Source: Halorhabdus tiamatea SARL4B (GTDB lineage Archaea; Halobacteriota; Halobacteria; Halobacteriales; Haloarculaceae). From it: a stretch of 64,000 nucleotides of DNA. Positions 1 to 64,000 of this stretch are shown one piece after another. The notes under the pieces are model-generated. The model saw only the letters and a program-made list of their open reading frames with translations. It did not search any database and was not told where the DNA came from. The stretch spans positions 496,001-560,000 of the forward strand of contig NC_021921.1 of assembly GCF_000470655.1 (NCBI RefSeq). Reading direction: 5' to 3'. The position numbers and the translations under genes are program-made. The number at the start of each line of letters is the position of its first letter. Positions within the stretch are counted from its first letter, which is position 1.

Positions 1-50
1 AAGGGTTGAGAAAGCCGGGAGACGAGGCCGGAACTCCCACATTGGGAAGT

Positions 51-60
51 AAGCTTTAGA
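51..60 (+). promoter_or_regulatory. Probable TATA box of the xpb gene
   Basis: An AT-rich stretch (aagctttaga) is centred about 27 bases before the GTG at 84. That is the usual distance between a haloarchaeal TATA box and a leaderless start. Upstream context is cut off by the window edge. Confidence 0.4.
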
Positions 61-83
61 CCGTCGCGGGCTGATCTCGGATC

Positions 84-1433
84 GTGGAACGCGTCACGCT
101 GCGCTACGAGGACGGGACCATCCGGATCGACGGGCTGGACGCGGAGACGGCCGAGTCTCTCTCGAACGCCGAGCGCGACGAGCGTTCGAAGACCTGGCGA
201 GCTCCAGGATTTCGATACTCGGCGGTCCGTGACGCCATCGAGGCGACGGGCGCGGCCATCGACGACGAGATACTCGACCTCTCCACGCTCGACCTCGATT
301 CGGCCTACGAACTCAGATCATACCAGCAGGAGGCACTCGACGCCTGGCGAGAGGCAGGCGATCGTGGCGTCCTCGAACTCCCGACCGGGAGCGGCAAGAC
401 CGTCATCGGCATCGCGGCGATCGAAGCGCTCGGCACGCCGACGCTCGTGGTCGTCCCGACGATCGACTTACTGGAACAGTGGCGTGGGGAGTTACAGCGG
501 GAGTTCGACGTGCCGATCGGCCAACTCGGCGGCGGAACCCAGCGGCTCGAAGCCGTGACCGTCGCCACGTATAAATCGGCGTATCTCCGCGCTGGGGAGA
601 TCGGCGATCGTTTCGGCCTCGTCATTTTCGACGAGGTGCATCATCTCGGTGGCGAGGGATACCGCGACATTGCCAGACTGCTCGTCGCACCCGCTCGTCT
701 GGGACTAACCGCGACCTTCGAGCGACCGGACGGCGCGCACGAAATCGTGGCGGACCTGATCGGCGAGGTCGTCTATCGCCTCGACCCCGAGGAACTGGCC
801 GGCGAGCACCTCGCGCCGTACGACGTCAAACGCCTCGAAGTCCCGCTCACCGACGACGAGCGGGCCGCTTACGAACGCGATCAGGAAACCTTCACCGACT
901 ACCTCGCCCGATCTGACATCGACATGCAAAGCGGCGCGGACTACCGCCAACTCGTCATCCGCTCGGGGACGGACCCGGCGGCCCGGGAGGCACTCCTCGC
1001 CAAGCAACGCGCCCGATCGATCGTCCGGACAGCCGAGCGCAAGGTCGACGTCCTCGCAGAATTGCTCGATCGTCACGCCGACGATCGGGTGCTCGTGTTC
1101 ACCGCCTCGACCGACTTCGTCTATCGCCTCTCCGAGCGGTTCCTCCGGCCGGCGATCACTCACGAGACGGCGACCGACGAACGCACGGAGATCCTGCGTG
1201 GCTTTCGGACCGGGGCCTACTCGACGGTCATCACGGCGAACGTCCTCGACGAGGGGATCGACGTGCCCGACGCGAACGTGGCGATTCTGCTCGCAGGCAG
1301 CGGCAGCCAGCGGGAGTTCACCCAGCGGCTGGGCCGGATTCTCCGACCCACTGAGGACGGCGGCCGCGCGCTGCTGTACGAGGTCGTCTGTGCCGATACC
1401 GCCGAGGAGCGCGTCGCGAGCCGTCGGCGTTGA
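84..1433 (+). CDS. rad25: XPB/Rad25-type DNA repair helicase
   Basis: 449-residue superfamily 2 DNA helicase of the archaeal XPB (Rad25) type, the usual archaeal length. Visible parts are an N-terminal damage-recognition-like region (about 1-75), Walker A LPTGSGKT at 99-106, the DEVHH Walker B box at 183-187, GLTATF (motif III) at 207-212 followed by ERPD where eukaryotic XPB carries its RED motif, and a second RecA domain ending in the arginine-finger motif QRLGRILRP near 405-415. Known family members unwind DNA in repair with the nuclease Bax1. Here bax1 lies downstream at 2620 but is separated by two genes that are not part of the usual pair. The start is GTG, matched by a TATA box about 27 bases upstream. 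Confidence 0.92.
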   Translation: MERVTLRYEDGTIRIDGLDAETAESLSNAERDERSKTWRAPGFRYSAVRDAIEATGAAIDDEILDLSTLDLDSAYELRSYQQEALDAWREAGDRGVLELPTGSGKTVIGIAAIEALGTPTLVVVPTIDLLEQWRGELQREFDVPIGQLGGGTQRLEAVTVATYKSAYLRAGEIGDRFGLVIFDEVHHLGGEGYRDIARLLVAPARLGLTATFERPDGAHEIVADLIGEVVYRLDPEELAGEHLAPYDVKRLEVPLTDDERAAYERDQETFTDYLARSDIDMQSGADYRQLVIRSGTDPAAREALLAKQRARSIVRTAERKVDVLAELLDRHADDRVLVFTASTDFVYRLSERFLRPAITHETATDERTEILRGFRTGAYSTVITANVLDEGIDVPDANVAILLAGSGSQREFTQRLGRILRPTEDGGRALLYEVVCADTAEERVASRRR

Positions 1434-1460
1434 TCGTCGCTGTGGCCACGTAGAGATCAA

Positions 1461-1490
1461 TAATTTAAGTTAGGAATACAATTATATAGC
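1461..1490 (+). promoter_or_regulatory. AT-rich promoter of the HTH/unknown gene pair
   Basis: A strongly AT-rich island in GC-rich surroundings follows the xpb stop. Two TATA-like words are present: aatttaag near 1462 and ttatata at 1482-1488. The second is about 26 bases from the ATG at 1511, so a leaderless transcript is expected. The downstream pair therefore probably has its own promoter instead of reading through from xpb. Confidence 0.55.
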
Positions 1491-1510
1491 TATCGGCCCA
1501 ATGGACTCAC

Positions 1511-2077
1511 ATGGTGCCGATCGACCGGGACAACACGAAAGACGACGCTGACGAGAACAGTGAGTCCCCCGGTGACGCCGCCTGGAAAGCACACACGAGT
1601 GCGTTCGACCGTGTTCGCTCCGTTGCCCTCTCGATATCCGAACCGCGGCCTGCGGCCTGGATCGCTGAGGACGCACTCGTCGCCGAGAATACCGCCCGTC
1701 GACACCTGGAACGCCTCGCAGATCTCCATATCCTCAGTACGGACACGACTGGCGATGCAGTCACGTATTTTCCGGACCCGGTGTACGTCCGCACGCGTGA
1801 TCTGCGCGAGCTCGTCACCGAATACGATAGAGACGAGCTTGCGGGACTTGCTGGTGATCTCAAAGCAGACGTCGAATCCTGGCGGGACGAATACGACGTG
1901 GCTTCCCCGGATGAACTCCGTAGCACGGCGGCTACGGGCGGAACGAGTGCTGCGGAAGCACACGAACGCCGGCGTATCGCGAGTGACTGGGAACTTACGG
2001 CGTACCGTCTCTCACTGATCGAAGACGCCCTTTCACGGTACGACGAGTACAGTGAGACGCGGACAGCGACAGTATGA
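1511..2077 (+). CDS. Winged-helix DNA-binding protein (haloarchaeal DUF7342-like)
   Basis: 188 residues. An acidic N-terminus is followed by a winged-helix region at about 40-90: 'RPAAWIAEDALVAENTARRH' reads as the recognition-helix part and 'LHILSTDTTGD' as the wing. The C-terminal half is helical and charged (DRDELAGLAGDLKADVESW, then SDWELTAYRLSLIEDALSRY), probably a dimerisation or partner-binding region. The sequence resembles, from memory, the haloarchaeal family DUF7342. It overlaps the next gene by ATGA (2074-2077), so the two are translationally coupled. With its own AT-rich promoter, the layout is that of an antitoxin/regulator followed by an effector. That role is inference; no function is known to me. 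Confidence 0.7.
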   Translation: MVPIDRDNTKDDADENSESPGDAAWKAHTSAFDRVRSVALSISEPRPAAWIAEDALVAENTARRHLERLADLHILSTDTTGDAVTYFPDPVYVRTRDLRELVTEYDRDELAGLAGDLKADVESWRDEYDVASPDELRSTAATGGTSAAEAHERRRIASDWELTAYRLSLIEDALSRYDEYSETRTATV

Positions 2078-2544
2078 GTTCGCCGCGACGACCGGTTCAG
2101 GTTCGCGAATCACTCATCGTCACCGACGGTGGTAACTCAGACGATCTCGGTCAGCAGCGCCACCGCATTCTTCGGGAGCTCCGACGCGAACTCGAACGCC
2201 ATCCGGCAGTACAGCGAGTCAATGGTAGTCCAGCGGATAGCGTCAGCGAACTCCGTGCAACCCTTGATCCGGGAATCCTCGGTGCCGATGCCGAAGAAGC
2301 CACACTCCGGGTCACGTGGTGGCCAATGCCGGACGATCCGGGATACGTGTTCCATTACAGCGACGACACCGGATTCGATTGTGGCTGGCATCGTGAGCCG
2401 AATCCACACGTCGACGGGAAGCTACACTATCAGGAACGCTCGTCTGCGGAATCATATCAATACGAATCGGTGTCGTTCTCGGCGGAGACACCCCCTCGAA
2501 TTCTCTGGACCGTCCTGGATAGGCTTACGGACCGTCTCAGCTGA
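2074..2544 (+). CDS. Unknown acidic protein, possible TumE/DUF6516-like toxin
   Basis: 156 residues, coupled to the upstream winged-helix gene by a 4-base ATGA overlap. Residues about 25-45 form a helix (RHRILRELRRELERHP). The core carries the most distinctive motif, FDCGWHREPNPHVDGKLHYQ (about 100-120), with three histidines, then an aromatic strand and a final helix WTVLDRLTDRL. The spaced histidines after a Phe-Asp resemble my memory of TumE-like (DUF6516) toxins, which also pair with a small HTH antitoxin, but I could not test this. It could equally be an accessory partner of the HTH protein. No signal peptide or membrane segment is present. Confidence 0.6.
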   Translation: MSSPRRPVQVRESLIVTDGGNSDDLGQQRHRILRELRRELERHPAVQRVNGSPADSVSELRATLDPGILGADAEEATLRVTWWPMPDDPGYVFHYSDDTGFDCGWHREPNPHVDGKLHYQERSSAESYQYESVSFSAETPPRILWTVLDRLTDRLS

Positions 2545-2619
2545 ACATTGCTCCCGTAGCTGAAACGGATCGTCGTCACCACCGGTGGCTTTTCGTCTCC
2601 CACCGACGAAGTTTCCTCC

Positions 2620-4131
2620 GTGCTGAGCAAGGACCTGCTGCGCGTCTCCCGGGCTGGCGGCGGCTACCAGCCTCAGTTCGTCGGCGATGACCAGCGGGAC
2701 CTCGCAGCGCGGGTAATCGGCGTCTTTCAGGGTCACGTCGGCGAGCGGCGCGAGGACCTCACCGCAGCGTTGACCGACGTAGAACGGGCGGCCGACGACT
2801 TCAAACTCGTCCGCGGCTTCGCCAAACTCCTCGAACGCGACGCCACCTTCGAGACGCGAGCCCCACTCCCGCCAGCGCGGACACGCCGGGCGGCCTTCGA
2901 GGCCGCCGAATCTGTGGGCGTCGTCACCGAAGACGAACGCAAGCAGGCACTCGGGCAGGCCGCCGATCGCCTGGGGAGCGACCGCGCCGCCGTCGAGTCG
3001 TCGCTGTACGCCGATCTCGAGGCGCGACAGATTCTCGCGGAAATCGACCGGGGGTGGACGCCGACAACACTCCTCGAACAGTACAACCTGTCGCTGGCGG
3101 GGACGGCGCTGTTCGACGCGACGGCCGTCCGGATCCGCTCGTCTGACCCGAAGGCGCTCGTCAGCGCCGTCAAGCGGTTCGGCTTGTTGTATGAGGTCGA
3201 CCGGACGGACGACGGGACGCGAGAGCTCCACGTGACCGGGCCAGACGCGCTGTTCGAATCGACGCGCCGATACGGAACTCAGTTCGCCCGACTCCTTCGT
3301 AGCGTGGCGAAAACTGCGGAGTGGCGGCTCGAAGCGACCATCGACGACGACGGACGAGAGCGGACGATGACGCTCACTGACGCCGACGTCTCGGTCCCCG
3401 ACATCGACCCGGTCGTCGAGCCGACCTACGACAGTGACGTCGAGGCCGACTTCGCCACCCGGTTTGGGTCGCTCGATCTGCCCTGGGAACTGCTCCGCGA
3501 ACCCGAGGCGCTCGAAGCCGGCGCGAGCGTCGCCATCCCCGACTTCGCGTTCGAGTACCGCCACGGTGACTTTCGCGTGTTCTTCGAGATCATGGGCTTT
3601 TGGACGCCGGAATACGTCGAGAAGAAACTCGCCCAGTTCGACGCGATCGAAGACGTCGAATTGCTCGTCGCCTACGACGAGAGCCTCGGCGTCGGCGAGG
3701 CGATCGAAGCCCGAGACCACCGCGCGATCCCCTACACTGGTTCAGTCCGGGTGAAGGATGTCCGGGACGCGCTCCGGCGCTACGAGACCGATCTCGTTGC
3801 CGCGAACGTCGCCGACCTGCCGGCGGAACTCGAACCCGAGGCCGACGTACGCACGCTCGCGGAACTGGCCGAGACTCACGGCGTGAGTCAGGACGCCGTC
3901 GAGACGGTCAACTTTCCCGCCCACGAGCGGGTCGGCCGGACGCTGGTTCGACCGTCTGTTCTCGAGGATCTGGCGGGCGAGATTGAAGCGGGGATGACAC
4001 TTGACGGGGCCGAGACAGTTCTCGACGCGTACGGAATCGACGACGCCAGTGCGGTGCTCTCGTGGCTGGGCTATCGCGTCGAGTGGGAGGGCCTCGGCGG
4101 CGGCGTGATCCGCGAGCAGAACTCCGATTGA
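2620..4131 (+). CDS. bax1: Bax1-type nuclease (DUF790), partner of XPB
   Basis: 503 residues of the DUF790/Bax1 family. Bax1 binds XPB and cuts beside the unwound bubble in archaeal nucleotide excision repair. The N-terminus (MLSKDLLRV, then GGGYQPQF) is typical of the family. The nuclease centre lies around 295-340: DFAFEYRHGDFRVFFEIMG followed by FWTPEYVEKK, a PD-(D/E)xK arrangement. The C-terminal part holds a predicted HTH-like region. Start is GTG at 2620. The two genes between 1434 and 2619 separate it from xpb; whether it is still transcribed from the xpb promoter, or from the cassette promoter, cannot be seen. Confidence 0.85.
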   Translation: MLSKDLLRVSRAGGGYQPQFVGDDQRDLAARVIGVFQGHVGERREDLTAALTDVERAADDFKLVRGFAKLLERDATFETRAPLPPARTRRAAFEAAESVGVVTEDERKQALGQAADRLGSDRAAVESSLYADLEARQILAEIDRGWTPTTLLEQYNLSLAGTALFDATAVRIRSSDPKALVSAVKRFGLLYEVDRTDDGTRELHVTGPDALFESTRRYGTQFARLLRSVAKTAEWRLEATIDDDGRERTMTLTDADVSVPDIDPVVEPTYDSDVEADFATRFGSLDLPWELLREPEALEAGASVAIPDFAFEYRHGDFRVFFEIMGFWTPEYVEKKLAQFDAIEDVELLVAYDESLGVGEAIEARDHRAIPYTGSVRVKDVRDALRRYETDLVAANVADLPAELEPEADVRTLAELAETHGVSQDAVETVNFPAHERVGRTLVRPSVLEDLAGEIEAGMTLDGAETVLDAYGIDDASAVLSWLGYRVEWEGLGGGVIREQNSD

Positions 4132-4134
4132 TTG

Positions 4135-4668
4135 TTACAGCTCGCGTCGCCGGCCTTTCGGCACCTGCGACCGCAACTCGCCGTGGACGTACAGCCCGAC
4201 GCCGAGGGGTTCGACTTCGCCGGCGAGGTCGTGGGTGACGATCAGGTAGCCCCAGTCGCCGTCCCATTCGAGATCCTGATCCTCACCGGCGACGAACGTC
4301 CGGGCCTGCTCGCGGGAGAGGTGGAGCACGTTCGACTCGGCGTGGTCACCGAAGCGCTGGACCGCCTCAAGCGTCGGCTTCCAGTGTTCCTGGCGGGTCC
4401 GGAGGAACGTCATCCCCAGTGCTTCGACGTGGACCGGTGACGGAAGGTCACCGTAGAACACCCAGATCTTGCCCGATCCGCGCTCCCAGAACGAATGACT
4501 TTCGAAGGTCTCCGGCGAAACGCCAAAGCGCTCCTGCCAGTAGTCGAGGACGTCCTGTCGAGTGGGACGGCCGGCGACTTCTCGTTCGTCGGCCGTCGCC
4601 GGCAAGCGGTCGAAGCGGTCGCCGTCGTTCTCACCGAGTTCGGGGCCACCCTCGCTCCCGTCGGTCAT
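4135..4668 (-). CDS. DUF7122-like protein following the m5C methyltransferase
   Basis: 177 residues. The ATG at 4668 is chosen because it overlaps the methyltransferase stop as ATGA (4665-4668); the reading frame stays open further upstream, but that stretch lies inside the methyltransferase gene and is basic and low complexity. The acidic N-terminus precedes a globular domain with ETFESHSFWERGSGKIWVFY and a C-terminal EVEPLGVGLYVHGELRSQVP. The layout resembles PUA-like RNA-binding proteins encoded beside RsmB-type enzymes, as in haloarchaeal DUF7122 (from memory). A role in guiding or assisting RNA modification is inferred only from coupling to that gene. Confidence 0.75.
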   Translation of the reverse strand: MTDGSEGGPELGENDGDRFDRLPATADEREVAGRPTRQDVLDYWQERFGVSPETFESHSFWERGSGKIWVFYGDLPSPVHVEALGMTFLRTRQEHWKPTLEAVQRFGDHAESNVLHLSREQARTFVAGEDQDLEWDGDWGYLIVTHDLAGEVEPLGVGLYVHGELRSQVPKGRRREL

Positions 4669-5573
4669 GCTGTCACCTCCAACTTCGCGACGAAGAACCC
4701 GCCCGTGTCGTTGAGGTGGGGATAGACCCGGTGAGCCTTCTCGACGCTCGAATCGAAGGTCTCGCCGTCCCACGCCGTGACGCCGGGCCGACTTTCGAGC
4801 GGGAGATCGACCGAGACGAGCCGGGCTGATGTCTCTTCGAGGGCGAAATCGAGGACGGCCTCGTTCTCCTCGGGGGCGAACGTACACGTCGAGTAGACGA
4901 CGGTCCCGCCGGGCTCGGTGACCTCGATCGCCCGCCGGAGGATCCCCTTCTGTGCGCTGGCGATGCCGGCGACGTGATCCAGCGACCACTCATCGAGGGT
5001 GTCGGGGTTCTTCCGGATCGTCCCCTCACACGAACAGGGAACGTCGACGAGGGCGTGATCGTATTGTGCGCCGTCGAAGGGTTTCAACGAGTGATTCCGG
5101 GCGTCCTCGTTGGTGACCGCGAGGTTCGTGACGCCGAGGCGCTCGGCGTTCGACCGGAGCGCCGAGAGCCGGCCGAGGTTGTTGTCCGTCGCCACGATCG
5201 TCCCCTCGTCGTGCATCAGCGCGGCGAGCTGGGTCGTCTTGCTTCCCGGGGCAGCCGTAGCGTCCCAGACGCGGTCGCCCGGGCTGGGGTCCAACACGAC
5301 TGGCGGCAACGCCGAGACTTCCTCCTGGCCGTGGAGCCAGCCCTGGACGTACGGCCAGTTCGATCCGGGGCTATCGTCGGGCAAACGCAGCAGTCCGTCG
5401 TGCCACTCGACTGCCTCGTAGGCGATCCCCTCGGTCTCCAGGGCTGCTTTCGCCCGTTCGACGGTCGTCTTGAGCGTGTTGACTCGGACGACCGACGGCA
5501 GCGGCCGACGGCAGGCTGACCGGAACGCGGCGGGGTCCTCGAGGAGCGACTCGTAACGCGCCAGTACGTCCAT
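4665..5573 (-). CDS. RsmB/NOP2-type RNA (cytosine-5) methyltransferase
   Basis: 302 residues, SAM-dependent class I methyltransferase of the NOP2/Sun/RsmB family, which makes m5C in rRNA or tRNA. Motif I is DATAAPGSKTTQLAAL, motif IV DVPCSCEGT holds the two-cysteine active site with the second cysteine of motif VI in VVYSTCTFAPEENE. The N-terminal part (RVNTLKTT, then WHDGLLRLP) is the RNA-binding arm. The ATG at 5573 gives the normal archaeal length. It overlaps the following DUF7122-like gene by 4 bases, an evident operon. Whether the target is rRNA or tRNA cannot be told from sequence. Confidence 0.9.
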   Translation of the reverse strand: MDVLARYESLLEDPAAFRSACRRPLPSVVRVNTLKTTVERAKAALETEGIAYEAVEWHDGLLRLPDDSPGSNWPYVQGWLHGQEEVSALPPVVLDPSPGDRVWDATAAPGSKTTQLAALMHDEGTIVATDNNLGRLSALRSNAERLGVTNLAVTNEDARNHSLKPFDGAQYDHALVDVPCSCEGTIRKNPDTLDEWSLDHVAGIASAQKGILRRAIEVTEPGGTVVYSTCTFAPEENEAVLDFALEETSARLVSVDLPLESRPGVTAWDGETFDSSVEKAHRVYPHLNDTGGFFVAKLEVTA

Positions 5574-5673
5574 GGGCGGCGTTGGTCGTGGGCTCGTTAG
5601 TCGGTTTCGACCGTGGTTTCGACGGCGGCCCTTCGGCGGCGATCCGTCGGCGGCTGGAGGGCGACCTGTCGGC

Positions 5674-5738
5674 GACCGGGGACCGACCCGTCGGAGACCG
5701 GGGACCGACCCGTCGGAGACCGGGACCGACCCGTCGGC
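5674..5738. repeat. Three tandem 22-bp repeats upstream of the PAC2 gene
   Basis: The unit gaccggggaccgacccgtcg plus 'ga' occurs at 5674-5695, 5696-5717 and, with one G fewer, at 5718-5738. Each unit contains a smaller internal gaccg repeat. It sits between two divergent genes, about 40 bases before the PAC2 start. It may be a replication-slippage tract or carry binding sites. Confidence 0.8.
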
Positions 5739-5778
5739 TGGCCACTACGTTTTTGCCCCGAAAGAGTGAATAGGTACC

Positions 5779-6516
5779 ATGGCACAGATATCGGTCCACG
5801 AACCGGACGTCGCACTCTCCGACCCGACGCTCGTCGAGGGGCTCCCGGGCGTCGGCCTGGTCGGGAAGATCACTGCCGATCACCTCGTCGAAACCTTCGA
5901 GATGACCCACTACGCGACCTGTCACTGCGAGGGGCTCCCCGACATCGCAATCTACCACGAGAACGACCCAGATATCACCGGGGCAGTCCGGCTGTACGCC
6001 GACTCGGACCGCGATCTCCTCGTCCTCCAGAGCGATGTCCCGGTCTCGCCGAACGCCGCCGAGGAGTTCGCGGGGTGTCTCACCGGCTGGATCCGCGAGC
6101 ACGATGCCCTACCGCTCTATCTCAGCGGCCGACCCACCGACCCTGACGACGACCGGGCGACCTACGGCGTCGCGACGGGTGAGGCCGGTGATATCCTGGC
6201 TGCCCACGACATCGCTCCGCCGGACGAACGAGGCGCGATCAGCGGCCCGACCGGCGCGTTGCTCTACGAGGCGAGCCGACAGGACGTCGACGCGCTCGGC
6301 GTGATCGTCGAGGCGTCGGGGCGGTTCCCCGACCCCGCCGCCGCAAAGACGCTCATCGAGACGGCGATCGAGCCGATCACCGGCCTCACGGTCGAGACCG
6401 ACACGTTGCTCGAACAGGCCGAGGAGATCCGGGCGACCCGCCAGCAACTCGCCCGCCGGATGCAACAGGCCCAGGAAGAGAGTTCGAAGGCCGAACCCGT
6501 CGGGATGTATCAGTAG
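5779..6516 (+). CDS. PAC2-family protein (proteasome assembly chaperone-like)
   Basis: 245 residues of the PAC2 family (related to eukaryotic proteasome assembling chaperone 2). The diagnostic start 'DPTLVEGLPGVGLVGKITAD' and the pattern LVLQSDVPVSP are present. The C-terminal about 35 residues form a charged Gln-rich helix (EQAEEIRATRQQLARRMQQA) that could be a coiled coil. A proteasome link fits the haloarchaeal background (PAN is encoded at 22656), but archaeal PAC2 proteins have no settled role. The ATG at 5779 is preceded by a TATA-like 'acgttttt' stretch near 5748. Confidence 0.85.
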   Translation: MAQISVHEPDVALSDPTLVEGLPGVGLVGKITADHLVETFEMTHYATCHCEGLPDIAIYHENDPDITGAVRLYADSDRDLLVLQSDVPVSPNAAEEFAGCLTGWIREHDALPLYLSGRPTDPDDDRATYGVATGEAGDILAAHDIAPPDERGAISGPTGALLYEASRQDVDALGVIVEASGRFPDPAAAKTLIETAIEPITGLTVETDTLLEQAEEIRATRQQLARRMQQAQEESSKAEPVGMYQ

Positions 6517-6594
6517 CGCGTTCCCAGCGACTGGGGCCGACGCCAGCGGTCTCGAAGCGTTTTTCGGCGACTGGTCCGAACCTGGTCGAACACT

Positions 6595-7311
6595 GTGATC
6601 GACGCACTACTGACGGGACTGGTGGGGTCGCTGTTCGGGCTGGCGCTGGCCGCGCCACCCGGACCGATGAACGCCGTCATCGCAGAAGAGAGCGTCGTGG
6701 GCGGGTTCCGGGCCGGCGTCACCGCCGGTCTGGGAGCGATGATCGCCGACGCGACCTTCTTCGTCCTCTCGGTGCTCGGTGTCGTCGCTATCGTCCAGGA
6801 AGCGACGCTCCTCCAGGGGACGATGGTGGGGATCGGTGGTGTCTTGATGCTGTATTTCGCCGCCGATGCCGTCCGGGAGATCGATCAGACGTTCATCGCG
6901 TTCGACGAGGGGACGCCGAGTGCCGACGACAGCGGCGATCGACCGCGCACACGCGGCTTCCGGCGGGCGTTCGTGCTCGCGCTCACGAACCCCTATCAGA
7001 TCATCTTCTGGCTGACTGTCGGCGTCGGCCTGCTCACGCCGGGGACGGTCGACGTCCTCGCCCAGACGCCCTACGTCGGCGACCAGCTCGCGGGCCTGGT
7101 CGTCGTCCGAACGGGCGAGCCGATCCTGCTGGTCGGCCTCTTTGCGGGCATCGCTGTCTGGATCGTCGGGTTCCCGGCGACACTCGTGGGTGCGGGTCGA
7201 CGGATCGATCGCTTCGCGCCGGTCGTGGCCGGACTCAGTGCGCTCTTCCTGGCTGGGTTCGGCGTGTTTTTCCTCTACGACGCACTGTCGACGCTCGGCC
7301 TGGTCGGCTAA
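6595..7311 (+). CDS. LysE/RhtB-type exporter
   Basis: 238 residues, about six membrane segments. The first helix contains the family signature 'APPGPMNAVIAEESVVGGFR' (about 20-40), and the middle contains LALTNPYQIIFWLTVG with the conserved Asn-Pro. Members export amino acids or related small molecules in the cytoplasmic membrane. A polar loop (about 105-125, TPSADDSGDRPRTRG) separates the halves. The GTG at 6595 is preferred because it begins just before the first helix; the substrate cannot be told. Confidence 0.85.
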   Translation: MIDALLTGLVGSLFGLALAAPPGPMNAVIAEESVVGGFRAGVTAGLGAMIADATFFVLSVLGVVAIVQEATLLQGTMVGIGGVLMLYFAADAVREIDQTFIAFDEGTPSADDSGDRPRTRGFRRAFVLALTNPYQIIFWLTVGVGLLTPGTVDVLAQTPYVGDQLAGLVVVRTGEPILLVGLFAGIAVWIVGFPATLVGAGRRIDRFAPVVAGLSALFLAGFGVFFLYDALSTLGLVG

Positions 7312-7353
7312 CTCACCGCCAGACGCTCCCAGATTGTGACAGCGAACTGCTGT

Positions 7354-8040
7354 TCAGGTTTCGCTTTCGGCGTCGACCACTGCGAGTTCCTCTTCGAGCC
7401 ACTCCCTGAACCACCGGGCACGCTTGAGCCGGCGGTGGAGGTACGCCTCGGCGGTGTCACTTTCGATGCGCTCGCGGGCGTCCTGACCCCGCTCGGTGAC
7501 GCGCTCGACCATCTCGGGGGCGTCGACGTGCGACCGCGACTCGTAGCCCATGCGCAGGAGGAGGAGTGCCGTCCCGTTGGCCCCGACTTTGTCGAGGACG
7601 TCGGCCTCGATGAGACACCGGGTCTCTAAAGGCAGGTCGGTGAGGTCGCCCTGATATGAGTGGTCCTCGATCGCGGCGACGACCTGTTCGACGAACGACG
7701 GCGGGTAGTCGCTGTGCGTGTCGAGGAACTCCTTGGCGATGCGTGCCCCGGCCGCGGCGTGTTCGTCCTGCTCGGCTTCGAGTTTCGCCACGTCGTGAAA
7801 GAGTGCAGCGACGCGCGTGACTTCGACGTCAGCCCCCTCCTCACGAGCGATGTCCGTCGCGAGGTCGACCACGTTGAGGATGTGGTTGAACCGGTACTCC
7901 GCCGAGTGCCAGGGGTACCACCGCATCCGGCCGCCGGCCTGTTCGTTCTCGACGCTGGCCTCGAGATAGTCGTGGACGAACCGCTTCATCTCCTCGAACT
8001 CCGCCGTAGACACTGGCGACTCCCGGATTTCAACACCCAC
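7354..8040 (-). CDS. HD-domain phosphohydrolase
   Basis: 228 residues. The HD metal site is visible: H53 (RFNHIL), H82-D83 (LFHDVAK) and a later Asp in LIEADVLDKVG. The family contains metal-dependent phosphohydrolases acting on nucleotides; substrate unknown. The gene converges on the LysE-type gene with 42 bases between. GTG start at 8040, with a TATA box (CTTTTTATG on the minus strand, 8078-8088) placing transcription start about 15 bases upstream. Confidence 0.85.
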   Translation of the reverse strand: MGVEIRESPVSTAEFEEMKRFVHDYLEASVENEQAGGRMRWYPWHSAEYRFNHILNVVDLATDIAREEGADVEVTRVAALFHDVAKLEAEQDEHAAAGARIAKEFLDTHSDYPPSFVEQVVAAIEDHSYQGDLTDLPLETRCLIEADVLDKVGANGTALLLLRMGYESRSHVDAPEMVERVTERGQDARERIESDTAEAYLHRRLKRARWFREWLEEELAVVDAESET

Positions 8041-8077
8041 AGAACCACCCCCAAATGTCGCGTGTTTCGGTCATCTT

Positions 8078-8088
8078 GCATAAAAAGA
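8078..8088 (-). promoter_or_regulatory. TATA box of the HD-domain gene
   Basis: On the minus strand the bases read CTTTTTATGCA, a good archaeal TATA element about 40 bases before the GTG at 8040. Confidence 0.5.
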
Positions 8089-8237
8089 AGCGGCTGTGAC
8101 TCTTTAGCGTTACGACACCGACAGGACTGCGTCGCCGCGCCATCACGGCCGTCCACCACCAGTCTTGTCAACAGGAGAGACAGACGTGTTCTGAAGGTGT
8201 GTCGGTCCGGCGAGTAACTGTTGCAGACGCCGGTTGG

Positions 8238-8246
8238 CTTAAGTTG
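8238..8246 (+). promoter_or_regulatory. TATA box of the acetyltransferase gene
   Basis: The element cttaagttg is centred about 26 bases before the ATG at 8268. This spacing predicts a leaderless mRNA and is the main reason for choosing that ATG over an in-frame upstream start at 8199. Confidence 0.5.
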
Positions 8247-8267
8247 ACACGCGAGAGATTGCGTAGC

Positions 8268-9023
8268 ATGAACGTTCGGACTGCGACTCCAGCCGATACA
8301 CCGTCGATCCGCGACGTCGCCAGACGGTCGCTCCAGGCGTCTTACACGCTCAGCCCCCAGACGATCACGACCGGGATCGAGGAATGGTACGGCGAGGCAC
8401 AACTCGAGAAGAGCCTCGACTCGGACGATCGACTCTTGCTGGTCGTGGAGGTCGACGACCAGGTCGTGGCGTTCTCGGAGAGCACGCTGACGGCCGGTCG
8501 CCCGTGGGTCGTCGACGAGAGCGACCGCGGGCGGGACGCGATGTTGCTGTGGCTCCACGTCGATCCGGACTACCGTGGAGAGGGGGTCGCGGGCACGTTG
8601 TTCGAGGAGACCATGGATCGACTCCGGGAGGCGGGTGCGTCGGCGATTCAAGGGCGCGTACTGGCGAACAATCAGGACGGCACCGGTTTCTTCGAGTCGA
8701 AGGGCTTCGAGCGAGTCGGTCGCACCGAGATCGAGATCGGCGGGCGCAACCAGATCGAATACCGCTACATCGCCGAACAGACCGGCCTCGAACCCCTAGA
8801 ATCCAGTGGGGAGACGGTCTACGTCGACCACGACGAGTCCGAACGTGGGTCGACAGCGCCGTTTCACATCGTCTATACCGACGACGGACGGGAGAACCGC
8901 TACGGCTACTACTGTGACAACTGCGGGGAACTCGCCAACGCCATGGACGCGATGGGCCGCATCGAGTGTGACTCCTGTGGCAACCGACGCAAGCCGACCC
9001 GGTGGGACGCTGCCTACATGTGA
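8268..9023 (+). CDS. GNAT acetyltransferase fused to a zinc-ribbon tail
   Basis: 251 residues. Residues 1-165 form a GNAT N-acetyltransferase: the acetyl-CoA motif is LWLHVDPDYRGEGVAGTLF, followed by NNQDGTGFFESKGFERVG. After a linker, the C-terminal part (about 180-251) has two CxxC pairs, YYCDNCGEL and IECDSCGNRRKP, making a zinc ribbon (from memory, the haloarchaeal DUF5816 region). The ribbon may bind protein or nucleic acid and so set the substrate, which is unknown. The region 8041-8237 upstream shows no gene. Confidence 0.85.
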   Translation: MNVRTATPADTPSIRDVARRSLQASYTLSPQTITTGIEEWYGEAQLEKSLDSDDRLLLVVEVDDQVVAFSESTLTAGRPWVVDESDRGRDAMLLWLHVDPDYRGEGVAGTLFEETMDRLREAGASAIQGRVLANNQDGTGFFESKGFERVGRTEIEIGGRNQIEYRYIAEQTGLEPLESSGETVYVDHDESERGSTAPFHIVYTDDGRENRYGYYCDNCGELANAMDAMGRIECDSCGNRRKPTRWDAAYM

Positions 9024-9116
9024 GCAGGACGGCGTAGTCCGATCGTTCGTCGGTGTGGGACGGCGGCGGCCATGCCGACCCCCAGGTTAATGACCGTTCC
9101 AGACGGAGGATCGGAC

Positions 9117-10094
9117 ATGCGATTTGGTATCCTGAGTACGGCCGGCATTGCACGTAACGCCGTGATCCCGGCGATCGAACGAAGCGAACACGAGGTGACG
9201 GCTATCGCCTCGCGAGATGCAGACCGTGCAGAGACCGTGGCCTCGGAGCTGGGGATTCCCAACGCCTACGGGAGCTACGACGAGATGCTCGCGGACGCGC
9301 CGATCGACGCCGTCTACAACCCGCTCCCGAACGCCTTGCACGCCGAGTGGACGATACGCGCGGCCGACGCCGGCCACGACGTCCTGTGTGAGAAGCCGAT
9401 CGGCGTCGACGCCGAGCAAGCCCGGGAGATGTACGACTACTGCGACCGCCACGACGTGACGCTGATGGAGGCGTTCATGTATCGGTTCCATCCCCGGACC
9501 GAGCGGGCCGCCGAAGTCGTCGCCGAGAACCTGGAGAACGTCCGTGCCGGGTCGGCGACGTTCACGTTCTCCCTCCGGGGGAACCCCGACGACATCAGAC
9601 TCGATCCGGACCTCGCCGGCGGGTCGCTGATGGATCTGGGGTGTTATGCGGTGAGTGCGATGCGGCTGTTCCTGGGCGAGCCCGAGCGTGTGTACGCAAA
9701 GAGTGTGGATACCCGCGACGCCGGCGTCGACAGTCAGTTGACCGGTATCCTGGAGTTCGAGTCGGGTGCGACCGCCCGGATTCAGTCCGGTTTCGATACG
9801 CCCTTCGCCGAGTCCTACCGCGTCGAAGCCGAGAACGGGTGGTTGGAAGCCGAGAACGTCTTCGGGGCCGACCCGGACCAGCCCGTCGAAATCGAGTACG
9901 AGGTCGGCGGGCGACACGTGACCGAGGCGTTCGATCCCGTCGACCCCTACCAGCGCGAGGTCGAACACTTCGCCGACGCCGTCGAATCGGGGTCGACGCC
10001 CCGGATCGACGGGACGGAGTCGGCCCACAACATGGCCGTCATCGACGCGCTATATGAGAGTGCCAAGCGGGGAGAGCCGGTATCACTCTCCTAG
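9117..10094 (+). CDS. Gfo/Idh/MocA oxidoreductase, probably sugar dehydrogenase
   Basis: 325 residues. NAD(P)-binding N-terminal domain (MRFGILSTAGIARNAVIPAI) and the family's catalytic EKPI at 92-95, then MEAFMYRFHP and a substrate domain with DLGCYAVSAMRLFLGEPE. The ATG at 9117 is chosen because GGAGGA lies 7 bases before it and the protein there begins with the nucleotide-binding fold; an ATG at 9072 would add 15 unrelated residues. The sequence is close in style to haloarchaeal D-xylose dehydrogenase and glucose-fructose oxidoreductase-like enzymes; with no sugar genes nearby, the substrate stays open. Confidence 0.85.
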   Translation: MRFGILSTAGIARNAVIPAIERSEHEVTAIASRDADRAETVASELGIPNAYGSYDEMLADAPIDAVYNPLPNALHAEWTIRAADAGHDVLCEKPIGVDAEQAREMYDYCDRHDVTLMEAFMYRFHPRTERAAEVVAENLENVRAGSATFTFSLRGNPDDIRLDPDLAGGSLMDLGCYAVSAMRLFLGEPERVYAKSVDTRDAGVDSQLTGILEFESGATARIQSGFDTPFAESYRVEAENGWLEAENVFGADPDQPVEIEYEVGGRHVTEAFDPVDPYQREVEHFADAVESGSTPRIDGTESAHNMAVIDALYESAKRGEPVSLS

Positions 10095-10185
10095 CGGTCG
10101 AGTTGTCGGTACCGGTGTCGGCCTGTCGCTGTCGAGGGACGCTCCATTGCCGAGTCAGCCCCTTCTACGGTTATACATCATGACC

Positions 10186-10214
10186 ATAATAATTATATAC
10201 GAATGTTTTTATCC
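10186..10214 (+). promoter_or_regulatory. AT-rich promoter of the zinc-ribbon gene
   Basis: Two TATA-like words occur: ataattatata at 10188-10199 and tttttatcc at 10206-10214. The second is about 28 bases from the ATG at 10239 and predicts a leaderless transcript. Confidence 0.5.
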
Positions 10215-10238
10215 AACAGTCACCAACGGAGAATTACG

Positions 10239-10604
10239 ATGAGTCGAGACACCGGGCCGGCCAGGGAGAACGTCACGGGTCGGAAGTCAGTGCTTCACTG
10301 TGGAAACTGTGAGCACGACAGCCACGTGAATGGCGACTGGGTCCTCCACGAGCGCCGCGGATCAGGGTCAGTATGGTACCAGTGCCCCGATTGCGGGCAC
10401 GCTGTCTCGGTCCGGCCGATGGACACCCTCGAGAAATCGCGCTTTCCCGCGCCGCTGTCGACGACGACGTCACGAAGGGCGTTGACCGACGCGGCCAAGA
10501 CGAATCAATCGGCCCTCTGGGGGGACGTCTGGCAGAATTATCGGGACGTCGCGACCACGTGGCTGTCACCGTGGAGCGACGACTACGAAGCCAAAGCTGA
10601 CTGA
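10239..10604 (+). CDS. Small zinc-ribbon protein
   Basis: 121 residues. Two CxxC pairs, HCGNCEHDS (about 22-28) and YQCPDCGHAVSVRP (about 50-60), form a zinc ribbon spaced by about 26 residues. The C-terminal half is polar and Trp-containing (LWGDVWQNY, TTWLSPW) with no recognised domain. Such single-ribbon proteins are common and mostly unstudied in haloarchaea. The ATG at 10239 is preferred to one at 10203, which lies inside the TATA region. Confidence 0.75.
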   Translation: MSRDTGPARENVTGRKSVLHCGNCEHDSHVNGDWVLHERRGSGSVWYQCPDCGHAVSVRPMDTLEKSRFPAPLSTTTSRRALTDAAKTNQSALWGDVWQNYRDVATTWLSPWSDDYEAKAD

Positions 10605-10695
10605 CAGCGACCGGTGGAGACCACGGTTGTCAGGGTGACACGACGACCGGGATCGCCACGCGGTTACTGCTTTCGACACCTGCGAGGCGGGCCAG

Positions 10696-11256
10696 TCATC
10701 GTTCCTCGAGGAGCGCGAGGAACTCGGCGATCCACTCGGGATGATCGGGCCAGGCCTGTGCAGTTACCAGATTGTCGTCCCGGACAACCCCGTCGACCCA
10801 CGAACATCCCGCGGCTTCGACCTCGGCGCGGACGGCTGGATAGGCCGTCATCTCGTAGCCCTCGAGGACGCCGGCTGCCGCGAGGATCTGGGGGCCGTGA
10901 CAGATCGAGGCCACCGGCTTCCCGGCCTCGAAGAAGTGCCGGACTGCCTCGATCACTTCGTCGTAGCCACGGAGGTACTCGGGAGCCCGGCCACCGGGAA
11001 CCACCAGTCCGTCGTACTCGGTCGGGTCGACGTCGGCCATCGTCGCTGTCAACTCGAAGTCGTGACCGCGCTCCTCCAGATAAGTCTGGTCGCCGCGGAA
11101 ATCGTGGATCGCGGTCTTGATCGTTTCACCGGTCTCTTTCTCCGGGCAGACGGCGTCGACCTCGTGGCCCATGGCCTGCAAGGTCTGAAACGGGACCATG
11201 ATCTCGTAGTCCTCTCCGAAGTCACCGACGATCATCAGGAGTCGCTTGCCTGTCAT
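10696..11256 (-). CDS. DJ-1/PfpI-family protein
   Basis: 186 residues. The nucleophile elbow [10 protein letters not shown] puts Cys119-His120 at the active site, with conserved Glu in DFGEDYE near residue 15. The family includes the PfpI peptidase, glyoxalase III and deglycase-like enzymes; the exact reaction cannot be assigned. TATA-like ttattta on the minus strand near 11301-11308 lies about 45 bases before the ATG. Confidence 0.85.
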
Positions 11257-11343
11257 TGTATATCAGTCTCGGTTGCGCAGTATTGATGACGATTGTTGGT
11301 TAAATAAAACTTCGGCGTGCGATCGGGAAGACGCGACTGCAGG

Positions 11344-12717
11344 TCACCGGCGACGTCGGTCCCAACGCGATCCGGCGATCTCGGTGAGCAGGATGCCCAC
11401 AACGCCGGCGACTGCGGCGATACCCACCGCGAGAGCGGGCGCGAGCGTCGGATACCGGCTGGCGACCAGTGCGAGAACCACGAGCGGGACCGCGACCAGC
11501 GCGATCGCCGCGCCGAAGACGGCGAATCGAGCCACGTCGAACAGCAGTGCCGTCGCCGACAGGCCAGCCACCGTCGCCGAAACACCGAAGACGTAGACCG
11601 CGACCGCCGGCAAGAGGAAGACCCCGATAGCTAACTCGCCCACGGGGAACCAGACGGCCGCAACGGCGAGGACGACGAGTCCGCCGGGGATCCCAAGCGC
11701 GAGGAAGGCCAGCAACTTCCCCCGGAAGAGTCGACGGGGCGCGAGCGGATAGCGGTCGAACTCCGCGGCGTCGTCGAACTGGGTGACCCAGGCGTACGTC
11801 GTGAACGTCCCCAGGCCGAGCAACGACCCGAACGCGATCCCGGGCGCGAGTTCGAGCCTCCCTGCGTCGGCGACCGCCACCAGAAGCCAGCCGGTGATTG
11901 TGCCGAACAGCGACAGCGAGAACAGCACCTTCCAGACCGACCCACTCGAGCGAGCTACCTCCCGGAGCGTTCGTCCGGCGACGCCAAATCCGACTGGCAA
12001 CGGCGGAATTCGGGACGCCGTCTCGCTCGTCTCGATCGGCTCGAAGACGGCCAGCGCGATCACCCCGGCGAGGACGATCACCACGAGCACACCCAGGAGG
12101 CTCGTGACGGTCGGATCGCCGTAGAGGCCCGCCGGCGTGAACGTGATCGGATCGACGTTCGCGAAAACGACGACGGCGGCGAGGCCAGCCACACCGCCGA
12201 GCAGGGCGATCACTGATCTCGTAGCCACGGCGATCACCGCCAGACTGACCGTCACGCCCATCGCGAACGCGAGAACGAGCGTCACCCAGAGCAGTCCGAC
12301 GTCGAGAAGGCTTCCGCCCCGAAAGAGGGCTCGCGCGGCGTCAGCGAGCGCGATTGGGGCGAGGATCAGGCCGGCGTAGTACAGCAGGTCTTTCAGGAGG
12401 AACGTCGCGAGGACGCGTCGCCAGGAGACCGGTAGCGACCGGGCGCTCCCGACGAGCAGCGAGACGTCCCCGAGGACGTTGCGCATCGCGTCCCGGCCGA
12501 CCAGCCCGATCGTCCCGACCTGCAGGCCCAGGAAGGCGACCACCGCATGTAATCCGCCGACGACGGTCCCGCGGGCGACGCCGAGTTCGGCGAGCAGCGT
12601 CAGGCCAGCGGCTCCGAGGACGAACATGACAGCCGGGAACGCCGCGAAGCGCCGGCCGCCGAACAGCCGGGCGTGTAGCCGCCACTCCTCTCTGAGCATC
12701 GCGGCGAGCAGGTTCAC
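11344..12717 (-). CDS. ABC transporter permease (membrane subunit)
   Basis: 457 residues, very rich in Ala, Leu, Val and Gly, with roughly ten to twelve membrane segments and an N-terminal MNLLAAMLREEWRLHARLFG amphipathic start. Its ATG overlaps the stop of the ATPase gene upstream (12714-12717, ATGA), so it is the membrane half of the same transporter. No substrate-binding protein is present, so the pump is probably an exporter. The substrate is unknown. Confidence 0.85.
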   Translation of the reverse strand: MNLLAAMLREEWRLHARLFGGRRFAAFPAVMFVLGAAGLTLLAELGVARGTVVGGLHAVVAFLGLQVGTIGLVGRDAMRNVLGDVSLLVGSARSLPVSWRRVLATFLLKDLLYYAGLILAPIALADAARALFRGGSLLDVGLLWVTLVLAFAMGVTVSLAVIAVATRSVIALLGGVAGLAAVVVFANVDPITFTPAGLYGDPTVTSLLGVLVVIVLAGVIALAVFEPIETSETASRIPPLPVGFGVAGRTLREVARSSGSVWKVLFSLSLFGTITGWLLVAVADAGRLELAPGIAFGSLLGLGTFTTYAWVTQFDDAAEFDRYPLAPRRLFRGKLLAFLALGIPGGLVVLAVAAVWFPVGELAIGVFLLPAVAVYVFGVSATVAGLSATALLFDVARFAVFGAAIALVAVPLVVLALVASRYPTLAPALAVGIAAVAGVVGILLTEIAGSRWDRRRR

Positions 12718-13508
12718 GGGTCGGGCTCCCCCTCCGGGGCCGCTTCCGGCCCGATCGCCGCCGTTGGGCCGTCCGCACCGTCGCCCACGCCCGTGGCCAC
12801 GTCGCCCCCATCGACGGTGTCTAAGAAGTACGACAGGAGGTCCTCGTCGTCGAACGCGCCCGTCGCCTGCGTCCCGCGAAGGTGACCGTCGTCCAGGATG
12901 GCGACCCGGTCACAGAGGTCCGCGGCGACGTCGACGAAGTGCGTCGACAGAAAGAGGGTGTTGCCCTCCTCGCAGTACGCCCTGAGTTCGCGTTTGACCC
13001 GCTCCTGGAGGATCGGATCGAGATTCACGAGCGGTTCGTCGATGAACACCAGGTCGGGATCGTGGACGAACGTCGCCCCGAGCATCACGCGCTGGCGCTG
13101 GCCCTCAGAGAGGTCCGCCGAGACGGTGTCGAGCGTCTCGGTAAACTCGAGACGGTCGGCCCACCGCTCGATCCGTTCCGTGACGTCCTCGAGGTCGCGC
13201 ACCTCGCCGACAAACTGGAGATACTCCCGCGGCGTGAGAAAGCTCGGCGGGTCTTCCCGTTCGGGGAGAATTCCGACGGCAGCCCGAACTTCGCGCGGGT
13301 TTGCGACGGGATCGATCCCGAGGACGCGCGCGGACCCGGAGTCGGGTGTTCGCTGGCCGGTCAACAGTTCGATCGTCGTGGTCTTGCCCGACCCGTTCGG
13401 CCCGAGCAACCCGAAGAGCGACCCCGACTCGACCGTGAGCGAGAGGTCGTCGAGTGCGGTGAGCTCGCCGTACCGTTTGGTAAGCCCGGCTGTCTCGATC
13501 GCCGTCAC
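12714..13508 (-). CDS. ABC transporter ATP-binding subunit
   Basis: 264 residues. Walker A is LLGPNGSGKTTTIELL (near 35), the signature region reads DLSEGQRQRVMLGA (near 145), Walker B LVFIDEPLVNLDP and the switch His is in LFLSTHFVDVA. The subfamily is the CcmA/NatA exporter type. The last about 40 residues are an acidic Gly-rich tail. GTG start at 13508; this GTG overlaps the stop of a possible 26-codon reading frame (13505-13585). Confidence 0.9.
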   Translation of the reverse strand: MTAIETAGLTKRYGELTALDDLSLTVESGSLFGLLGPNGSGKTTTIELLTGQRTPDSGSARVLGIDPVANPREVRAAVGILPEREDPPSFLTPREYLQFVGEVRDLEDVTERIERWADRLEFTETLDTVSADLSEGQRQRVMLGATFVHDPDLVFIDEPLVNLDPILQERVKRELRAYCEEGNTLFLSTHFVDVAADLCDRVAILDDGHLRGTQATGAFDDEDLLSYFLDTVDGGDVATGVGDGADGPTAAIGPEAAPEGEPDP

Positions 13509-13585
13509 GGCAGGCGCGCCCCCTCGGTGGTGATGTCCGTCCAGCCGGCGAACCGATCCGTCTCCGAGCCGCCACTGTCGTGCAT
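13505..13585 (-). CDS. Possible 26-residue ORF coupled to the ABC ATPase
   Basis: An ATG at 13585 opens a frame of 26 codons (begins MHDSGGSETDRFAGW) that ends in TGA sharing bases with the GTG of the ATPase gene (GTGA overlap). It is acidic like real haloarchaeal proteins. It may be a small protein, a leader peptide that couples translation, or chance. Confidence 0.3.
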   Translation of the reverse strand: MHDSGGSETDRFAGWTDITTEGARLP

Positions 13586-13667
13586 AGTGCCCGTGGGAGG
13601 GCCAAATCCCTTAGCTGTTTGGCTACGGGACCGAACTGTTTTCCCCCACCCGGGACGAGAGACGGTT

Positions 13668-15296
13668 ATGAGTCGGTTACGGCGTGTCCATTATTATCTC
13701 GGTGCCTTCGCCGCCGTGACGGTCCTCTATACGATCGCCTACGGGGCCGGGATGGCGGTATTCGAGGGTGCCTCCCGGACACTCACCGAGTCCCTGCTGG
13801 TCGTCGTCCAGTCGTTCACGACCACGGGCTACGGCGAGGACGCCACCGCCTGGACCACGCCCCAGATGCGGCTCCTCGCGATCGCGATGCAGGTGACGGG
13901 TGTCTTCTTCGTGTTCATGGCCCTGCCGCTGTTTATCGCGCCCTGGATCGAACAGCGACTGACGACGACTGTTCCGTCCTCGGTCGACGAGATCGACGAT
14001 CACGTCGTCATCTGTGGGTACACGCCGCGGACGGAGATGCTGATCGACGAGTTGCGGATGCTCGAGGCGGCCTACGTCGTGATCGAACCGGATCGAGATG
14101 CGGCGACCGATTACTACGAAGAAGGCATTACCGTCGTCCACGGCGATCCCGAGTCGACGGACTCGCTGGCCGCGGCCGGCATCGAGAGCGCGCGTGCACT
14201 CGTCGCCGACGTCGACGACGAGATCAACGCGTCGATCGCGCTCGCGGTCGGCCAACTCGCCCCAGAGACGCGGACGATCACGTTCGTCGAAGACGCGACG
14301 CTGGCCGATTATCACCGGTACGCCGGGGCCGATCAGGTCTTCACCCCACGCCACCTGATCGGCGAGAGTCTCGCCCAGAAGGCCACGACGACCGTCACCG
14401 ACGACGTCACCGACGCCGTCGAGATCGGTGACGACCTCGAGATCGTCGAGATCCCGATCGAAGCGGGTAGCGACCTCGTCGGGACCACTATCCGGGAGAG
14501 CCACATTCGCGAGCGAACCGGGGCCAACGTCATCGGCGCGTGGTTCCGCGGCCAGTTCGTGAGTTCGCCCTCACCCGACGATCGCATCGACGCCAGGACA
14601 GTCCTGCTGGTCGCCGGCCGTGAGGCACAACTCCACCGCTTTCAGGAACTCGCCCGCGCGGAGGCACGCCGACAGCGGCGTGGCCCCGTCCTCATCTGCG
14701 GGTACGGCGAAGTGGGATCGACAGTCAAACAGCAGGTCGTCAAAGCGGGGTTGCCGGTGACGGTCATCGACCTCGTCGAGAAGCCAGGGGTCGACGTCGT
14801 CGGCGATGCGACCGACCCCGAGACGTTAAAAGAGGCCAACATCGACGAGGCGAGTTCGGTCGTCCTGGCGCTGCCCGAGGACACCACGGCGGTGTTCGCG
14901 TCGCTGGTCGTCCGCCAGCTCCAGCCCGACGTCGAAGTGATCGTCCGGGCCAACGAGACGGGCAACGTCCAGAAGCTCTATCGCGCCGGGGCCGATTACG
15001 TCCTCGCGCTGGCGACCGTCAGCGGCCGGATGCTCGCCGCGACGATCTTCGGCGAGGACGTCATCACCTTCGATCAGGGCGTCGAAGTCGTCCGACTCCC
15101 TGTCGGGGCCCTCGCCGGCCGGACGATCGCCTCGGCGGACGTCAGAGCCAAAACCGGGTGTACGGTCATCGCGATCCAGCGAGACGGCGAACTGATCGTC
15201 GACTTCGATCCGACATTTTCCTTCCAGTCGGGCGACGAAGTGATCGTGACCGGACCGGACGACCGCGTCAACGCGTTCGCGGCGTTACTCGAGTGA
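13668..15296 (+). CDS. Potassium channel with two RCK (TrkA) modules
   Basis: 542 residues. Two membrane helices (about 9-31 and 66-92) flank a pore loop with the K+ filter TTTGYGED at 51-58. Two RCK units follow, each a TrkA-N Rossmann fold (DHVVICGYTPRTEM at about 111; PVLICGYGEVGSTV near 340) with a TrkA-C domain. One chain thus carries both RCK modules, as in two-TM ligand-gated K+ channels. Potassium is the main compatible solute of haloarchaea, which fits. The ATG at 13668 is chosen because the first helix starts there; the upstream open frame lies over the ABC gene. Confidence 0.88.
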   Translation: MSRLRRVHYYLGAFAAVTVLYTIAYGAGMAVFEGASRTLTESLLVVVQSFTTTGYGEDATAWTTPQMRLLAIAMQVTGVFFVFMALPLFIAPWIEQRLTTTVPSSVDEIDDHVVICGYTPRTEMLIDELRMLEAAYVVIEPDRDAATDYYEEGITVVHGDPESTDSLAAAGIESARALVADVDDEINASIALAVGQLAPETRTITFVEDATLADYHRYAGADQVFTPRHLIGESLAQKATTTVTDDVTDAVEIGDDLEIVEIPIEAGSDLVGTTIRESHIRERTGANVIGAWFRGQFVSSPSPDDRIDARTVLLVAGREAQLHRFQELARAEARRQRRGPVLICGYGEVGSTVKQQVVKAGLPVTVIDLVEKPGVDVVGDATDPETLKEANIDEASSVVLALPEDTTAVFASLVVRQLQPDVEVIVRANETGNVQKLYRAGADYVLALATVSGRMLAATIFGEDVITFDQGVEVVRLPVGALAGRTIASADVRAKTGCTVIAIQRDGELIVDFDPTFSFQSGDEVIVTGPDDRVNAFAALLE

Positions 15297-15324
15297 GACT
15301 CGTCTGCAAACGTCTTCGCGACGG

Positions 15325-16785
15325 TCACTCCGGGGTTTCCCGGTGCCCGATCGCCAACTGCAGGCGCTTGGCGACAGCATCCCTGAGTCGATCGGCCCGG
15401 TCGGCGTCGATGTCGGCCGCTACGGCGTCCTCGCCCACGAGACTGCTCGATCCCGCCGTATCGATCACGACTGACGCCAGTTTCCGGCGTCGCTGGAAGA
15501 CCGTCCGTGAAGAGAGAACAGTCTGGACGCGGTAGGTCGGGACGACCGTGATCCGGCGCGACCAGAACCCGTTCCGGGTCAGGACGTACTCCTCGCCCAG
15601 ATAATAGCCGCGATGACGCCACTTGAGGTGGGCTGCGACGGGCGCAAACGGGAGGATAGCCGCTGTCAGGTACCACGGCCCCGAGACGTCGGGGTGGAAC
15701 GTGACTGCGAACGTGCCCGCGATCACGACGAGGGCGACCAGGAGATACCTGACGGCGTAGCGCTCACGCGCCCGTTTCGGCGGTCGCTCGAAGGTCACGT
15801 CGCCGAACGGTTCGATCGACTGGGCGAGTTCGAACACGCGGTCGCGCTCGGCGATCGGAACGGCCGACTGGGAGCGAGCGCCAGAGCCCTGGCCCGGCGC
15901 GTAGCCCGCCGTCTCGATCGTCAGACTCGCGTACCCGAGCAGCCGAGCCAGCACGTTCTCGCGGATCGAAACCGTCTGGACCTTCTCGATCGGGATCGAC
16001 CCGCTGTATCGCTGGAGCAGGCCACGTTCGTAGCGGTACTCGTCGCCGTAGGCACCCAACTGGAAATCGTAGTACTGCAACATCGAGACGACGCCGCTGA
16101 CGATCGCCAGGGCGACGATCGTTCCGAGTCCGACGAGCGGCCCGATCAGAAAGAACGACCCGACGTCAGGGAGCGTGCTGGCGATCGCCGTCGGCCCGAA
16201 GACTGACAACCCAACCAGGACGAGCGGGACGAGTCGGAAGTCCATCGACACGATCCCGAGGATCCCGAGTTCGCGGGGAGAGATCGCAAACAGGGATTCG
16301 GACTCCCGCTCGGTGGTGGTCGCCTCCTCGCCCGCGTCCGTGCGCTTTCGCCGTCCGACTTCCGCCTGTAGTCGCTCGGCTTCCGTCCGGTTTACGTACT
16401 TCAGTTGGGCCTCCGTCTGGCCGCCGCCGGCGGTCTCGAGGCGGACCTCGGCGATACCGAGCAGTCGCTGGATCACGTTCTGTCTCACGTCGACGTTCTG
16501 GATCCGTCGATAGGGGATCTCCCGATCGCGACGCGAGAAGACCCCTGACTCGATGTCGAAGGTATCCTCGGTGAGTTCGTAGGTGAATCGTCGAAAGTAG
16601 GCGACGTTCCAGCCGGCGACCAGCGCGATCCCGAGGACCGCGATGGCGAGGAAGATCCCGGCTCCTTGCAGCAAATTCCCGCCGGAACCGCCGGAGCCGG
16701 CGACACCAGCGACGACGATAGCACCCCCGATCTGGGTGCTGTTCTCGGCGATCCGATAGGGGATCGAGAGTGGGTCGAGTCGCAT
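15325..16785 (-). CDS. Membrane protein with bacterial PH domains (YdbT-like)
   Basis: 486 residues with repeated bacterial PH-domain (DUF304) units separated by paired membrane helices. Each unit shows the pattern 'R-R-[IV]-P-x-x-[RK]-[IV]-Q-x-V': REIPYRRIQNVDVRQN, SIPIEKVQTVSIREN and ITVVPTYRVQTVLSSRT. This is the arrangement of YdbT, whose role is unclear, though bacterial homologues affect resistance to membrane-acting compounds. It begins 2 bases after the stop of the YdbS-like gene, so the two form an operon. The ATG at 16785 is used; the frame is open further upstream only over the neighbouring gene. Confidence 0.85.
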   Translation of the reverse strand: MRLDPLSIPYRIAENSTQIGGAIVVAGVAGSGGSGGNLLQGAGIFLAIAVLGIALVAGWNVAYFRRFTYELTEDTFDIESGVFSRRDREIPYRRIQNVDVRQNVIQRLLGIAEVRLETAGGGQTEAQLKYVNRTEAERLQAEVGRRKRTDAGEEATTTERESESLFAISPRELGILGIVSMDFRLVPLVLVGLSVFGPTAIASTLPDVGSFFLIGPLVGLGTIVALAIVSGVVSMLQYYDFQLGAYGDEYRYERGLLQRYSGSIPIEKVQTVSIRENVLARLLGYASLTIETAGYAPGQGSGARSQSAVPIAERDRVFELAQSIEPFGDVTFERPPKRARERYAVRYLLVALVVIAGTFAVTFHPDVSGPWYLTAAILPFAPVAAHLKWRHRGYYLGEEYVLTRNGFWSRRITVVPTYRVQTVLSSRTVFQRRRKLASVVIDTAGSSSLVGEDAVAADIDADRADRLRDAVAKRLQLAIGHRETPE

Positions 16786-16787
16786 GG

Positions 16788-17414
16788 TCAGACGGCGTCG
16801 TCCCCGGTCGATTCCTTCGCGAGCAGTTTCAGACGATCCTGGAGGTCCTCGGCGTCGTCGGGTGTCAACCCGGCGATCGTGACGTCTGCCCCCCGGGACC
16901 CGGCGGTGTAGACCACCAGCGACGAGAGGCCGAGCAGTCGGTCGATCGGCCCGCGATTCGTGTCGATATGCTGCACCCGGACGAACGGGACGACGGTCTT
17001 GACGTGGGTGATCACGCCACGCTCGAGGGAGAGGGCGTCCTCGCGTACTTCGTAGCGCCAGGAACGATACAGCAACAGGACGTGCCCGATCCCCAGTATC
17101 GCGACGAGGAGGCCGACGCCGACGCCGGGGAGCGGCCCCCACTCGAGGACGAACACGCTGATCGCGCCCACGACGGCACCGACGACAGCCGCTACCGCCA
17201 GCACTCGGAATGCCCATTTCCACCGGATCGTCGCCTCGATCGTTCGGGGCTCGGTCAGGAGCGCTTCGCTGTCCATCTCGCGGTGTGTCGGGGATCCACT
17301 CTCGTCGCCGGAATGGCTCGCCTGTCGGTCGCCGCCGGTCACCGCCTCGCCCGGATCGCCCTCCGGTTCGGACGGTGCCAGCGAGTCTCGGGATGGCGAA
17401 TCGTCGTCGGTCAT
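16788..17414 (-). CDS. Bacterial PH-domain membrane protein (YdbS-like)
   Basis: 208 residues. An acidic disordered N-terminus (about 1-70, rich in Asp, Ser, Glu) precedes two membrane helices (about 82-130) and one PH unit with TVVPFVRVQHIDTNRG and SLVVYTAGSRGADVTIAGL. This is the YdbS half of a YdbS/YdbT pair with the following gene. Function of the pair is unknown; a membrane complex of the two is a reasonable inference. Confidence 0.83.
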   Translation of the reverse strand: MTDDDSPSRDSLAPSEPEGDPGEAVTGGDRQASHSGDESGSPTHREMDSEALLTEPRTIEATIRWKWAFRVLAVAAVVGAVVGAISVFVLEWGPLPGVGVGLLVAILGIGHVLLLYRSWRYEVREDALSLERGVITHVKTVVPFVRVQHIDTNRGPIDRLLGLSSLVVYTAGSRGADVTIAGLTPDDAEDLQDRLKLLAKESTGDDAV

Positions 17415-17532
17415 GACACCACCGTCCGACGGGGAGCGGCTTAACGGTACTGTTGGACTCCGGGTGTGTCGTCCCAGGTCACTGTGTCGAGGCGGCCGTA
17501 GTGACAGTCACCGATGAAGACAGGACAGTTAG

Positions 17533-17655
17533 GGCGACATCGCCGATCAATCCACCGACGTGCTGGTCAACGCCGCCGGCACCGGTCTGTGGAGTGGGTC
17601 GGACGTGGCTGGCGCGCTCCGTCGGGCCGCCGAAGACATCAACGCGAACGGATGA
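17533..17655 (+). pseudogene. Relic of a macro-domain (ADP-ribose-binding) gene
   Basis: In this frame the DNA reads GDIADQSTDVLVNAAGT then a stretch with DVAGALRRAAEDINANG and a TGA. This matches the N-terminal ADP-ribose-binding part of macro-domain proteins (GDIxxQSxDxxVNAA...GxGVAGAxRRAAG). A TAG lies directly before it in the same frame, no start precedes it, and the remaining two thirds of the domain are missing. It fills the 296-base gap between 17415 and 17710; I see no other gene there. Confidence 0.6.
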
Positions 17656-17710
17656 GGTGGTCGTCACCGGCGAACCAACCCTTATTGGGGCGGCGACCGA
17701 CGTATTGAAC

Positions 17711-18268
17711 ATGGCAGATGTCATCGTCGCCGGCGGCGGTCCCGCCGGCCTGAGTGCCGCACTGTTCACCGCGAAAAACGACCTCGAGACGCTCGTCTTC
17801 GACACCGACGAGACCTGGATGCACAAGGCCCACCTGTTCAACTACCTGGGCATCGACTCGATGGACGGCAGCGAGTTCATGGACGTCTCCCGCGAGCAAG
17901 TCGAGGCGTTCGGCGTCGATCTCAGTCAGGGAGAGGAGGTCACCGCCGTCGAAGAGACCGGCGATGGATTCACCGTCGAGACCGACGACGGCGAGTACGC
18001 CGCCGACTACGTCGTCCTGGCGACCGGGGCCGACCGCTCGCTCGCGACGGAACTCGGGTGTGCGACCACCGAGGAGGGTATCGTCGACGTCGGCGTCGAC
18101 ATGGAGACCAGCGTCGAAGACGCCTACGCGACCGGGGCGATGGTCCGGGCCGAGGAGTGGCAGGCAGTCATCGCCGCCGGCGACGGCGCGGCGGCCGCAC
18201 TCAACATCCTCTCGAAGGAGAAAGGCGAGCACTACCACGACTTCGACGTGCCCGCTGACGCGGAGTAA
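17711..18268 (+). CDS. Minimal FAD-dependent oxidoreductase, thioredoxin reductase-like
   Basis: 185 residues. The FAD-binding GGGPAGLSAA is at 8-17, the middle carries YVVLATGADRSLATELG, and the end has the second FAD motif DAYATGAMVRAEEWQAVIAAGDGAAAA. Thioredoxin reductases are about 310 residues, with an NADPH domain and a CxxC inserted between these two FAD parts. Both are absent here, so this is the FAD domain alone. Its electron donor and acceptor are unknown. The gene starts at the ATG 17711; the open frame upstream covers the macro-domain relic in another phase. A strong hairpin follows the stop. Confidence 0.82.
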   Translation: MADVIVAGGGPAGLSAALFTAKNDLETLVFDTDETWMHKAHLFNYLGIDSMDGSEFMDVSREQVEAFGVDLSQGEEVTAVEETGDGFTVETDDGEYAADYVVLATGADRSLATELGCATTEEGIVDVGVDMETSVEDAYATGAMVRAEEWQAVIAAGDGAAAALNILSKEKGEHYHDFDVPADAE

Positions 18269-18331
18269 TCGAGTCCTCGAATTGACTGACGACACCGACT
18301 ACTCGATCTGATCGACCACATCGACTGCTCC

Positions 18332-18366
18332 ATCTGATCGACCGCGGAGGTCGATCGGATTTTTCG
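18332..18366 (+). terminator. Hairpin with T-run after the flavoprotein gene
   Basis: A 12-bp stem (atctgatcgacc / ggtcgatcggat, one T:G pair) at 18332-18343 and 18349-18360 with loop gcgga is followed by TTTT. It lies between convergent genes, downstream of the flavoprotein gene. Confidence 0.6.
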
Positions 18367-18437
18367 TCTTCGACCGCTACAGCCACGGCTGTCCCGACGA
18401 ACGGTCAGGAAAACGGCCAGACAGTGCGGCGAGTGGC

Positions 18438-19085
18438 TCAGGCGAGCGGCTCGACGAGGTCTTCGAGGGCGGCACGCGGATCGTCGGCCTTGGCGACGCC
18501 GCTCGCGAGGAGGACGCCCGTCGCGCCGAGTTCGCCCGCGGACTCGACGTCGTCGCCGGTCGAGATGCCGGCTCCACAGTATACTTCGACGTCTTCGTCG
18601 ACGGCCTCGGCGGCCTCGACGGCGTCGGTCACGATGTCGGGGTCGCCCGTCGCGACGGAGACGTCGCCGCCGATGAGTTCCGGCGGTTCGACGGCGACCG
18701 AGTCAGGGCCCAGCGCCGTCACGGCCCCGATCTGTGCGGGGTTGTTCGCACACACGCAGGTTTCGAGGTCGGCGCGTTCGGCGGCCTGGACCGAGCCGTC
18801 GATGTCTGCGAGTTTGAGCCGGTTCTCGGAGTGGTTGATCAGCGTTCCCTCCGCCCCGGCCTCGGCGACCGTCTCGGCGAGCGTGTGGCCGGTGTTCGAC
18901 CCGTACTCGATGGGGTCGACGTGCTGGGCCCACGTCTCGACGCCGGTCTCGGCGACGCGAGCGAGGTCTGCGTCCTGGGCGGCGACACCGATGCGGACGC
19001 CGGACTCCTCGCTGACTTCCTTTGCGGCCTGGGCGACCTCGACAGGGTCACACGGGTACGTCTTGAGATTGACGAGAACGAACAT
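18438..19085 (-). CDS. tpiA: Triosephosphate isomerase
   Basis: 215 residues, the short archaeal form of the enzyme that interconverts glyceraldehyde 3-phosphate and dihydroxyacetone phosphate. Catalytic residues are in place: Lys8 (NLKTY), His85 (LINHSENR) and Glu133 ([10 protein letters not shown]). The phosphate-gripping end [20 protein letters not shown] is also present. It stands alone; its only close neighbours are an oppositely oriented flavoprotein and a response regulator. ATG at 19085. Confidence 0.95.
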
Positions 19086-19205
19086 TGCATCTATGAGTTC
19101 TCAGACCGGATGAAAATAGGTTTCGAAGCCACTCGCCTGTGGCCGCGTCCGGTCTCGAACCAGTGGGGATTAAGACACTCCTGAGTGAAGTTGACCGCAA
19201 CTACC

Positions 19206-19757
19206 GTGACTGACGAATCTGAACGGACGACGGTACTCGTCGTCGAGGACGAACAGCACCTCGCCGACCTCTACGGCGAATACCTTCCCGACCGCTACGA
19301 CGTCCGGACGGCCTACAACGGGGCTGACGCGCTCGAGGTACTCGACCAGTCGGTCGACGTCGTGTTACTGGACCGGCGGATGCCCGTCATGTCCGGCAAC
19401 GAAGTCCTCGCCGCCATCGAGAATCGCGACGTCGAGGTTCGGGTCGCGATGGTGACGGCCGTCGACCCCGACTTCGACATCATCGACCTCGGCGTCGACG
19501 ACTACGTCGTCAAACCGGTCAGCAAGGACACCCTCGTCGGCGTCGTCGAACGCCTCGAGACAGTCGCCGAATACAACGACCAACAGAAACGACTCACGGC
19601 GAAGAAACTCAAACGAAACGTCCTCGAAGTCGAGAAACCCCAGCCGGAACTCGAGGCCAGCAAACGCTTCAGCGAACTCCAGGCGGAGATCGACTCGCTC
19701 GAATCCGAAGTACAGGCCCTCGAAACGGAGATCACGGAATCGCGGATCGAACGGTGA
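19206..19757 (+). CDS. Response regulator with HalX domain
   Basis: 183 residues from the GTG at 19206. The receiver domain has VLVVEDEQHLADLYGEYL, the phosphoacceptor in DVVLLDRRMPVMSG, and the switch Lys in DYVVKPVS. The C-terminal about 60 residues are the helical HalX domain typical of haloarchaea, ending in a coiled coil (AEIDSLESEVQALETEITES). No histidine kinase is adjacent, so its partner is unknown. A TATA-like 'gattaaga' near 19169-19175 puts transcription start near 19200, which favours GTG 19206 over GTG 19185. Confidence 0.85.
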   Translation: MTDESERTTVLVVEDEQHLADLYGEYLPDRYDVRTAYNGADALEVLDQSVDVVLLDRRMPVMSGNEVLAAIENRDVEVRVAMVTAVDPDFDIIDLGVDDYVVKPVSKDTLVGVVERLETVAEYNDQQKRLTAKKLKRNVLEVEKPQPELEASKRFSELQAEIDSLESEVQALETEITESRIER

Positions 19758-19781
19758 TCGGCGGTCGCGACGACGGCCCGC

Positions 19782-20321
19782 TCAGGAGTCTTTCCGTTCG
19801 ACGACGTCTCCGAGCGTGTACTCGCCGACTGCCGAACCGCCCTCCCAGTCGGCGTCCTCGTCCGCGCCGCTGCTCTCGGTGAGGGTAATGTCGAGCGCCC
19901 GTTCGAGTTTCGTCTGGACGTCGTCACTCGGGAGGTGGTCGCCGTGTTCGAGTTTTCTGATGAGACTGGCCTTCTCGTTGAGTTGATCGGCGAGGTCTTC
20001 CTGACTCATGTCGGCCGCCTCACGCGCCGAACGAATCCGCTGATCGAAGTCCGGAACGAGTTCGTCCATCTCGTCGAACATGTCTCGGCGACTGCCACCC
20101 GAAGAACCCCCCGCGCCACCGGAGCTGGTCGACCCGGAACTGCTCGAACCGCTCGAACCGCCCGAATCCGTCGAGTACTTCGTGGACGTGCTCGACTGCT
20201 CTTGGGTCCGAACCTTCGTGCCGAACTCGGCACACTCATCACAGACCTGCAACTCTGCACCCTCCACTTTGACGGTGTTGGGTGCGCTCGTCTCGGCCCC
20301 GCACATCTCACATTGAACCAT
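19782..20321 (-). CDS. Multiprotein bridging factor 1 (aMBF1)
   Basis: 179 residues. N-terminal zinc ribbon CEMCGAETSAP and LQVCDECAEFG, a Ser/Gly-rich linker (about 50-75), then a Cro-type helix-turn-helix (RSAREAADMSQEDLADQLN, ASLIRKLEHGDHLPSDD). Archaeal MBF1 associates with ribosomes or the transcription machinery. The order ribbon, flexible linker, HTH is the standard archaeal layout. ATG at 20321. Confidence 0.9.
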   Translation of the reverse strand: MVQCEMCGAETSAPNTVKVEGAELQVCDECAEFGTKVRTQEQSSTSTKYSTDSGGSSGSSSSGSTSSGGAGGSSGGSRRDMFDEMDELVPDFDQRIRSAREAADMSQEDLADQLNEKASLIRKLEHGDHLPSDDVQTKLERALDITLTESSGADEDADWEGGSAVGEYTLGDVVERKDS

Positions 20322-20398
20322 GTGAGTCCCTTACCCGCCCCACGGCATAAATCGCACGCCAGTCGCTCGTCGTCCTCTCTGAAAAACGCCAGAGCCCC

Positions 20399-21007
20399 TC
20401 AGGACAGATCGCCCATCGCGTAGTAAAACCGCTGGAGAGCGGTGAAGTGTCCGACGACGGCGAAGACGACGAGCACCCAGCCAACGACGGAGAGTCCGTA
20501 GATCGAGTCTGGATAGAACGCGGCGATGCCACCGACGACGCCCATGAGTGCCAGTCGGTCGGCCCGGCCCAGCAGGCCGCCGTAGACGCGATCGAGCCCG
20601 ACGGCCTGGGCCTGGGTTCCGAGGTAGGACGTCATCAACACGCCAGTGACGGCTGCGATGCCGAGATCCCAGCGGCCGATCCCCGCAGCCAGCCCGATCA
20701 CCAGCAGGAGATCGGCGTAGCGGTCGAAGACGTGATCCAGCAGGTCGCCGGCGGCCGAATCGGTCGCGAGTTCCCGGGCGAGCGCGCCGTCGAGGAGGTC
20801 GAGCCAGCCGTTGACGAACACGAGGAGCGCGCCGACGAGGTACCAGCGGGAGTTCGAATCGCCGACCGCAAACGCGCCCGCTGCGCCGCCGGCCACGACC
20901 AGCGCGACGACGCTGACGGCGTTGGGCGTCAGTCCCAGCCGTCGCGCGCCCGTCACGAACGGCGTGATGAGCCGATCGGTCACCGGACGAAGTTGATCCA
21001 GTGTCAT
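20399..21007 (-). CDS. CDP-alcohol phosphatidyltransferase family enzyme
   Basis: 202 residues, about six membrane helices. The CDP-alcohol signature D-G-x2-A-R-x8-G-x3-D-x3-D reads as DGALARELATDSAAGDLLDH followed by VFDRYAD. Such enzymes attach inositol-phosphate, glycerol-phosphate or serine heads to archaeal CDP-archaeol. The gene starts in the last bases of the adenylate kinase gene (ATGA, 21004-21007) and is thus the third gene of the hisC operon. The exact head group is not clear from sequence. Confidence 0.85.
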   Translation of the reverse strand: MTLDQLRPVTDRLITPFVTGARRLGLTPNAVSVVALVVAGGAAGAFAVGDSNSRWYLVGALLVFVNGWLDLLDGALARELATDSAAGDLLDHVFDRYADLLLVIGLAAGIGRWDLGIAAVTGVLMTSYLGTQAQAVGLDRVYGGLLGRADRLALMGVVGGIAAFYPDSIYGLSVVGWVLVVFAVVGHFTALQRFYYAMGDLS

Positions 21008-21510
21008 AGGTACTCGACGTAGGAAACCGTTCCCGCGCTCGGGTCACGGTCGCCGGCGATCACTGCCTCGATCTCCTCGGCGACCGCCCCGGGCGACCGG
21101 TCGGTCGTCTCGATCTCGTAGACGCTGTCGATCCCCTGTCGATCGACGGCCTCGGTGAGGATCACGTCCAGCACCTCGCTTTCGGCGTTCTCTCGGGCGC
21201 TCTCGGGAGATTCGCCGCGCTCCGTGAGTCGCTGCTCGATCGTCTCGGGGTGACACCGCAGGACGATCACCCGATCTACGGGGACGTGGTGGGCAAGGTG
21301 ACTCTCGACGAGGACGTCCTCGCGACCGTCGAGCCATCGTTCGACGGCGTCGAGGTCCGCGATCGTCGAGCCGCGCTCGTCGTCGACGCCCTGGGTGAAC
21401 CCCTCGCGTTCGATCACTTCGTTGAGGTGGATGACGCCGAGGTCAGTCTCGACGTGCTCGCTCGCAGTCGTCTTGCCCGTCCCTGGCGTCCCGGTCACGG
21501 CGACGCGCAC
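21004..21510 (-). CDS. Adenylate kinase-like (AK6/Fap7) protein
   Basis: 168 residues. P-loop GTPGTGKTTASEHV at 7-20. The sequence is of the AK6/Fap7 class, in which an archaeal protein links nucleotide kinase and small-ribosomal-subunit maturation. GTG at 21510 lies one base beyond the hisC stop, so it is the second gene of the operon. The frame stays open upstream only across hisC. Confidence 0.85.
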   Translation of the reverse strand: MRVAVTGTPGTGKTTASEHVETDLGVIHLNEVIEREGFTQGVDDERGSTIADLDAVERWLDGREDVLVESHLAHHVPVDRVIVLRCHPETIEQRLTERGESPESARENAESEVLDVILTEAVDRQGIDSVYEIETTDRSPGAVAEEIEAVIAGDRDPSAGTVSYVEYL

Positions 21511-21511
21511 G

Positions 21512-22579
21512 TTAGCACACCTCGTTGATCGTCTCGACGGCCCGTTTCGTCTCCTCGCGGGTGCCACAGGTAACTCTGATGTGTTCGGGCAGGCCGAAAC
21601 TCGAGCAGTCCCGGACGATCACGCCGCGTTCCTTGCTCTCCTGGGCGACCCGGCTGGCGTCGCCGACCGCCACGAGGACGAAGTTCCCGCCACTCTCGTA
21701 GGTCTTCGCGTCGAGTTCGTCGTGATAGTACTCGCGACTCCACTCGACGAGGTCGGTGATCGCCTCGACGTGCTCGTCGTCCTCCAGGGCGGCGAGGCCG
21801 GCCCGGCAAGCGATCTCACTCGCCGCGAAGGGCGTGTTGATCCGGTCGTAGGCGTCGGCCCACGCACGCGGCGTGATGGCGTATCCAAGCCGGAGGCCGG
21901 CCAGCCCATAGGCCTTCGAAAACGTCCGGACGACGGCGACGTCGTCACGGTTCTCGAGGAGTTCGACGGCGCTCGGCGCGTCGTTGAACTCGCCGTAGGC
22001 CTCGTCGACGACCACCAGCGTCTCCTCGCCGGTTCGCTCGGCGATCGCCTCGATTTCGTCGAGCGAGACCGTCGATCCAGTCGGATTGTGTGGGCTGGTA
22101 AGATAGACCATGCGCTCGCCGTCGTAGGCTGCCAGAACGCGATCCGGGGACTGGGCGAACCCGTCGTCCTCGGCGAGCGGGTAGGTGTGGACTTCGCCGT
22201 GGTGATATCGGACGCTCATGGCGTGATACGTGAAGTCCGGATCGGGAACCAGGACCGCGTCACCGGGTTCGAGCATGGCGCGGGCGAGGTAATCCATCGC
22301 GCCGTCGCCGCCGTTGGCGAGCCAGATCTGGGCGGGATCGACGTCCCACCGCTCGGCGAGCGCGTCGCCGAGGTCTGCGTGGGAGGCTTTGGGATAGGAG
22401 TGAAGCGTTTCGGCGTGCTCGCGGATCGCGTCGACGGCCTTCGGACTCGGGCCGAGGGCGTTCTCGTTCGAGGAGAGTTTGATCAACTCGGCTGGGTCGA
22501 CGCCGAGTTCGCGGGCCGTCTCTTCGATCCCCCGACCCGCTCGATAGATCGTCTGTCCCGACAGGTCCCGTGTGTCCAT
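21512..22579 (-). CDS. hisC: Histidinol-phosphate aminotransferase
   Basis: 355 residues, PLP-dependent fold type I. Family motifs: LSSNENALGPSPKAVDAI at the N-terminus, VYLTSPHNPTGSTVSL, VVVDEAYGEF, and the PLP lysine in RTFSKAYGLAGLRLGYAI. The C-terminal RVTCGTREET holds the substrate-carboxylate arginine. It catalyses the aminotransferase step of histidine synthesis. It heads an operon with AK6 and a CDP-alcohol transferase, an arrangement not explained by a shared pathway. ATG at 22579. Confidence 0.93.
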   Translation of the reverse strand: MDTRDLSGQTIYRAGRGIEETARELGVDPAELIKLSSNENALGPSPKAVDAIREHAETLHSYPKASHADLGDALAERWDVDPAQIWLANGGDGAMDYLARAMLEPGDAVLVPDPDFTYHAMSVRYHHGEVHTYPLAEDDGFAQSPDRVLAAYDGERMVYLTSPHNPTGSTVSLDEIEAIAERTGEETLVVVDEAYGEFNDAPSAVELLENRDDVAVVRTFSKAYGLAGLRLGYAITPRAWADAYDRINTPFAASEIACRAGLAALEDDEHVEAITDLVEWSREYYHDELDAKTYESGGNFVLVAVGDASRVAQESKERGVIVRDCSSFGLPEHIRVTCGTREETKRAVETINEVC

Positions 22580-22655
22580 ACCGGTGGCAAGCAGGCGGGC
22601 GGTCTTAAGCCTGCATACATCGGGGAGGGTCAGCAGTCTGCGAGAGACGGATTCC

Positions 22656-23867
22656 TCAGGCGAACGTCTTCGAGACTTCGTCGTCGCTCTCCTCGGCCTG
22701 GATCTTCTCCCAGGCGTCCCGGAAGTCGGCCTCGGTGACTTCCGTCCGATCGTCCCGAATCGCGAACATCCCGGCCTCCGTACAGATGGCCTTGATTTCG
22801 GCTCCGCTGGCGTCAGTCGCCTCGGCGGCGAGCGATTTGAAGTCGACCGTCTCGGCGAGGTTCATGCCGCGGGTGTGGATCTTGAAGATCTGCTCGCGAC
22901 CCGTCTCGTCGGGCTTGGGGACTTCGATGAGACGATCGAAGCGGCCGGGCCGGAGGATGGCGCGGTCGAGCATGTCGAAGCGGTTGGTGGCGGCGATGAT
23001 CCGGATCTCGCCGCGCTCGTCGAAGCCGTCCATCTCGCTCAACAGTTGCATCATCGTCCGCTGGACCTCGGCGTCGCCGGAGGTCTTGCTGTCGGTCCGC
23101 TTGGCCGCGATCGCGTCGATCTCGTCGATGAAAAGCACCGAGGGCTCGTGCTGGCGAGCGAGTTCGAAGAGATCCCGAACCAGCTTCGCGCCCTCGCCGA
23201 TGAACTTGTGGACGAGTTCCGAGCCGGCCATCTTAATGAACGTGGCGTCGGTCTGGTTGGCGACCGCCTTAGCCAGCATCGTCTTGCCCGTCCCCGGCGG
23301 GCCATGCAGGAGAACACCGCTCGGCGGGTCGATCCCGACCTCGTCGAACATCTCGGGGCTCTTCAGGGGCATCTCGACAGTCTCGCGGACTTCCGAGACC
23401 TGGTCGTCGAGGCCGCCGATGTCCTGATAGCTGACGTCGGGGCTCTGGTCGACCTGCATCACGCGGGCGCGGACGTCCGTCTCGTCTTCCAGCGTCTTGA
23501 CGATCGAGAGGGAGTTGTTGACGGCGACCCGGTCGTCGGGTTCGATCTCCTCGCGCATCTCCTCGGTGACCTCGGTCAGGGCCTCCTGGTTGTTGCCGTG
23601 CTGTTTGATCACGACGCCGTCCTCGGTGAGTTCCTGGACCGTTGCCACGAACAGCGGCGACTGCTTGAGTTTCTTGTTCTCGTGGGTCAGGCGTTCGAGT
23701 TTCTGCTTGTACTTGTTGTTCTCGGCGTTGGCGTCGAGTAGCTCGTCGCGCATCTCCTCGTTCTGGGACTCTAGCACTTCGAGCTGTTCCTCTAACGTCT
23801 CGATCTTCTCCTGCTTGGAGACGTCGTCGTCGTACGGCTGGTCGACGTCGTCCACCGTGTCTGTCAT
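22656..23867 (-). CDS. pan: Proteasome-activating nucleotidase PAN
   Basis: 403 residues, archaeal 26S-type AAA ATPase that unfolds proteins for the 20S proteasome. An N-terminal coiled coil (about 15-70), an OB-fold, Walker A GPPGTGKTMLAKAVAN, Walker B VLFIDEIDAIA and a sensor region LRPGRFDRLIEVPKPDE are all visible. The last residues are Lys-Thr-Phe-Ala, not the Hb-Tyr-X tail used by many such ATPases to open the proteasome gate; Phe may take the place of Tyr. The ATG at 23867 is used because the open frame upstream is low complexity. TATA (GTATAAG on the minus strand) near 23935-23943. Confidence 0.93.
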   Translation of the reverse strand: MTDTVDDVDQPYDDDVSKQEKIETLEEQLEVLESQNEEMRDELLDANAENNKYKQKLERLTHENKKLKQSPLFVATVQELTEDGVVIKQHGNNQEALTEVTEEMREEIEPDDRVAVNNSLSIVKTLEDETDVRARVMQVDQSPDVSYQDIGGLDDQVSEVRETVEMPLKSPEMFDEVGIDPPSGVLLHGPPGTGKTMLAKAVANQTDATFIKMAGSELVHKFIGEGAKLVRDLFELARQHEPSVLFIDEIDAIAAKRTDSKTSGDAEVQRTMMQLLSEMDGFDERGEIRIIAATNRFDMLDRAILRPGRFDRLIEVPKPDETGREQIFKIHTRGMNLAETVDFKSLAAEATDASGAEIKAICTEAGMFAIRDDRTEVTEADFRDAWEKIQAEESDDEVSKTFA

Positions 23868-23934
23868 TGGCCCTTCTAGCGCTTCGGCCGGTAAGAGACT
23901 TCGGGTCGGCACAACCACTGGTGGTAGAGAGTGT

Positions 23935-24070
23935 CTTATACGGCCCGAGACGACGGCTCCCCGGCCACGACAGGAGTTCGAACCGCGCGCAAGAACTGTG
24001 TCGCGAAAGAGTGATCGGCCACCCACGGTATTACTTCAGAGCATATTTAGGAATAACAAATATTATTACC
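23935..24070. promoter_or_regulatory. Divergent promoter region between pan and small HTH gene
   Basis: The region holds CCGTATAAG on the minus strand (23935-23943) for pan. For the plus-strand gene, catatttagg (24041-24050) and tattatta (24061-24068) are TATA-like; the second is about 30 bases before ATG 24095. The stretch 24030-24075 is the most AT-rich part. Confidence 0.45.
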
Positions 24071-24094
24071 CTGTATGTAGAATCGCTGGGTACG

Positions 24095-24361
24095 ATGAGC
24101 ATCACGGAACCCACACAGGTCGAGACGGCAGACGAACCAGGCTGGGATGCGGTCGCGGATCTCCCGCCCAGCGCGAAACTCGTCGCGAAGTCCCTCGAAT
24201 ATCAGGGGAGTCAGACTCAGAGTCAACTCGCCGAGGAGACGTTGCTGCCGGCCAGAACCGTGCGGTACGCGCTGAGTCGCCTCGAGGACGTCGGCGTCGT
24301 CGACTCGCGTTTTTCGTTCGCTGACGCCCGCAAGCGCGTGTACACGCTCGTCATCGAGTGA
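24095..24361 (+). CDS. Small winged-helix regulator
   Basis: 88 residues. The whole protein is one winged helix: DLPPSAKLVAKSLEYQGSQ, a recognition helix LLPARTVRYALSRLEDVGVV, and a wing DSRFSFADARKRVYTLVIE. It is a clear paralogue of the gene at 52452-52730 (same length, same PPSAKL... start and DARK end). No ligand domain is present, so DNA binding alone is expected. It is divergent from pan. Confidence 0.8.
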   Translation: MSITEPTQVETADEPGWDAVADLPPSAKLVAKSLEYQGSQTQSQLAEETLLPARTVRYALSRLEDVGVVDSRFSFADARKRVYTLVIE

Positions 24362-24443
24362 CGGTCGACGGTCACTGACCACCTCGTCCACTTTCACCCC
24401 GCTCGCGCAATCCCTTTAGGACCCCGTGGAGTACGTAGGTCCA

Positions 24444-25841
24444 ATGACGCAGGTGCTCCATACGGGCGACACACATCTGGGCTACCGGCAGTATCACTCG
24501 CCGGAGCGCCAGCAGGACTTTCTGTCGGCGTTCGAGCGGGTGATCGAAGATGCGATCGACGCGGACGTCGACGCCGTGGTCCACGCTGGCGACCTCTTTC
24601 ACGACCGACGCCCTCGGCTGCAAGACATTCTGGGCGCGCTGGGGACACTTCGAGAACTCGACGCAGCGGCCATTCCGTTTCTGGCGATCGTCGGCAACCA
24701 CGAGGGCAAACGCGACGCCCAGTGGCTCGATCTCTTCGAATCGCTCGACCTGGCGATCCGACTCGACGAGGAGCCGACCGTGATCGGCAACACCGCCTTC
24801 TACGGGCTGGACTTCGTTGCCCGCGCCGCCCGTGACGATCTGGAATACGAGTTCGCGCCCCACGACGCTCCCCACGCCGCGCTGGTGTCTCACGGCCTCT
24901 TTCAGCCGTTCTCTCACGGCGACTGGGACGCCGAGGAGATCCTCGCCGAGTCCACCGTCGACTTCGACGCGATGTTGCTCGGCGACGATCACACGCCCGC
25001 CAGGCGGGAGGTCGACGGTACCTGGTTGACGTACTGTGGCTCGACCGAGCGGGCGAGCGCCAGCGAGCGCGAGGCACGCGGGTACAACCTCGTGACCTTC
25101 GACGACGGCGTCGACATCCGCCGGCGCTCCGTCGAGACCCGCGAGTTCGTCTTCGTCGACCTGGAACTCGCCGAGGGTGAAGGGACCGAGCGCGTCCACA
25201 ATAGAGTCGGCCAGCACGACCTCGCGGACGCCGTCGTGATCGTCACTATCGAGGGCGAGGGCGAGCGCGTCCCGCCGGCCACGATCGAGGAGTTCGCCCG
25301 CGAGAAGGGTGCACTCGTCGCCCGCGTCAACGACCGCCGCGAGATCGAGGAGGAAGCGGCCTACGAGGTAAACTTCGCCGACCCCGACGACGCCGTCCGC
25401 GAGCGGATCGACCAGCTCGGGCTCAGCCCCGCCGCGTCGGAACTCGACGAGGTCGTCCGGGCCAGCAAGGTCGCCGACTCGAACGTCGACGACGCGGTCG
25501 AATCCCGTGCCCGGGAACTCATCGAGGAGGGAGACGCCGAACAGTTCGAGCCGGCCCCGGTCGAAAACGACGACCGCGCCGAAACCGAATCGGAACCGGC
25601 CAGTGAGGGTGAACAGCCCGACGACGAGAGCCGGTCCGACGGCGGCGGCGGACAGACCGATTACGACGAGGGCCGGTCCGACGACGGCGGCGAACAGACC
25701 GACGGCGGCGGACAGACCGATAACGACGAGAGCCGGTCCGACGACGGCGGCGAACAGACCGACGGCGGCGGCGAACAGACCGACGGCGGCGGCGGACAGA
25801 CCGACGACGACGGCCAGGCAACCATGGGTGAGTACCTGTGA
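24444..25841 (+). CDS. mre11: DNA double-strand break repair nuclease Mre11
   Basis: 465 residues. Metallophosphoesterase motifs: GDTHLGYRQYH, AVVHAGDLFHD, AIVGNHEGKR, HGLFQPFSHG and MLLGDDHTPA. The C-terminal region past about residue 390 is an unusual run of DGG, EQTD and GGGQTD repeats (see the repeat entry). Mre11 works with Rad50, whose gene overlaps by GTGA (25838-25841). The ATG at 24444 begins the catalytic fold; the GTG at 24426 would add six residues. Confidence 0.93.
   Translation: MTQVLHTGDTHLGYRQYHSPERQQDFLSAFERVIEDAIDADVDAVVHAGDLFHDRRPRLQDILGALGTLRELDAAAIPFLAIVGNHEGKRDAQWLDLFESLDLAIRLDEEPTVIGNTAFYGLDFVARAARDDLEYEFAPHDAPHAALVSHGLFQPFSHGDWDAEEILAESTVDFDAMLLGDDHTPARREVDGTWLTYCGSTERASASEREARGYNLVTFDDGVDIRRRSVETREFVFVDLELAEGEGTERVHNRVGQHDLADAVVIVTIEGEGERVPPATIEEFAREKGALVARVNDRREIEEEAAYEVNFADPDDAVRERIDQLGLSPAASELDEVVRASKVADSNVDDAVESRARELIEEGDAEQFEPAPVENDDRAETESEPASEGEQPDDESRSDGGGGQTDYDEGRSDDGGEQTDGGGQTDNDESRSDDGGEQTDGGGEQTDGGGGQTDDDGQATMGEYL
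25629..25815 (+). repeat. Coding tandem repeats in the Mre11 C-terminus
   Basis: Repeat units of about 60 bases, built from smaller GGC-rich steps, occur in the reading frame. They encode GGGQTD, GGEQTD and SRSDDGG motifs about ten times in total. Unit copies are nearly identical around 25669-25728 and 25729-25788, which suggests recent expansion. The frame is kept. Confidence 0.85.
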
Positions 25842-28510
25842 GATTCGAGCGCGTCCGCGTGGAGAACTTCAAGTGCTACGCCGACGCGGACCTGCGTCTG
25901 GAGCGTGGCGTCACCGTCATCCACGGCGTCAACGGCAGCGGGAAGTCCTCGTTGCTCGAAGCCTGCTTTTTCGCTCTCTATGGCGCTCGCGCGCTCGATC
26001 GAACCCTCGACGAACTCGTCACGATCGGTGCCGAGGAGGCGACCGTCGAACTCTGGTTCGCCCACGGCGGCGAGTCCTATCACATCAAGCGCCGCGTTCG
26101 GGTCCGGGACGACCGGGCGACGACCGTCGAGTGCGTCCTCGACGAATCCGACGGCGTGGTCGAGGGGGCCAGAGACGTCCGCGAGCGCGTCGCGTCGCTG
26201 CTCCGGATGGACCACGAGGCCTTCGTCAACTGCGCGTACGTCCGCCAGGGCGAGGTCAACAAGCTCATCAACGCCTCGCCGGGCGAACGCCAGGACATGA
26301 TCGACGACCTCCTCCAGCTCGGCCGCCTCGAGGAGTATCGAAAGCGCGCCAGCGACGCCCGCGTCGGCGTCGGTCGCGTCCTCGAAGGCAAGCGCGAGTC
26401 CCTCTCTCAACTCGAAGAACAGATCGAATCCAAAGAAGAGAGGGACCTCCACGACCAGCTCAACGCCGCCGAGAGCGAACTCGCCAGCGTTCGTGCGGAA
26501 CTCGACAATTACGACGAACAACGTGAGGCCGCCCGCGAGACGCTCGAGGACGCGAAATCGACCCTCGAGGAGTACGAGCAGCGCCGTGAAGAACTCGAGG
26601 AAGTCGAAAGCGAAGTCGAGGAGTTGACCGAGACGATCGAGGCGACCGAACGCGAACGTGAGGCACTCGGAGACGAGATTGGCGAGCGCCGTGAGCGCCG
26701 CGAGGAAGTCCGCGACCGGATCGACTCCGAACTCGGGGAGACCGAGCTATCGACGGACGCCGACCGGGAGGCTGTCGCGGCGCTGATCGAGGACCTCGAA
26801 GGTCGCGACGAGGAGATTCGCGACGAGATCGAGCAACACCGTCTGGACCTCCAGCGCCACCGCGAGGACGCCGAGGGCCTGCGTGAGGACGCCAGCGACG
26901 CCGAGGAGCGCGCCGCCGAGAAACGCGAGCAGGCCGACGAACTCGAAGCAGACCTCGAGAAGACCCGCGAAGACCTCGAGGAGCGCCGAGACAGGCTCGC
27001 CGAGTTGGACGAGGAAATCGAAGCCATCGAAGAAACGTTCGCGGACGCGCCCGTCGAACTCGGCGAGGCGGAACCCCGCCGAGAGGCAGTCGCCGACGAA
27101 CTCGAAACAGTTACAAGCGATCTGGCCAGTCTCGAAGCCACGATCGAGTCCCTCGAAGCCGACATCGAGGAAGCCGAGGAGCTGCTCGAGGCGGGGAAGT
27201 GTCCTGAGTGTGGCCAGGCCGTCGAGGCGGCTCCGCGAGTCGAGTCACTCGACGACGATCGCGAGCGATTGGCCGACCTGCGGGACGAGCACGAGGAACT
27301 GCGAGAACAGCGCGAGGATGTCCGGGAGCGCCTCGACCGTGCCGAGACGTTGGTCGATCGCGAGGACGAACACGAACGAATCCAGGAGAAACGCGAGACG
27401 CTCGCCGAATTGATCGGCGAACGAGCGTCCACGGTCGAAGAGACCGAACGGCGAATCGACTCGTTGCGCGAGGACGCAGCCGAACTCGAAGCGGAGGCCG
27501 AAAAGCACCGCGAATCAGCCGAGGAAGCCGGGGAAGCCGCCGAAGAGTGCCGAGAGGCCATCGCCGAGTGCAACGAACGCCGCGGGACTCTCGCCGACCG
27601 GATCGACCGACTCGACTCCGTCGTCGAGGACTTCGACCGGCTCTCGGACCTCGAAGACGCGATCGAGAACCGAAAGGAGCGCCGCGAGCGACTCGCAGAG
27701 ATGAACGACGAGCGCCGGGATCGCCTCGGGACGCTTCGAGAGCGGCGTTCGGAACTCGCCGAGGCCATCGACGAGGACCGACTGGCCGAGGCCCGCGACG
27801 ACAAAGACCGCGCCGAGACGTATCTCGACGAAGTGGTCGCAGAGATCGAGACTCGCGAGAAGCAACGGGACGAACTCCAGGCCCGGATCGGTGCTATCGA
27901 AAACGAGATCGAGGAGCTCGAATCCCTGCGCGAGCGCCGCGATGATCTCGAAGCGACGGTCGAACGGCTCGATTCGCTCTATGCGGAGGCCGAACAGCTC
28001 CAGGAGATGTACGGTCAGCTCCGGGCAGAGCTGCGCCAGCGCAACGTCGAGACCTTAGAGCGGATGCTCAACGACACGTTCGATCTCGTCTACCGCAACG
28101 ACTCCTACGACCGGATCGAACTCGAGACGGACTACCACCTCACGATCTACCAGAAGGACGGCGAGCCCCTCGACCCCGATCAGCTCTCGGGCGGCGAACG
28201 CGCACTGTTCAACCTCAGCCTCCGGGCGGCGATCTATCGGCTACTCGCCGAAGGAATCGAGGGGACCGCACCCACGCCGCCGCTGATCCTCGACGAGCCG
28301 ACGGTCTTTCTCGATTCGGGCCACGTCTCCCAGTTGCTCGAGTTGATCGAGTACATGCGAAGTGAGATCGGCGTCGAGCAGATCGTGGTCGTCAGTCACG
28401 ACGACGAGCTGGTCGATGCGGCCGACGACCTGGTCCACGTCGCGAAGGACGCGACGACCAACCGCTCGCGCGTCGAGCGCCGCGACGCCCCGGAGCTGCC
28501 GGCGGATTAA
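25838..28510 (+). CDS. rad50: DNA double-strand break repair ATPase Rad50
   Basis: 890 residues. N-terminal Walker A is HGVNGSGKSSLLEACFF (near 30). Long heptad-rich coiled coils flank the zinc hook Cys455-Pro-Glu-Cys458. The C-terminal half has the ABC signature LSGGERALFNLSLRAA from 783 and Walker B LILDEPTVFLDSGH. Zinc hooks of two Rad50 coils join to tether DNA ends. GTG start at 25838 overlaps the mre11 stop. Its TAA stop shares the palindrome TTAA with the stop of the opposing gene at 28507. Confidence 0.94.
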   Translation: MRFERVRVENFKCYADADLRLERGVTVIHGVNGSGKSSLLEACFFALYGARALDRTLDELVTIGAEEATVELWFAHGGESYHIKRRVRVRDDRATTVECVLDESDGVVEGARDVRERVASLLRMDHEAFVNCAYVRQGEVNKLINASPGERQDMIDDLLQLGRLEEYRKRASDARVGVGRVLEGKRESLSQLEEQIESKEERDLHDQLNAAESELASVRAELDNYDEQREAARETLEDAKSTLEEYEQRREELEEVESEVEELTETIEATEREREALGDEIGERRERREEVRDRIDSELGETELSTDADREAVAALIEDLEGRDEEIRDEIEQHRLDLQRHREDAEGLREDASDAEERAAEKREQADELEADLEKTREDLEERRDRLAELDEEIEAIEETFADAPVELGEAEPRREAVADELETVTSDLASLEATIESLEADIEEAEELLEAGKCPECGQAVEAAPRVESLDDDRERLADLRDEHEELREQREDVRERLDRAETLVDREDEHERIQEKRETLAELIGERASTVEETERRIDSLREDAAELEAEAEKHRESAEEAGEAAEECREAIAECNERRGTLADRIDRLDSVVEDFDRLSDLEDAIENRKERRERLAEMNDERRDRLGTLRERRSELAEAIDEDRLAEARDDKDRAETYLDEVVAEIETREKQRDELQARIGAIENEIEELESLRERRDDLEATVERLDSLYAEAEQLQEMYGQLRAELRQRNVETLERMLNDTFDLVYRNDSYDRIELETDYHLTIYQKDGEPLDPDQLSGGERALFNLSLRAAIYRLLAEGIEGTAPTPPLILDEPTVFLDSGHVSQLLELIEYMRSEIGVEQIVVVSHDDELVDAADDLVHVAKDATTNRSRVERRDAPELPAD

Positions 28511-28932
28511 TCGTCGGTCAGGGTCGCGACCGCCTCGCTGGCGACCTCAGTCGCCGCGTATCCTCGCTCCCCGGCGACCCGTCGCTCTTCGATGAGACCG
28601 GCCGCGCGGAACTCCGCGAGGTGGCCGTGGAGGTCACTCTCGCAGAACTCGAAGCGGTCGAGCAGCGCACGGACGGAGAGTGGTCCGTGCCGGTCGAGTG
28701 CAACGAGCAGGCCCAACGACTGCTCAGTCCGGACGGCAGTCAGTACGGCTCGGACCGATTCCGGGACGGCGGTAGCGGTTACCGCAAGCGGTGAACGCTC
28801 CTCGAGGAGTTCGAAGTCGGTCGCCGGTCGATACGTCTCCTGTCCGGTGTCCGGATCCCGGACGAGCCACTCCTCGCCCGAGCGCTTGACGAGCAGATAG
28901 GGCGTCCCGGACCCGTCTTTGACTGTGCGCAT
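28507..28932 (-). CDS. Haloarchaeal HTH protein (DUF7346-like)
   Basis: 141 residues. The N-terminal half is a small beta-rich unit (YLLVKRSGEEWLVRDPDTGQ). The C-terminal half (about 85-141) is a winged helix: HGPLSVRALLDRFEFCESDL, then LAEFRAAGLIEERRVAGERG. The gene is convergent with rad50 and is followed by two more small haloarchaeal genes on the same strand. The family, possibly DUF7346 from memory, has no known role; being next to repair genes is suggestive only. Confidence 0.72.
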   Translation of the reverse strand: MRTVKDGSGTPYLLVKRSGEEWLVRDPDTGQETYRPATDFELLEERSPLAVTATAVPESVRAVLTAVRTEQSLGLLVALDRHGPLSVRALLDRFEFCESDLHGHLAEFRAAGLIEERRVAGERGYAATEVASEAVATLTDD

Positions 28933-28985
28933 GGACGGACTATCGACGCTGGACAGATAGCGATAGTGGTCGCCACAATGACGGC

Positions 28986-29303
28986 TTACTCACCAGTCTC
29001 CTCGCGATCACGGGCGAACTGCCAGTAGCGGAGCAGTCCATAGCTCCCAGCGAGCACCCCGACGACGAGGAGAGCCCCGCCAGTCCAGACATCACCTTCG
29101 AAGTACAGGAACATCGGGCCGACGGCAACGCCGAAGAGGGCCACGTTGAACACGACGACGAGGCGCACGAAGAGTTTGACGGCGTCCGAATCCAGATTCC
29201 CCTCGGACGGATCGGGTTCGGGGATGTCGACCGCCGGGATCAGGTCGTCGTTCTCGCCGGCGTCTTCCTCGAAAATCCCGTCGAACGGATCGCTGGCGGA
29301 CAC
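28986..29303 (-). CDS. Small membrane protein (DUF7322-like)
   Basis: 105 residues: an acidic, Pro/Asp-rich N-terminus (about 1-40), then two membrane helices (LFVRLVVVFNVALFGVAVGP and GGALLVVGVLAGSYGLLRYW) with a short loop between, ending in a charged tail. The layout predicts a hairpin in the cytoplasmic membrane. From memory it resembles haloarchaeal DUF7322, which often lies near rad50 and polB. Function unknown. Confidence 0.75.
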   Translation of the reverse strand: MSASDPFDGIFEEDAGENDDLIPAVDIPEPDPSEGNLDSDAVKLFVRLVVVFNVALFGVAVGPMFLYFEGDVWTGGALLVVGVLAGSYGLLRYWQFARDREETGE

Positions 29304-29342
29304 GGTAGTCGGTCACAGCGTCGTGGGGAAATCAGCTTCGGC

Positions 29343-29528
29343 TTACCGCTGTCCGGGAAGGTCGACGGCGTCGTCGCTGTAGATCCACGCCATCGGATTC
29401 GCCGCGTCGTAGATGACTGTCCCGTCCTCGGTCTGGTATCGCTCGATCGTGTCTGCCGTCGCCGGTTGCTCCGGCGACCGGTCGGTCGTCGCACGCTCGC
29501 TCCGACTGCCGTTGGCGGGATTCGACAT
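29343..29528 (-). CDS. Small hypothetical protein (DUF7331-like)
   Basis: 61 residues from the ATG at 29528. An Asp/Thr/Ser-rich N-terminus is followed by a compact conserved-looking core: RYQTEDGTVIYDAANPMAWI then YSDDAVDL. No domain is known to me beyond a haloarchaeal small-protein family (DUF7331, from memory). It is divergent from polB and precedes the membrane-protein gene on its own strand. Confidence 0.65.
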   Translation of the reverse strand: MSNPANGSRSERATTDRSPEQPATADTIERYQTEDGTVIYDAANPMAWIYSDDAVDLPGQR

Positions 29529-29622
29529 TGCTACCGTGAATTGGTATGTCATGGCGTGTCATAAACTTTCTGACCCCGGGCAACCGGGGGGTTTTAGGGT
29601 GCCGACGGCTACCACCAGACCA

Positions 29623-32600
29623 ATGACTGACTCCGGGGAGCAACGCGGACTCGGCGAGTTCGCCGACGGCGATCGGCCGGCGGCAGAGGCGCGGGCGGTT
29701 GCAGGCAACGGCGGACACGAGGCGAGCGTCGTCGACGCGGAGGAGTGGCGCTATCCCGAAGCCGAGGGGACCGTCGAATTCGAAGTGACGCAGGTCGACT
29801 ACACGATCGAGGGTGGCGGGAGCGACGAATATCCCGTCCTGCACGTCTTCGGACGGACTGACGACCGAGCACTCGTCCACGTACAGGTCTACGAGTTTCG
29901 GCCGTACTTCTATGCGCCAGCCGGGAACGTCGACCAAGAGCGACTCGCAAGCTACGACAGCGTCACCGGCTGGGAACGAACCGGGAAAGACGGTGAGCCA
30001 TACGAATCCATTCGGGGAGAACATCTCGTCAGGATCTTCGGCCGGACGCCGCGAGACGTCGGGCAGATCCGCGACGACTTCGACCACTACGAGGCGGACA
30101 TCCTCTTCCCGAATCGGCTGCTCATCGACAAGGACATCACCAGCGGCGTCAGGGTTCCTGAACGGCGTACCGAAAACGGAACCATCCGGATTCCCCACGA
30201 CGAGATCGAAGCCATCGACTACGACGCCGAGGCGCGAGTCAACACCTTCGACATCGAGGTCGAGGACCGCTCGGGTTTCCCCGAGGACGGCGAAGAGCCC
30301 ATCATCTGTCTCACCAGCCACGACTCCTACCGCGACGAGTACGTCGTCTGGCTGTACGACTCACCCGTCGGGATCGACCCGCCGGAGGCCCTCGATCGCT
30401 ACGAACCGCTGGAGGACGACTTCGAGGCCGACGTGCGCGTCTTCGACGAGGAGGAGGCGATGCTCGAAGCGTTTCTGGACTACATCGAAGAGACGGACGT
30501 AGACATCATGACGGGGTGGAATTTCTCGGATTTCGACGCCCCGTACTTCATCGACCGATTACAGGAACTCGACCCGGGAACCGATCGGAACCTCGACATG
30601 AACCGGCTCTCCCGGGTCAACGAGGTCTGGGAGAGCGACTGGCAGGGACCGGACATCAAGGGTCGCGTCGTCTTCGACCTCCTGCGGGCGTACAAGCGGA
30701 CGCAGTTCACCGAACTCGACTCCTACCGCCTGGAAGACGTCGGCCAGGCGGAACTGGGGGCGGGCAAGGAGACGTATACGGGTGACATCGGGACGCTGTG
30801 GGAAGACGATCCCGAGCGCCTCCTGGAGTACAATCTCCGTGACGTCGAGTTGTGCGTCGAACTCGACCGCAAACAGGACATCATCGCCTTCTTCGAGGAG
30901 GTCGCCTCCTTCGTCGGGAGCAAACTCGAGGATGCGCCGACGCCCGGCGACGCCGTCGACATGTACGTCCTCCACAAGGCCTTCGGGAACTTCGTCCTGC
31001 CCTCGAAGGGCACCGTCGAGTCCGGCGAGGAGTTCGAGGGCGGGGCGGTCTTCGAGCCGATCAGCGGGATCAAGGAGATGGTCAGCGTCCACGACTTGAA
31101 ATCTCTATATCCGATGTGCATGGTAACGATCAACGCATCCCCGGAGACGAAAGTCGATCCCGAGACGTACGACGGGGAGACGTTCCGTGCACCCGATCCC
31201 AGCGGCCAGCACTTCCGGACGGAACCCGATGGGATCGTCCGGGAAATGGTCGAGGAATTACTGTCAGAACGAGAAGAAAAGAAGGCCCTCCGAAACGATC
31301 ACGACCCCGGAACCGAGGCGTACGAGCTCTATGACCGGCAGCAAGGAGCTGTCAAGGTTATCATGAACTGTTTCACGCCGGATACTGAAGTGCTGACTCC
31401 GGCAGGTGTTCAGAACATCCGAGACCTCAATGTCGGCGATGACGTCTACTCGATCGATCCGGACACGCTGGAAGTGCAAGTCAAGCCGGTCACTGAAACG
31501 TGGGAGTACCCCGAGTACGATGGGGAACTTGTTGACATCGGAACAAGCAAGATCGACTTCAGCGTGACGCCGAACCACCGGATGCTCGTTCGAAAGAACG
31601 AGACCAACGGCATCTCGTGGGACGAGGATGACTACCGGTTCGTCGAGGCGGGCGACCTCGACGACGCGACGAACTACCAACTGCCACACGACTGGTCGAT
31701 GAACCATGGCGACCCGATCGACGACGTTGACCTCACCGAGTGGATCGACGGCGACTACGAGGTCTGGGTGCGGCCGAGCGTGCACGGTCATACATTCACC
31801 GCAGAGCTCGGATGGACGCCACGTCGCGTGCCGAAAGCAGACGCTGGCGAAGTTGGGTACGTTTTCACTGCGGAAGAATTCGAAGAGCACCGCGAATATA
31901 TCGAATCAGTCTGTGAGTACAACTTCATCCACCGCGAGTCCGGTCGGAAATGGATTCCGCGAATGTACGACGGCGACGATTTCCTCGAATTGCTCGCCTG
32001 GTATATTACGGAAGGAAACGTCTACACGTCAGAGGAGAAGGATTTCGGTGCAAATCATCGGGGAAGTGCAACGACCGTCAAGATCGCCCAGCAGACAGAG
32101 ACGGTTACAGACGGCGGGAGTCCGGACGACACTGACCACGCGGAGATCGGTCAACTACTCGACCGGATGGATTTCGACTACTATGTCGACGACCGCGCCT
32201 ACCAATTCACGTCGGCGTTGCTCGGGGACCTTTTGAGAGATGTCGCTGGCGAAGGGAGTGCCGAGAAGCACATCCCCGAGTTCGTCTTTGATCTCGACGA
32301 GAGCCAAAAGAGACGATTCCTGAAGACGCTGATCAGCGGCGACGGCGACCGCCAGACAGGTTCGTGGCGATATACGACGTCGAGCGAGCGATTGCGGGAC
32401 GATATCCTCCGTCTGTGTACCCATCTCGGCTACACCGCCAACTACAACCGCGACAGCGGTTCCTGGCGAATCTATGTCACTGAGGATTCGAAAAACACGC
32501 TCCGGATGCATCGGAGCGCCGAGCGTTCGCGGGCCGACAACGGCGTCTACTCCATCACCGTGGCGGACAACCATACCGTCCTTGCGGGCCGGAACGGCAA

Positions 32601-33588
32601 GTTCCAGTGGGTCGGCCAGTCGCTGTACGGCGTTTCGGGATGGGATCGGTTCCGGCTCTACGACAAGGACAACGCGGCGGCCGTGACCGCAACAGGGCGC
32701 TCGGTCATCGAGTACACTGAATCGGCCGTCAACGACCTCGGATACGACGTGACATACGGGGATACTGACAGTGTTATGATAAGTATGGGGACGGACATGT
32801 CCGTCGAGGATGCCATCGACCGTTCCTTCGAGATCGAGGAGGCGATCAACGCCTCCTACGACGAGTTCGCCAGAGAGACGCTGCAGGCCGAGGAACATCG
32901 CTTCCAGATCGAGTTCGAGAAACTCTACCGGCGCTTTTTCCAGGCGGGCAAGAAGAAGCGCTACGCGGGCCACATCGTCTGGAAGGAGGGCAAAGACGTC
33001 GACGACATCGATATCACCGGGTTCGAGTACCAGCGCTCTGACATCGCGCCGATCACCAAGCGCGTCCAGAAGGAAGTCCTGGACCTGATCGTGACCGAGG
33101 GCGACGTCGAGGCCGTCACGGAGTACCTCCACGACGTGATCGAGGACTTCCAGGCCGGCAACGTCGACGTCGAGGACGTCGGTATCCCCGGCGGGATCGG
33201 CAAGCGCCTGAACAATTACGACACGGACACCGCCCACGTCCGGGGCGCGAAGTACGCCAACCTCCTGTTGGGGACCAACTTCCAGCGCGGCAGCAAGCCA
33301 AAGCGTTTGTATCTGAAGAAGGTCCATCCCGATTACTACGAGCGGATCGAAGCCGAACGGGATCTCGATCCGTCACGGGACGCCCTCTACGGCGAGTTCA
33401 AGCGCGACCCGGACGTGATCTGCTTCGAGGTCGCCGAGCAACTCCCCGCGGAGTTCGAGGTCGACTGGGAGAAGATGTTAGAGAAGACCTTGCGCGGCCC
33501 GATCGCCCGCGTCATCGAGGCGCTTGGCGTCTCCTGGCAGGAAGTCAAGAGCGGCCAGGAACAGACCGGGCTCGGCCAGTACATGTGA
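29623..33588 (+). CDS. polB: Family-B DNA polymerase with intein
   Basis: 1321-residue precursor; 904 residues remain after removal of the 417-residue intein. Exonuclease motifs are FDIEVED (Exo I, acidic residues at D210 and E212), DIMTGWNFSDFDAPY (Exo II) and YNLRDVELC (Exo III). Polymerase motif A is VHDLKSLYP (about 489-497), motif B is KVIMN at the N-extein edge joined to SLYG, motif C is YGDTDS at 1045-1050. It is the replicative/repair polymerase family of archaea. TATA-like gttttaggg at 29591-29599 predicts a near-leaderless start at ATG 29623, which is chosen over open frame further upstream. Confidence 0.95.
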   Translation: MTDSGEQRGLGEFADGDRPAAEARAVAGNGGHEASVVDAEEWRYPEAEGTVEFEVTQVDYTIEGGGSDEYPVLHVFGRTDDRALVHVQVYEFRPYFYAPAGNVDQERLASYDSVTGWERTGKDGEPYESIRGEHLVRIFGRTPRDVGQIRDDFDHYEADILFPNRLLIDKDITSGVRVPERRTENGTIRIPHDEIEAIDYDAEARVNTFDIEVEDRSGFPEDGEEPIICLTSHDSYRDEYVVWLYDSPVGIDPPEALDRYEPLEDDFEADVRVFDEEEAMLEAFLDYIEETDVDIMTGWNFSDFDAPYFIDRLQELDPGTDRNLDMNRLSRVNEVWESDWQGPDIKGRVVFDLLRAYKRTQFTELDSYRLEDVGQAELGAGKETYTGDIGTLWEDDPERLLEYNLRDVELCVELDRKQDIIAFFEEVASFVGSKLEDAPTPGDAVDMYVLHKAFGNFVLPSKGTVESGEEFEGGAVFEPISGIKEMVSVHDLKSLYPMCMVTINASPETKVDPETYDGETFRAPDPSGQHFRTEPDGIVREMVEELLSEREEKKALRNDHDPGTEAYELYDRQQGAVKVIMNCFTPDTEVLTPAGVQNIRDLNVGDDVYSIDPDTLEVQVKPVTETWEYPEYDGELVDIGTSKIDFSVTPNHRMLVRKNETNGISWDEDDYRFVEAGDLDDATNYQLPHDWSMNHGDPIDDVDLTEWIDGDYEVWVRPSVHGHTFTAELGWTPRRVPKADAGEVGYVFTAEEFEEHREYIESVCEYNFIHRESGRKWIPRMYDGDDFLELLAWYITEGNVYTSEEKDFGANHRGSATTVKIAQQTETVTDGGSPDDTDHAEIGQLLDRMDFDYYVDDRAYQFTSALLGDLLRDVAGEGSAEKHIPEFVFDLDESQKRRFLKTLISGDGDRQTGSWRYTTSSERLRDDILRLCTHLGYTANYNRDSGSWRIYVTEDSKNTLRMHRSAERSRADNGVYSITVADNHTVLAGRNGKFQWVGQSLYGVSGWDRFRLYDKDNAAAVTATGRSVIEYTESAVNDLGYDVTYGDTDSVMISMGTDMSVEDAIDRSFEIEEAINASYDEFARETLQAEEHRFQIEFEKLYRRFFQAGKKKRYAGHIVWKEGKDVDDIDITGFEYQRSDIAPITKRVQKEVLDLIVTEGDVEAVTEYLHDVIEDFQAGNVDVEDVGIPGGIGKRLNNYDTDTAHVRGAKYANLLLGTNFQRGSKPKRLYLKKVHPDYYERIEAERDLDPSRDALYGEFKRDPDVICFEVAEQLPAEFEVDWEKMLEKTLRGPIARVIEALGVSWQEVKSGQEQTGLGQYM
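31369..32619 (+). other. Intein in polB, at the motif B site
   Basis: Encodes residues 583-999 of the precursor. It begins with Cys (CFTPDTEVLTPAG) between extein Asn582 and Ser1000, so that splicing joins KVIMN to SLYG. The block B TxxH motif is TPNH. The homing-endonuclease core has LLAWYITEG (790-798) and LISGDGD (903-909), a LAGLIDADG-type pair with Glu in place of the first Asp. Block F is VYSITVADNHTVLAG. The last residue is Gln (WVGQ), not Asn, and the penultimate is Gly, not His. Chemistry at the last step must therefore differ from the usual succinimide route from Asn; Gln-ending inteins are known to be able to splice. Confidence 0.9.
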
Positions 33589-33678
33589 GCGGCCATCGCG
33601 ACTGTCCCGTCTCGATTCCGAGCGGTCGCGACTCGAATCCAGCCCGCCACGCTCGGCGGCCCCATCAATCCGCTTCCG

Positions 33679-33696
33679 GCCCGCACATGTGCGGGC
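33679..33696. repeat. Perfect 18-bp palindrome between polB and sufC
   Basis: The bases GCCCGCACA TGTGCGGGC form a perfect inverted repeat without a spacer in the 223-base gap. No T-run follows, so it is more likely a protein-binding site than a terminator. Confidence 0.6.
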
Positions 33697-33721
33697 AACC
33701 GCCCACTGTCTTCGTCTTTCG

Positions 33722-33759
33722 TTAAAAATACTTCCAAGCGAGCCAAAGCAAATATGTTG
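33722..33759 (+). promoter_or_regulatory. Probable promoter of the suf operon
   Basis: TATA-like ttaaaaata at 33722-33730 and a second, aatatgttg, near 33750. Both lie 50-90 bases before the sufC ATG at 33812, allowing a leader of 25-60 bases. Confidence 0.4.
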
Positions 33760-33811
33760 TGATACGAAAGCATTATGGGTCCGTCTCCCCCACTTTCGGT
33801 TGACCTAGAAC

Positions 33812-34723
33812 ATGGCAACTCTCGAAATCAACAATCTCCACGCGAAAGTCGCCGAGGACGGTGGCGAACAGATCCTCGAAGGGGTGGATCTGACCGTCGA
33901 GTCCGGCGAGATCCACGCGCTCATGGGACCGAACGGCAGCGGGAAGTCGACGACGGCGAAGGTCATCGCCGGTCATCCCGCCTACGAGGTGACCGAGGGC
34001 GAGGTTCTCATCCACCTCGACGGTGACGAGTTCGACCAGGAGATCCCCGACGACAAGCGGACCTGGAACCTGCTCGAACTCGAGCCGAACGAACGCGCCG
34101 CGCTCGGCATCTTCCTCGGGTTCCAGTATCCCGCGGAGATCGAGGGCGTGACGATGGTGAACTTCCTCCGGACGGCCTTGAACGCCAAGCTTGAGGAGCG
34201 CGAAGAGCTCTTCGAGGACGAGGAGGAAGCCGAGGCTGACGACGGAGACGAGGACGACGGCTACGACACCTCGCCGATGGAAGGCCCCGCCGACGAGGGC
34301 GAGGTCAGCGTCGCGGAGTTCCAGACGCTTCTCAAGGAGAAGATGGAACAACTCGACATGGACGAGTCCTTCGCCGAGCGGTATCTCAACGCCGGGTTCT
34401 CTGGCGGCGAGAAGAAACAGAACGAGGTCCTCCAGGCAGCGATTCTCGAACCCGACATCGCGGTGCTCGACGAGATCGACTCGGGACTGGACATCGACCG
34501 GCTCCAGGACGTCGCCAACGGGATCAACTCTCTCCGTGACGACCAGGGGACCGGTGTCCTCCAGATCACCCACTACCAGCGCATCCTCGATTACGTCGAA
34601 CCCGATCACGTCCACGTGATGCTCGATGGGGAAATCGTCGAGAGCGGCGGGCCGGAACTCGCCGAGCAACTCGAGGACGAGGGCTACGACTGGGTTCGCG
34701 AGCAGGTCTACGAGGCGGCCTGA
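33812..34723 (+). CDS. sufC: Fe-S cluster assembly ATPase SufC
   Basis: 303 residues, ABC-type ATPase of the Suf complex. Walker A GPNGSGKSTTAKVIAG (near 33), signature region AGFSGGEKKQNEVLQAA, Walker B IAVLDEIDSGLDID and switch LQITHYQRIL. The usual length is about 250. The extra residues come from an acidic insertion (LFEDEEEAEADDGDEDDG, about 133-160) before the signature motif, a haloarchaeal feature. First gene of the operon with sufB (12 bases on) and sufD. Confidence 0.94.
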   Translation: MATLEINNLHAKVAEDGGEQILEGVDLTVESGEIHALMGPNGSGKSTTAKVIAGHPAYEVTEGEVLIHLDGDEFDQEIPDDKRTWNLLELEPNERAALGIFLGFQYPAEIEGVTMVNFLRTALNAKLEEREELFEDEEEAEADDGDEDDGYDTSPMEGPADEGEVSVAEFQTLLKEKMEQLDMDESFAERYLNAGFSGGEKKQNEVLQAAILEPDIAVLDEIDSGLDIDRLQDVANGINSLRDDQGTGVLQITHYQRILDYVEPDHVHVMLDGEIVESGGPELAEQLEDEGYDWVREQVYEAA

Positions 34724-34735
34724 GGTGACCATCAC

Positions 34736-36163
34736 ATGAGTTCAGATAACGACCTCGAATCGACCGACACGGAGGCTCGATTCGAATTCAAGAAAGAGCA
34801 GAAGTCGGCCTACGAAGCTGAGGTGGGCCTCACAGAGGAAACGGTCCGGAAGATCAGCGAGGACAAAGACGAGCCCGAGTGGATGCTCGACCGCCGGCTC
34901 CGTGCCTTAGAGCACTACAAGCAGATGCCGATGCCGACCGACTGGCCCGGCCAGCCGGATCTCTCGGAAGTCAACGTCGAGGATATCATTCCGTACATCC
35001 GCCCGGACATCGAGACCCGCGGCGGCGAGGACTCCTGGGACGACCTCCCCGACGAGATCCAGGACACCTTCGACAAACTGGGCATCCCGGAAGCCGAACA
35101 GCAGGCGCTCTCGGGGGTCGGTGCGCAGTACGAGTCCGAGATCGTCTACCAGAACATGCAGGAGCAGTGGGAGGAGAAGGGCGTCGTGTTCATGGACATG
35201 GACAAGGCCGTCCAGGAACACCCCGAGCTCGTCCGGGAGTACTTTATGACGAAGTCCGTCCCGCCGAGCGACAACAAGTTCGCCGCGCTCCACGGCGCAG
35301 TCTGGTCGGGCGGCAGCTTCGTCTACATCCCCGAGGGCGTCACCGTCCAGATGCCAATCCAGGCGTACTTCCGAATGAACTCGGAGGGCATGGGCCAGTT
35401 CGAGCACACGCTCATCATCGCCGAGGAAGACTCGGAAGTCCACTACATCGAGGGCTGTTCGGCCCCCCAGTACGCCCGCCATAACCTCCACAGTGGTGGC
35501 GTCGAAGTCTTCGTCAAGGAGGGTGCCCACGTCCAGTACTCGACGGTCCAGAACTGGTCGAAGAACACCTACAACCTCAACACGAAACGCGCCATCGTCG
35601 AGGCTGACGGGACGATGGAGTGGATCTCCGGGTCGATGGGGTCGAAGGCGACGATGCTGTATCCCGCCACGATCCTCAAGGGCCCGGGGGCGACTGACAA
35701 CCACATCACGATCGCCTTCGCCGGCGAGGGTCAGAACATCGACACCGGGGCGAAGGTCTATCACAACGCGCCGGACACCAAATCGACGATCGAATCGAAG
35801 TCGATCTCGAAGGACGGCGGTCGCACCAACTACCGCGGCCTCGTCCACATCTCCGACGGCGCGGAAAACTCCTCGACGAACGTCGAGTGTGACGCGCTGA
35901 TGTTCGACAACGAGAGCACGTCGGACACGATGCCGTACATGGAGATTCAGGAGAGCAAGGTCGACGTCGCCCACGAGGCGACGGTCGGCAAGATCGGCGA
36001 CGAGGACGTCTTCTACCTCCAGAGCCGTGGCCTGGACGACGACGACGCAAAGCAGATGATCGTCGCCGGGTTCATCGAGCCGATCACCGAGGAACTGCCC
36101 ATCGAGTACGCCGTCGAACTCAACCGTCTCATCGAACTCGAGATGGAGGGGAGTCTGGGATGA
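34736..36163 (+). CDS. sufB: Fe-S cluster scaffold SufB
   Basis: 475 residues of the SufB family. The central beta-helix carries GAHVQYSTVQNWSKNTYNLN, and the conserved ENSSTNVECDALMFDNEST and EATVGKIGDEDVFYLQSRGL follow. SufB is the scaffold on which a nascent cluster is built, with SufC and SufD. An AGGTGA sequence before the ATG supports the start. Its last codon overlaps the sufD ATG as ATGA (36160-36163). Confidence 0.94.
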   Translation: MSSDNDLESTDTEARFEFKKEQKSAYEAEVGLTEETVRKISEDKDEPEWMLDRRLRALEHYKQMPMPTDWPGQPDLSEVNVEDIIPYIRPDIETRGGEDSWDDLPDEIQDTFDKLGIPEAEQQALSGVGAQYESEIVYQNMQEQWEEKGVVFMDMDKAVQEHPELVREYFMTKSVPPSDNKFAALHGAVWSGGSFVYIPEGVTVQMPIQAYFRMNSEGMGQFEHTLIIAEEDSEVHYIEGCSAPQYARHNLHSGGVEVFVKEGAHVQYSTVQNWSKNTYNLNTKRAIVEADGTMEWISGSMGSKATMLYPATILKGPGATDNHITIAFAGEGQNIDTGAKVYHNAPDTKSTIESKSISKDGGRTNYRGLVHISDGAENSSTNVECDALMFDNESTSDTMPYMEIQESKVDVAHEATVGKIGDEDVFYLQSRGLDDDDAKQMIVAGFIEPITEELPIEYAVELNRLIELEMEGSLG

Positions 36164-37371
36164 GCACGCAGGTACGCGCGACCGTCACCGCCGACCAGGT
36201 CGAACAGATCTCTGCCGAGCTGGGCGAACCCGAGTGGCTGACCGAGACGCGACTCGAGGCCTTCGAAGCGCTCGAGGACCTCGACATGCCGTCGGTCATC
36301 CGGACGCCCGGACGGGACTGGACGAACCTCGACGCGCTCGATTACGAGACGCTCGTCGATCCGCTCGCCTTCGAGGAAGAGAAAGACCGCATCGACGCCG
36401 AGGGCGTCGACGTCCTCCCGTGGGCCGAGGCTCTCGAGGCGCACGGCGACCTGATCGAGGACCACTTCGGCAGCGTCGTCGATCCCCAGCGGGACTATCT
36501 GACGGCGCTCTCGACCGCGCTGTTCAGTGCCGGGACGGTCGTCTACGTCCCCGAGGGCGTCGCCGCCGAGGACGTCAAGATCCGGACGCGGATGCACTCC
36601 CGGTCGCTGTTCAACTACACGCTCGTCGTCACCGAGGAATCGGCCTCGGTGACGATTCTGGAGCGCCAGGAGACGGGCGAGGAGCTTCCCGGTGAGCAGT
36701 ACTACTCCGGCGTCGTCGAGGTCGCCGCCGGCGCGAATAGCCACGTCCAGTACGGCTCGCTCCAGAACCTGAGCGAGGAGACGTACAACTATTCGGTCAA
36801 GCGCGGTCACGCCGCGCGTGACGCCACGGTCGACTGGATCGAGGGCAACATCGGGTCGCGACTGACCAAGACCAACGTCGAGACCCGCCTGCGCGGCGAC
36901 GGTTCGGAGTCCCAGATCGTCGGGGCCTTCTTCGGTCACGAAGACCAGCACCTCGACCTCGCCTCGCGGGTCTGGCACGAGGCCGAACACACGACGGCCG
37001 ATCTCGTGACTCGCGGCGTGCTGGACGACGAGGCGCGCTCGGTCTACGAAGGCGTCCAGGACGTCGGCACGGACGCGTGGGACACCAACTCCTACCAGCG
37101 CGAGAATACGCTGATGTTGAGCGACGACAGCGAGGCCGACGCCTCCCCGAAGCTCATCATCAACAACCACGACACCGAGGCCAGCCACTCCGCGACGGTC
37201 GGCCAGGTCGACCAGGAGGACCTCTTCTACATGGTCTCCCGTGGCGTCGACGCGGAGCGGGCGACGAACATGCTCGTCGAGGGCTTCTTCGTGCCCGTCC
37301 TCGAGGAAGTCGCGGTCGACGAGTTGCGAGAGGACTTAGACGAACTGGTCCTCGACCGGCTCGCGGCCTGA
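36160..37371 (+). CDS. sufD: Fe-S cluster assembly protein SufD
   Basis: 403 residues, paralogous to SufB. Visible shared features are NSHVQYGSLQNLSEETYNYS, a stretch with SQIVGAFFGHEDQHLDLASR, and the C-terminal HSATVGQVDQEDLFYMVSRG. SufD pairs with SufB and SufC in the assembly complex. Translationally coupled to sufB through the 4-base overlap. No SufS desulphurase or SufU is in the window. Confidence 0.93.
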   Translation: MSTQVRATVTADQVEQISAELGEPEWLTETRLEAFEALEDLDMPSVIRTPGRDWTNLDALDYETLVDPLAFEEEKDRIDAEGVDVLPWAEALEAHGDLIEDHFGSVVDPQRDYLTALSTALFSAGTVVYVPEGVAAEDVKIRTRMHSRSLFNYTLVVTEESASVTILERQETGEELPGEQYYSGVVEVAAGANSHVQYGSLQNLSEETYNYSVKRGHAARDATVDWIEGNIGSRLTKTNVETRLRGDGSESQIVGAFFGHEDQHLDLASRVWHEAEHTTADLVTRGVLDDEARSVYEGVQDVGTDAWDTNSYQRENTLMLSDDSEADASPKLIINNHDTEASHSATVGQVDQEDLFYMVSRGVDAERATNMLVEGFFVPVLEEVAVDELREDLDELVLDRLAA

Positions 37372-37471
37372 GTCACCGCCCAGGCTTCGCCGACAGGAAC
37401 GAGTTTAAGAACCCACCACACCGATGGTTTCGCATGCCTCTCTCTGTCCGTCCCGAACCGGTGGTGGTGAC

Positions 37472-37951
37472 ATGACGCTCCAGCGTCCGGTGACGTCGGA
37501 CCATCAACTCGGTCGCCTTCTCCAGATCGGCGTCGTCTTAGAGGAAGTCGTCGAAGCGCGAGCGAGAAAACACCTCGAAACGAGTGACGATCTCGATGCG
37601 GAATTAGAGACGCTCCTCGAAGACGCCGCCGCTCAGGCGAACCAGCATCGAGGACGCTTGGAGACGCTGATCGCCGATCTCGAGGCCGAGAGCGTCGACT
37701 ACGAGGACATCGAGCCGCTCGTCGAGGCCCAGTACCAGGCCGATCAGGACTTCGACGACATCATCTACGATCAACTCTGCAACGCAGAGACGGCCTACAA
37801 GTTCCTCGACGACCTGCTCGGGGCGCTGGAGGCGAGTGACACCGAGTTTAGCGTCGATCGCGAGGAGTTGGTCTCCATGCTGGAAGTCTTGCGGGAGGCC
37901 GAAGCACGTGGTGTCGAGACGGTCACCGATCTCATGGAGGGCGACCGATGA
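37472..37951 (+). CDS. Ferritin-like helical protein upstream of SirR
   Basis: 159 residues, all helical. The arrangement of Glu and His in helices (EEVVEARARKHLE, QANQHRGRLETLIADLE, EAQYQADQDFDDIIYDQL, AETAYKFLDDL) is ferritin-like and could hold a metal pair, as in haloarchaeal rubrerythrin-like proteins. I cannot confirm the ligands. It overlaps the SirR gene by ATGA (37948-37951), which with the suf genes upstream suggests iron handling. The ATG at 37472 follows GGTGGTGA; the TATA gtttaagaa lies at 37402-37410, so the ATG at 37424 would be too close to the promoter. Confidence 0.75.
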   Translation: MTLQRPVTSDHQLGRLLQIGVVLEEVVEARARKHLETSDDLDAELETLLEDAAAQANQHRGRLETLIADLEAESVDYEDIEPLVEAQYQADQDFDDIIYDQLCNAETAYKFLDDLLGALEASDTEFSVDREELVSMLEVLREAEARGVETVTDLMEGDR

Positions 37952-38379
37952 ACACCGCCGAACAGTATCTCAAGGCGATCTACCTGGTCCAACAACAGGA
38001 GGACGGCCCGGCCGCGACGGGTCGGATCGCCGACCGCCTCGGTGTGAGTCCCGCCAGCGCCAACGAGATGATCGGCAAACTCGAAGATCGCGATCTCGTC
38101 GATCACGAGAAGTACACAGGTGTGACGCTGACTGACGACGGAATCGCCCGGGCGCGAGACGCCCTGCAGACGTACTGTATCATCGAGCGCTTCCTCGTCG
38201 AAGTGCTCGACGTCGAGGACTTTCGTGCTGAGGCCAAGCAACTCGAGAGCGTCATCGACGAGACGGTCGCCGATCGACTCGATACGATCATCGACCGGCC
38301 GGGTGAGTGTCCGGATTGCTTCGACGCCGATGGAGACGTGTGTGGTCGACTCGACGTCGAGGCCGAGGCGTCGGATTGA
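37948..38379 (+). CDS. sirR: Metal-dependent transcription regulator (DtxR/SirR family)
   Basis: 143 residues. The DtxR helix-turn-helix is TGRIADRLGVSPASANEMIG, followed by the dimer/metal region (YCIIERFLVEVLDVEDFRAE, then ESVIDETVADRLDTIID). The C-terminus has two Cys pairs (CPDCFDADGDVCG). Such proteins sense Fe2+ or Mn2+. Its position after suf and the ferritin-like gene makes iron-dependent control of this block the natural reading, but no operator is proven. Confidence 0.88.
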   Translation: MNTAEQYLKAIYLVQQQEDGPAATGRIADRLGVSPASANEMIGKLEDRDLVDHEKYTGVTLTDDGIARARDALQTYCIIERFLVEVLDVEDFRAEAKQLESVIDETVADRLDTIIDRPGECPDCFDADGDVCGRLDVEAEASD

Positions 38380-38435
38380 CGAGCGTCGGTCGCAAGGATA
38401 ACGCTATTAACGATTCATCGAGTACAGTCGAGTGC

Positions 38436-38508
38436 AGTCCCGTGGTGTAGTGGCCAATCATAGAGGCCTTTGGAGCCTCTGACGGCGGTTCGAATCCGCC
38501 CGGGACTA
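38436..38508 (+). tRNA. tRNA-Gln (anticodon TTG)
   Basis: 73 bases. Acceptor stem AGTCCCG pairs with CGGGACT; discriminator A at 38508. The anticodon stem gaggc/gcctc encloses the loop CTTTGGA, giving anticodon TTG (Gln, CAA). The T arm is GGCGG TTCGAAT CCGCC. CCA is not encoded. T-rich bases follow. A 30-bp perfect copy of the 3' end (38480-38509) lies at 38591-38620, so the gene is an integration site. Confidence 0.95.
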
Positions 38509-38509
38509 T
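38480..38509 (+). repeat. 3' end of tRNA-Gln, first copy of a 30-bp direct repeat
   Basis: Bases 38480-38509 (T arm, 3' acceptor strand, discriminator and one more base) recur without mismatch at 38591-38620. This is the normal form of an att core at a tRNA gene. Confidence 0.85.
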
Positions 38510-38590
38510 TTTGCCGCGAGCAAGTTCGCGAGCGGCAAATACGTCCAGCGGATTCGAAGCTGGGAACGAAACGAGCGATAGCGAGTGGAG

Positions 38591-38620
38591 TGACGGCGGT
38601 TCGAATCCGCCCGGGACTAT
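38591..38620 (+). repeat. Second copy of the tRNA-Gln 3' end (att-like)
   Basis: 30-bp perfect match to 38480-38509. No 5' half of a tRNA precedes it, so it is not a gene. It has no integrase beside it; only 81 bases separate the two copies, suggesting a former insertion now almost wholly lost. Confidence 0.85.
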
Positions 38621-38641
38621 CGTTACCACCTTTTTACTGCA

Positions 38642-38665
38642 GAGGGGTGCCAGTCGGCACCCCTC
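38642..38665. repeat. Perfect 10-bp hairpin
   Basis: GAGGGGTGCC and GGCACCCCTC flank the loop AGTC. There is a T-run before it and an A-run after it, so in neither direction is it a typical terminator, though it could end transcription of something on the plus strand. Confidence 0.55.
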
Positions 38666-38874
38666 CTTGCAAAAAGCTGGACCAAAAATGACCTCAACCT
38701 CGCTGCTCACGGCTCCCGTTGGTCGCCGTTCGCAATTCCGAGGCCCTCACTTCGTTCGAGCCTCGCTCCGCTCGGTCGAGTAAAACGGCCCGCTTCGCTC
38801 GCCGTATGCCAGCCGTATCTCAAATCGGTCCGGCAGTTCTGAACCAGGAAACGACGCAAGCGAAGCGAGCAAAG

Positions 38875-38895
38875 TGACCGCGGTTCGAATCCGCT
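38875..38895 (+). repeat. Third, imperfect copy of the tRNA T arm
   Basis: The segment tgaccgcggttcgaatccgc and one more base match 19 of 21 positions of the T-arm part of the tRNA-Gln repeat. It stops before the acceptor strand. Likely an older att scar. Confidence 0.5.
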
Positions 38896-39123
38896 GAGAG
38901 AAAACCGCTCTCTCAAGCCGTGCTTCACGTTGTTCAGCACGACGCCGGAAGACTCGCTTTGCTCGTCTTCCGAGCCTTCGTTCACTTCGTTCACGAGGAC
39001 GCCCGGGGCCGTGACTTGAGGGGTCAATCCTTGCGTCCAAATGTTTCCGTGGCGTCGCTGTCGGCTCAGATCTCACGTCCGTTTGACGTTGGTGTTATTA
39101 CGTCGGCGTGTCTCTGCTGGCGT

Positions 39124-40686
39124 ATGTCTGATAGCGACCAGGCGACGCTGCCTGGAACGGAATCGGATCTACTCACACTCGATACACTCGAGAACCATCT
39201 GTGGGCTGCTGCGGACAAGCTTCGCGGGAGCATCGACTCCGCGGACTACAAGAACTACATCTTCGGGCTCCTCTTCCTCAAGCGCGCGAACGACCGCTTC
39301 GAAGAGGAAACTGAAGAGGTCGCCGAGGAACTCGGAATCGAACAAGAGACTGCCCGAGAGGATCGCGACCTCCACGAGGAGTTCTGGATTCCCGAACGTG
39401 CCCGCTGGGATCACATCAAAGCCAAGGAGACCGATGTCGGTGCGGCGCTGAACAAAGCGCTCGCGGCCATCGAAGACGAGAACGACCCGATCGCGGACCG
39501 CGTGCTCACGACGGTCGATTTCAACGACACGGAGCGACTGCCCGACGCGCTCCTCGCCGATCTCGTCTCGCACTTCACGAAGCATCGCTACCGGAACGTC
39601 GATCTCAAGGACCCCGACATCTTTGGGCGGGCTTACGAGTACCTCATCCGCGAGTTTGCCGACGACGCCGGGAAGAAAGGCGGCGAGTTCTACACGCCCC
39701 GCGAAGTCGTCCGCCTCATCGTCAAGTGTGTCAACCCCGAACCGGGCCATCGTGTCTATGACCCCTGTTGTGGCTCCGGCGGCATGTTGATCTACTCCGC
39801 CGAGCACATCCGCGAGTCCGGCGGCGACATGGCGGACATCTCGCTGTACGGCCAGGAGAAGAACCTGAACACGTGGGCGATCGGCCAGATGAACGTCCTG
39901 TTGCACGAACTCTACGACGCCAACATCGAGAAAGGCGACACCATCACCGATCCCCAGCGCGTCACCCCACACGACGAACTCGAAGTGTTCGACCGGGTCA
40001 TCGCGAACCCGATGTGGAACCAGAAGGAGTGGAACAAGGACTGGGTCGAGGAGAACGAGCCGTACAACCGCTTCCCCTACGGCCTGCCGCCGTCGAATCG
40101 CGGGGACTGGGCGTGGATACAGTTGATGATCGCGTCGCTCAACGAAACGGGGAAGGCGGGCGTCGTCATGGACAACGGCGTCCTCTTCCGGTCGCGCTCG
40201 GAGAAGAAGATCCGCAAGCCCGTCCTGGAGGACGACCTCGTCGAGGCCGTGATCGCCCTGCCGGAGAACCTGTTTTACAACACCTCCTCGCCGGGGTGTA
40301 TCCTCATCCTGAACAAGGACAAGCCCGAAGAGCGCGAGGGCAAGGTCCAGTTCATCTACGCCGAGGACCAGACGCTTCGGGAATCGGACGTGCAGGTGTT
40401 CGAAGAGCTATCGAACCAGAACCAGTTGACTGACGAGGGCGTCGAGTACCTCGCCGAGACGTTCCAGACGGGCCGCGAGGAGGACCACCACAGCCGGCTG
40501 GTCGATCTGGACGAGATCGAGGAAAACGACTGGAACCTGAACGTGCCCCGCTACGTCGATACCACGGAGCCGGAGGAACCCATCGACGTGAGCGAGAAAC
40601 TTGAGGAGTTGGACCGACTGGCCGAACAGCGCCGGAAGACCGACGAGGAACTGCAGCAGTACATGGAGGAGTTGGACTATCGATGA
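39124..40686 (+). CDS. hsdM: Type I restriction-modification methylase subunit HsdM
   Basis: 520 residues. An N-terminal helical bundle (LENHLWAAADKLRGSIDSAD) leads to GGEFYTPREVVRLIV, SAM-binding motif I DPCCGSGG at 213-220, and motif IV NPMW at 295-298. The usual NPPY/F is altered at the third and fourth positions, but many type I HsdM proteins have such variation. N6-adenine methylation is the expected reaction. It overlaps hsdS by ATGA (40683-40686). The ATG at 39124 matches the conserved N-terminus; the frame upstream is unrelated. Confidence 0.93.
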   Translation: MSDSDQATLPGTESDLLTLDTLENHLWAAADKLRGSIDSADYKNYIFGLLFLKRANDRFEEETEEVAEELGIEQETAREDRDLHEEFWIPERARWDHIKAKETDVGAALNKALAAIEDENDPIADRVLTTVDFNDTERLPDALLADLVSHFTKHRYRNVDLKDPDIFGRAYEYLIREFADDAGKKGGEFYTPREVVRLIVKCVNPEPGHRVYDPCCGSGGMLIYSAEHIRESGGDMADISLYGQEKNLNTWAIGQMNVLLHELYDANIEKGDTITDPQRVTPHDELEVFDRVIANPMWNQKEWNKDWVEENEPYNRFPYGLPPSNRGDWAWIQLMIASLNETGKAGVVMDNGVLFRSRSEKKIRKPVLEDDLVEAVIALPENLFYNTSSPGCILILNKDKPEEREGKVQFIYAEDQTLRESDVQVFEELSNQNQLTDEGVEYLAETFQTGREEDHHSRLVDLDEIEENDWNLNVPRYVDTTEPEEPIDVSEKLEELDRLAEQRRKTDEELQQYMEELDYR

Positions 40687-41948
40687 GTGAGGCAGTTGCC
40701 GAAGACGAAAAGAGGGATGGGTACATGCGGGTACAGTTAGGGCCGACAGAATGGATAATTCCAGAAGAATGGGAAATTACATCAATTGAAGATTGTGCGG
40801 ACTACATCGCGGGTACTACTTTTCCAAAAGAATATCAAGGTAACTCAAGTGGAGAGTTGCCGTTCTACAAAGTTAGCGACATGAGTGAGTGTAGGTGGAA
40901 GATGGATAGAGCGAATAATTACATCTCTAAAGACAAGGCAGAGGAACTGAATGCGACTATTGCCTCGTCGGAGACGACCATATTCCCGAAGCTTGGACAG
41001 GCTTTGTTGACTAACAAACGCCGAATCCTTACACAACCTTCTGTATTTGATAATAATGTCGCTGGGTTGGTTGGAAAAGATATCTTAGATCGTTACCTGT
41101 TCTACTTTCTCAACTTCACAGATTTTAGCCCGTATGCTAATTCTGGAACAGTCCCCTCTCTGAGTAAGGGAGATATACAATCTATAAAACTCCCTCTCCC
41201 CCCACAACACGAACAGCGCCGCATCGCCGACATCCTCTCGACGGTCGACAAGCAGATTCAGCAGACAGACGAGATTATTGGAAATATCGAAGATCTCCGA
41301 TTCGGACTTATGAGTGAGTTCTTTCATACTGGCTATTTCGAGCATTCGCTAACCGAGAAACCAACGTTCGGCCAGGTCCCCGAAGACTGGGAGATTCATG
41401 AGTTATCCCAGGTCGCTGATGTCGAGATGGGATCCTCACCCAAATCTGAGTATTACAACGAGACGGGTGAGGGACTCCCATTCTACCAGGCTAATAACGA
41501 ATTTGGATATCGAAACCCCACTCATGATCGCTGGTGTTCAAATCCAAATAAAACTGCAGATGAAGGAGATACACTCGTCACAATCCGTGGAACTTACGTT
41601 GGGCAGGTCAATGTAGCTAAAGAACGGTGCAGCATAGGCAGAGGGCTTGCTGCAGTGAGTGCAAAGGATGTTGATCAAGAGTATATTTATCATCACTTAG
41701 CACACCGTGAGCGGTATGTGAAATCTATCGCTTCAGGAAGTACATTCGATTCAATTAACAGTAATGAGTTAGAAAGTCTATCGGTATTGGTGCCTCCTCC
41801 TGATGAGCAACAGAAAATCGCTTCTTGTCTTAAAAGCCTGCAAAAGAAGTATCTTGCTGAACGGAAGTACAAACAGAAACTCCAAGAACTCAAACGCGGT
41901 CTCATGCAGGACCTGCTCACTGGCACGGTCCGCGTCGATCCAGACTGA
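40683..41948 (+). CDS. hsdS: Type I restriction-modification specificity subunit HsdS
   Basis: 421 residues with the normal two-half plan: a first recognition domain (about 15-170), the conserved spacer LPPQHEQRRIADILSTVDKQ, a second recognition domain (about 220-380, starting FGQVPEDWEIHELSQV), and a closing spacer with PDEQQKIASCLKSLQKKY. The DNA of both recognition domains is clearly lower in GC than the spacers and all neighbouring genes, the usual sign of exchange of recognition domains between strains. Coupled to hsdM. Confidence 0.92.
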   Translation: MSEAVAEDEKRDGYMRVQLGPTEWIIPEEWEITSIEDCADYIAGTTFPKEYQGNSSGELPFYKVSDMSECRWKMDRANNYISKDKAEELNATIASSETTIFPKLGQALLTNKRRILTQPSVFDNNVAGLVGKDILDRYLFYFLNFTDFSPYANSGTVPSLSKGDIQSIKLPLPPQHEQRRIADILSTVDKQIQQTDEIIGNIEDLRFGLMSEFFHTGYFEHSLTEKPTFGQVPEDWEIHELSQVADVEMGSSPKSEYYNETGEGLPFYQANNEFGYRNPTHDRWCSNPNKTADEGDTLVTIRGTYVGQVNVAKERCSIGRGLAAVSAKDVDQEYIYHHLAHRERYVKSIASGSTFDSINSNELESLSVLVPPPDEQQKIASCLKSLQKKYLAERKYKQKLQELKRGLMQDLLTGTVRVDPD

Positions 41949-42060
41949 TTCGATTGCCCGCTGGCCGGTATTCTTCGCTTCGCCAGTCAAACTACCACCG
42001 CGAATGACGACAACGGCGTCGCTTGAACCGATCTAATTTTATTTCGGTCCTCTTCTCTAC

Positions 42061-42402
42061 AATCGGACAACCTATTCGGCCCTGCAATTCAAATTCTCGC
42101 CAAATTTTGAAATTGCCCGCCCCCGAATCGAGCGCGAGTCCACTAGGATGGTGCTTATGCAGGACTGCCACGAACAACTGCTCGAACACGGGCGCACCAC
42201 TGAAGGCGTCTATCAGACCGCGAACAACGCCGTCGAGCGCCTCGAAGCGGATGGCGTCGTCACTGAAATGACAAGGAACAAACAGAATCGGGTGTTCCGC
42301 GCGGAAGAGATCATGGAGATCGTCGAGCGACCGGTCAGAGAGCTTCCTGACCCAGGTGCACTCGTCGATGTCGAGCAGGCGTGGAACCTTCCGGAGCGTT
42401 GA
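42061..42402 (+). pseudogene. C-terminal remnant of a Fic-type protein
   Basis: The readable part, 42148-42402 (84 codons), contains YQTANNAVERLEADGVVTEM and NRVFRAEEIMEIVERPVREL, the winged-helix tail that closes many Fic-family proteins. The frame continues upstream to about 42061 without a matching Fic core and without the HxFxD/NGN active site. The whole catalytic part is missing. It could be a small regulator of the restriction operon in its own right, since it starts with ATG, but truncation is the simpler reading. Confidence 0.5.
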
Positions 42403-42452
42403 CGAGAACAGTGAATAGTTTGATACAGCCTCGCGGAAAATTGGCGTGATAG

Positions 42453-45422
42453 ATGCCCGACGAGTACGCCGAATCCGAACGCCCGGCTCTGGAAGCCCTC
42501 CAGCGGCTTGGCTGGGATGTCCGCGACCAGCAACAGGCCAACTGGGCCGACCCACGCGAGACCCAATCCTCGGCCGTCCTCGAACCGCGACTACGCGACG
42601 CCGTGAAGCGGCTGAACCCCTGGCTCAACGAGAACAACCTGAACAAGGCTGTGCGGGAGATTCAGCAGGTCGCCGGGACGAACACGATGGACGAGAACGA
42701 GCAGATCCACGAAAAGCTCGTCCGTCACACGACCGTCGAGCAGGACCGCGGCAATGGCAAACAACACTACACGGTCCAGTACATCGACTACGAGAACCCC
42801 GAAACCAACGACTTCTTCGCACTCAATCAGTTCCGCGTCGCGGGGCCTGTCGAGGTCATCAAACCCGACGTCGTGCTGTTCGTCAACGGCATCCCGCTCG
42901 GCGTCGTCGAGTGCAAGAGCCCACAGATCCCCGAACCGAAGTCCGAAGCGCTCGACCAACTCACCCGCTACCAGAACGAACGCGAGGGTGAGGCCGAGGG
43001 TGCGGAAGAACTCTTCCGGTACAACCAGTTCTCCGTCGCCACCTGGATGGAAGGCGCGGTGATGGGCACCTACCGGACGCCGAAAGACCAGTACAAGCCC
43101 TGGCGCGACGCCTATCCCTTGGAGGACGACGAACTCATCGACCGGTTCGACCTCGAGGGCTACCTGCCCGACCAGTACCGGATGCTCTACGCGCTGTTCG
43201 AACCCGAGCGCTTACTCGACCAACTCCGACACTACACGGTGTTCGAAGAGAGTCAGAGCAGGACGATCAAGATGGTCGCTCGCTATCAGCAGTACCGGGC
43301 CGTCCGGAAGGCCCTCGAACGGATCGACAAGCGCGGCCAGCGCGAGGCCAACGGCGGCGTCGTCTGGCACACCCAGGGCTCGGGCAAGTCGCTCACGATG
43401 CTTTTCCTCGCCTTGAAGCTCCGCCGCCTCGAGGACGACCCGACGCTCGTACTCGTCACCGATCGGCGGGCACTCAACGACCAGATTCACGCGACGTTCG
43501 AGCGCTGTGGCTTCCCCAATCCGAAGAAATCCCAGAGCATCGAGGACCTTCGCGAGCGCCTCCAGTACGATGCCGGCGAGACGATCACGACGCTCATCCA
43601 CAAGTTCCAGACGACCGACAACGAGGACGATGACGACGAGTTTCCAGTGCTCTCTCGGAACGAGAATATTTATGTGATGGCCGACGAGGCCCACCGAACC
43701 CAGGACAAGAACCTCGCGAACAACATGCGAACGGCGCTTCCGAACGCCTTCTACGTCGGCTTCACCGGGACGCCCATCGAGAAGGACGAGGTCAACACCC
43801 GCCGAACCTTCGGCAACTACATCGACACGTACACGATCGACCAGTCGCTGGAGGACGGCGCGACGGTCGAGATCCTGTATCAGGGCCGGCTCGCCGACAT
43901 CCATCTCGAAGGCGAAACGCTGGATCGACTGTTCGATCGTATCTTCTCGGACAAGACGGAGGAGGAGAAAGCAGCGATTCAGAAACGCTACGCCCGCACG
44001 CAGGACCTCGCCGAGGCACAGCCTCGCATTGATCGGGTCGCACTGGACATCGTCGAACACTTCGAGGAAGACGTCCCCCAGCCGTTCAAGGGGATGGTCG
44101 TCACCACGAGCAAGGAAGCGGCGGTCCGCTACAAGGAGACCCTCGACGATCTGAACGGGCCGGAATCGCGCGTCGTCATCTCTGAAGGGCATAACGACCC
44201 CGAGCACATCAAGCAGTGGACGCCCAGCAAGTCTGAGAAAAGCCGGTACAAGGAGTCGTTCGTCGATCCGAACGGCGAGGTCGAGTTACTCATCGTCTGC
44301 GATATGCTCCTGACGGGCTTCGACGCGCCGGTAGCCCAGGTGATGTACCTCGACAAGCCACTCCGGGAGCACAGCCTCTTGCAGGCGATCGCTCGTGTAA
44401 ACCGGCCCTTCGAAGAGAAGACTCATGGGCTCATCATCGACTACTACGGCGTCTCGGACGAACTGAAGGAGGCGCTTGCGATGTTCAGTTCGAGGGACGT
44501 CGAGCGGGCGATGGTGCCGGTCAAAGACAAACAAGAAGATCTCGAAGCGGCCCACAATAGGGCAGTGTCGTTCTTTGACGATCTCGATGCAGTGGAGAAG
44601 TGTGTGCAGTCGCTCGAACCGGACGACCGCCGCATCGAGTTCAAGAACGCGTTCAAACGCTTCTCGAAACTGATGGACATTGTCCTCCCGGACCCGATGG
44701 CCAACCCCTATCGGGACGACTTAGAGCAGCTCAGCACGATCTACGGGAAAGCGAAGGAGCGCTATCGTGACGAGACGATGAACCTCGAAGGCGCGGGGGC
44801 CAAGGTCCGAGAGCTCATTCAGGACCACATCACTTCCCAGGGGATCGAGATCTTGAACGATGAACCGGTATCCATCATGGACGAGGTCGAATTTGATGCG
44901 AGACTTGATGACCTAGAGAGCGACGAAGCCCGTGCGAGTGAGATGCAGAATGCGATCAAACACGAGATCAACGTTCGCTTCGACGAGGACCCAGTGCAAT
45001 ACGGGTCTCTCAAAGAGCGGCTTGAGGAACTCATCGAAAAGTACCGGGAAGGACGGCGTAGCGAACAGGGGACTATCGAAGAGCTGCGGACTCTGATGGA
45101 TGAGATCCGGTCACGCGACAAGGCTGCCCGTAGCAAAGGACTCCGGGGCGAAACAGACCTATCATTCTACCACGCGGTCGAAGACGTGCTGGATGAGCGC
45201 GATTTCGGAGAGGAGGAGTTCGTCGAACTCACGGCCGACTTGGTCGGGACTGTCGAGAAGTTCGTCACAAAGGTAGAGTGGAAGGAGCGAACTCACCTGC
45301 AGAATACGATGCGAAAAGAAGTGACGGGTCAACTGTATCGGTCTGAAATCGATCTCTCGGCAGAGGAACGGCGTGAACTTACCAACCGCGTCATCGAATT
45401 GGCGCGGGCTCACTACCAATGA
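42453..45422 (+). CDS. hsdR: Type I restriction endonuclease subunit HsdR
   Basis: 989 residues. The nuclease site is D139...E153-C-K155 (KPDVVLFVN, GVVECKSP). Translocase motifs follow: Walker A QGSGKS at 308-313, DEAHR from 411, GFTGTPIEKDE and the motif VI region LREHSLLQAIARVNRPFEE. The C-terminal third is helical, for assembly with HsdM/HsdS. This is the complete motor and nuclease of the system, so restriction should be functional. Its stop overlaps the start of the YgjP-like gene (ATGA, 45419-45422). Confidence 0.93.
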   Translation: MPDEYAESERPALEALQRLGWDVRDQQQANWADPRETQSSAVLEPRLRDAVKRLNPWLNENNLNKAVREIQQVAGTNTMDENEQIHEKLVRHTTVEQDRGNGKQHYTVQYIDYENPETNDFFALNQFRVAGPVEVIKPDVVLFVNGIPLGVVECKSPQIPEPKSEALDQLTRYQNEREGEAEGAEELFRYNQFSVATWMEGAVMGTYRTPKDQYKPWRDAYPLEDDELIDRFDLEGYLPDQYRMLYALFEPERLLDQLRHYTVFEESQSRTIKMVARYQQYRAVRKALERIDKRGQREANGGVVWHTQGSGKSLTMLFLALKLRRLEDDPTLVLVTDRRALNDQIHATFERCGFPNPKKSQSIEDLRERLQYDAGETITTLIHKFQTTDNEDDDDEFPVLSRNENIYVMADEAHRTQDKNLANNMRTALPNAFYVGFTGTPIEKDEVNTRRTFGNYIDTYTIDQSLEDGATVEILYQGRLADIHLEGETLDRLFDRIFSDKTEEEKAAIQKRYARTQDLAEAQPRIDRVALDIVEHFEEDVPQPFKGMVVTTSKEAAVRYKETLDDLNGPESRVVISEGHNDPEHIKQWTPSKSEKSRYKESFVDPNGEVELLIVCDMLLTGFDAPVAQVMYLDKPLREHSLLQAIARVNRPFEEKTHGLIIDYYGVSDELKEALAMFSSRDVERAMVPVKDKQEDLEAAHNRAVSFFDDLDAVEKCVQSLEPDDRRIEFKNAFKRFSKLMDIVLPDPMANPYRDDLEQLSTIYGKAKERYRDETMNLEGAGAKVRELIQDHITSQGIEILNDEPVSIMDEVEFDARLDDLESDEARASEMQNAIKHEINVRFDEDPVQYGSLKERLEELIEKYREGRRSEQGTIEELRTLMDEIRSRDKAARSKGLRGETDLSFYHAVEDVLDERDFGEEEFVELTADLVGTVEKFVTKVEWKERTHLQNTMRKEVTGQLYRSEIDLSAEERRELTNRVIELARAHYQ

Positions 45423-46162
45423 GCGAGCGTTTGCAACGTCACTACCACATTGGCCAGACCGTCGTTCCATATTCAATCGACTGGTCAGAAAAGCGGGAGA
45501 CGATGAGCCTCTCGATCGACGAATCACTGGAGCTGACCGTTACAGCGCCGATGAGCGCAACAACGGCCGACGTTGAGTCGGTACTCGACTCCCGACAAGA
45601 GTGGATTCTGGAGAAACTATACGGCCTGAAAGCTCAAGAGGGGCCACCCTATCCGAAGGAATACCTCAGCGGCGAGAAGCTTCAATATCGAGGACGCCAC
45701 TATCCGCTCGAAGTCGTTGAAGCGGATGTCCCCCAGCCCGAATTGTCGTTTGACGACCAGACGTTTTGGCTGCGTGTCCACCGTTTTGATGCAGATGGCG
45801 ACAAGATCAGCGTTCGCCGGAAGCGCCAGACAATTGTTGACTGGTTCGTCAAACGCGCTGAAGCGGAACTTCCAGAACGCGCGTCCCGCTTCGAAGCGAG
45901 GCTGGGACTCGAAGAAACCGACATCGAAGTTGGGGAGCTCGATGGCCGGTGGGGCGAGTACAGTAGTGGAACAGTTCGACTCCATTGGCGGTTGGTCCTC
46001 GCACCCGTCCGCATTCAGGACTACGTCGCGGTCCACGAGTTGTCGCATGGGGTCCATGCAGACCATACCGACGCGTTCTGGAATACTGTCGGAAGTCTCA
46101 TTCCGGACTATGAGAGCCGCCGTGAGTGGCTCAGATTGAACGGGAAGACGCTACAGATCTAA
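45419..46162 (+). CDS. YgjP-type metallopeptidase (SprT-like) in the RM operon
   Basis: 247 residues. Zinc site HELSH at 206-210 with the third ligand H216 (VHADH), then AFWNTVGSLIPDYESRREWL. The N-terminal part (about 1-130) is beta-rich. YgjP-like proteins are predicted metal-dependent hydrolases and are often encoded with type I restriction genes. Here the gene is coupled to hsdR by a 4-base overlap. Its function is unknown; a role in turnover of the HsdR motor, as ClpXP does in bacteria, is only a guess. Confidence 0.85.
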   Translation: MSERLQRHYHIGQTVVPYSIDWSEKRETMSLSIDESLELTVTAPMSATTADVESVLDSRQEWILEKLYGLKAQEGPPYPKEYLSGEKLQYRGRHYPLEVVEADVPQPELSFDDQTFWLRVHRFDADGDKISVRRKRQTIVDWFVKRAEAELPERASRFEARLGLEETDIEVGELDGRWGEYSSGTVRLHWRLVLAPVRIQDYVAVHELSHGVHADHTDAFWNTVGSLIPDYESRREWLRLNGKTLQI

Positions 46163-46223
46163 GACGCAACTCTCAAAAATCGAAGTAGTTGGGTCGTCGC
46201 TGTGAGCGACGAGTAGTACAGAA

Positions 46224-46430
46224 TTACTGACGAACGAGATTCGCCGCGCGAGGTCCTTTCGGTGAGGACTCGATATCGAACTCAACCTCAGTTCCTTCGG
46301 TCAGATCCTCACCGCCGACATCCTCCATGTGGAAGAAGACATCTTCGTCTTCGTCGAGGTCGCCGTCATCAGTCGAAATGAAACCGTAGCCGCCTGTGTC
46401 GTTGAAGAAATCAACTTTGCCGTTTGCCAT
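46224..46430 (-). CDS. cspA: Cold-shock protein (CspA family)
   Basis: 68 residues: MANGKVDFFNDTGGYGFIST with the RNA-binding GYGFI (RNP1-like) and DVFFHMEDV (RNP2-like), then EVEFDIESSPKGPRAANLVR. It has a small acidic insertion DDGDLDEDED between the two motifs. Such proteins bind single-stranded nucleic acid. The ATG at 46430 is the usual haloarchaeal start (MANGKV). An ISH6-like element begins only 16 bases upstream, so the native promoter is now 1.45 kb away. Confidence 0.93.
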   Translation of the reverse strand: MANGKVDFFNDTGGYGFISTDDGDLDEDEDVFFHMEDVGGEDLTEGTEVEFDIESSPKGPRAANLVRQ

Positions 46431-46438
46431 TGCAAACA

Positions 46439-46446
46439 AATGTAAT
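46439..46446. repeat. Left 8-bp target duplication (aatgtaat)
   Basis: aatgtaat is found directly before the left inverted repeat and again at 47893-47900 directly after the right one. Confidence 0.85.
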
Positions 46447-47892
46447 GGTCGTGTCGCAAAGCGGTCTAGAGTTTGCCTCTGGTACTCTCAATTGAGAGGT
46501 CACAGCTCATTGCTGTTTTGGTCGATCGCTGGAGCAGTTCATCAAGGAACGCCTGGTAGTGCTCTGGATCAGCGTACTTCACCAGCCGAAGCTGGAGTAT
46601 CGCCTCTAATCCCTCCGTTGTCCAGCGCATCCACTGGTTCTTGCATCGCTTGCTGACTTCGCCCATCAGCCGTTCGACGGGGTTCGAGGTCCACGGCACC
46701 TCGAACCCCTCGACAGCCTGCTCGGCAAACGTCACGATCGACGGCACCCACCGCCGAAGATACCCCGCAGCCTTCTCTGACCCGTACTGATCCAACTGCC
46801 ACGCTGTCTTCTCGATACGCTCGGTCGTTCGCGCGATCCGCTCGCGGATCGCCGCGAACTCCTCTTCCGGCCGGTGCTTGGCGACCGAATTCTTCAGATG
46901 GAACACCTCGTCGATCACCTCCGAGACGATCTCGTTTCGTCGATCCAAGGAGAACACGCCGTCGTCCCAGAGGTTGTAGTCCAGTGTTCGGCCGACGTGG
47001 ACGAGATCAAGTTGGTGATTGCGATTTTCGTCGGTAAAGGCCGTGACCATACCCTCCTCAGCGTCACTGACGACCGTCGCGTCGTCAGTGACTGCGTCGA
47101 TGTCGTCGAGGTCGGCGGCTGTCTCGTCCCAGTCAGCGTTGACCGAGAGATCCAGCAGGGAGCGGGACTCCTCGGCAGTATCTTTGCCGAGCGTGGCTTG
47201 GACGGAGTGGTACGAGCGGTCGTCGTCTTGACTGTGACACTTCGTGGCGTCAGGAATAACCGCATCAGCGTCTGTGTCAGCGACACAGTCTGGAAGGAAC
47301 TGTTTGAGCTTGCTGCCGTATTCTCTGGCGCGGCGGTTGATCGTGGTCGGCGACGGCATCTCCGAGAGGATGCCGTCGCCGTGGTCAGCGGCGTCACGAT
47401 AGCTGAGCGAGGTAGCGAGATCGACGCTCTTGGCCGCAATGTCCTGCTGATAACGGTTTTCTCCGTCGAAGCTAAGAACATCTTCGACGGGGCGGAAGTA
47501 GCTGGGTTCGTCGTGGTCAGCGGCGGTATCTTCGACGTAGTGAAGGTCGAATTCGTGCTCACCGGCGGTTGTGACGGCCGTGCGGGTATCGGTACCGGCG
47601 CGTTGGTAGCGCTGGTCACCGTTGCCGTGGGCGTGTTTTTCACCACAGAGCGCCTCGACGCGAGCCGCGTCGAGGCTCTCGACGAGTCCTTCGAGAAGAA
47701 CTGATTCGATGTTCTGATCGGTGATGAACTCGGCAAGCGTGGCCAGCGGTATCGTTTTGTCGTCGTCGATGCTAACGGTCAACCGCACGTCGATTGTGGC
47801 GTGCATGGGGCACCTCTCGGAGTGGACACCAGAGGCGTCCCCTTCCTCAGGGGAGTCAGTTACTGAACTCTAGAGGACTTTGCGACACGACC
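46447..47892 (-). mobile_element. ISH6-like insertion sequence, complete
   Basis: 1446 bp with 27-bp terminal inverted repeats, 46447-46473 and 47866-47892; 24 of 27 positions match (both ends read ggtcgtgtcgcaaag). It is flanked by the 8-bp duplication aatgtaat and carries one transposase gene. The length, inverted repeats and 8-bp duplication fit the haloarchaeal ISH6 group. It has landed 16 bases upstream of the cspA start codon. Confidence 0.93.
46466..47806 (-). CDS. ISH6-family transposase
   Basis: 446 residues, intact. N-terminal TIDVRLTVSIDDDKTIPLAT and CGEKHAHGNGDQRYQRAG are typical of the ISH6 group, and the C-terminal TSNPVERLMGEVSKRCKNQW holds the conserved part thought to carry the final catalytic acid. 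The stop lies within the left inverted repeat. No frame damage is seen, so the element may still be mobile. Confidence 0.92.
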   Translation of the reverse strand: MHATIDVRLTVSIDDDKTIPLATLAEFITDQNIESVLLEGLVESLDAARVEALCGEKHAHGNGDQRYQRAGTDTRTAVTTAGEHEFDLHYVEDTAADHDEPSYFRPVEDVLSFDGENRYQQDIAAKSVDLATSLSYRDAADHGDGILSEMPSPTTINRRAREYGSKLKQFLPDCVADTDADAVIPDATKCHSQDDDRSYHSVQATLGKDTAEESRSLLDLSVNADWDETAADLDDIDAVTDDATVVSDAEEGMVTAFTDENRNHQLDLVHVGRTLDYNLWDDGVFSLDRRNEIVSEVIDEVFHLKNSVAKHRPEEEFAAIRERIARTTERIEKTAWQLDQYGSEKAAGYLRRWVPSIVTFAEQAVEGFEVPWTSNPVERLMGEVSKRCKNQWMRWTTEGLEAILQLRLVKYADPEHYQAFLDELLQRSTKTAMSCDLSIESTRGKL

Positions 47893-47900
47893 AATGTAAT
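47893..47900. repeat. Right 8-bp target duplication (aatgtaat)
   Basis: Matches 46439-46446 exactly; marks the right end of the insertion. Confidence 0.85.
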
Positions 47901-48208
47901 GCCGTTTGCCGGATAACCCTTCCGAGAGTCACGGTACCATGACCCGGCGACACCAGGGAGACTTGAGTACCAGAGGCCGATACCGACTGTCTTCACTCTC
48001 AAGAGACACCACATTGGCAGATACAACAACAGATACGCGAACGACAGGCCCAGACGACGCTGTCCAGTTGGCGACAACCAGAGGGCGAAAACGAAGAGGT
48101 CCAGAACAGCACGGAGAGTGGCTAAAGCCCCATATCTAGTCAAACCAGTCCACGTCTCGACTGGTCGGTGACCGAACTGTTAACCGGGTTCAGGTACAAC
48201 CCACGTCC
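47901..48208. other. Gap beyond the insertion, no convincing gene
   Basis: Originally the region upstream of cspA. The frames present use rare-looking codons, begin with weak starts and are not acidic. I see no RNA gene. The promoter once serving cspA should lie near the left end. Confidence 0.5.
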
Positions 48209-48832
48209 ATGGTATCCGTCCTGGGTGCTGACCTCTCGCTGTTGTTGCTGTTAGTGGGGGCGTTGTTAGTCATCGGCGAAGCGTTCGTCCCGGGTGCACA
48301 CTTCATCGTCCTCGGGATCGCGCTGTTGGTCGCTGGACTCGTCGGGTTGGCCCTTCCCCAGTCGCTGGGCATCTTTGCGGTCGTGATCATGGCCGGGCTC
48401 GTACTCGGCGTCGGGAGCGTCGCACTGTACGCCTACCGTCAGTTCGACTTCTACGGCGGAAAGGGGGCCGGGCAGACGAGCGACTCGGACTCGTTGAAGG
48501 GCAAGACCGGCCGCGTCACCGAACGTGTGACCGGAACGGACGGCGAAGTCAAACTCGACGGCGGCGGGTTCAATCCCTACTATCAGGCCCGAGCGTTCGA
48601 CAGGGAGATCCCCGAGGGCGAGGAGATCATCGTGGTCGATCCGGGCGGCGGGAACGTCATCACCGTCGAGTCGATGGCGACGCTGAGTGCTGACGACATC
48701 GACGCGGAGCTACAACGTGGCGTGGAGGACGAGCAGTCACAAGTCGAGGAGAACGGGTCCTCGACACGAGAGACGGCAGACGAGACACTGAGCGACCCGG
48801 GGGAACCCGACCGCGAGACTGAATCCGCCTAG
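48209..48832 (+). CDS. NfeD-family membrane protein
   Basis: 207 residues. Three membrane helices occupy about 5-75 (SLLLLLVGALLVIGEAFVPG and following), then an OB-fold-like NfeD domain (KGKTGRVTERVTGTDGEVKL, EGEEIIVVDPGGGNVITVES), and a Glu/Ser-rich tail. NfeD proteins pair with stomatin-like SPFH proteins. The SPFH gene follows at 48957, making this the standard NfeD/SPFH membrane pair. Function in archaea is unsettled. Confidence 0.88.
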   Translation: MVSVLGADLSLLLLLVGALLVIGEAFVPGAHFIVLGIALLVAGLVGLALPQSLGIFAVVIMAGLVLGVGSVALYAYRQFDFYGGKGAGQTSDSDSLKGKTGRVTERVTGTDGEVKLDGGGFNPYYQARAFDREIPEGEEIIVVDPGGGNVITVESMATLSADDIDAELQRGVEDEQSQVEENGSSTRETADETLSDPGEPDRETESA

Positions 48833-48956
48833 GACTGCCCGGGCTGGCACTGCCCGTCTGGCACTGACCGATCTGGGACTGCCCGGGCTGGCTGTTCTGG
48901 AGTGGTTCCACACCGAGCCCAACACTTTTGTTGCCATCCTGCCAATTCAGGGTTGT

Positions 48957-50084
48957 ATGCTATCGAGTATCCCGCTGCAACTGGGGGGTGCGGAGCTATT
49001 CCCCATTGTCGCCCTCGTATTGCTGGCGATTGCCGTGGTGACCGTCTGGCAGATGGTGGTCATCACCGACGCCACGGAAAAGAAAGCCCTCACGGTCCTC
49101 GGAGAGTACCGGAAGCTACTGGAACCGGGGATCGCGTTCGTCCCGCCGTTCGTCTCCGCGACGCACACGTTCGACATGCGGACACAGACGTTAGACGTGC
49201 CACGTCAGGAGGCGATCACCCGTGACAACTCGCCGGTGACTGCCGACGCCGTCGTCTACATCAAGGTGATGGACGCAAAGAAGGCGTTCCTCGAGGTCGA
49301 CAACTACAAACGAGCGGTCTCGAACCTCGCCCAGACGACGCTACGGGCCGTCCTGGGCGACATGGAACTCGACGACACACTCAACAAACGCCAGGAGATC
49401 AACGCCAAGATCCGCAAGGAACTCGACGAGCCGACCGACGAGTGGGGCATTCGCGTCGAGAGTGTCGAGGTTCGAGAGGTCAACCCGAGCAAGGACGTCC
49501 AGCAGGCAATGGAGCAACAGACCTCCGCGGAGCGTCGCCGCCGTGCGATGATCCTCGAAGCGCAGGGTGAACGCCGCTCCGCCGTCGAGGAGGCCCAGGG
49601 TGAGAAGCAATCGAACATCATCCGCGCTCAGGGTGAAAAGCAGAGCCAGATCCTCGAGGCCCAGGGTGACGCCATCTCGACTGTCCTCCGTGCGAAGTCT
49701 GCCGAAGCGATGGGCGAACGCGCGGTCATCGAGCGTGGCATGGAAACCCTCGAGTCGATCGGCGAGGGCGAGTCGACGAAGTTCGTCCTCCCCCAGGAAC
49801 TCACGTCACTCGTCGGCCGGTACGGCAAGCACCTCACAGGGTCGGACACCCGGACCGAGGGCGAGATCCTGGAGGGGCTGGACTTCGACGACGAGACCCG
49901 CGAGATGCTCGGCCTGGACGACATCGAGGAGATCCTCGGCCAGATAGACCAGGAGGCCGAGGTCGACGTCGAAGAGATGGAAGAGCAAGCGCAGGCGGTC
50001 AAATCCGGCAAGGAGACGGCCGACATCAAAGACCCCGACGAGGTCATCGAGGAGATGGACAACGAATTCAACACCGACGAGTAG
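48957..50084 (+). CDS. SPFH/stomatin-like (band 7) membrane protein
   Basis: 375 residues. One N-terminal membrane helix (about 10-32), then the SPFH domain (TVLGEYRKLLEPGIAFVPPF, DVPRQEAITRDNSPVTADAV, AQTTLRAVLGDMELDDTLNK). A long coiled coil follows with a series of related steps (ILEAQGERRSAVEEAQGEKQ, then further AQGEKQ repeats) and an acidic tail. These proteins form large membrane-bound rings. Partner is the NfeD gene upstream; 124 bases with short Gly/Cys-rich repeats separate the two. Confidence 0.9.
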   Translation: MLSSIPLQLGGAELFPIVALVLLAIAVVTVWQMVVITDATEKKALTVLGEYRKLLEPGIAFVPPFVSATHTFDMRTQTLDVPRQEAITRDNSPVTADAVVYIKVMDAKKAFLEVDNYKRAVSNLAQTTLRAVLGDMELDDTLNKRQEINAKIRKELDEPTDEWGIRVESVEVREVNPSKDVQQAMEQQTSAERRRRAMILEAQGERRSAVEEAQGEKQSNIIRAQGEKQSQILEAQGDAISTVLRAKSAEAMGERAVIERGMETLESIGEGESTKFVLPQELTSLVGRYGKHLTGSDTRTEGEILEGLDFDDETREMLGLDDIEEILGQIDQEAEVDVEEMEEQAQAVKSGKETADIKDPDEVIEEMDNEFNTDE

Positions 50085-50216
50085 TCAGCAGACGACACGA
50101 CAGCCAGCCGATCGTTCCACTATCCTCCGAGGCTGGCCAAGTAACGCGATTCAGTGGTTGGGGTGGTGTCGAATCGAGCGAAGGCGTTTTGTGACTCGAA
50201 CCCGTCAACTGACCTA

Positions 50217-50831
50217 ATGGAAGGGGACGGTGTCGACGAGAGCAAGCGCGCGACGCTCCGTCGGTTCGCCGCACTGGGGGCTGCGAGTCCACTCGTTCGA
50301 CTCGCAGATTCGGGCAGCGACAGCACTGCACCGGGGGCGATCGTCGGGTATCTCTCGACGACGCCCGGGGCACACTTCTCGAAACTACGGGACGACCTTC
50401 AGTTGGGAACTGGCGAGACCCAGCATCACCTTCGAACGCTGTTACAGGACGACGCGATCGAAAGCCAGCGCGACGGCGAGTATCGGCGCTTTTTCCCGGC
50501 CGACCGGTTCAGCGACTTTGAGCGGACTGCGCTGGGATACCTCCGGCGGGAGACGCCACGTGGGATGATCGTCGAACTCCTCGGGGATCCGAGTGTCACC
50601 GCGAACGGGCTGGCCGAACGCCTCGACGTCTCGAGTCCAACCGTCAGCAAGTACGCGGCACAGCTAGAGGAGGCCGGCCTGCTCACCCGAGAAGACGGAT
50701 ACGCACTCAGACAGCCAGAGACACTGTTAATGTTGGTCGTGAGATACGCCGAATCCTTCGGCGAGGACGCGATCGCCTTCGCCGCCGAGGCCGACGACCA
50801 CGTCGCCTACGACGGCGAAACTGACGAATAG
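50217..50831 (+). CDS. Two-winged-helix transcription regulator
   Basis: 204 residues. Residues about 38-95 (GYLSTTPGAHFSKLRDDLQL, TQHHLRTLLQDDAIESQRDG) form the first winged helix. Residues about 115-170 (VELLGDPSVTANGLAERLDV, SSPTVSKYAAQLEEAGLLTR) form the second. The N-terminus (MEGDGVDESKRATLRRFAAL) may be a short tail. Two-wing regulators of this type are common in haloarchaea; the target is unknown. ATG 50217 is preferred to an earlier in-frame start at 50154. Confidence 0.8.
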   Translation: MEGDGVDESKRATLRRFAALGAASPLVRLADSGSDSTAPGAIVGYLSTTPGAHFSKLRDDLQLGTGETQHHLRTLLQDDAIESQRDGEYRRFFPADRFSDFERTALGYLRRETPRGMIVELLGDPSVTANGLAERLDVSSPTVSKYAAQLEEAGLLTREDGYALRQPETLLMLVVRYAESFGEDAIAFAAEADDHVAYDGETDE

Positions 50832-50839
50832 CGGACCGC

Positions 50840-51088
50840 TCAGGCGTCGACCATCCACGTGGTCGACGAGGAGTAGCCCCACTTCTCGACGGTCAGTTCG
50901 TACTCGCCCTCCTGAAGGGCCGCCATGTTCGTCCCGACTTCCTTCGCCGAGAGACCGAGTTCCTCGCCGATGAGCCGGGATTTGAAGTACGTCTGGTCGT
51001 CGGCGTTGGCTCGCAGGTACTCGAGGATCCGACGCTGTTTGTCCGAGAGCGGACCGTCGTCGTGGGTCGTTGCCGCACTCGTGCTCAT
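50840..51088 (-). CDS. Small winged-helix protein (DUF7123-like)
   Basis: 82 residues from the ATG at 51088. The protein reads SDKQRRILEYLRANADDQTY, SRLIGEELGLSAKEVGTNMA and a final strand WGYSSSTTWMVDA, a compact winged helix. It resembles a haloarchaeal small family (DUF7123, from memory). It is convergent with the two-winged regulator upstream, with only 8 bases between. Function unknown. Confidence 0.78.
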   Translation of the reverse strand: MSTSAATTHDDGPLSDKQRRILEYLRANADDQTYFKSRLIGEELGLSAKEVGTNMAALQEGEYELTVEKWGYSSSTTWMVDA

Positions 51089-51239
51089 GTATCGAGGTAG
51101 CGAAGAGACAGGTATAGGTCGTTTGGTATAGTCGGCTAATCGACTCACGTCTTGCGATTAGTCGGGTAGAAAGTCCGCTGTGGCCGCCGGGAGCCTCCCG
51201 AGCGGCCGGGACGTGGTACGACCAGGAAACGGGGTCGTG

Positions 51240-51638
51240 TTAGATGTCCTCTTCGATGATCTCGCCGACAGCGAAGTTCGACTTCACCTCGGAGATTTCG
51301 ACTTTGACGCGGTCGTTGATCTCCGCGCCGGGGACGATGATGACGTAACCCCGCTCGACGCGGGCGATGCCATCGCCTTGCTTGCCGATGTCTTCAATCT
51401 CGACGTAGCGGATCTCGCCGGTTTCGACTGGCGGTTGCGGCTCGCTCGGTGCCGTGTCGGTACTCGGCTGTTCGTCAGTCGATTCCTCCTCGCCGGAGAT
51501 GACTGCAATTCGATAGGTTTCGCCGGCTTCGATCGAGCCAGTGTCGACCTCCCGGCGTGGTACCTCGACGACGTATCGGTCGTCTTCGGCAGTGACCTCA
51601 GCACTGAACAGACAGAGGAGTTGCTCTGAGATTTCCAA
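51240..51638 (-). CDS. TRAM-domain RNA-binding protein
   Basis: 132 residues. The C-terminal about 60 residues are a TRAM domain (VEIEDIGKQGDGIARVERGY, VKVEISEVKSNFAVGEIIEE). The N-terminal half has a beta strand set (ERY-type) and an acidic linker (EEESTDEQPSTDTAPSE). TRAM proteins bind tRNA or other RNA and act as RNA chaperones, notably in archaea at low temperature. ATG at 51638. Confidence 0.85.
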   Translation of the reverse strand: MEISEQLLCLFSAEVTAEDDRYVVEVPRREVDTGSIEAGETYRIAVISGEEESTDEQPSTDTAPSEPQPPVETGEIRYVEIEDIGKQGDGIARVERGYVIIVPGAEINDRVKVEISEVKSNFAVGEIIEEDI

Positions 51639-51698
51639 GGTTGAACCTCCGTTCCCGGCGTCGGAGCCATCCCTAAAGAACTTGTCGACCGCTGACGG

Positions 51699-52361
51699 TC
51701 ACGAGTGCTCACTGCCGATCGGACTGCCGTCCGGTCGCTTGGCCCCCTCGGAGTCGTGAACTACAACGCCGTCGACGTCCGTGGGTTGGTAGTTGTCCCG
51801 CACGCCGATGGCTTCCTCACGCTCCCGAATGGCGCGTTCTTTGAGCGTCCCAGCCAGCTCCTCGGCGTCCGCTCGCGAGACGTCACGCCCGAGTCCCTCA
51901 CATTCGTGGGCGCGAACCGGCCCCTCGCGATCGACGACGCTGTCCATCGAGCCAGCTTCGGCCTCCCCGTCTCCGATCGAGAGACTGAACGGGTAGGTCC
52001 GACAGAGCAGTGGGCGGCGATCGTAAATCGAGCACTTCTCTCCGTCGGCGTCGTAGAACGTACAGTCCCCACACGCCCCGGTCTGGAGTGCCCACTCGAA
52101 GGTCTCACCGGTCGTGGTCCCGTCGTCGGCTTCCGTGAGGCCAAAGGGCATCGGTCGTGCAATCGCGGACCATTCGGGGTCGCCGTCACGCTGGATCTCC
52201 CGTATCTCCTCAGGGAAGATCGTGGCCGTGTGGTCCTCGCCATCGAGCCCGCGACAGCACTTCCCACAGCGGGTACATTCGAAGCCGATCGACTCGATCG
52301 CGTCCGCGATGACGTCGACGTCGAGTCCGCGAGCGACTGCGAGGTCGGCTTCGAGGTCCAT
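51699..52361 (-). CDS. YkgJ-type cysteine-cluster protein
   Basis: 220 residues. Cysteines cluster as FECTRCGKCCRG (near 28-40), GACGDCTFYDADGEKCSIYD and RRPLLCRTYPF, the signature of the YkgJ family, which probably binds a Zn or Fe-S cluster. The C-terminal part is helical and charged. The ATG at 52361 is used because it begins the acidic, conserved-looking stretch MDLEADLAVARGLD. Function unknown. Confidence 0.85.
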   Translation of the reverse strand: MDLEADLAVARGLDVDVIADAIESIGFECTRCGKCCRGLDGEDHTATIFPEEIREIQRDGDPEWSAIARPMPFGLTEADDGTTTGETFEWALQTGACGDCTFYDADGEKCSIYDRRPLLCRTYPFSLSIGDGEAEAGSMDSVVDREGPVRAHECEGLGRDVSRADAEELAGTLKERAIREREEAIGVRDNYQPTDVDGVVVHDSEGAKRPDGSPIGSEHS

Positions 52362-52451
52362 GTGCAGGATATCGTAGCGAGACGAAAAAGGGCGTCGAGA
52401 CAACGGACAATCGACGTAACTGACCGAACTGCACAGACGACGAGTGCCGAG

Positions 52452-52730
52452 TCACTCGGTCGTGCGGTAGTAGACCTGCTTGCGGGCGTCGCGGTAGCTG
52501 TACCGTGAGGAGACGAGATCGGCGTCTTCGAGCCGGTTGAGCGCGTATCGGACGGTCCGATCCGGGAGCAGCGATTCCGTGGCGAGTTCGCCCTGCGAGA
52601 GGGGCTGGTCGGTCTCGAGTACCTTCGCGATCAACTTTGCGCTCGGGGGCAACTCGCGGAGCCGTTCACGGAACTCCCCCTCCGTGAGGACGATCTCCGT
52701 CCGCGAACCGTCTTTCACAGTCGTGCTCAT
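52452..52730 (-). CDS. Small winged-helix regulator, paralogue of 24095
   Basis: 92 residues. It has LRELPPSAKLIAKVLETDQP, recognition helix LLPDRTVRYALNRLEDADLV and end RYSYRDARKQVYYRTTE, closely matching the gene at 24095-24361. The ATG at 52730 is preferred to an earlier start because the first 9 codons upstream are basic and unlike the paralogue. The region upstream (52755-52795) carries repeated AT-rich words that look like its own operator. Confidence 0.8.
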   Translation of the reverse strand: MSTTVKDGSRTEIVLTEGEFRERLRELPPSAKLIAKVLETDQPLSQGELATESLLPDRTVRYALNRLEDADLVSSRYSYRDARKQVYYRTTE

Positions 52731-52754
52731 ACGCGAAGCCAGTCGGAACCGACA

Positions 52755-52795
52755 CATAAGTATTGCCTATATGGAGAACATAAGACCTTATATGG
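52755..52795. promoter_or_regulatory. Possible operator between HTH gene and methyltransferase
   Basis: The words ataagtattgcctatatgg (52756-52774) and ataagaccttatatgg (52780-52795) are related. The second contains the inverted repeat ATAAG-ac-CTTAT. They lie upstream of the HTH start (52730) and before the methyltransferase start (52873), a natural place for an autoregulator site. Confidence 0.45.
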
Positions 52796-52872
52796 AAGGG
52801 GATGCCCTTGTATTTTGGCGGACAGACGGATCCAATACCGTTTTAATCACCCCGTGGTGAACATTCCATAGC

Positions 52873-53577
52873 GTGAAAGGACAGGAGTGGTACCAGGCCG
52901 ACGAAATCGCCGAGGCCTACGAGGAAAAGCGGTTCTCGGGTGGGGGTCGTCTCATCGACCGGCGGGAGAAGCAGGCCGTCCTCGATGCTATCGGGCCGGT
53001 CGAGGACAAGCGCGTCCTCGAGATCGCTTGCGGGACCGGCCGGTTTACCGTAATGTTAGCCGAACGTGGGGCAGACATCGTCGGCCTGGATATCTCCGCG
53101 GCGATGTTACAGCAAGGCCGGGAGAAGGCGCGGGCGGCAGCAGTCGAATCACATCTCGACTTTATGCGGGGCGATGCCGGACGACTCCCGTTCCCCGACG
53201 ATCACTTCGACGCGGTCATCGCGATGCGGTTTTTCCACCTCGCGGACACGCCGGCGTCGTATCTCAGCGAGATGCGGCGAGTCTCGAAGGAGGTGGTCTT
53301 CTTCGATACCTTCAAGCGCTTCAGCACCCGGTCGATCTACAACTGGGCGCTACCGATGGGATCGCGGCTGTACTCACAGTGGGAGATCGACCGACTCCTC
53401 GGAGAAGCCGACCTCGAATTGATCAGGTCGACCCACGACTTCATCTTCCCGTACGGACTGTACCGTGCGATCCCTGACAGTCTCGCGTCGCCCATCCGAA
53501 CGGTCGATCGGGCAATCGGGGGACTTCCGGGCGGAAAACGACTCTCGTCGGTCTCCTACTGGCACTGTCAGGTCTAA
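52873..53577 (+). CDS. SAM-dependent methyltransferase (class I)
   Basis: 234 residues. SAM-binding motifs RVLEIACGTGRFTVMLAERG (near 47) and IVGLDISAAMLQQGREKA, then FPDDHFDAVIAMRFFHL. The C-terminal part is less conserved and holds an aromatic-rich segment FIFPYGLYRAIPDSL. It resembles UbiE-type small-molecule or lipid methyltransferases. GTG start; TATA-like cgttttaatc near 52838. It sits ahead of a glycosyltransferase gene. Confidence 0.85.
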   Translation: MKGQEWYQADEIAEAYEEKRFSGGGRLIDRREKQAVLDAIGPVEDKRVLEIACGTGRFTVMLAERGADIVGLDISAAMLQQGREKARAAAVESHLDFMRGDAGRLPFPDDHFDAVIAMRFFHLADTPASYLSEMRRVSKEVVFFDTFKRFSTRSIYNWALPMGSRLYSQWEIDRLLGEADLELIRSTHDFIFPYGLYRAIPDSLASPIRTVDRAIGGLPGGKRLSSVSYWHCQV

Positions 53578-53647
53578 CCTGACGTCGTATTGTCACAGGC
53601 AGTCGATCTCGCGACGTTTTTAGTCATCCGGACTCCTATGGTGACGT

Positions 53648-54550
53648 ATGGACCTCTCGGTAGTCGTCCCGACGCTCAACGGACGGGAGCAACTCGCGCG
53701 GACGCTCGACTCCGTGAGCGAACACGTTTCCGGGGCGGCGGTGATCGTCGTAAACGGCCCTTCGGCGGACGGGACGACCGGGATGGTCCGCGATCGCGAG
53801 GACGTCGACGTCCTCGTCGAGATCGCCGACCGATCGACCAACGCCGCACGCAACGCGGGCATCGATCACGCGACCGGGGACGCGATCGCGTTCGTCAATC
53901 AGGGAGTTTCCGTGACCGACGAATGGGAAAGGGCGATCCGTGAAGGACTCAGAGAGGCTCCCGTCGTCACTGGACCGACACACCAGCGCGTGCGAGCCGG
54001 GAAGACGACCGAACGAGCCGAGACTGGTTCTGTGGCCGGCCGATCAGTGACGTTCGTCAACGCCGACAACGTCGCCTTGACGCGGAACGTCCTGGCCGAT
54101 CTCGACGGCTTCGACGAACACGTGCCCGTCGCGGACGCACGGGACCTCTCACACCGGGCGGCCGGTCTGAGCCGGGACGTCGCCTGGCAAGCGGGGATGG
54201 CCGTCGAGCGGCCGGTCGGAGCCGACGGCGGCACCAGCGAGACGGACTGGGATCGCGAGTACCGGTCGTTCGCGTATCGGCTGGCGAAAAACTACGGGGT
54301 GCGCCCGGCTGTCCTTGCACGGATCGGACGCCGTGCGTTCTCGGACGCGGGCAGTCAACTCCGCCGTGTCCTCGCCGGCGAACGATCGGCCTCAGGCTGG
54401 TTGCGCGCCGGCAGGGACGTCCTGACAGCGACTCCTGGTGGGTTCAAAGACGGACTCACCGCCAGGGCGCGGGATCGAAGCGACCGCCGGAATCCGCGTG
54501 GCCGCTCGACCGGCGAGGACCGGGCGGTAGCCGTCTACGACTCACGCTAA
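53648..54550 (+). CDS. Glycosyltransferase family 2-like protein
   Basis: 300 residues. The GT-A fold shows LSVVVPTLNGREQLARTLDS at the start, STNAARNAGIDHATGDAIAF, and a divalent-metal region that reads FVNADNVALTRNVLADLDGF (usual DxD here is weakly kept). The C-terminal part is helical and basic (RRNPRGRSTGED), perhaps to bind the membrane surface. The donor and acceptor are unknown. TATA-like cgtttttag near 53611-53619. Confidence 0.8.
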   Translation: MDLSVVVPTLNGREQLARTLDSVSEHVSGAAVIVVNGPSADGTTGMVRDREDVDVLVEIADRSTNAARNAGIDHATGDAIAFVNQGVSVTDEWERAIREGLREAPVVTGPTHQRVRAGKTTERAETGSVAGRSVTFVNADNVALTRNVLADLDGFDEHVPVADARDLSHRAAGLSRDVAWQAGMAVERPVGADGGTSETDWDREYRSFAYRLAKNYGVRPAVLARIGRRAFSDAGSQLRRVLAGERSASGWLRAGRDVLTATPGGFKDGLTARARDRSDRRNPRGRSTGEDRAVAVYDSR

Positions 54551-55360
54551 TCAGGGAGCGAGTGCGTCGATCACGCGGCCCGGGTTGTTCGAGAACACTT
54601 TTCGCATCGCGTCTTCCGGGACGTCGAGTGTGAGGATCTCCATGATCGCCACGTTGGGGTGAACGCTTGGCGCCCCGCTACCGAAGAGGACGCGATCGGG
54701 ATGTTCACGGAGTGCGCGTTCGATCGGCTCTCGAAATCTGACGAAACTCGTATCGAGATACAGGTCGTCGTGGTCGCCGAGCAACGCGATCGTCCGATCC
54801 ATCAGGTCTCGGTCGAGCGGGTAGCCGCCGAAGTGGGCGACGATTGTCGGAACGTCGACGGGGAGGATCGTCCGCTCAAGTTCGTCCGGGCCGAACGCCG
54901 TTCCGCCACGCACGAGTACCGGCAGACCGGCCGCTTCGAGTGCCTCGAGGACCGCTTCGTCGGGCAACCCGTCGGCGGCGGGATCGAGCATGAACCCCAC
55001 GAAGCGGTCGTCGTAGGCGAACTGCTCGACATCCGCGGGGGTTGTATGTTCCTCCCCACGTCTGGCAGTCAGGTTCCGAAGCTTCGCGCCCGTTCCGGCG
55101 TCGGGATCCCGGGGACCGTTGATCCGGGCCAGCGCGACGAAGGGGCGACCGACGCTCATCCTGGCGATCGCGTTGTTCGCCTTCAGATACGCCCCCTCAC
55201 GCTCGCCTGGATAGACGAGCGACCGGACGATCCCGGCCTGGTGCATCTCGCGTTCGAGTCGCTCGGGGGTCCCCGGGGCGTCGCCCGACCGCTGGTCGGC
55301 GTCGGGTTCGAGCCGGACGTGTGTGTCGACGACCCTGAACCCGTGCTCCAACTCCAGCAT
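54551..55360 (-). CDS. Amidohydrolase-fold protein with altered metal site
   Basis: 269 residues in the amidohydrolase-2 TIM-barrel family. The usual first-strand DxHxH reads DTHVRL, with the second His replaced by Arg. IVAHFGGYPL keeps the later His. The late FGSDxP box reads FGSGAP, without its Asp. Two usual metal/catalytic residues are therefore missing. It may be a non-catalytic or changed enzyme. The gene ends on the base after the glycosyltransferase stop, in convergent orientation. Confidence 0.75.
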   Translation of the reverse strand: MLELEHGFRVVDTHVRLEPDADQRSGDAPGTPERLEREMHQAGIVRSLVYPGEREGAYLKANNAIARMSVGRPFVALARINGPRDPDAGTGAKLRNLTARRGEEHTTPADVEQFAYDDRFVGFMLDPAADGLPDEAVLEALEAAGLPVLVRGGTAFGPDELERTILPVDVPTIVAHFGGYPLDRDLMDRTIALLGDHDDLYLDTSFVRFREPIERALREHPDRVLFGSGAPSVHPNVAIMEILTLDVPEDAMRKVFSNNPGRVIDALAP

Positions 55361-55439
55361 CGAGATGGACGTAGAGCGGTCCGGTCATTAAATCATCGTT
55401 ATCGTGAGGGGATCGGGCCGACGCCCCCGTCTTAGTAAC

Positions 55440-55451
55440 ACTTATATAGAA
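55440..55451 (+). promoter_or_regulatory. TATA box of the thermosome gene
   Basis: acttatataga forms a strong TATA box about 38 bases before the ATG at 55484, consistent with a strongly expressed chaperonin. Confidence 0.55.
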
Positions 55452-55483
55452 CCGCAAACGACGGATAAAGTGAGGCTACACAT

Positions 55484-57058
55484 ATGTCACAATCCGGTCA
55501 GCAGCGCATGGGTGGCGCACCCATGTTCATTCTCAGCGAAGACTCCCAGCGGACACAGGGAGAGGACGCACAGAGTTCGAACATTTCAGCGGGCAAGGCA
55601 ATCAGCGAGGCCGTACGAACCACGCTGGGCCCCCGCGGCATGGACAAGATGCTCGTCGCGGACGGCGACGTCGTGATTACTAACGACGGCGCGACCATCC
55701 TCGAGGAGATGGAGATCGAGCACCCGGCGGCCGACATGCTCGTCGAGGTCGCCCAGACCCAGGAGGAGGAGGTCGGTGACGGTACGACGACTGCCTCCGT
55801 TCTGGCGGGCGAGCTTCTGAGCAAGGCCGAGGAGTTGCTCGACGACGACGTCCACCCGACGACGATCGTCGAGGGGTATCACGAGGCGTCTTCGCTGGCT
55901 CGTGAGGCCATCGACGACCTCGTCATCGACGGTGATCTCGACGCAGACGACCTGATCCGGGTCGCCGAGTCGAGCATGACGGGTAAGGGAACGGGCGACG
56001 TCGCCGCCGGCCCGCTCGCCGAGACAGTCGTCGACGCCGTCGACCACGTCCGGACGGACGAGGGCGTCGATCGGGACAGCATCACGATCCACGCCCAGGT
56101 CGGGTCGAGTTCGAGCGCGACGGACCTGATCGAGGGCGTCATCGTCGACGAGGAGCCCGTCCACGACAACATGCCCCGGACGGTCGAGGACGCCGCCATC
56201 GCCGTCGTCGACAGCGACCTCGAACTCAAAGAGAGCAGCATCGACGCCGAGTACAACGTCAACAACGTCGATCAGCTCAACGCAGCCATCGAGTCCGAGG
56301 AGGCGGAACTCCGCGAACGCGCCCAGCGTGTCGTCGAGCTCGGGGCTGACGTGCTGTTCGCAAGCGGCGACATCGACGACCGCGTCGCCTCCTACCTCGC
56401 GAAGGACGGCGTGCTGGCGGTCGACGACGTCTCCGACCTCGGCGCGATCATCAACGCGACTGGGGCGAGTCGCGCCGCGTCGGTCGAGGACCTCGAAGCC
56501 GACGAACTCGGCAACGCCGACTCCATCTCGGTACGGAATTACGGCGACGACGACCTCACCTTCATCGAGGGCGGGGCAGCCGCCAAGGCCGTCACGATCT
56601 TCGCCCGCGGCGGCACCGAACACGTCGTCGACGAACTCGAGCGCTCGATTCGTGACGCGCTCGACGTCGTCACGGCCGCACTCGAACGCGGCGGCGTCGT
56701 CCCCGGTGCCGGCGCGACCGAGATCGTCATCGCCGACTACGTCCGCGATCACGCCGCCGGCGTCGAAGGCCGCAAGCAACTCGCCGTCGAGGCCTTCGCC
56801 GACGCCGTCGACGTCCTCCCGCGCACGCTCGCGAGCAACACCGGCATGGACCCGATCGACGCCCTGGTCGACCTCCGAGCGGCCTACGAGAACGACACGC
56901 TCTCGGGTGTCCTCTCTTCGGGCCAGAGCGGCGACATCGCCGATCCCCTCGAGGCAGGCGTCCTCGACCCCGCCGCAGTCAAGCGCGAGGCGGTCGACTC
57001 AGCGACGGAAGCCGCGACCATGATCGTCCGCATCGACGACGTCATCTCCGCGAGCTAA
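55484..57058 (+). CDS. ths: Thermosome subunit (group II chaperonin)
   Basis: 524 residues. Family motifs: [13 protein letters not shown] and [20 protein letters not shown] near the N-terminus, [16 protein letters not shown], and [20 protein letters not shown]. The C-terminus ends shortly after DDVISAS with no Gly-Gly-Met tail. The length matches the third haloarchaeal subunit (cct3/thsC type, about 524) better than the two longer ones, from memory. Such chaperonins fold proteins in ATP-driven double rings. Confidence 0.93.
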
Positions 57059-57208
57059 GGCGCCATCACGCGGTCGAGTTTGGGTCTCCGCGTCATCGCC
57101 GTTCGTTTTTGGATTCCGTGAACGCTTCGAGCAGTGATCAGTCTGTGACTTCGCTGTTGCCCACCACAGCAACGGAGGGTTTTTCGGCATTCACTCGCTG
57201 GAGTAGGT

Positions 57209-57649
57209 ATGCGCCGCCGTCAGTTGCTCGCCGCTGCCGGGACTGTCGTTATTGGGGGCTGTGCCGATCTTTCGTCGATCGACGAGTCGACGCCGGCCTC
57301 GTCTTTCCCGCCCGCGACGCCCGTCTGGCACGTCACGCCGCCGTACCCGTTTCGCTTCGACGGCGAATTGACTGTCTCACCAGACAATCCTCGGGGGTGG
57401 TTACTGGCTGACGTTCAGCCGAAACGCGTCCGCGTCGCCGGCGAGGTGCTCGAGGGCGGCCCGATAAACGCCGCCTTCTCCGAGGAAGAGATCGACCGGG
57501 CACGCGTCCCCGCCTCGACGTTCGAAACGTTGTCGGCGGCGTCGACCTTCGAGAAGACTGTCGCGTATCCGGCGGGTGGCGGTTCGTTTTTCTTCCACGC
57601 CGACCGTGAGACGACACTCGACCTGCGAGTCGAGATCGAGCGGACGTAG
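57209..57649 (+). CDS. Tat lipoprotein, unknown function
   Basis: 146 residues. The N-terminus MRRRQLLAAAGTVVIGGCAD combines a twin-arginine motif with a lipobox Cys at about 18, so it should be exported folded and lipid-anchored. The mature part is beta-rich (AEPKRVRVAGEVLEGGPINA-type strands), ending in TTLDLRVEIERT. I do not recognise a domain. Confidence 0.72.
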   Translation: MRRRQLLAAAGTVVIGGCADLSSIDESTPASSFPPATPVWHVTPPYPFRFDGELTVSPDNPRGWLLADVQPKRVRVAGEVLEGGPINAAFSEEEIDRARVPASTFETLSAASTFEKTVAYPAGGGSFFFHADRETTLDLRVEIERT

Positions 57650-57710
57650 GCCATCCGGCACTCGAGCGCGGAGCAATCGACTCACATAGCTCGGGAGTCT
57701 TGGTTGCGTC

Positions 57711-58181
57711 ATGCTCGAAAATCGCTCGTTCGTCGCCGCGACCGTCACGGTCGGGGTCGCCTCCCTGGCTCACGCCGCCCTCACCTGGCCGGCCGCGGCG
57801 ACGGTCGCACTCTTCGGCGGTGGGGCCGTCGTTGCTTTCGTCGCCGAGGCCATCGTGATCGCTCGCGGGTACCTCGAACACCACGTCACTCCGAAACTGG
57901 CTGGCGTACCGGTGTACGTTCTCTTTGGTTGGACTGGTGCCGTCTACGTCGCCTTTCGCGTTGCCCTGCTCGGAGCCGACGGGCCGACGGCGGTCGCCGT
58001 TGGCGCCGGACTCGCGACCACCGTCGACCTGCTCACCGATCACAAGGGCGTCGAGGCAGGATTCTGGACGTATACGGACGACCTGCCTGGCCCGCGATTC
58101 CGCGGGGTGCCGTGGTGGAATTCCGCCGGCTGGTTCGTCGTCAGCTCGACCACGGCGGCCCTGGGGCTGGCGTTCCTGTGA
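57711..58181 (+). CDS. Short carotenoid-biosynthesis-type membrane protein (DUF422-like)
   Basis: 156 residues, about four membrane helices. The C-terminal GVPWWNSAGWFVVSSTTAAL and HKGVEAGFWTYTDDL match the end of CruF/DUF422 carotenoid hydratases, which are about 280 residues. Only the C-terminal half is present, though the gene has its own ATG and no frame damage. It might be a separate short family or a remnant. Confidence 0.6.
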   Translation: MLENRSFVAATVTVGVASLAHAALTWPAAATVALFGGGAVVAFVAEAIVIARGYLEHHVTPKLAGVPVYVLFGWTGAVYVAFRVALLGADGPTAVAVGAGLATTVDLLTDHKGVEAGFWTYTDDLPGPRFRGVPWWNSAGWFVVSSTTAALGLAFL

Positions 58182-58244
58182 GAGTTGCCCCTTGGATATT
58201 CTATCCGGTGAATCATCGGCACACAACTTGGTCCGCCAGACCAA

Positions 58245-58346
58245 CTAGATGCGAACTTGCCCGTCAGCCCGGCCCCAATTGACCGGGAGTTCGACGTTGC
58301 CGTGGCTTCCGCCGGTGACAAGCTGGTTGTCAGCCTGAGCCGCGGT
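58245..58346 (-). pseudogene. Fragment of a SAM-hydrolase gene tail
   Basis: On the minus strand the bases read AQADNQLVTGGSHGNVELPV and on to a TAG, closely matching the C-terminal part (VEADNRLVTVGSHGNVELAV) of the complete gene at 59830-60615. DNA identity over about 85 bases is near 80 percent by eye. The remaining part of the gene is gone, and the lipoprotein gene at 58365-59660 sits between the two copies. Confidence 0.65.
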
Positions 58347-58364
58347 CGTTGAGGACGATACGCA

Positions 58365-59660
58365 TCACGCTGTGCGAAGTGCATACACCGCTCCGTCGTT
58401 AGAGCCAGCGTATACAGTTGATCCCACAAGTGCGAGTGATCCGATCAAGCTTGGCGTAGAGAAAGTCCACAGCGTCTCCCCCGATTCGGCGTCAAATGCG
58501 CGGATTCGACCACCGTCACCGCTCTGCTGACCAGTATACGCTTCACCGTCAGGGTAGCCCCCGCAAGTAACAACAACACCATTGTCCCCGACGACGACAG
58601 ATCTTTGAACCCACTCAGTTTCTCGTGTCCACGTAACCGTCCGATCCGGAAGGTCAACAGCCCGAAGTTCACCACTGTTCGGAAGGTAGTAGTCACCGAA
58701 ATCGTCATACAGAGAGATACTGAGGTACGCCGTGTCGTTCATGACCGCAGGTGCATTCGCCGTGCCGCCGAACGTCGCCGGATCCCAGAGTGCTTCACCC
58801 GTCTCAGTGTCGTACCCGTACAGTGTCGGCATTCCCCCTGCTGGGCTCCAGTCGCCGCCGACGATTACTCTCCCAGAATCGACTGCCGGCACAGTCGAGC
58901 CTGAATACTGGGCAGCCCACGTTTCCCTGGGGCCACTATGCAAGGATGCACCGATTCCCGTTCGCGGGTGATATCGGACAACACCCGAGTTCCCGCTCAC
59001 GAAGACCGAGCCATCAGCAAGCGTTGGATAAATCCCCTCGTTCTGCCATCGAATGTCGCCAGATTCAGCGTCAAACGCAACGAGTTGCTTGTCCCGCCCA
59101 CCGGAGTGGCCGACAAGCACTGTCTCCGTGTTAGCGACCAGACGTGCAGGTCCACGGCTGTCACCCGCCTCGTACGTGCGCCAGATTGCGTGTGTATTCC
59201 GCTCGGGAGTGTACTCCCATCCTCGAAGGAACTGGACAAACGACTCGTCTCGAACACCGAGTGGCCCAGCAGCGTACAATCGCTGGCCGCCATCAGCTCC
59301 TGGGGCGATCCCAGCGACATACGCAGGAACGAACTCCGAAAGAACTTGCGTGCGATCATCCAGCCGGATGACGACGAGACCCTGCTCACCGTACGCAGTC
59401 AGAAGTCCATTGGCAACGACGAGACCATGGGCGGAAACAGGTGTTTCGACCGTCCAGGCCGCTTCGACATCGCTTCTGGGAGGTTTTGCGTTCGGATTGT
59501 GTCCAGTGTTTGTACAATCGTAGCGTGCTAGTGGCCACGTGTCCTCGGGTGGAGACCACGTATCCGCCGAAATCGAATTCCCACCAGAACAGCCTGCGAG
59601 TGCGGTTGTTGTGCAAGTAGCACCGGCGGCAAGGAGAGTACGTCTACTGAGGGAGGGCAT
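58365..59660 (-). CDS. PQQ-type beta-propeller Tat lipoprotein
   Basis: 431 residues. SRRTLLAAGATCTTTALAGC is a Tat signal with lipobox. The body is a run of PQQ/BamB-like propeller blades: KQLVAFDAESGDIRWQNEGI, LYGYDTETGEALWDPATF, RIRAFDAESGETLWTFSTPS. Such propellers are scaffolds for protein contacts or quinone binding; no dehydrogenase catalytic residues are evident. Its DNA is somewhat less GC-rich than neighbours, and the duplicated gene tail downstream suggests it arrived by insertion. TATA-like gttttatgtgg on the minus strand near 59687-59697. Confidence 0.85.
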   Translation of the reverse strand: MPSLSRRTLLAAGATCTTTALAGCSGGNSISADTWSPPEDTWPLARYDCTNTGHNPNAKPPRSDVEAAWTVETPVSAHGLVVANGLLTAYGEQGLVVIRLDDRTQVLSEFVPAYVAGIAPGADGGQRLYAAGPLGVRDESFVQFLRGWEYTPERNTHAIWRTYEAGDSRGPARLVANTETVLVGHSGGRDKQLVAFDAESGDIRWQNEGIYPTLADGSVFVSGNSGVVRYHPRTGIGASLHSGPRETWAAQYSGSTVPAVDSGRVIVGGDWSPAGGMPTLYGYDTETGEALWDPATFGGTANAPAVMNDTAYLSISLYDDFGDYYLPNSGELRAVDLPDRTVTWTRETEWVQRSVVVGDNGVVVTCGGYPDGEAYTGQQSGDGGRIRAFDAESGETLWTFSTPSLIGSLALVGSTVYAGSNDGAVYALRTA

Positions 59661-59829
59661 CCCTAGTAGATTACAATTCTACCACATAAAACGTTCTGAT
59701 GCCTGTGGCAATAGCGAGAACCAATACGAGCCACTTCTGGGCAGCGCGTCGTTGATAGCACGATTTCCCGTGCTTCGGATATGTGCCAGCCGAGCACTGA
59801 TCGGATATATGATTTGCTCAGGGCGACGG

Positions 59830-60615
59830 TCACGTCCACCGAAGCCGGACCCGCGACCCCGGCGAGACGCTGAATCGCTCCTCGCCCCGGCCCCGATTGA
59901 CGGCGAGTTCGACGTTGCCGTGGCTCCCGACAGTGACAAGCCGGTTGTCGGCCTCGACCGTCGCGTAGGTTCGTCTCGCGGGTGCCCAGACGCCGTTGAC
60001 GGTCACTGCCTCGCCGAAACGGTCTGTCAGAACCTCGCCCGGGACGTTCGTGATCGCGTTGCCGAAGTCATCGACCACCAGCACTTCGCCGTCGACACCG
60101 TCGTCCCGGGTCGTGGGTTCGGGGAACGCCAGGTCCTCGCATGCCTCGACGCAGCCGAACCGGTCGCCGGACTCGAAGGCCCCCAGGCCGGCCTCGTGGA
60201 CGGTTGCCGCCATCGGCGCGAAGACGTCCCGACCGTGGAACGTGACGCTTTCGGGGTCGTCGTAGCGATACTCGAAGACCTCGATCCCGTCGGCCTCGGC
60301 AGGTTCGTCCGCGCCGTCGGCGAGTTCCCGAGCGGCTGGAATCAAGACGCCGTTATCAGGGCCAACGAGGACGTGCTCGCCAGCCCGAACTGCCAGGGCC
60401 GCCCGGTCGGTCCCGACGCCGGGGTCGACCACGACGAGGTGAACGGCAGGTGGGAACGACGGCAGGATTTCACGCAGCCAGAACGCGGCCGCCTGGACGT
60501 CCTGCCGGGGGAAGTCATGGGAGACGTCGATCAGCCGGGCGTCAGTCCGAGTCGTGAGAACGCCCTTCATCGCCGCCGGATACGGAGCACCGAAGTCGGA
60601 ACTGAGCGTGATCAT
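59830..60615 (-). CDS. SAM hydrolase/hydroxide adenosyltransferase (DUF62)
   Basis: 261 residues. Catalytic Asp in LSSDFG near residue 7, then HLVVVDPGVGTDRAALAV, GPDNGVL and VDDFGNAITNVPG, all typical of the DUF62 family that splits S-adenosylmethionine into adenosine and methionine. The ATG at 60615 is preceded by GGAG 6 bases off. Related proteins also make 5'-fluoro- or chloro-adenosine, but the residues for halide binding cannot be checked here. It is followed downstream by the duplicated tail fragment at 58245. Confidence 0.87.
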   Translation of the reverse strand: MITLSSDFGAPYPAAMKGVLTTRTDARLIDVSHDFPRQDVQAAAFWLREILPSFPPAVHLVVVDPGVGTDRAALAVRAGEHVLVGPDNGVLIPAARELADGADEPAEADGIEVFEYRYDDPESVTFHGRDVFAPMAATVHEAGLGAFESGDRFGCVEACEDLAFPEPTTRDDGVDGEVLVVDDFGNAITNVPGEVLTDRFGEAVTVNGVWAPARRTYATVEADNRLVTVGSHGNVELAVNRGRGEERFSVSPGSRVRLRWT

Positions 60616-60667
60616 CGTGACTCCTACGCGAGCCAGGACAAAAGGCACTGGGTCGAGACAGGTCTCG

Positions 60668-61219
60668 TCACTCGCAGCCGCCGTTTGTGGCCTCCCAGCG
60701 TTCGACGATGTCCGACTGGGAGATCGTCCGGAGGCGCTCGACGCCGTTGCACTCCTCGATGACCTCGACGACGACGTCCGGCACGCGGTCGCGCCACTGC
60801 TCGCCCTCGATGATCCGCTCGCGGATCTCACTACCCTCTAGGCGCTCACGGTCGAACATCCGCGACTGGCGGACCTCGATGCCGGCCTCCTCGAACAGTT
60901 GAATCACCAGCGGGTTGTTCGAGTACGCCAGATCGAACCCCGGACTCATGCTCTGGACGTGGCTGACCCACACCGAGTGGCGATCGAGGTCCTCGATGGG
61001 AACGACGTACGTCGGGAGGTCGAACTCGGCGACGGCGTTGGTCACCATCATGATGCGCTCGCCAGCGGTGAAGGGATCGTGCACGGTGTGGGAGTTCCCG
61101 GCGCTCCCGATCCCGAGGACGAGTTCGTCGACTTCCCCGTCGGCCGCGATGCGCTCGACCATCGTGTGATGGCCGTTGTGATAGGGCTGAAAGCGGCCGA
61201 TGTAGAATCCGCGTGTCAT
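60668..61219 (-). CDS. nadM: Nicotinamide-nucleotide adenylyltransferase NadM
   Basis: 183 residues. The nucleotidyltransferase motif GRFQPYHNGHHTMV with His14-xx-His17, then the ISQSDIVERW-type ending and DRERLEGSEIRERIIEGEQW. It forms NAD from NMN and ATP. The ATG at 61219 starts the catalytic fold; the frame upstream is arginine-rich and unlike the family. It lies upstream of the SAM hydrolase gene on the same strand with a 52-base gap, so they may be cotranscribed. Confidence 0.92.
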   Translation of the reverse strand: MTRGFYIGRFQPYHNGHHTMVERIAADGEVDELVLGIGSAGNSHTVHDPFTAGERIMMVTNAVAEFDLPTYVVPIEDLDRHSVWVSHVQSMSPGFDLAYSNNPLVIQLFEEAGIEVRQSRMFDRERLEGSEIRERIIEGEQWRDRVPDVVVEVIEECNGVERLRTISQSDIVERWEATNGGCE

Positions 61220-61342
61220 ATACCCGGTCACAGGACGTGAGCTTTCATAAACCCGGCGAGTCAGCGCTCGCCCGGAGAGTCGATCGACCCGGGCGCAGTC
61301 TTTCGGTTTTCGGGTGACCGGCAATCCCGGTCGTGAGGAGAA

Positions 61343-61355
61343 AGTATATCAATCG
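61343..61355 (+). promoter_or_regulatory. TATA box of lonB
   Basis: aagtatatcaat lies about 42 bases before the lonB ATG at 61390, giving a leader of roughly 15 bases. Confidence 0.5.
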
Positions 61356-61389
61356 ACAGTCCCTGGATTATCGTACTTGACCCGTTAGA

Positions 61390-63516
61390 ATGAGCGAAAA
61401 CAAGGATACAGCCGACGATGCGCCGCCCGAGCGCGAGGAGGACACCGTCGTCGAAGACGGCCGGACGGACGGGTCCGACGCGTCGACGGTCGGCTCTTCG
61501 CCCGACGCGACGGGAGTCGAGCAACCGGAGGGTCAGGCCGACGATACCGACGCCGACGAGTCGGAGCCGGAAGACGGCGTGTCCGATCTCGGTAGCGACG
61601 TCACCCTCGAAGAGGAAGCGATGCCCGTTACCGGCGACGAGGACGACGTGCTGGGCGGACTGGACATCGAATCGACGGCGGACATCGAGGTGCCCGATCG
61701 GTTGGTCGATCAGGTCATCGGACAGAGTCACGCCCGTGACATCGTCCTGAAGGCGGCCAAACAGCGTCGCCACGTCATGATGATCGGCTCGCCCGGGACC
61801 GGCAAGTCCATGCTCGCGAAAGCGATGAGTCAGCTCCTCCCCAAGGAGGACCTCCAGGACGTGCTGGTCTATCACAACCCGGACGACGGCAACGAGCCGA
61901 AGGTCCGGACGGTCCCTGCCGGCAAGGGCGAACAGATCGTCGACGCCCACAAGGAGGAAGCCAACAAGCGCAACCAGATGCGGTCGTTCCTGATGTGGAT
62001 CATCATCGCGGTCGTGGTCGGGTACTCGCTGTTCGTCGGGAACCCGTTGCTCGGCGTGCTCGCCGCGGGCGTCATCTATCTCGCGTTCCGCTACGGTGCA
62101 CGTGGGAGCGACTCGATGATCCCGAACCTCCTCATCAACAACGCCGAGAAGCAGACCGCGCCCTTCGAGGAGGCGACCGGGGCCCACGCCGGTGCACTGC
62201 TCGGCGACGTCCGTCACGACCCCTTCCAGTCGGGCGGCATGGAGACGCCGAGTCACGACCGCGTCGAGGCGGGCGCGATCCACAAGGCCAACAAGGGCGT
62301 GCTGTTCGTCGACGAGATCAACACGCTCGACATCCGCTCCCAGCAGAAGCTGATGACCGCGATCCAGGAGGGCGCGTTCTCGATTACCGGCCAGAGCGAG
62401 CGGTCCTCCGGCGCGATGGTCCAGACCGAGCCCGTCCCGACGGACTTCATCATGGTCGCGGCAGGCAACTTAGACGCCATGGAGAACATGCACCCGGCCC
62501 TGCGCGACCGGATCAAGGGCTACGGGTACGAGGTCTACATGGACGACACCATCGAGGACGACCCCGAGATGCGCCGGAAGTACGCCCGCTTCGTCGCCCA
62601 GGAAGTCGAGAAGGACGGCCGCCTCCCGCACTTCACTGCGGAGGGCGTCGAAGAGGTTATCCTGGAAGCGCGCCGTCGGGCCGGCCGCAAAGAGCATCTC
62701 TCCCTGAAACTCCGAAATCTCGGTGGACTCGTTCGGGTCGCCGGAGACATCGCCCGCGCCGCGGACAAGGAGTTCACCGAACGCGAGGACGTCCTCCAGG
62801 CCAAGGACCGCTCGCGCTCGATCGAACAGCAACTCGCGGACAACTACATCGAGCGCCGCAAGGACTACAAGATGACCGTCAACGAGGGCAGCGCCGTCGG
62901 CCGCGTCAACGGCCTGGCCGTCATGGGCGAGGACAGCGGCATCGTCATGCCCGTCATGGCCGAGGTCGCCCCCTCCCAGGGTCCCGGCGAGGTCATCGCG
63001 ACCGGGAAACTCCAGGAGATCGCGATGGAGGCCGTCCAGAACGTCTCCGCGATCATCAAGAAGTTCTCCGACGAGGACATCTCTGAGAAGGACATCCACA
63101 TCCAGTTCGTCCAGTCCTACGAGGGCGTCGAGGGTGACTCAGCGTCGGTGACGGTCGCGACGGCCGTCATCTCCGCGCTGGAGAACATCCCCGTCGAGCA
63201 GAACCTCGCGATGACCGGTTCGCTGTCGGTCCGCGGCGACGTCCTGCCCGTCGGCGGCGTCACCCACAAGATCGAAGCCGCCGCCAAGACCGGCCTCGAT
63301 ACGGTGATCATCCCGAAGGCCAACGAGCAGGACGTGATGATCGAAGACGAGTACGAGGACCAGATCGAGATCGTCCCCGTTTCGCATCTCTCTGAAGTGC
63401 TGGAAGTCGCGCTGGCTGGCGAACCCGAGAAGGACAGTCTGGTCGACCGGCTGAAGTCGATCACCGGCCAGGCCCTCGAACGCAAGGTCGGGCCGACCAA
63501 CCCCAGCCCGCAGTAG
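61390..63516 (+). CDS. lonB: Membrane-bound archaeal Lon protease, LonB
   Basis: 708 residues. A long acidic N-terminus (about 1-85) precedes the AAA domain with Walker A GSPGTGKS at 133-140, then a two-helix membrane anchor (about 197-237) inserted in the ATPase, Walker B KGVLFVDEINTLDI, and the C-terminal protease domain with the Ser-Lys dyad S584 (EGDSAS) and K627 (GGVTHKIEAAA). LonB is the main membrane ATP-dependent protease of haloarchaea and controls lipid and carotenoid enzymes. The CPBP protease gene follows 2 bases later. Confidence 0.95.
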   Translation: MSENKDTADDAPPEREEDTVVEDGRTDGSDASTVGSSPDATGVEQPEGQADDTDADESEPEDGVSDLGSDVTLEEEAMPVTGDEDDVLGGLDIESTADIEVPDRLVDQVIGQSHARDIVLKAAKQRRHVMMIGSPGTGKSMLAKAMSQLLPKEDLQDVLVYHNPDDGNEPKVRTVPAGKGEQIVDAHKEEANKRNQMRSFLMWIIIAVVVGYSLFVGNPLLGVLAAGVIYLAFRYGARGSDSMIPNLLINNAEKQTAPFEEATGAHAGALLGDVRHDPFQSGGMETPSHDRVEAGAIHKANKGVLFVDEINTLDIRSQQKLMTAIQEGAFSITGQSERSSGAMVQTEPVPTDFIMVAAGNLDAMENMHPALRDRIKGYGYEVYMDDTIEDDPEMRRKYARFVAQEVEKDGRLPHFTAEGVEEVILEARRRAGRKEHLSLKLRNLGGLVRVAGDIARAADKEFTEREDVLQAKDRSRSIEQQLADNYIERRKDYKMTVNEGSAVGRVNGLAVMGEDSGIVMPVMAEVAPSQGPGEVIATGKLQEIAMEAVQNVSAIIKKFSDEDISEKDIHIQFVQSYEGVEGDSASVTVATAVISALENIPVEQNLAMTGSLSVRGDVLPVGGVTHKIEAAAKTGLDTVIIPKANEQDVMIEDEYEDQIEIVPVSHLSEVLEVALAGEPEKDSLVDRLKSITGQALERKVGPTNPSPQ

Positions 63517-63518
63517 CC

Positions 63519-64000
63519 GTGCCGAACTGGGCCGCCTTCGTCGGCCTCACCGGCGTGATCGTTTCATTCGTTGTCCTGCTCGCGCACCTCTCCCAGCGAC
63601 TGCTCGACGCGGAGCCGGCTGACCGCCGTCCGACCGTCCGGCTGCAGCCGACGGGACTGGACCCCGGCGTCGCTGGGTCGAGATGGATACGCGTTCGGCC
63701 GGCCGATCGCTCGGCGACAGCTGAACATGCCGTGACGAATCCCGACTCCCCGTCGTCTATGCCGACCCTCGCTCTGCTCGCCAACGTCGTGCTCACGCAG
63801 GGGTTCTTCGGCGGCGTGCTCCTGGTCGGCGCGCTCGTCTTTTCGATCCCGCTCTCGGCCTTTGGCGTCGGTCCCGAGCCACTCAGTACCGGCGTCCCGG
63901 CGGTCGGTCTCGGGATCGCTCTGGGCATCGGGCTCTGGATCGGGAGTGAGCTTGCGGTCGCCGTCGCCGACGCAGCGGGGATCGGCTACGACCAGCAGGT
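63519..64000 (+). CDS. CPBP-family intramembrane protease, partial
   Basis: 161 codons are present before the window ends, all in one open frame. GTG at 63519 follows the lonB stop by 2 bases, so it is coupled to it. Two hydrophobic helices (AAFVGLTGVIVSFVVLLAHL and LANVVLTQGFFGGVLLVGAL) are visible, and the C-terminal catalytic EExxxR region lies beyond the edge. Haloarchaeal lonB is often followed by a CAAX/CPBP-type protease, which supports the call. The active site is not in view. Confidence 0.6.
   Translation, partial: MPNWAAFVGLTGVIVSFVVLLAHLSQRLLDAEPADRRPTVRLQPTGLDPGVAGSRWIRVRPADRSATAEHAVTNPDSPSSMPTLALLANVVLTQGFFGGVLLVGALVFSIPLSAFGVGPEPLSTGVPAVGLGIALGIGLWIGSELAVAVADAAGIGYDQQ

Follow-up and report, generated by a model that had tools for sequence, protein, structure and literature searches.

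The 3' end of a tRNA-Gln(TTG) gene of Halorhabdus tiamatea SARL4B is found again twice behind the gene, shortly before a type I restriction operon. Copies of a tRNA end beside an accessory operon usually point to integration, and an earlier note on this DNA took them for the trace of repeated integrase action at one tRNA. Are they the scars of an island or part of something else? We have analyzed the locus in a window of 64,000 nt (the whole stretch, C2:496001-560000), and we have compared it with the rest of its genome (G000), with two genomes of the same genus (G005 and G006) and with other haloarchaea. From these comparisons we conclude that the repeated tRNA-Gln tail is one case of a family of short, hairpin-rich repeats without genes, not the scar of a single island.

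The tRNA-Gln locus

The features of the locus are given in Table 1. A 30-bp sequence, TGACGGCGGTTCGAATCCGCCCGGGACTAT, forms the end of the tRNA (38480-38509) and appears again without any change (30/30) at 38591-38620, with a spacing of 81 bases, exactly as the earlier note had described. The worn third copy that it placed near 38875 is also there: 19 of its first 20 bases match (38875-38894). The acceptor part of this third copy is broken by a row of small hairpins, and GCCCGGG resumes at 39001-39007. These copies are not due to chance, because the genome has just three places which match the 22-mer GGTTCGAATCCGCCCGGGACTA with no more than 3 mismatches: the tRNA-Gln, copy 2 and a second tRNA-Gln. 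Between the tRNA-Gln and copy 2 there is also an inverted copy of the T-loop core, GGATTCGAAGC in + strand letters, which the earlier note overlooked.

Table 1. Features of the tRNA-Gln locus, in window coordinates. R1 is a covariance model of 22 pairs built from 31 units.
Feature	Position	Strand	Evidence
tRNA-Gln(TTG), anchor	38436..38508	+	ARAGORN; Rfam RF00005
Unit 1, complete, 111 bp	38509..38619	+	R1 match of 76.3 bits, E 1.1e-14, partly by construction (unit 1 is one of the 31 units used for R1); 111/111 identical in G005
Hairpin of segment a, conserved tandem G.A (GC-GA-GC ... GC-GA-GC)	38510..38539	+	RNA fold, covariation
Inverted T-loop core of tRNA-Gln (GGATTCGAAGC on + strand)	38548..38558	-	Sequence comparison, identity profile
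Hairpin of segment b, GAGCGATAGCGAG type	38559..38597	+	Unit extraction, fold
Direct copy 2, T loop to discriminator base, inside the exact 30-bp repeat 38591-38620	38598..38619	+	
Dispersed intergenic repeat between copies 2 and 3	38625..38793	+	Genome similarity: 91% over 129 bp, 97% over 64 bp elsewhere
Unit 2, right half only, ends in direct copy 3 (GGTTCGAATCCGC, 38882-38894)	38833..38894	+	R1 match of 24.3 bits, E 0.0015, model positions 41-110; not used for building R1
Hairpin row interrupting the acceptor part of copy 3, GCCCGGG at its end	38895..39007	+	Common to G005 and G006
Type I restriction operon HsdM, HsdS, HsdR, then YgjP-like gene	39124..46162	+	Pfam

The dispersed repeat contains a T-rich hairpin (TTTTTACT...GCAAAAA...GGACCAAAAA). 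Sequences which resemble its start directly follow other tRNA ends, such as those of Ile(GAT) and of Phe, in the latter case behind its unit.

When the region 38500-39030 was compared with plasmid collections, the matches, in ten haloarchaeal plasmids, were limited to parts of the dispersed repeat or the hairpin row; phage collections gave no match. The exact 22-mer is present in two viral contigs, each with a whole tRNA-Gln and with no R1 match. A scan of 38400-39130 with Rfam gave nothing above threshold except the tRNA.

The restriction operon

The nearest genes to the copies are those of the HsdM/HsdS/HsdR operon, which had been noted before, and the YgjP-like gene. The HsdM ORF extends from 38920 to 40686, with a likely start at ATG 39124. 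The insertion element that had been placed just behind the copies as well is in fact 7.5 kb away (46446-47893). It has 28-nt inverted ends (89%) which flank a 446-aa ORF with a weak UPF0236 match. The G+C content goes down to 0.465 at 41000-41999, over the HsdS gene.

If the copies were the scars of repeated integrase action at tRNA-Gln alone, this action would have imported the operon, which begins just beyond the last acceptor-like GCCCGGG. The related genomes speak against this reading. In G005, three T-arm copies come after the tRNA-Gln; behind the third, the row of hairpins is 98.5% identical to that of the window over 65 bp. In G006, the flank of copy 3 is 83% identical over 187 bp. A tblastn search with HsdM, HsdS and HsdR found none of them in the approximately 18 kb downstream of the copies, either in G005 or in G006; the genes scanned in these stretches include a solute-binding protein and parts of an ABC transporter. 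The link between repeats and operon is thus lost by the very comparison which the earlier note had named as able to refute it. Nor does the search for a right-hand att site that it had proposed find one: apart from the second tRNA-Gln, the 22-bp core (up to 3 mismatches) has no such copy in the genome, and there is no second GCCCGGGACTA beyond the operon within the window, so no right-hand att of that length is present there. The statement that no integrase gene is now left agrees with our results: none was found among the 20 ORFs of the window scanned against Pfam, and the seven matches to PF00589 in the genome are all outside the window span.

Copies of tRNA ends in the genome

The tRNA-Gln is not a special case. 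The terminal 24 nt of every tRNA were sought in the 400 bp behind it, with up to 6 mismatches; these thresholds were fixed after the first genome had been inspected. The survey leaves out two of 44 RF00005 matches in G000, which are below the cut-off, one of the 41 tRNAs of G005, all 42 tRNAs of G004 and those missed by RF00005, such as Pro(CGG). A copy of the own tail is found behind 22 of the 42 tRNAs of the window's genome, 23 of 40 in G005 and 16 of 42 in G006. Upstream there is none in G000 (0/42, each with the full 400 bp), and reversed copies downstream are found for 4 of its 42 tRNAs. When the three genomes are pooled, the own tail is found in 61/124 cases versus 257/4998 for the tails of other tRNAs. 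The reverse complement of the T core (14 nt, up to 3 mismatches) is present within 150 bp downstream in 63/124 cases, versus 1/84 in the upstream control. Upstream flanks are shorter than 400 bp in many stretches of G005 and G006.

A similar picture is given by tRNA-Gln loci in named records, a set which excludes 8 haloarchaeal and 6 other loci with short flanks or no tRNA found. Among the matches listed, a direct copy is found within 400 bp in 19 of 66 haloarchaeal loci and in none of the 39 loci from other archaea. The inverted core alone is less clear: among the matches listed, 17/66 downstream versus 10/66 "upstream", where several of the upstream cases are in split tRNA-Gln introns and others are weak matches. 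Of the proposal of repeated integrase action at one tRNA, recombination directed to tRNA 3' ends still ranks among the leading ideas on how the copies arose; the restriction to a single tRNA has to be given up.

The same genome also contains a probable true element, which looks different: its body measures about 46 kb and includes an integrase-like ORF, and the shared core is short. No unit is found behind tRNA-Arg(TCG) (C2:48852-48926). About 45.6 kb beyond it there is TCCCTGCAGCGCCC, which resembles the tRNA end TCCCTCAGCGCCC. The neighbouring ORF, on the reverse strand, matches Phage_integrase weakly (E 6e-4, which does not reach the Pfam cut-off). A tRNA-Arg(TCG)-specific unit follows directly after TCCCTGCAGCGCCC. 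The putative element extends from G000 C2:48852 to about 94545 (L345 and L344), with the integrase-like ORF at its right end. It is probably an integrated element which has displaced the resident unit from its tRNA; its ends are putative. With own-tail copies throughout the genome and an element of such a different aspect, we consider it very improbable that the tRNA-Gln copies are scars of an island which brought the operon. As judged from the sequences compared, the operon is merely a downstream neighbour, outside the repeat system.

Structure of the units

We have extracted 82 units, with a median size of 128.5 bp (range 69-217). All have the same order: hairpin a, inverted T-loop core, hairpin b and direct core, the last of which repeats the host tRNA from its T loop to its final base. 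In 68 copies from three genomes, identity to the own tRNA is 0.88 at position -22 and 0.96-1.00 from there to -1, the last base of the tRNA. Outside, it amounts to 0.07-0.38 from -25 outwards on one side, and on the other to 0.51 at the first base past the tRNA and 0.29-0.44 afterwards. The copies were selected on 24 nt, so the values inside are inflated and those outside are unaffected. At -23 and -24, in the outer 5' strand of the T stem, identity is 0.50-0.60, thus what is conserved is not a proper T arm. The earlier description of T-arm copies without a 5' half has to be modified in this sense: the tail copies are real, and they are not whole T arms, as the match runs from -22 to -1 and does not consistently take in the outer 5' strand of the T stem. 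The inverted core is present in 82/82 units with up to 6 mismatches of 13, and in 72 with up to 3. It matches best at tRNA positions -20 to -12.

The hairpins often have a tandem G.A beside a C-GNA-G loop. Double compensatory changes are found in 16 of the 22 pairs of R1; its units were picked for their direct and inverted cores, whose pairing is partly due to construction, while stems a and b were unselected. The GNA-loop motif has a marked strand bias in 79 distinct units: 41 are on the tRNA-sense strand and only 1 on the other. We have considered single-stranded DNA because mini-hairpins with GNA loops and at least two G-C pairs are described as extraordinarily stable DNA (PMC4686876). The bias is indirect evidence and does not choose between DNA and RNA, since the tRNA-sense strand is also that of the RNA. 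We have also counted mismatches of the G.T and A.C types in order to tell RNA folding from DNA folding; their proportions are 3 to 1 in segment a, among 625 Watson-Crick pairs, 18 to 12 in the T core plus b, and 2 to 12 in b alone, a result that depends on the alignment penalty.

Distribution among haloarchaea

At an E value of 0.001, R1 has matches in 90 of the 99 genomes sampled from the order. In a sample of 100 genomes of the phylum, 14 of the 15 members of the order and none of the other 85 have a match. Matching genomes contain from 2 to at least 36 matches (36 candidates were scored per genome). No match is found in G043 and G150, two essentially complete genomes of the order. At 10/10 loci from ten genomes (nine besides that of the window), the best R1 match immediately follows a tRNA or belongs to a tandem series that does so. 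Going by these sequence matches, the units form a haloarchaeal, non-coding family whose members stand, alone or in tandem rows, immediately 3' of tRNA genes.

Some individual loci may be mentioned. At L341 (479-903), a tRNA-His is followed by a unit and a 3' end resembling that of tRNA-His, both of which lie on the other strand and point the opposite way, which suggests an inversion. The genome of the window has GC-rich repeats in tandem (GACCGAAGGGAGGGTCTCGAAGAACGCGAACGG...) at C2 about 310.8 kb (L342, 900-1300), with no adjoining tRNA detected by ARAGORN. In G010, which belongs to another genus, the block from NfeD and Band7 to the thermosome (7400-19900 of L062, corresponding to 48209-57058 of the window) is also downstream of tRNA-Gln, in inverted orientation, so the tRNA-Gln flank appears to be a rearrangement point.

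Turnover between species

Species of the same genus differ by whole units. At tRNA-Gly(GCC), G006 has the order tRNA-X-Y, versus tRNA-Y in G000 and G005, and Y is identical in 154/154 positions. The 150 bp upstream of this tRNA are also 97-100% identical, so the conservation of Y may reflect vertical descent. At Ser(TGA), G006 has three units; G005 has a single one, 98% identical to the third of these. For tRNA-Gln, unit 1 is the same in G005 and in the window, and identity in the 150 bp before the tRNA is 64%. In other cases only half a unit is shared: identities of segments a and b are 1.00 and 0.46 for Pro(TGG), 0.67 and 0.97 for Asp(GTC), and for Val(TAC) 1.00 and 0.71 in one pair and 0.53 and 1.00 in another. 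These alignments indicate that whole units are gained and lost between species, and that their halves are swapped at the inverted core.

Within one genome, different tRNAs share practically no near-identical segments: a single pair reaches 0.92. Because of this, exchange seems to be confined to matching tRNAs, and any spread between different tRNAs would not be recent.

Possible origin of the units

Our tentative preference, to which we give somewhat less than an even chance, is that the units are non-autonomous cassettes which recombine at the T loop of tRNAs, perhaps in the form of folded single strands. The recombinase, provided in trans, would act at the near-palindromic T-loop sequence GGTTCRAATCC; no recombinase gene has been found inside the units. 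Insertion of a unit at the T loop would give the tRNA a new, identical 3' end, and its former end would become the direct copy downstream. The tRNA would thereby stay functional, and only units with a matching tail would be tolerated. In the folded strand, the inverted core would pair with the direct core, producing a double-stranded core from single-stranded DNA. It might also serve as a second junction, where unit halves are exchanged. This is the best supported of the pictures considered, since the copied block has its start in the T loop, with its dyad symmetry, and its end at that of the gene, as in tRNA-targeted integration (PMC8371274).

The cassette model is weakened by the fact that homologous recombination could explain exchange at matching tRNAs. 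In fact, there may be no dedicated enzyme at all. The palindromic T arm would be the site of rare duplications or template switches which create the units, homologous recombination and slippage between the 22-30-bp copies would rearrange them, and gene conversion would hold the copies to their tRNA. Unequal exchange would account for tandem units and for differences of whole units, and would fit the three tandem units of identical score behind a tRNA-Phe (L335, 920-1359), possibly a recent amplification; the limitation of exchange to matching tRNAs agrees as well. What it leaves unexplained, unless some further selection or mechanism is added, is a two-hairpin design shared behind unrelated tRNAs across the order, together with an inverted core in every unit and a strand-biased loop motif. 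We find this explanation rather unlikely.

The units might also have a function as RNA. The array would be the transcribed trailer of the tRNA, and the cores would be decoys for 3'-end processing or parts of a switch: once paired with the inverted core, the native T arm would leave the tRNA to be completed by the downstream copy. Such a structure is predicted for 38436-38625 (-89.8 kcal/mol, z -4.8), where the acceptor part of copy 2 pairs with the 5' strand of the tRNA. The stems covary, and the copies stop exactly at the last base of the tRNA, the expected processing point. Nevertheless, the presence of units varies freely among species of the same genus, G043 and G150 appear to do without them, as they have no R1 match, and the outer 5' strand of the T stem is not kept in the copies. 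A role as RNA is, in our opinion, rather unlikely, yet a serious alternative to the cassettes.

Comparison with known systems

We have found no description of this family of tRNA-tail units in the open-access literature; subscription papers were mostly outside our search, so this absence is weak evidence. The rtT repeats behind tyrT of Escherichia coli are tandem and non-coding, and each one has a copy of the tRNA 3' end. Our units differ from them in being found behind many tRNAs, in their inverted core and in having two hairpins each, and the stretch of the window scanned with Rfam has no match above threshold except tRNA. The REP/BIME sequences of enterobacteria are intergenic palindromic units with alternating orientation and mosaic assembly. 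In the units described here, on the other hand, the cores copy the adjacent tRNA and therefore differ at each locus.

Integrative elements which use tyrosine recombinases and target tRNAs resemble the units (PMC8371274) in that a block from the dyad-symmetric region of the tRNA to its 3' end is copied and the tRNA is left intact. A duplicated core which restores the 3' end is indeed present in the units; neither an integrase in or near the element nor a second core past the operon was found in the window. The units are also much smaller, about 70-220 bp, contain no recognised gene, have an extra inverted core, form tandem arrays and are found behind half of the tRNAs instead of one.

Integron cassette arrays have a comparable layout (PMC8946536 and, for archaeal integrons, PMC9668308): a recombination-like core is preceded by an inverted partner and a variable hairpin with internal loops, and there is a fixed platform at one end. 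Their attC sites recombine as folded single strands (PMC8946536). The likeness to attC is one of layout only; the fold and covariation of the units agree with it in outline. In contrast to integrons, no gene is recognised in the units, the platform is a tRNA gene and the folded strand is apparently the tRNA-sense one. The only match to IntI (TIGR02249) in the genome has 27.6 bits, versus a cut-off of 265. A dispersed analogue of an integron array can be imagined, with the tRNA as platform and its tail as address, where a recombinase acting in trans on single-stranded DNA would move gene-less cassettes with folded T-loop cores. We mention it as a conjecture of low probability.

If our reading of the units as a family is true, a type of repeat absent from the literature searched would organise the 3' flanks of tRNA genes across a whole archaeal class. 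Single copies of tRNA 3' ends in haloarchaeal genomes should then not be taken for island scars. The units would also offer a testable system for recombination directed by the T loop, or for the function of tRNA trailers: a short, defined unit at a known site, with pairs of species which are one unit apart.
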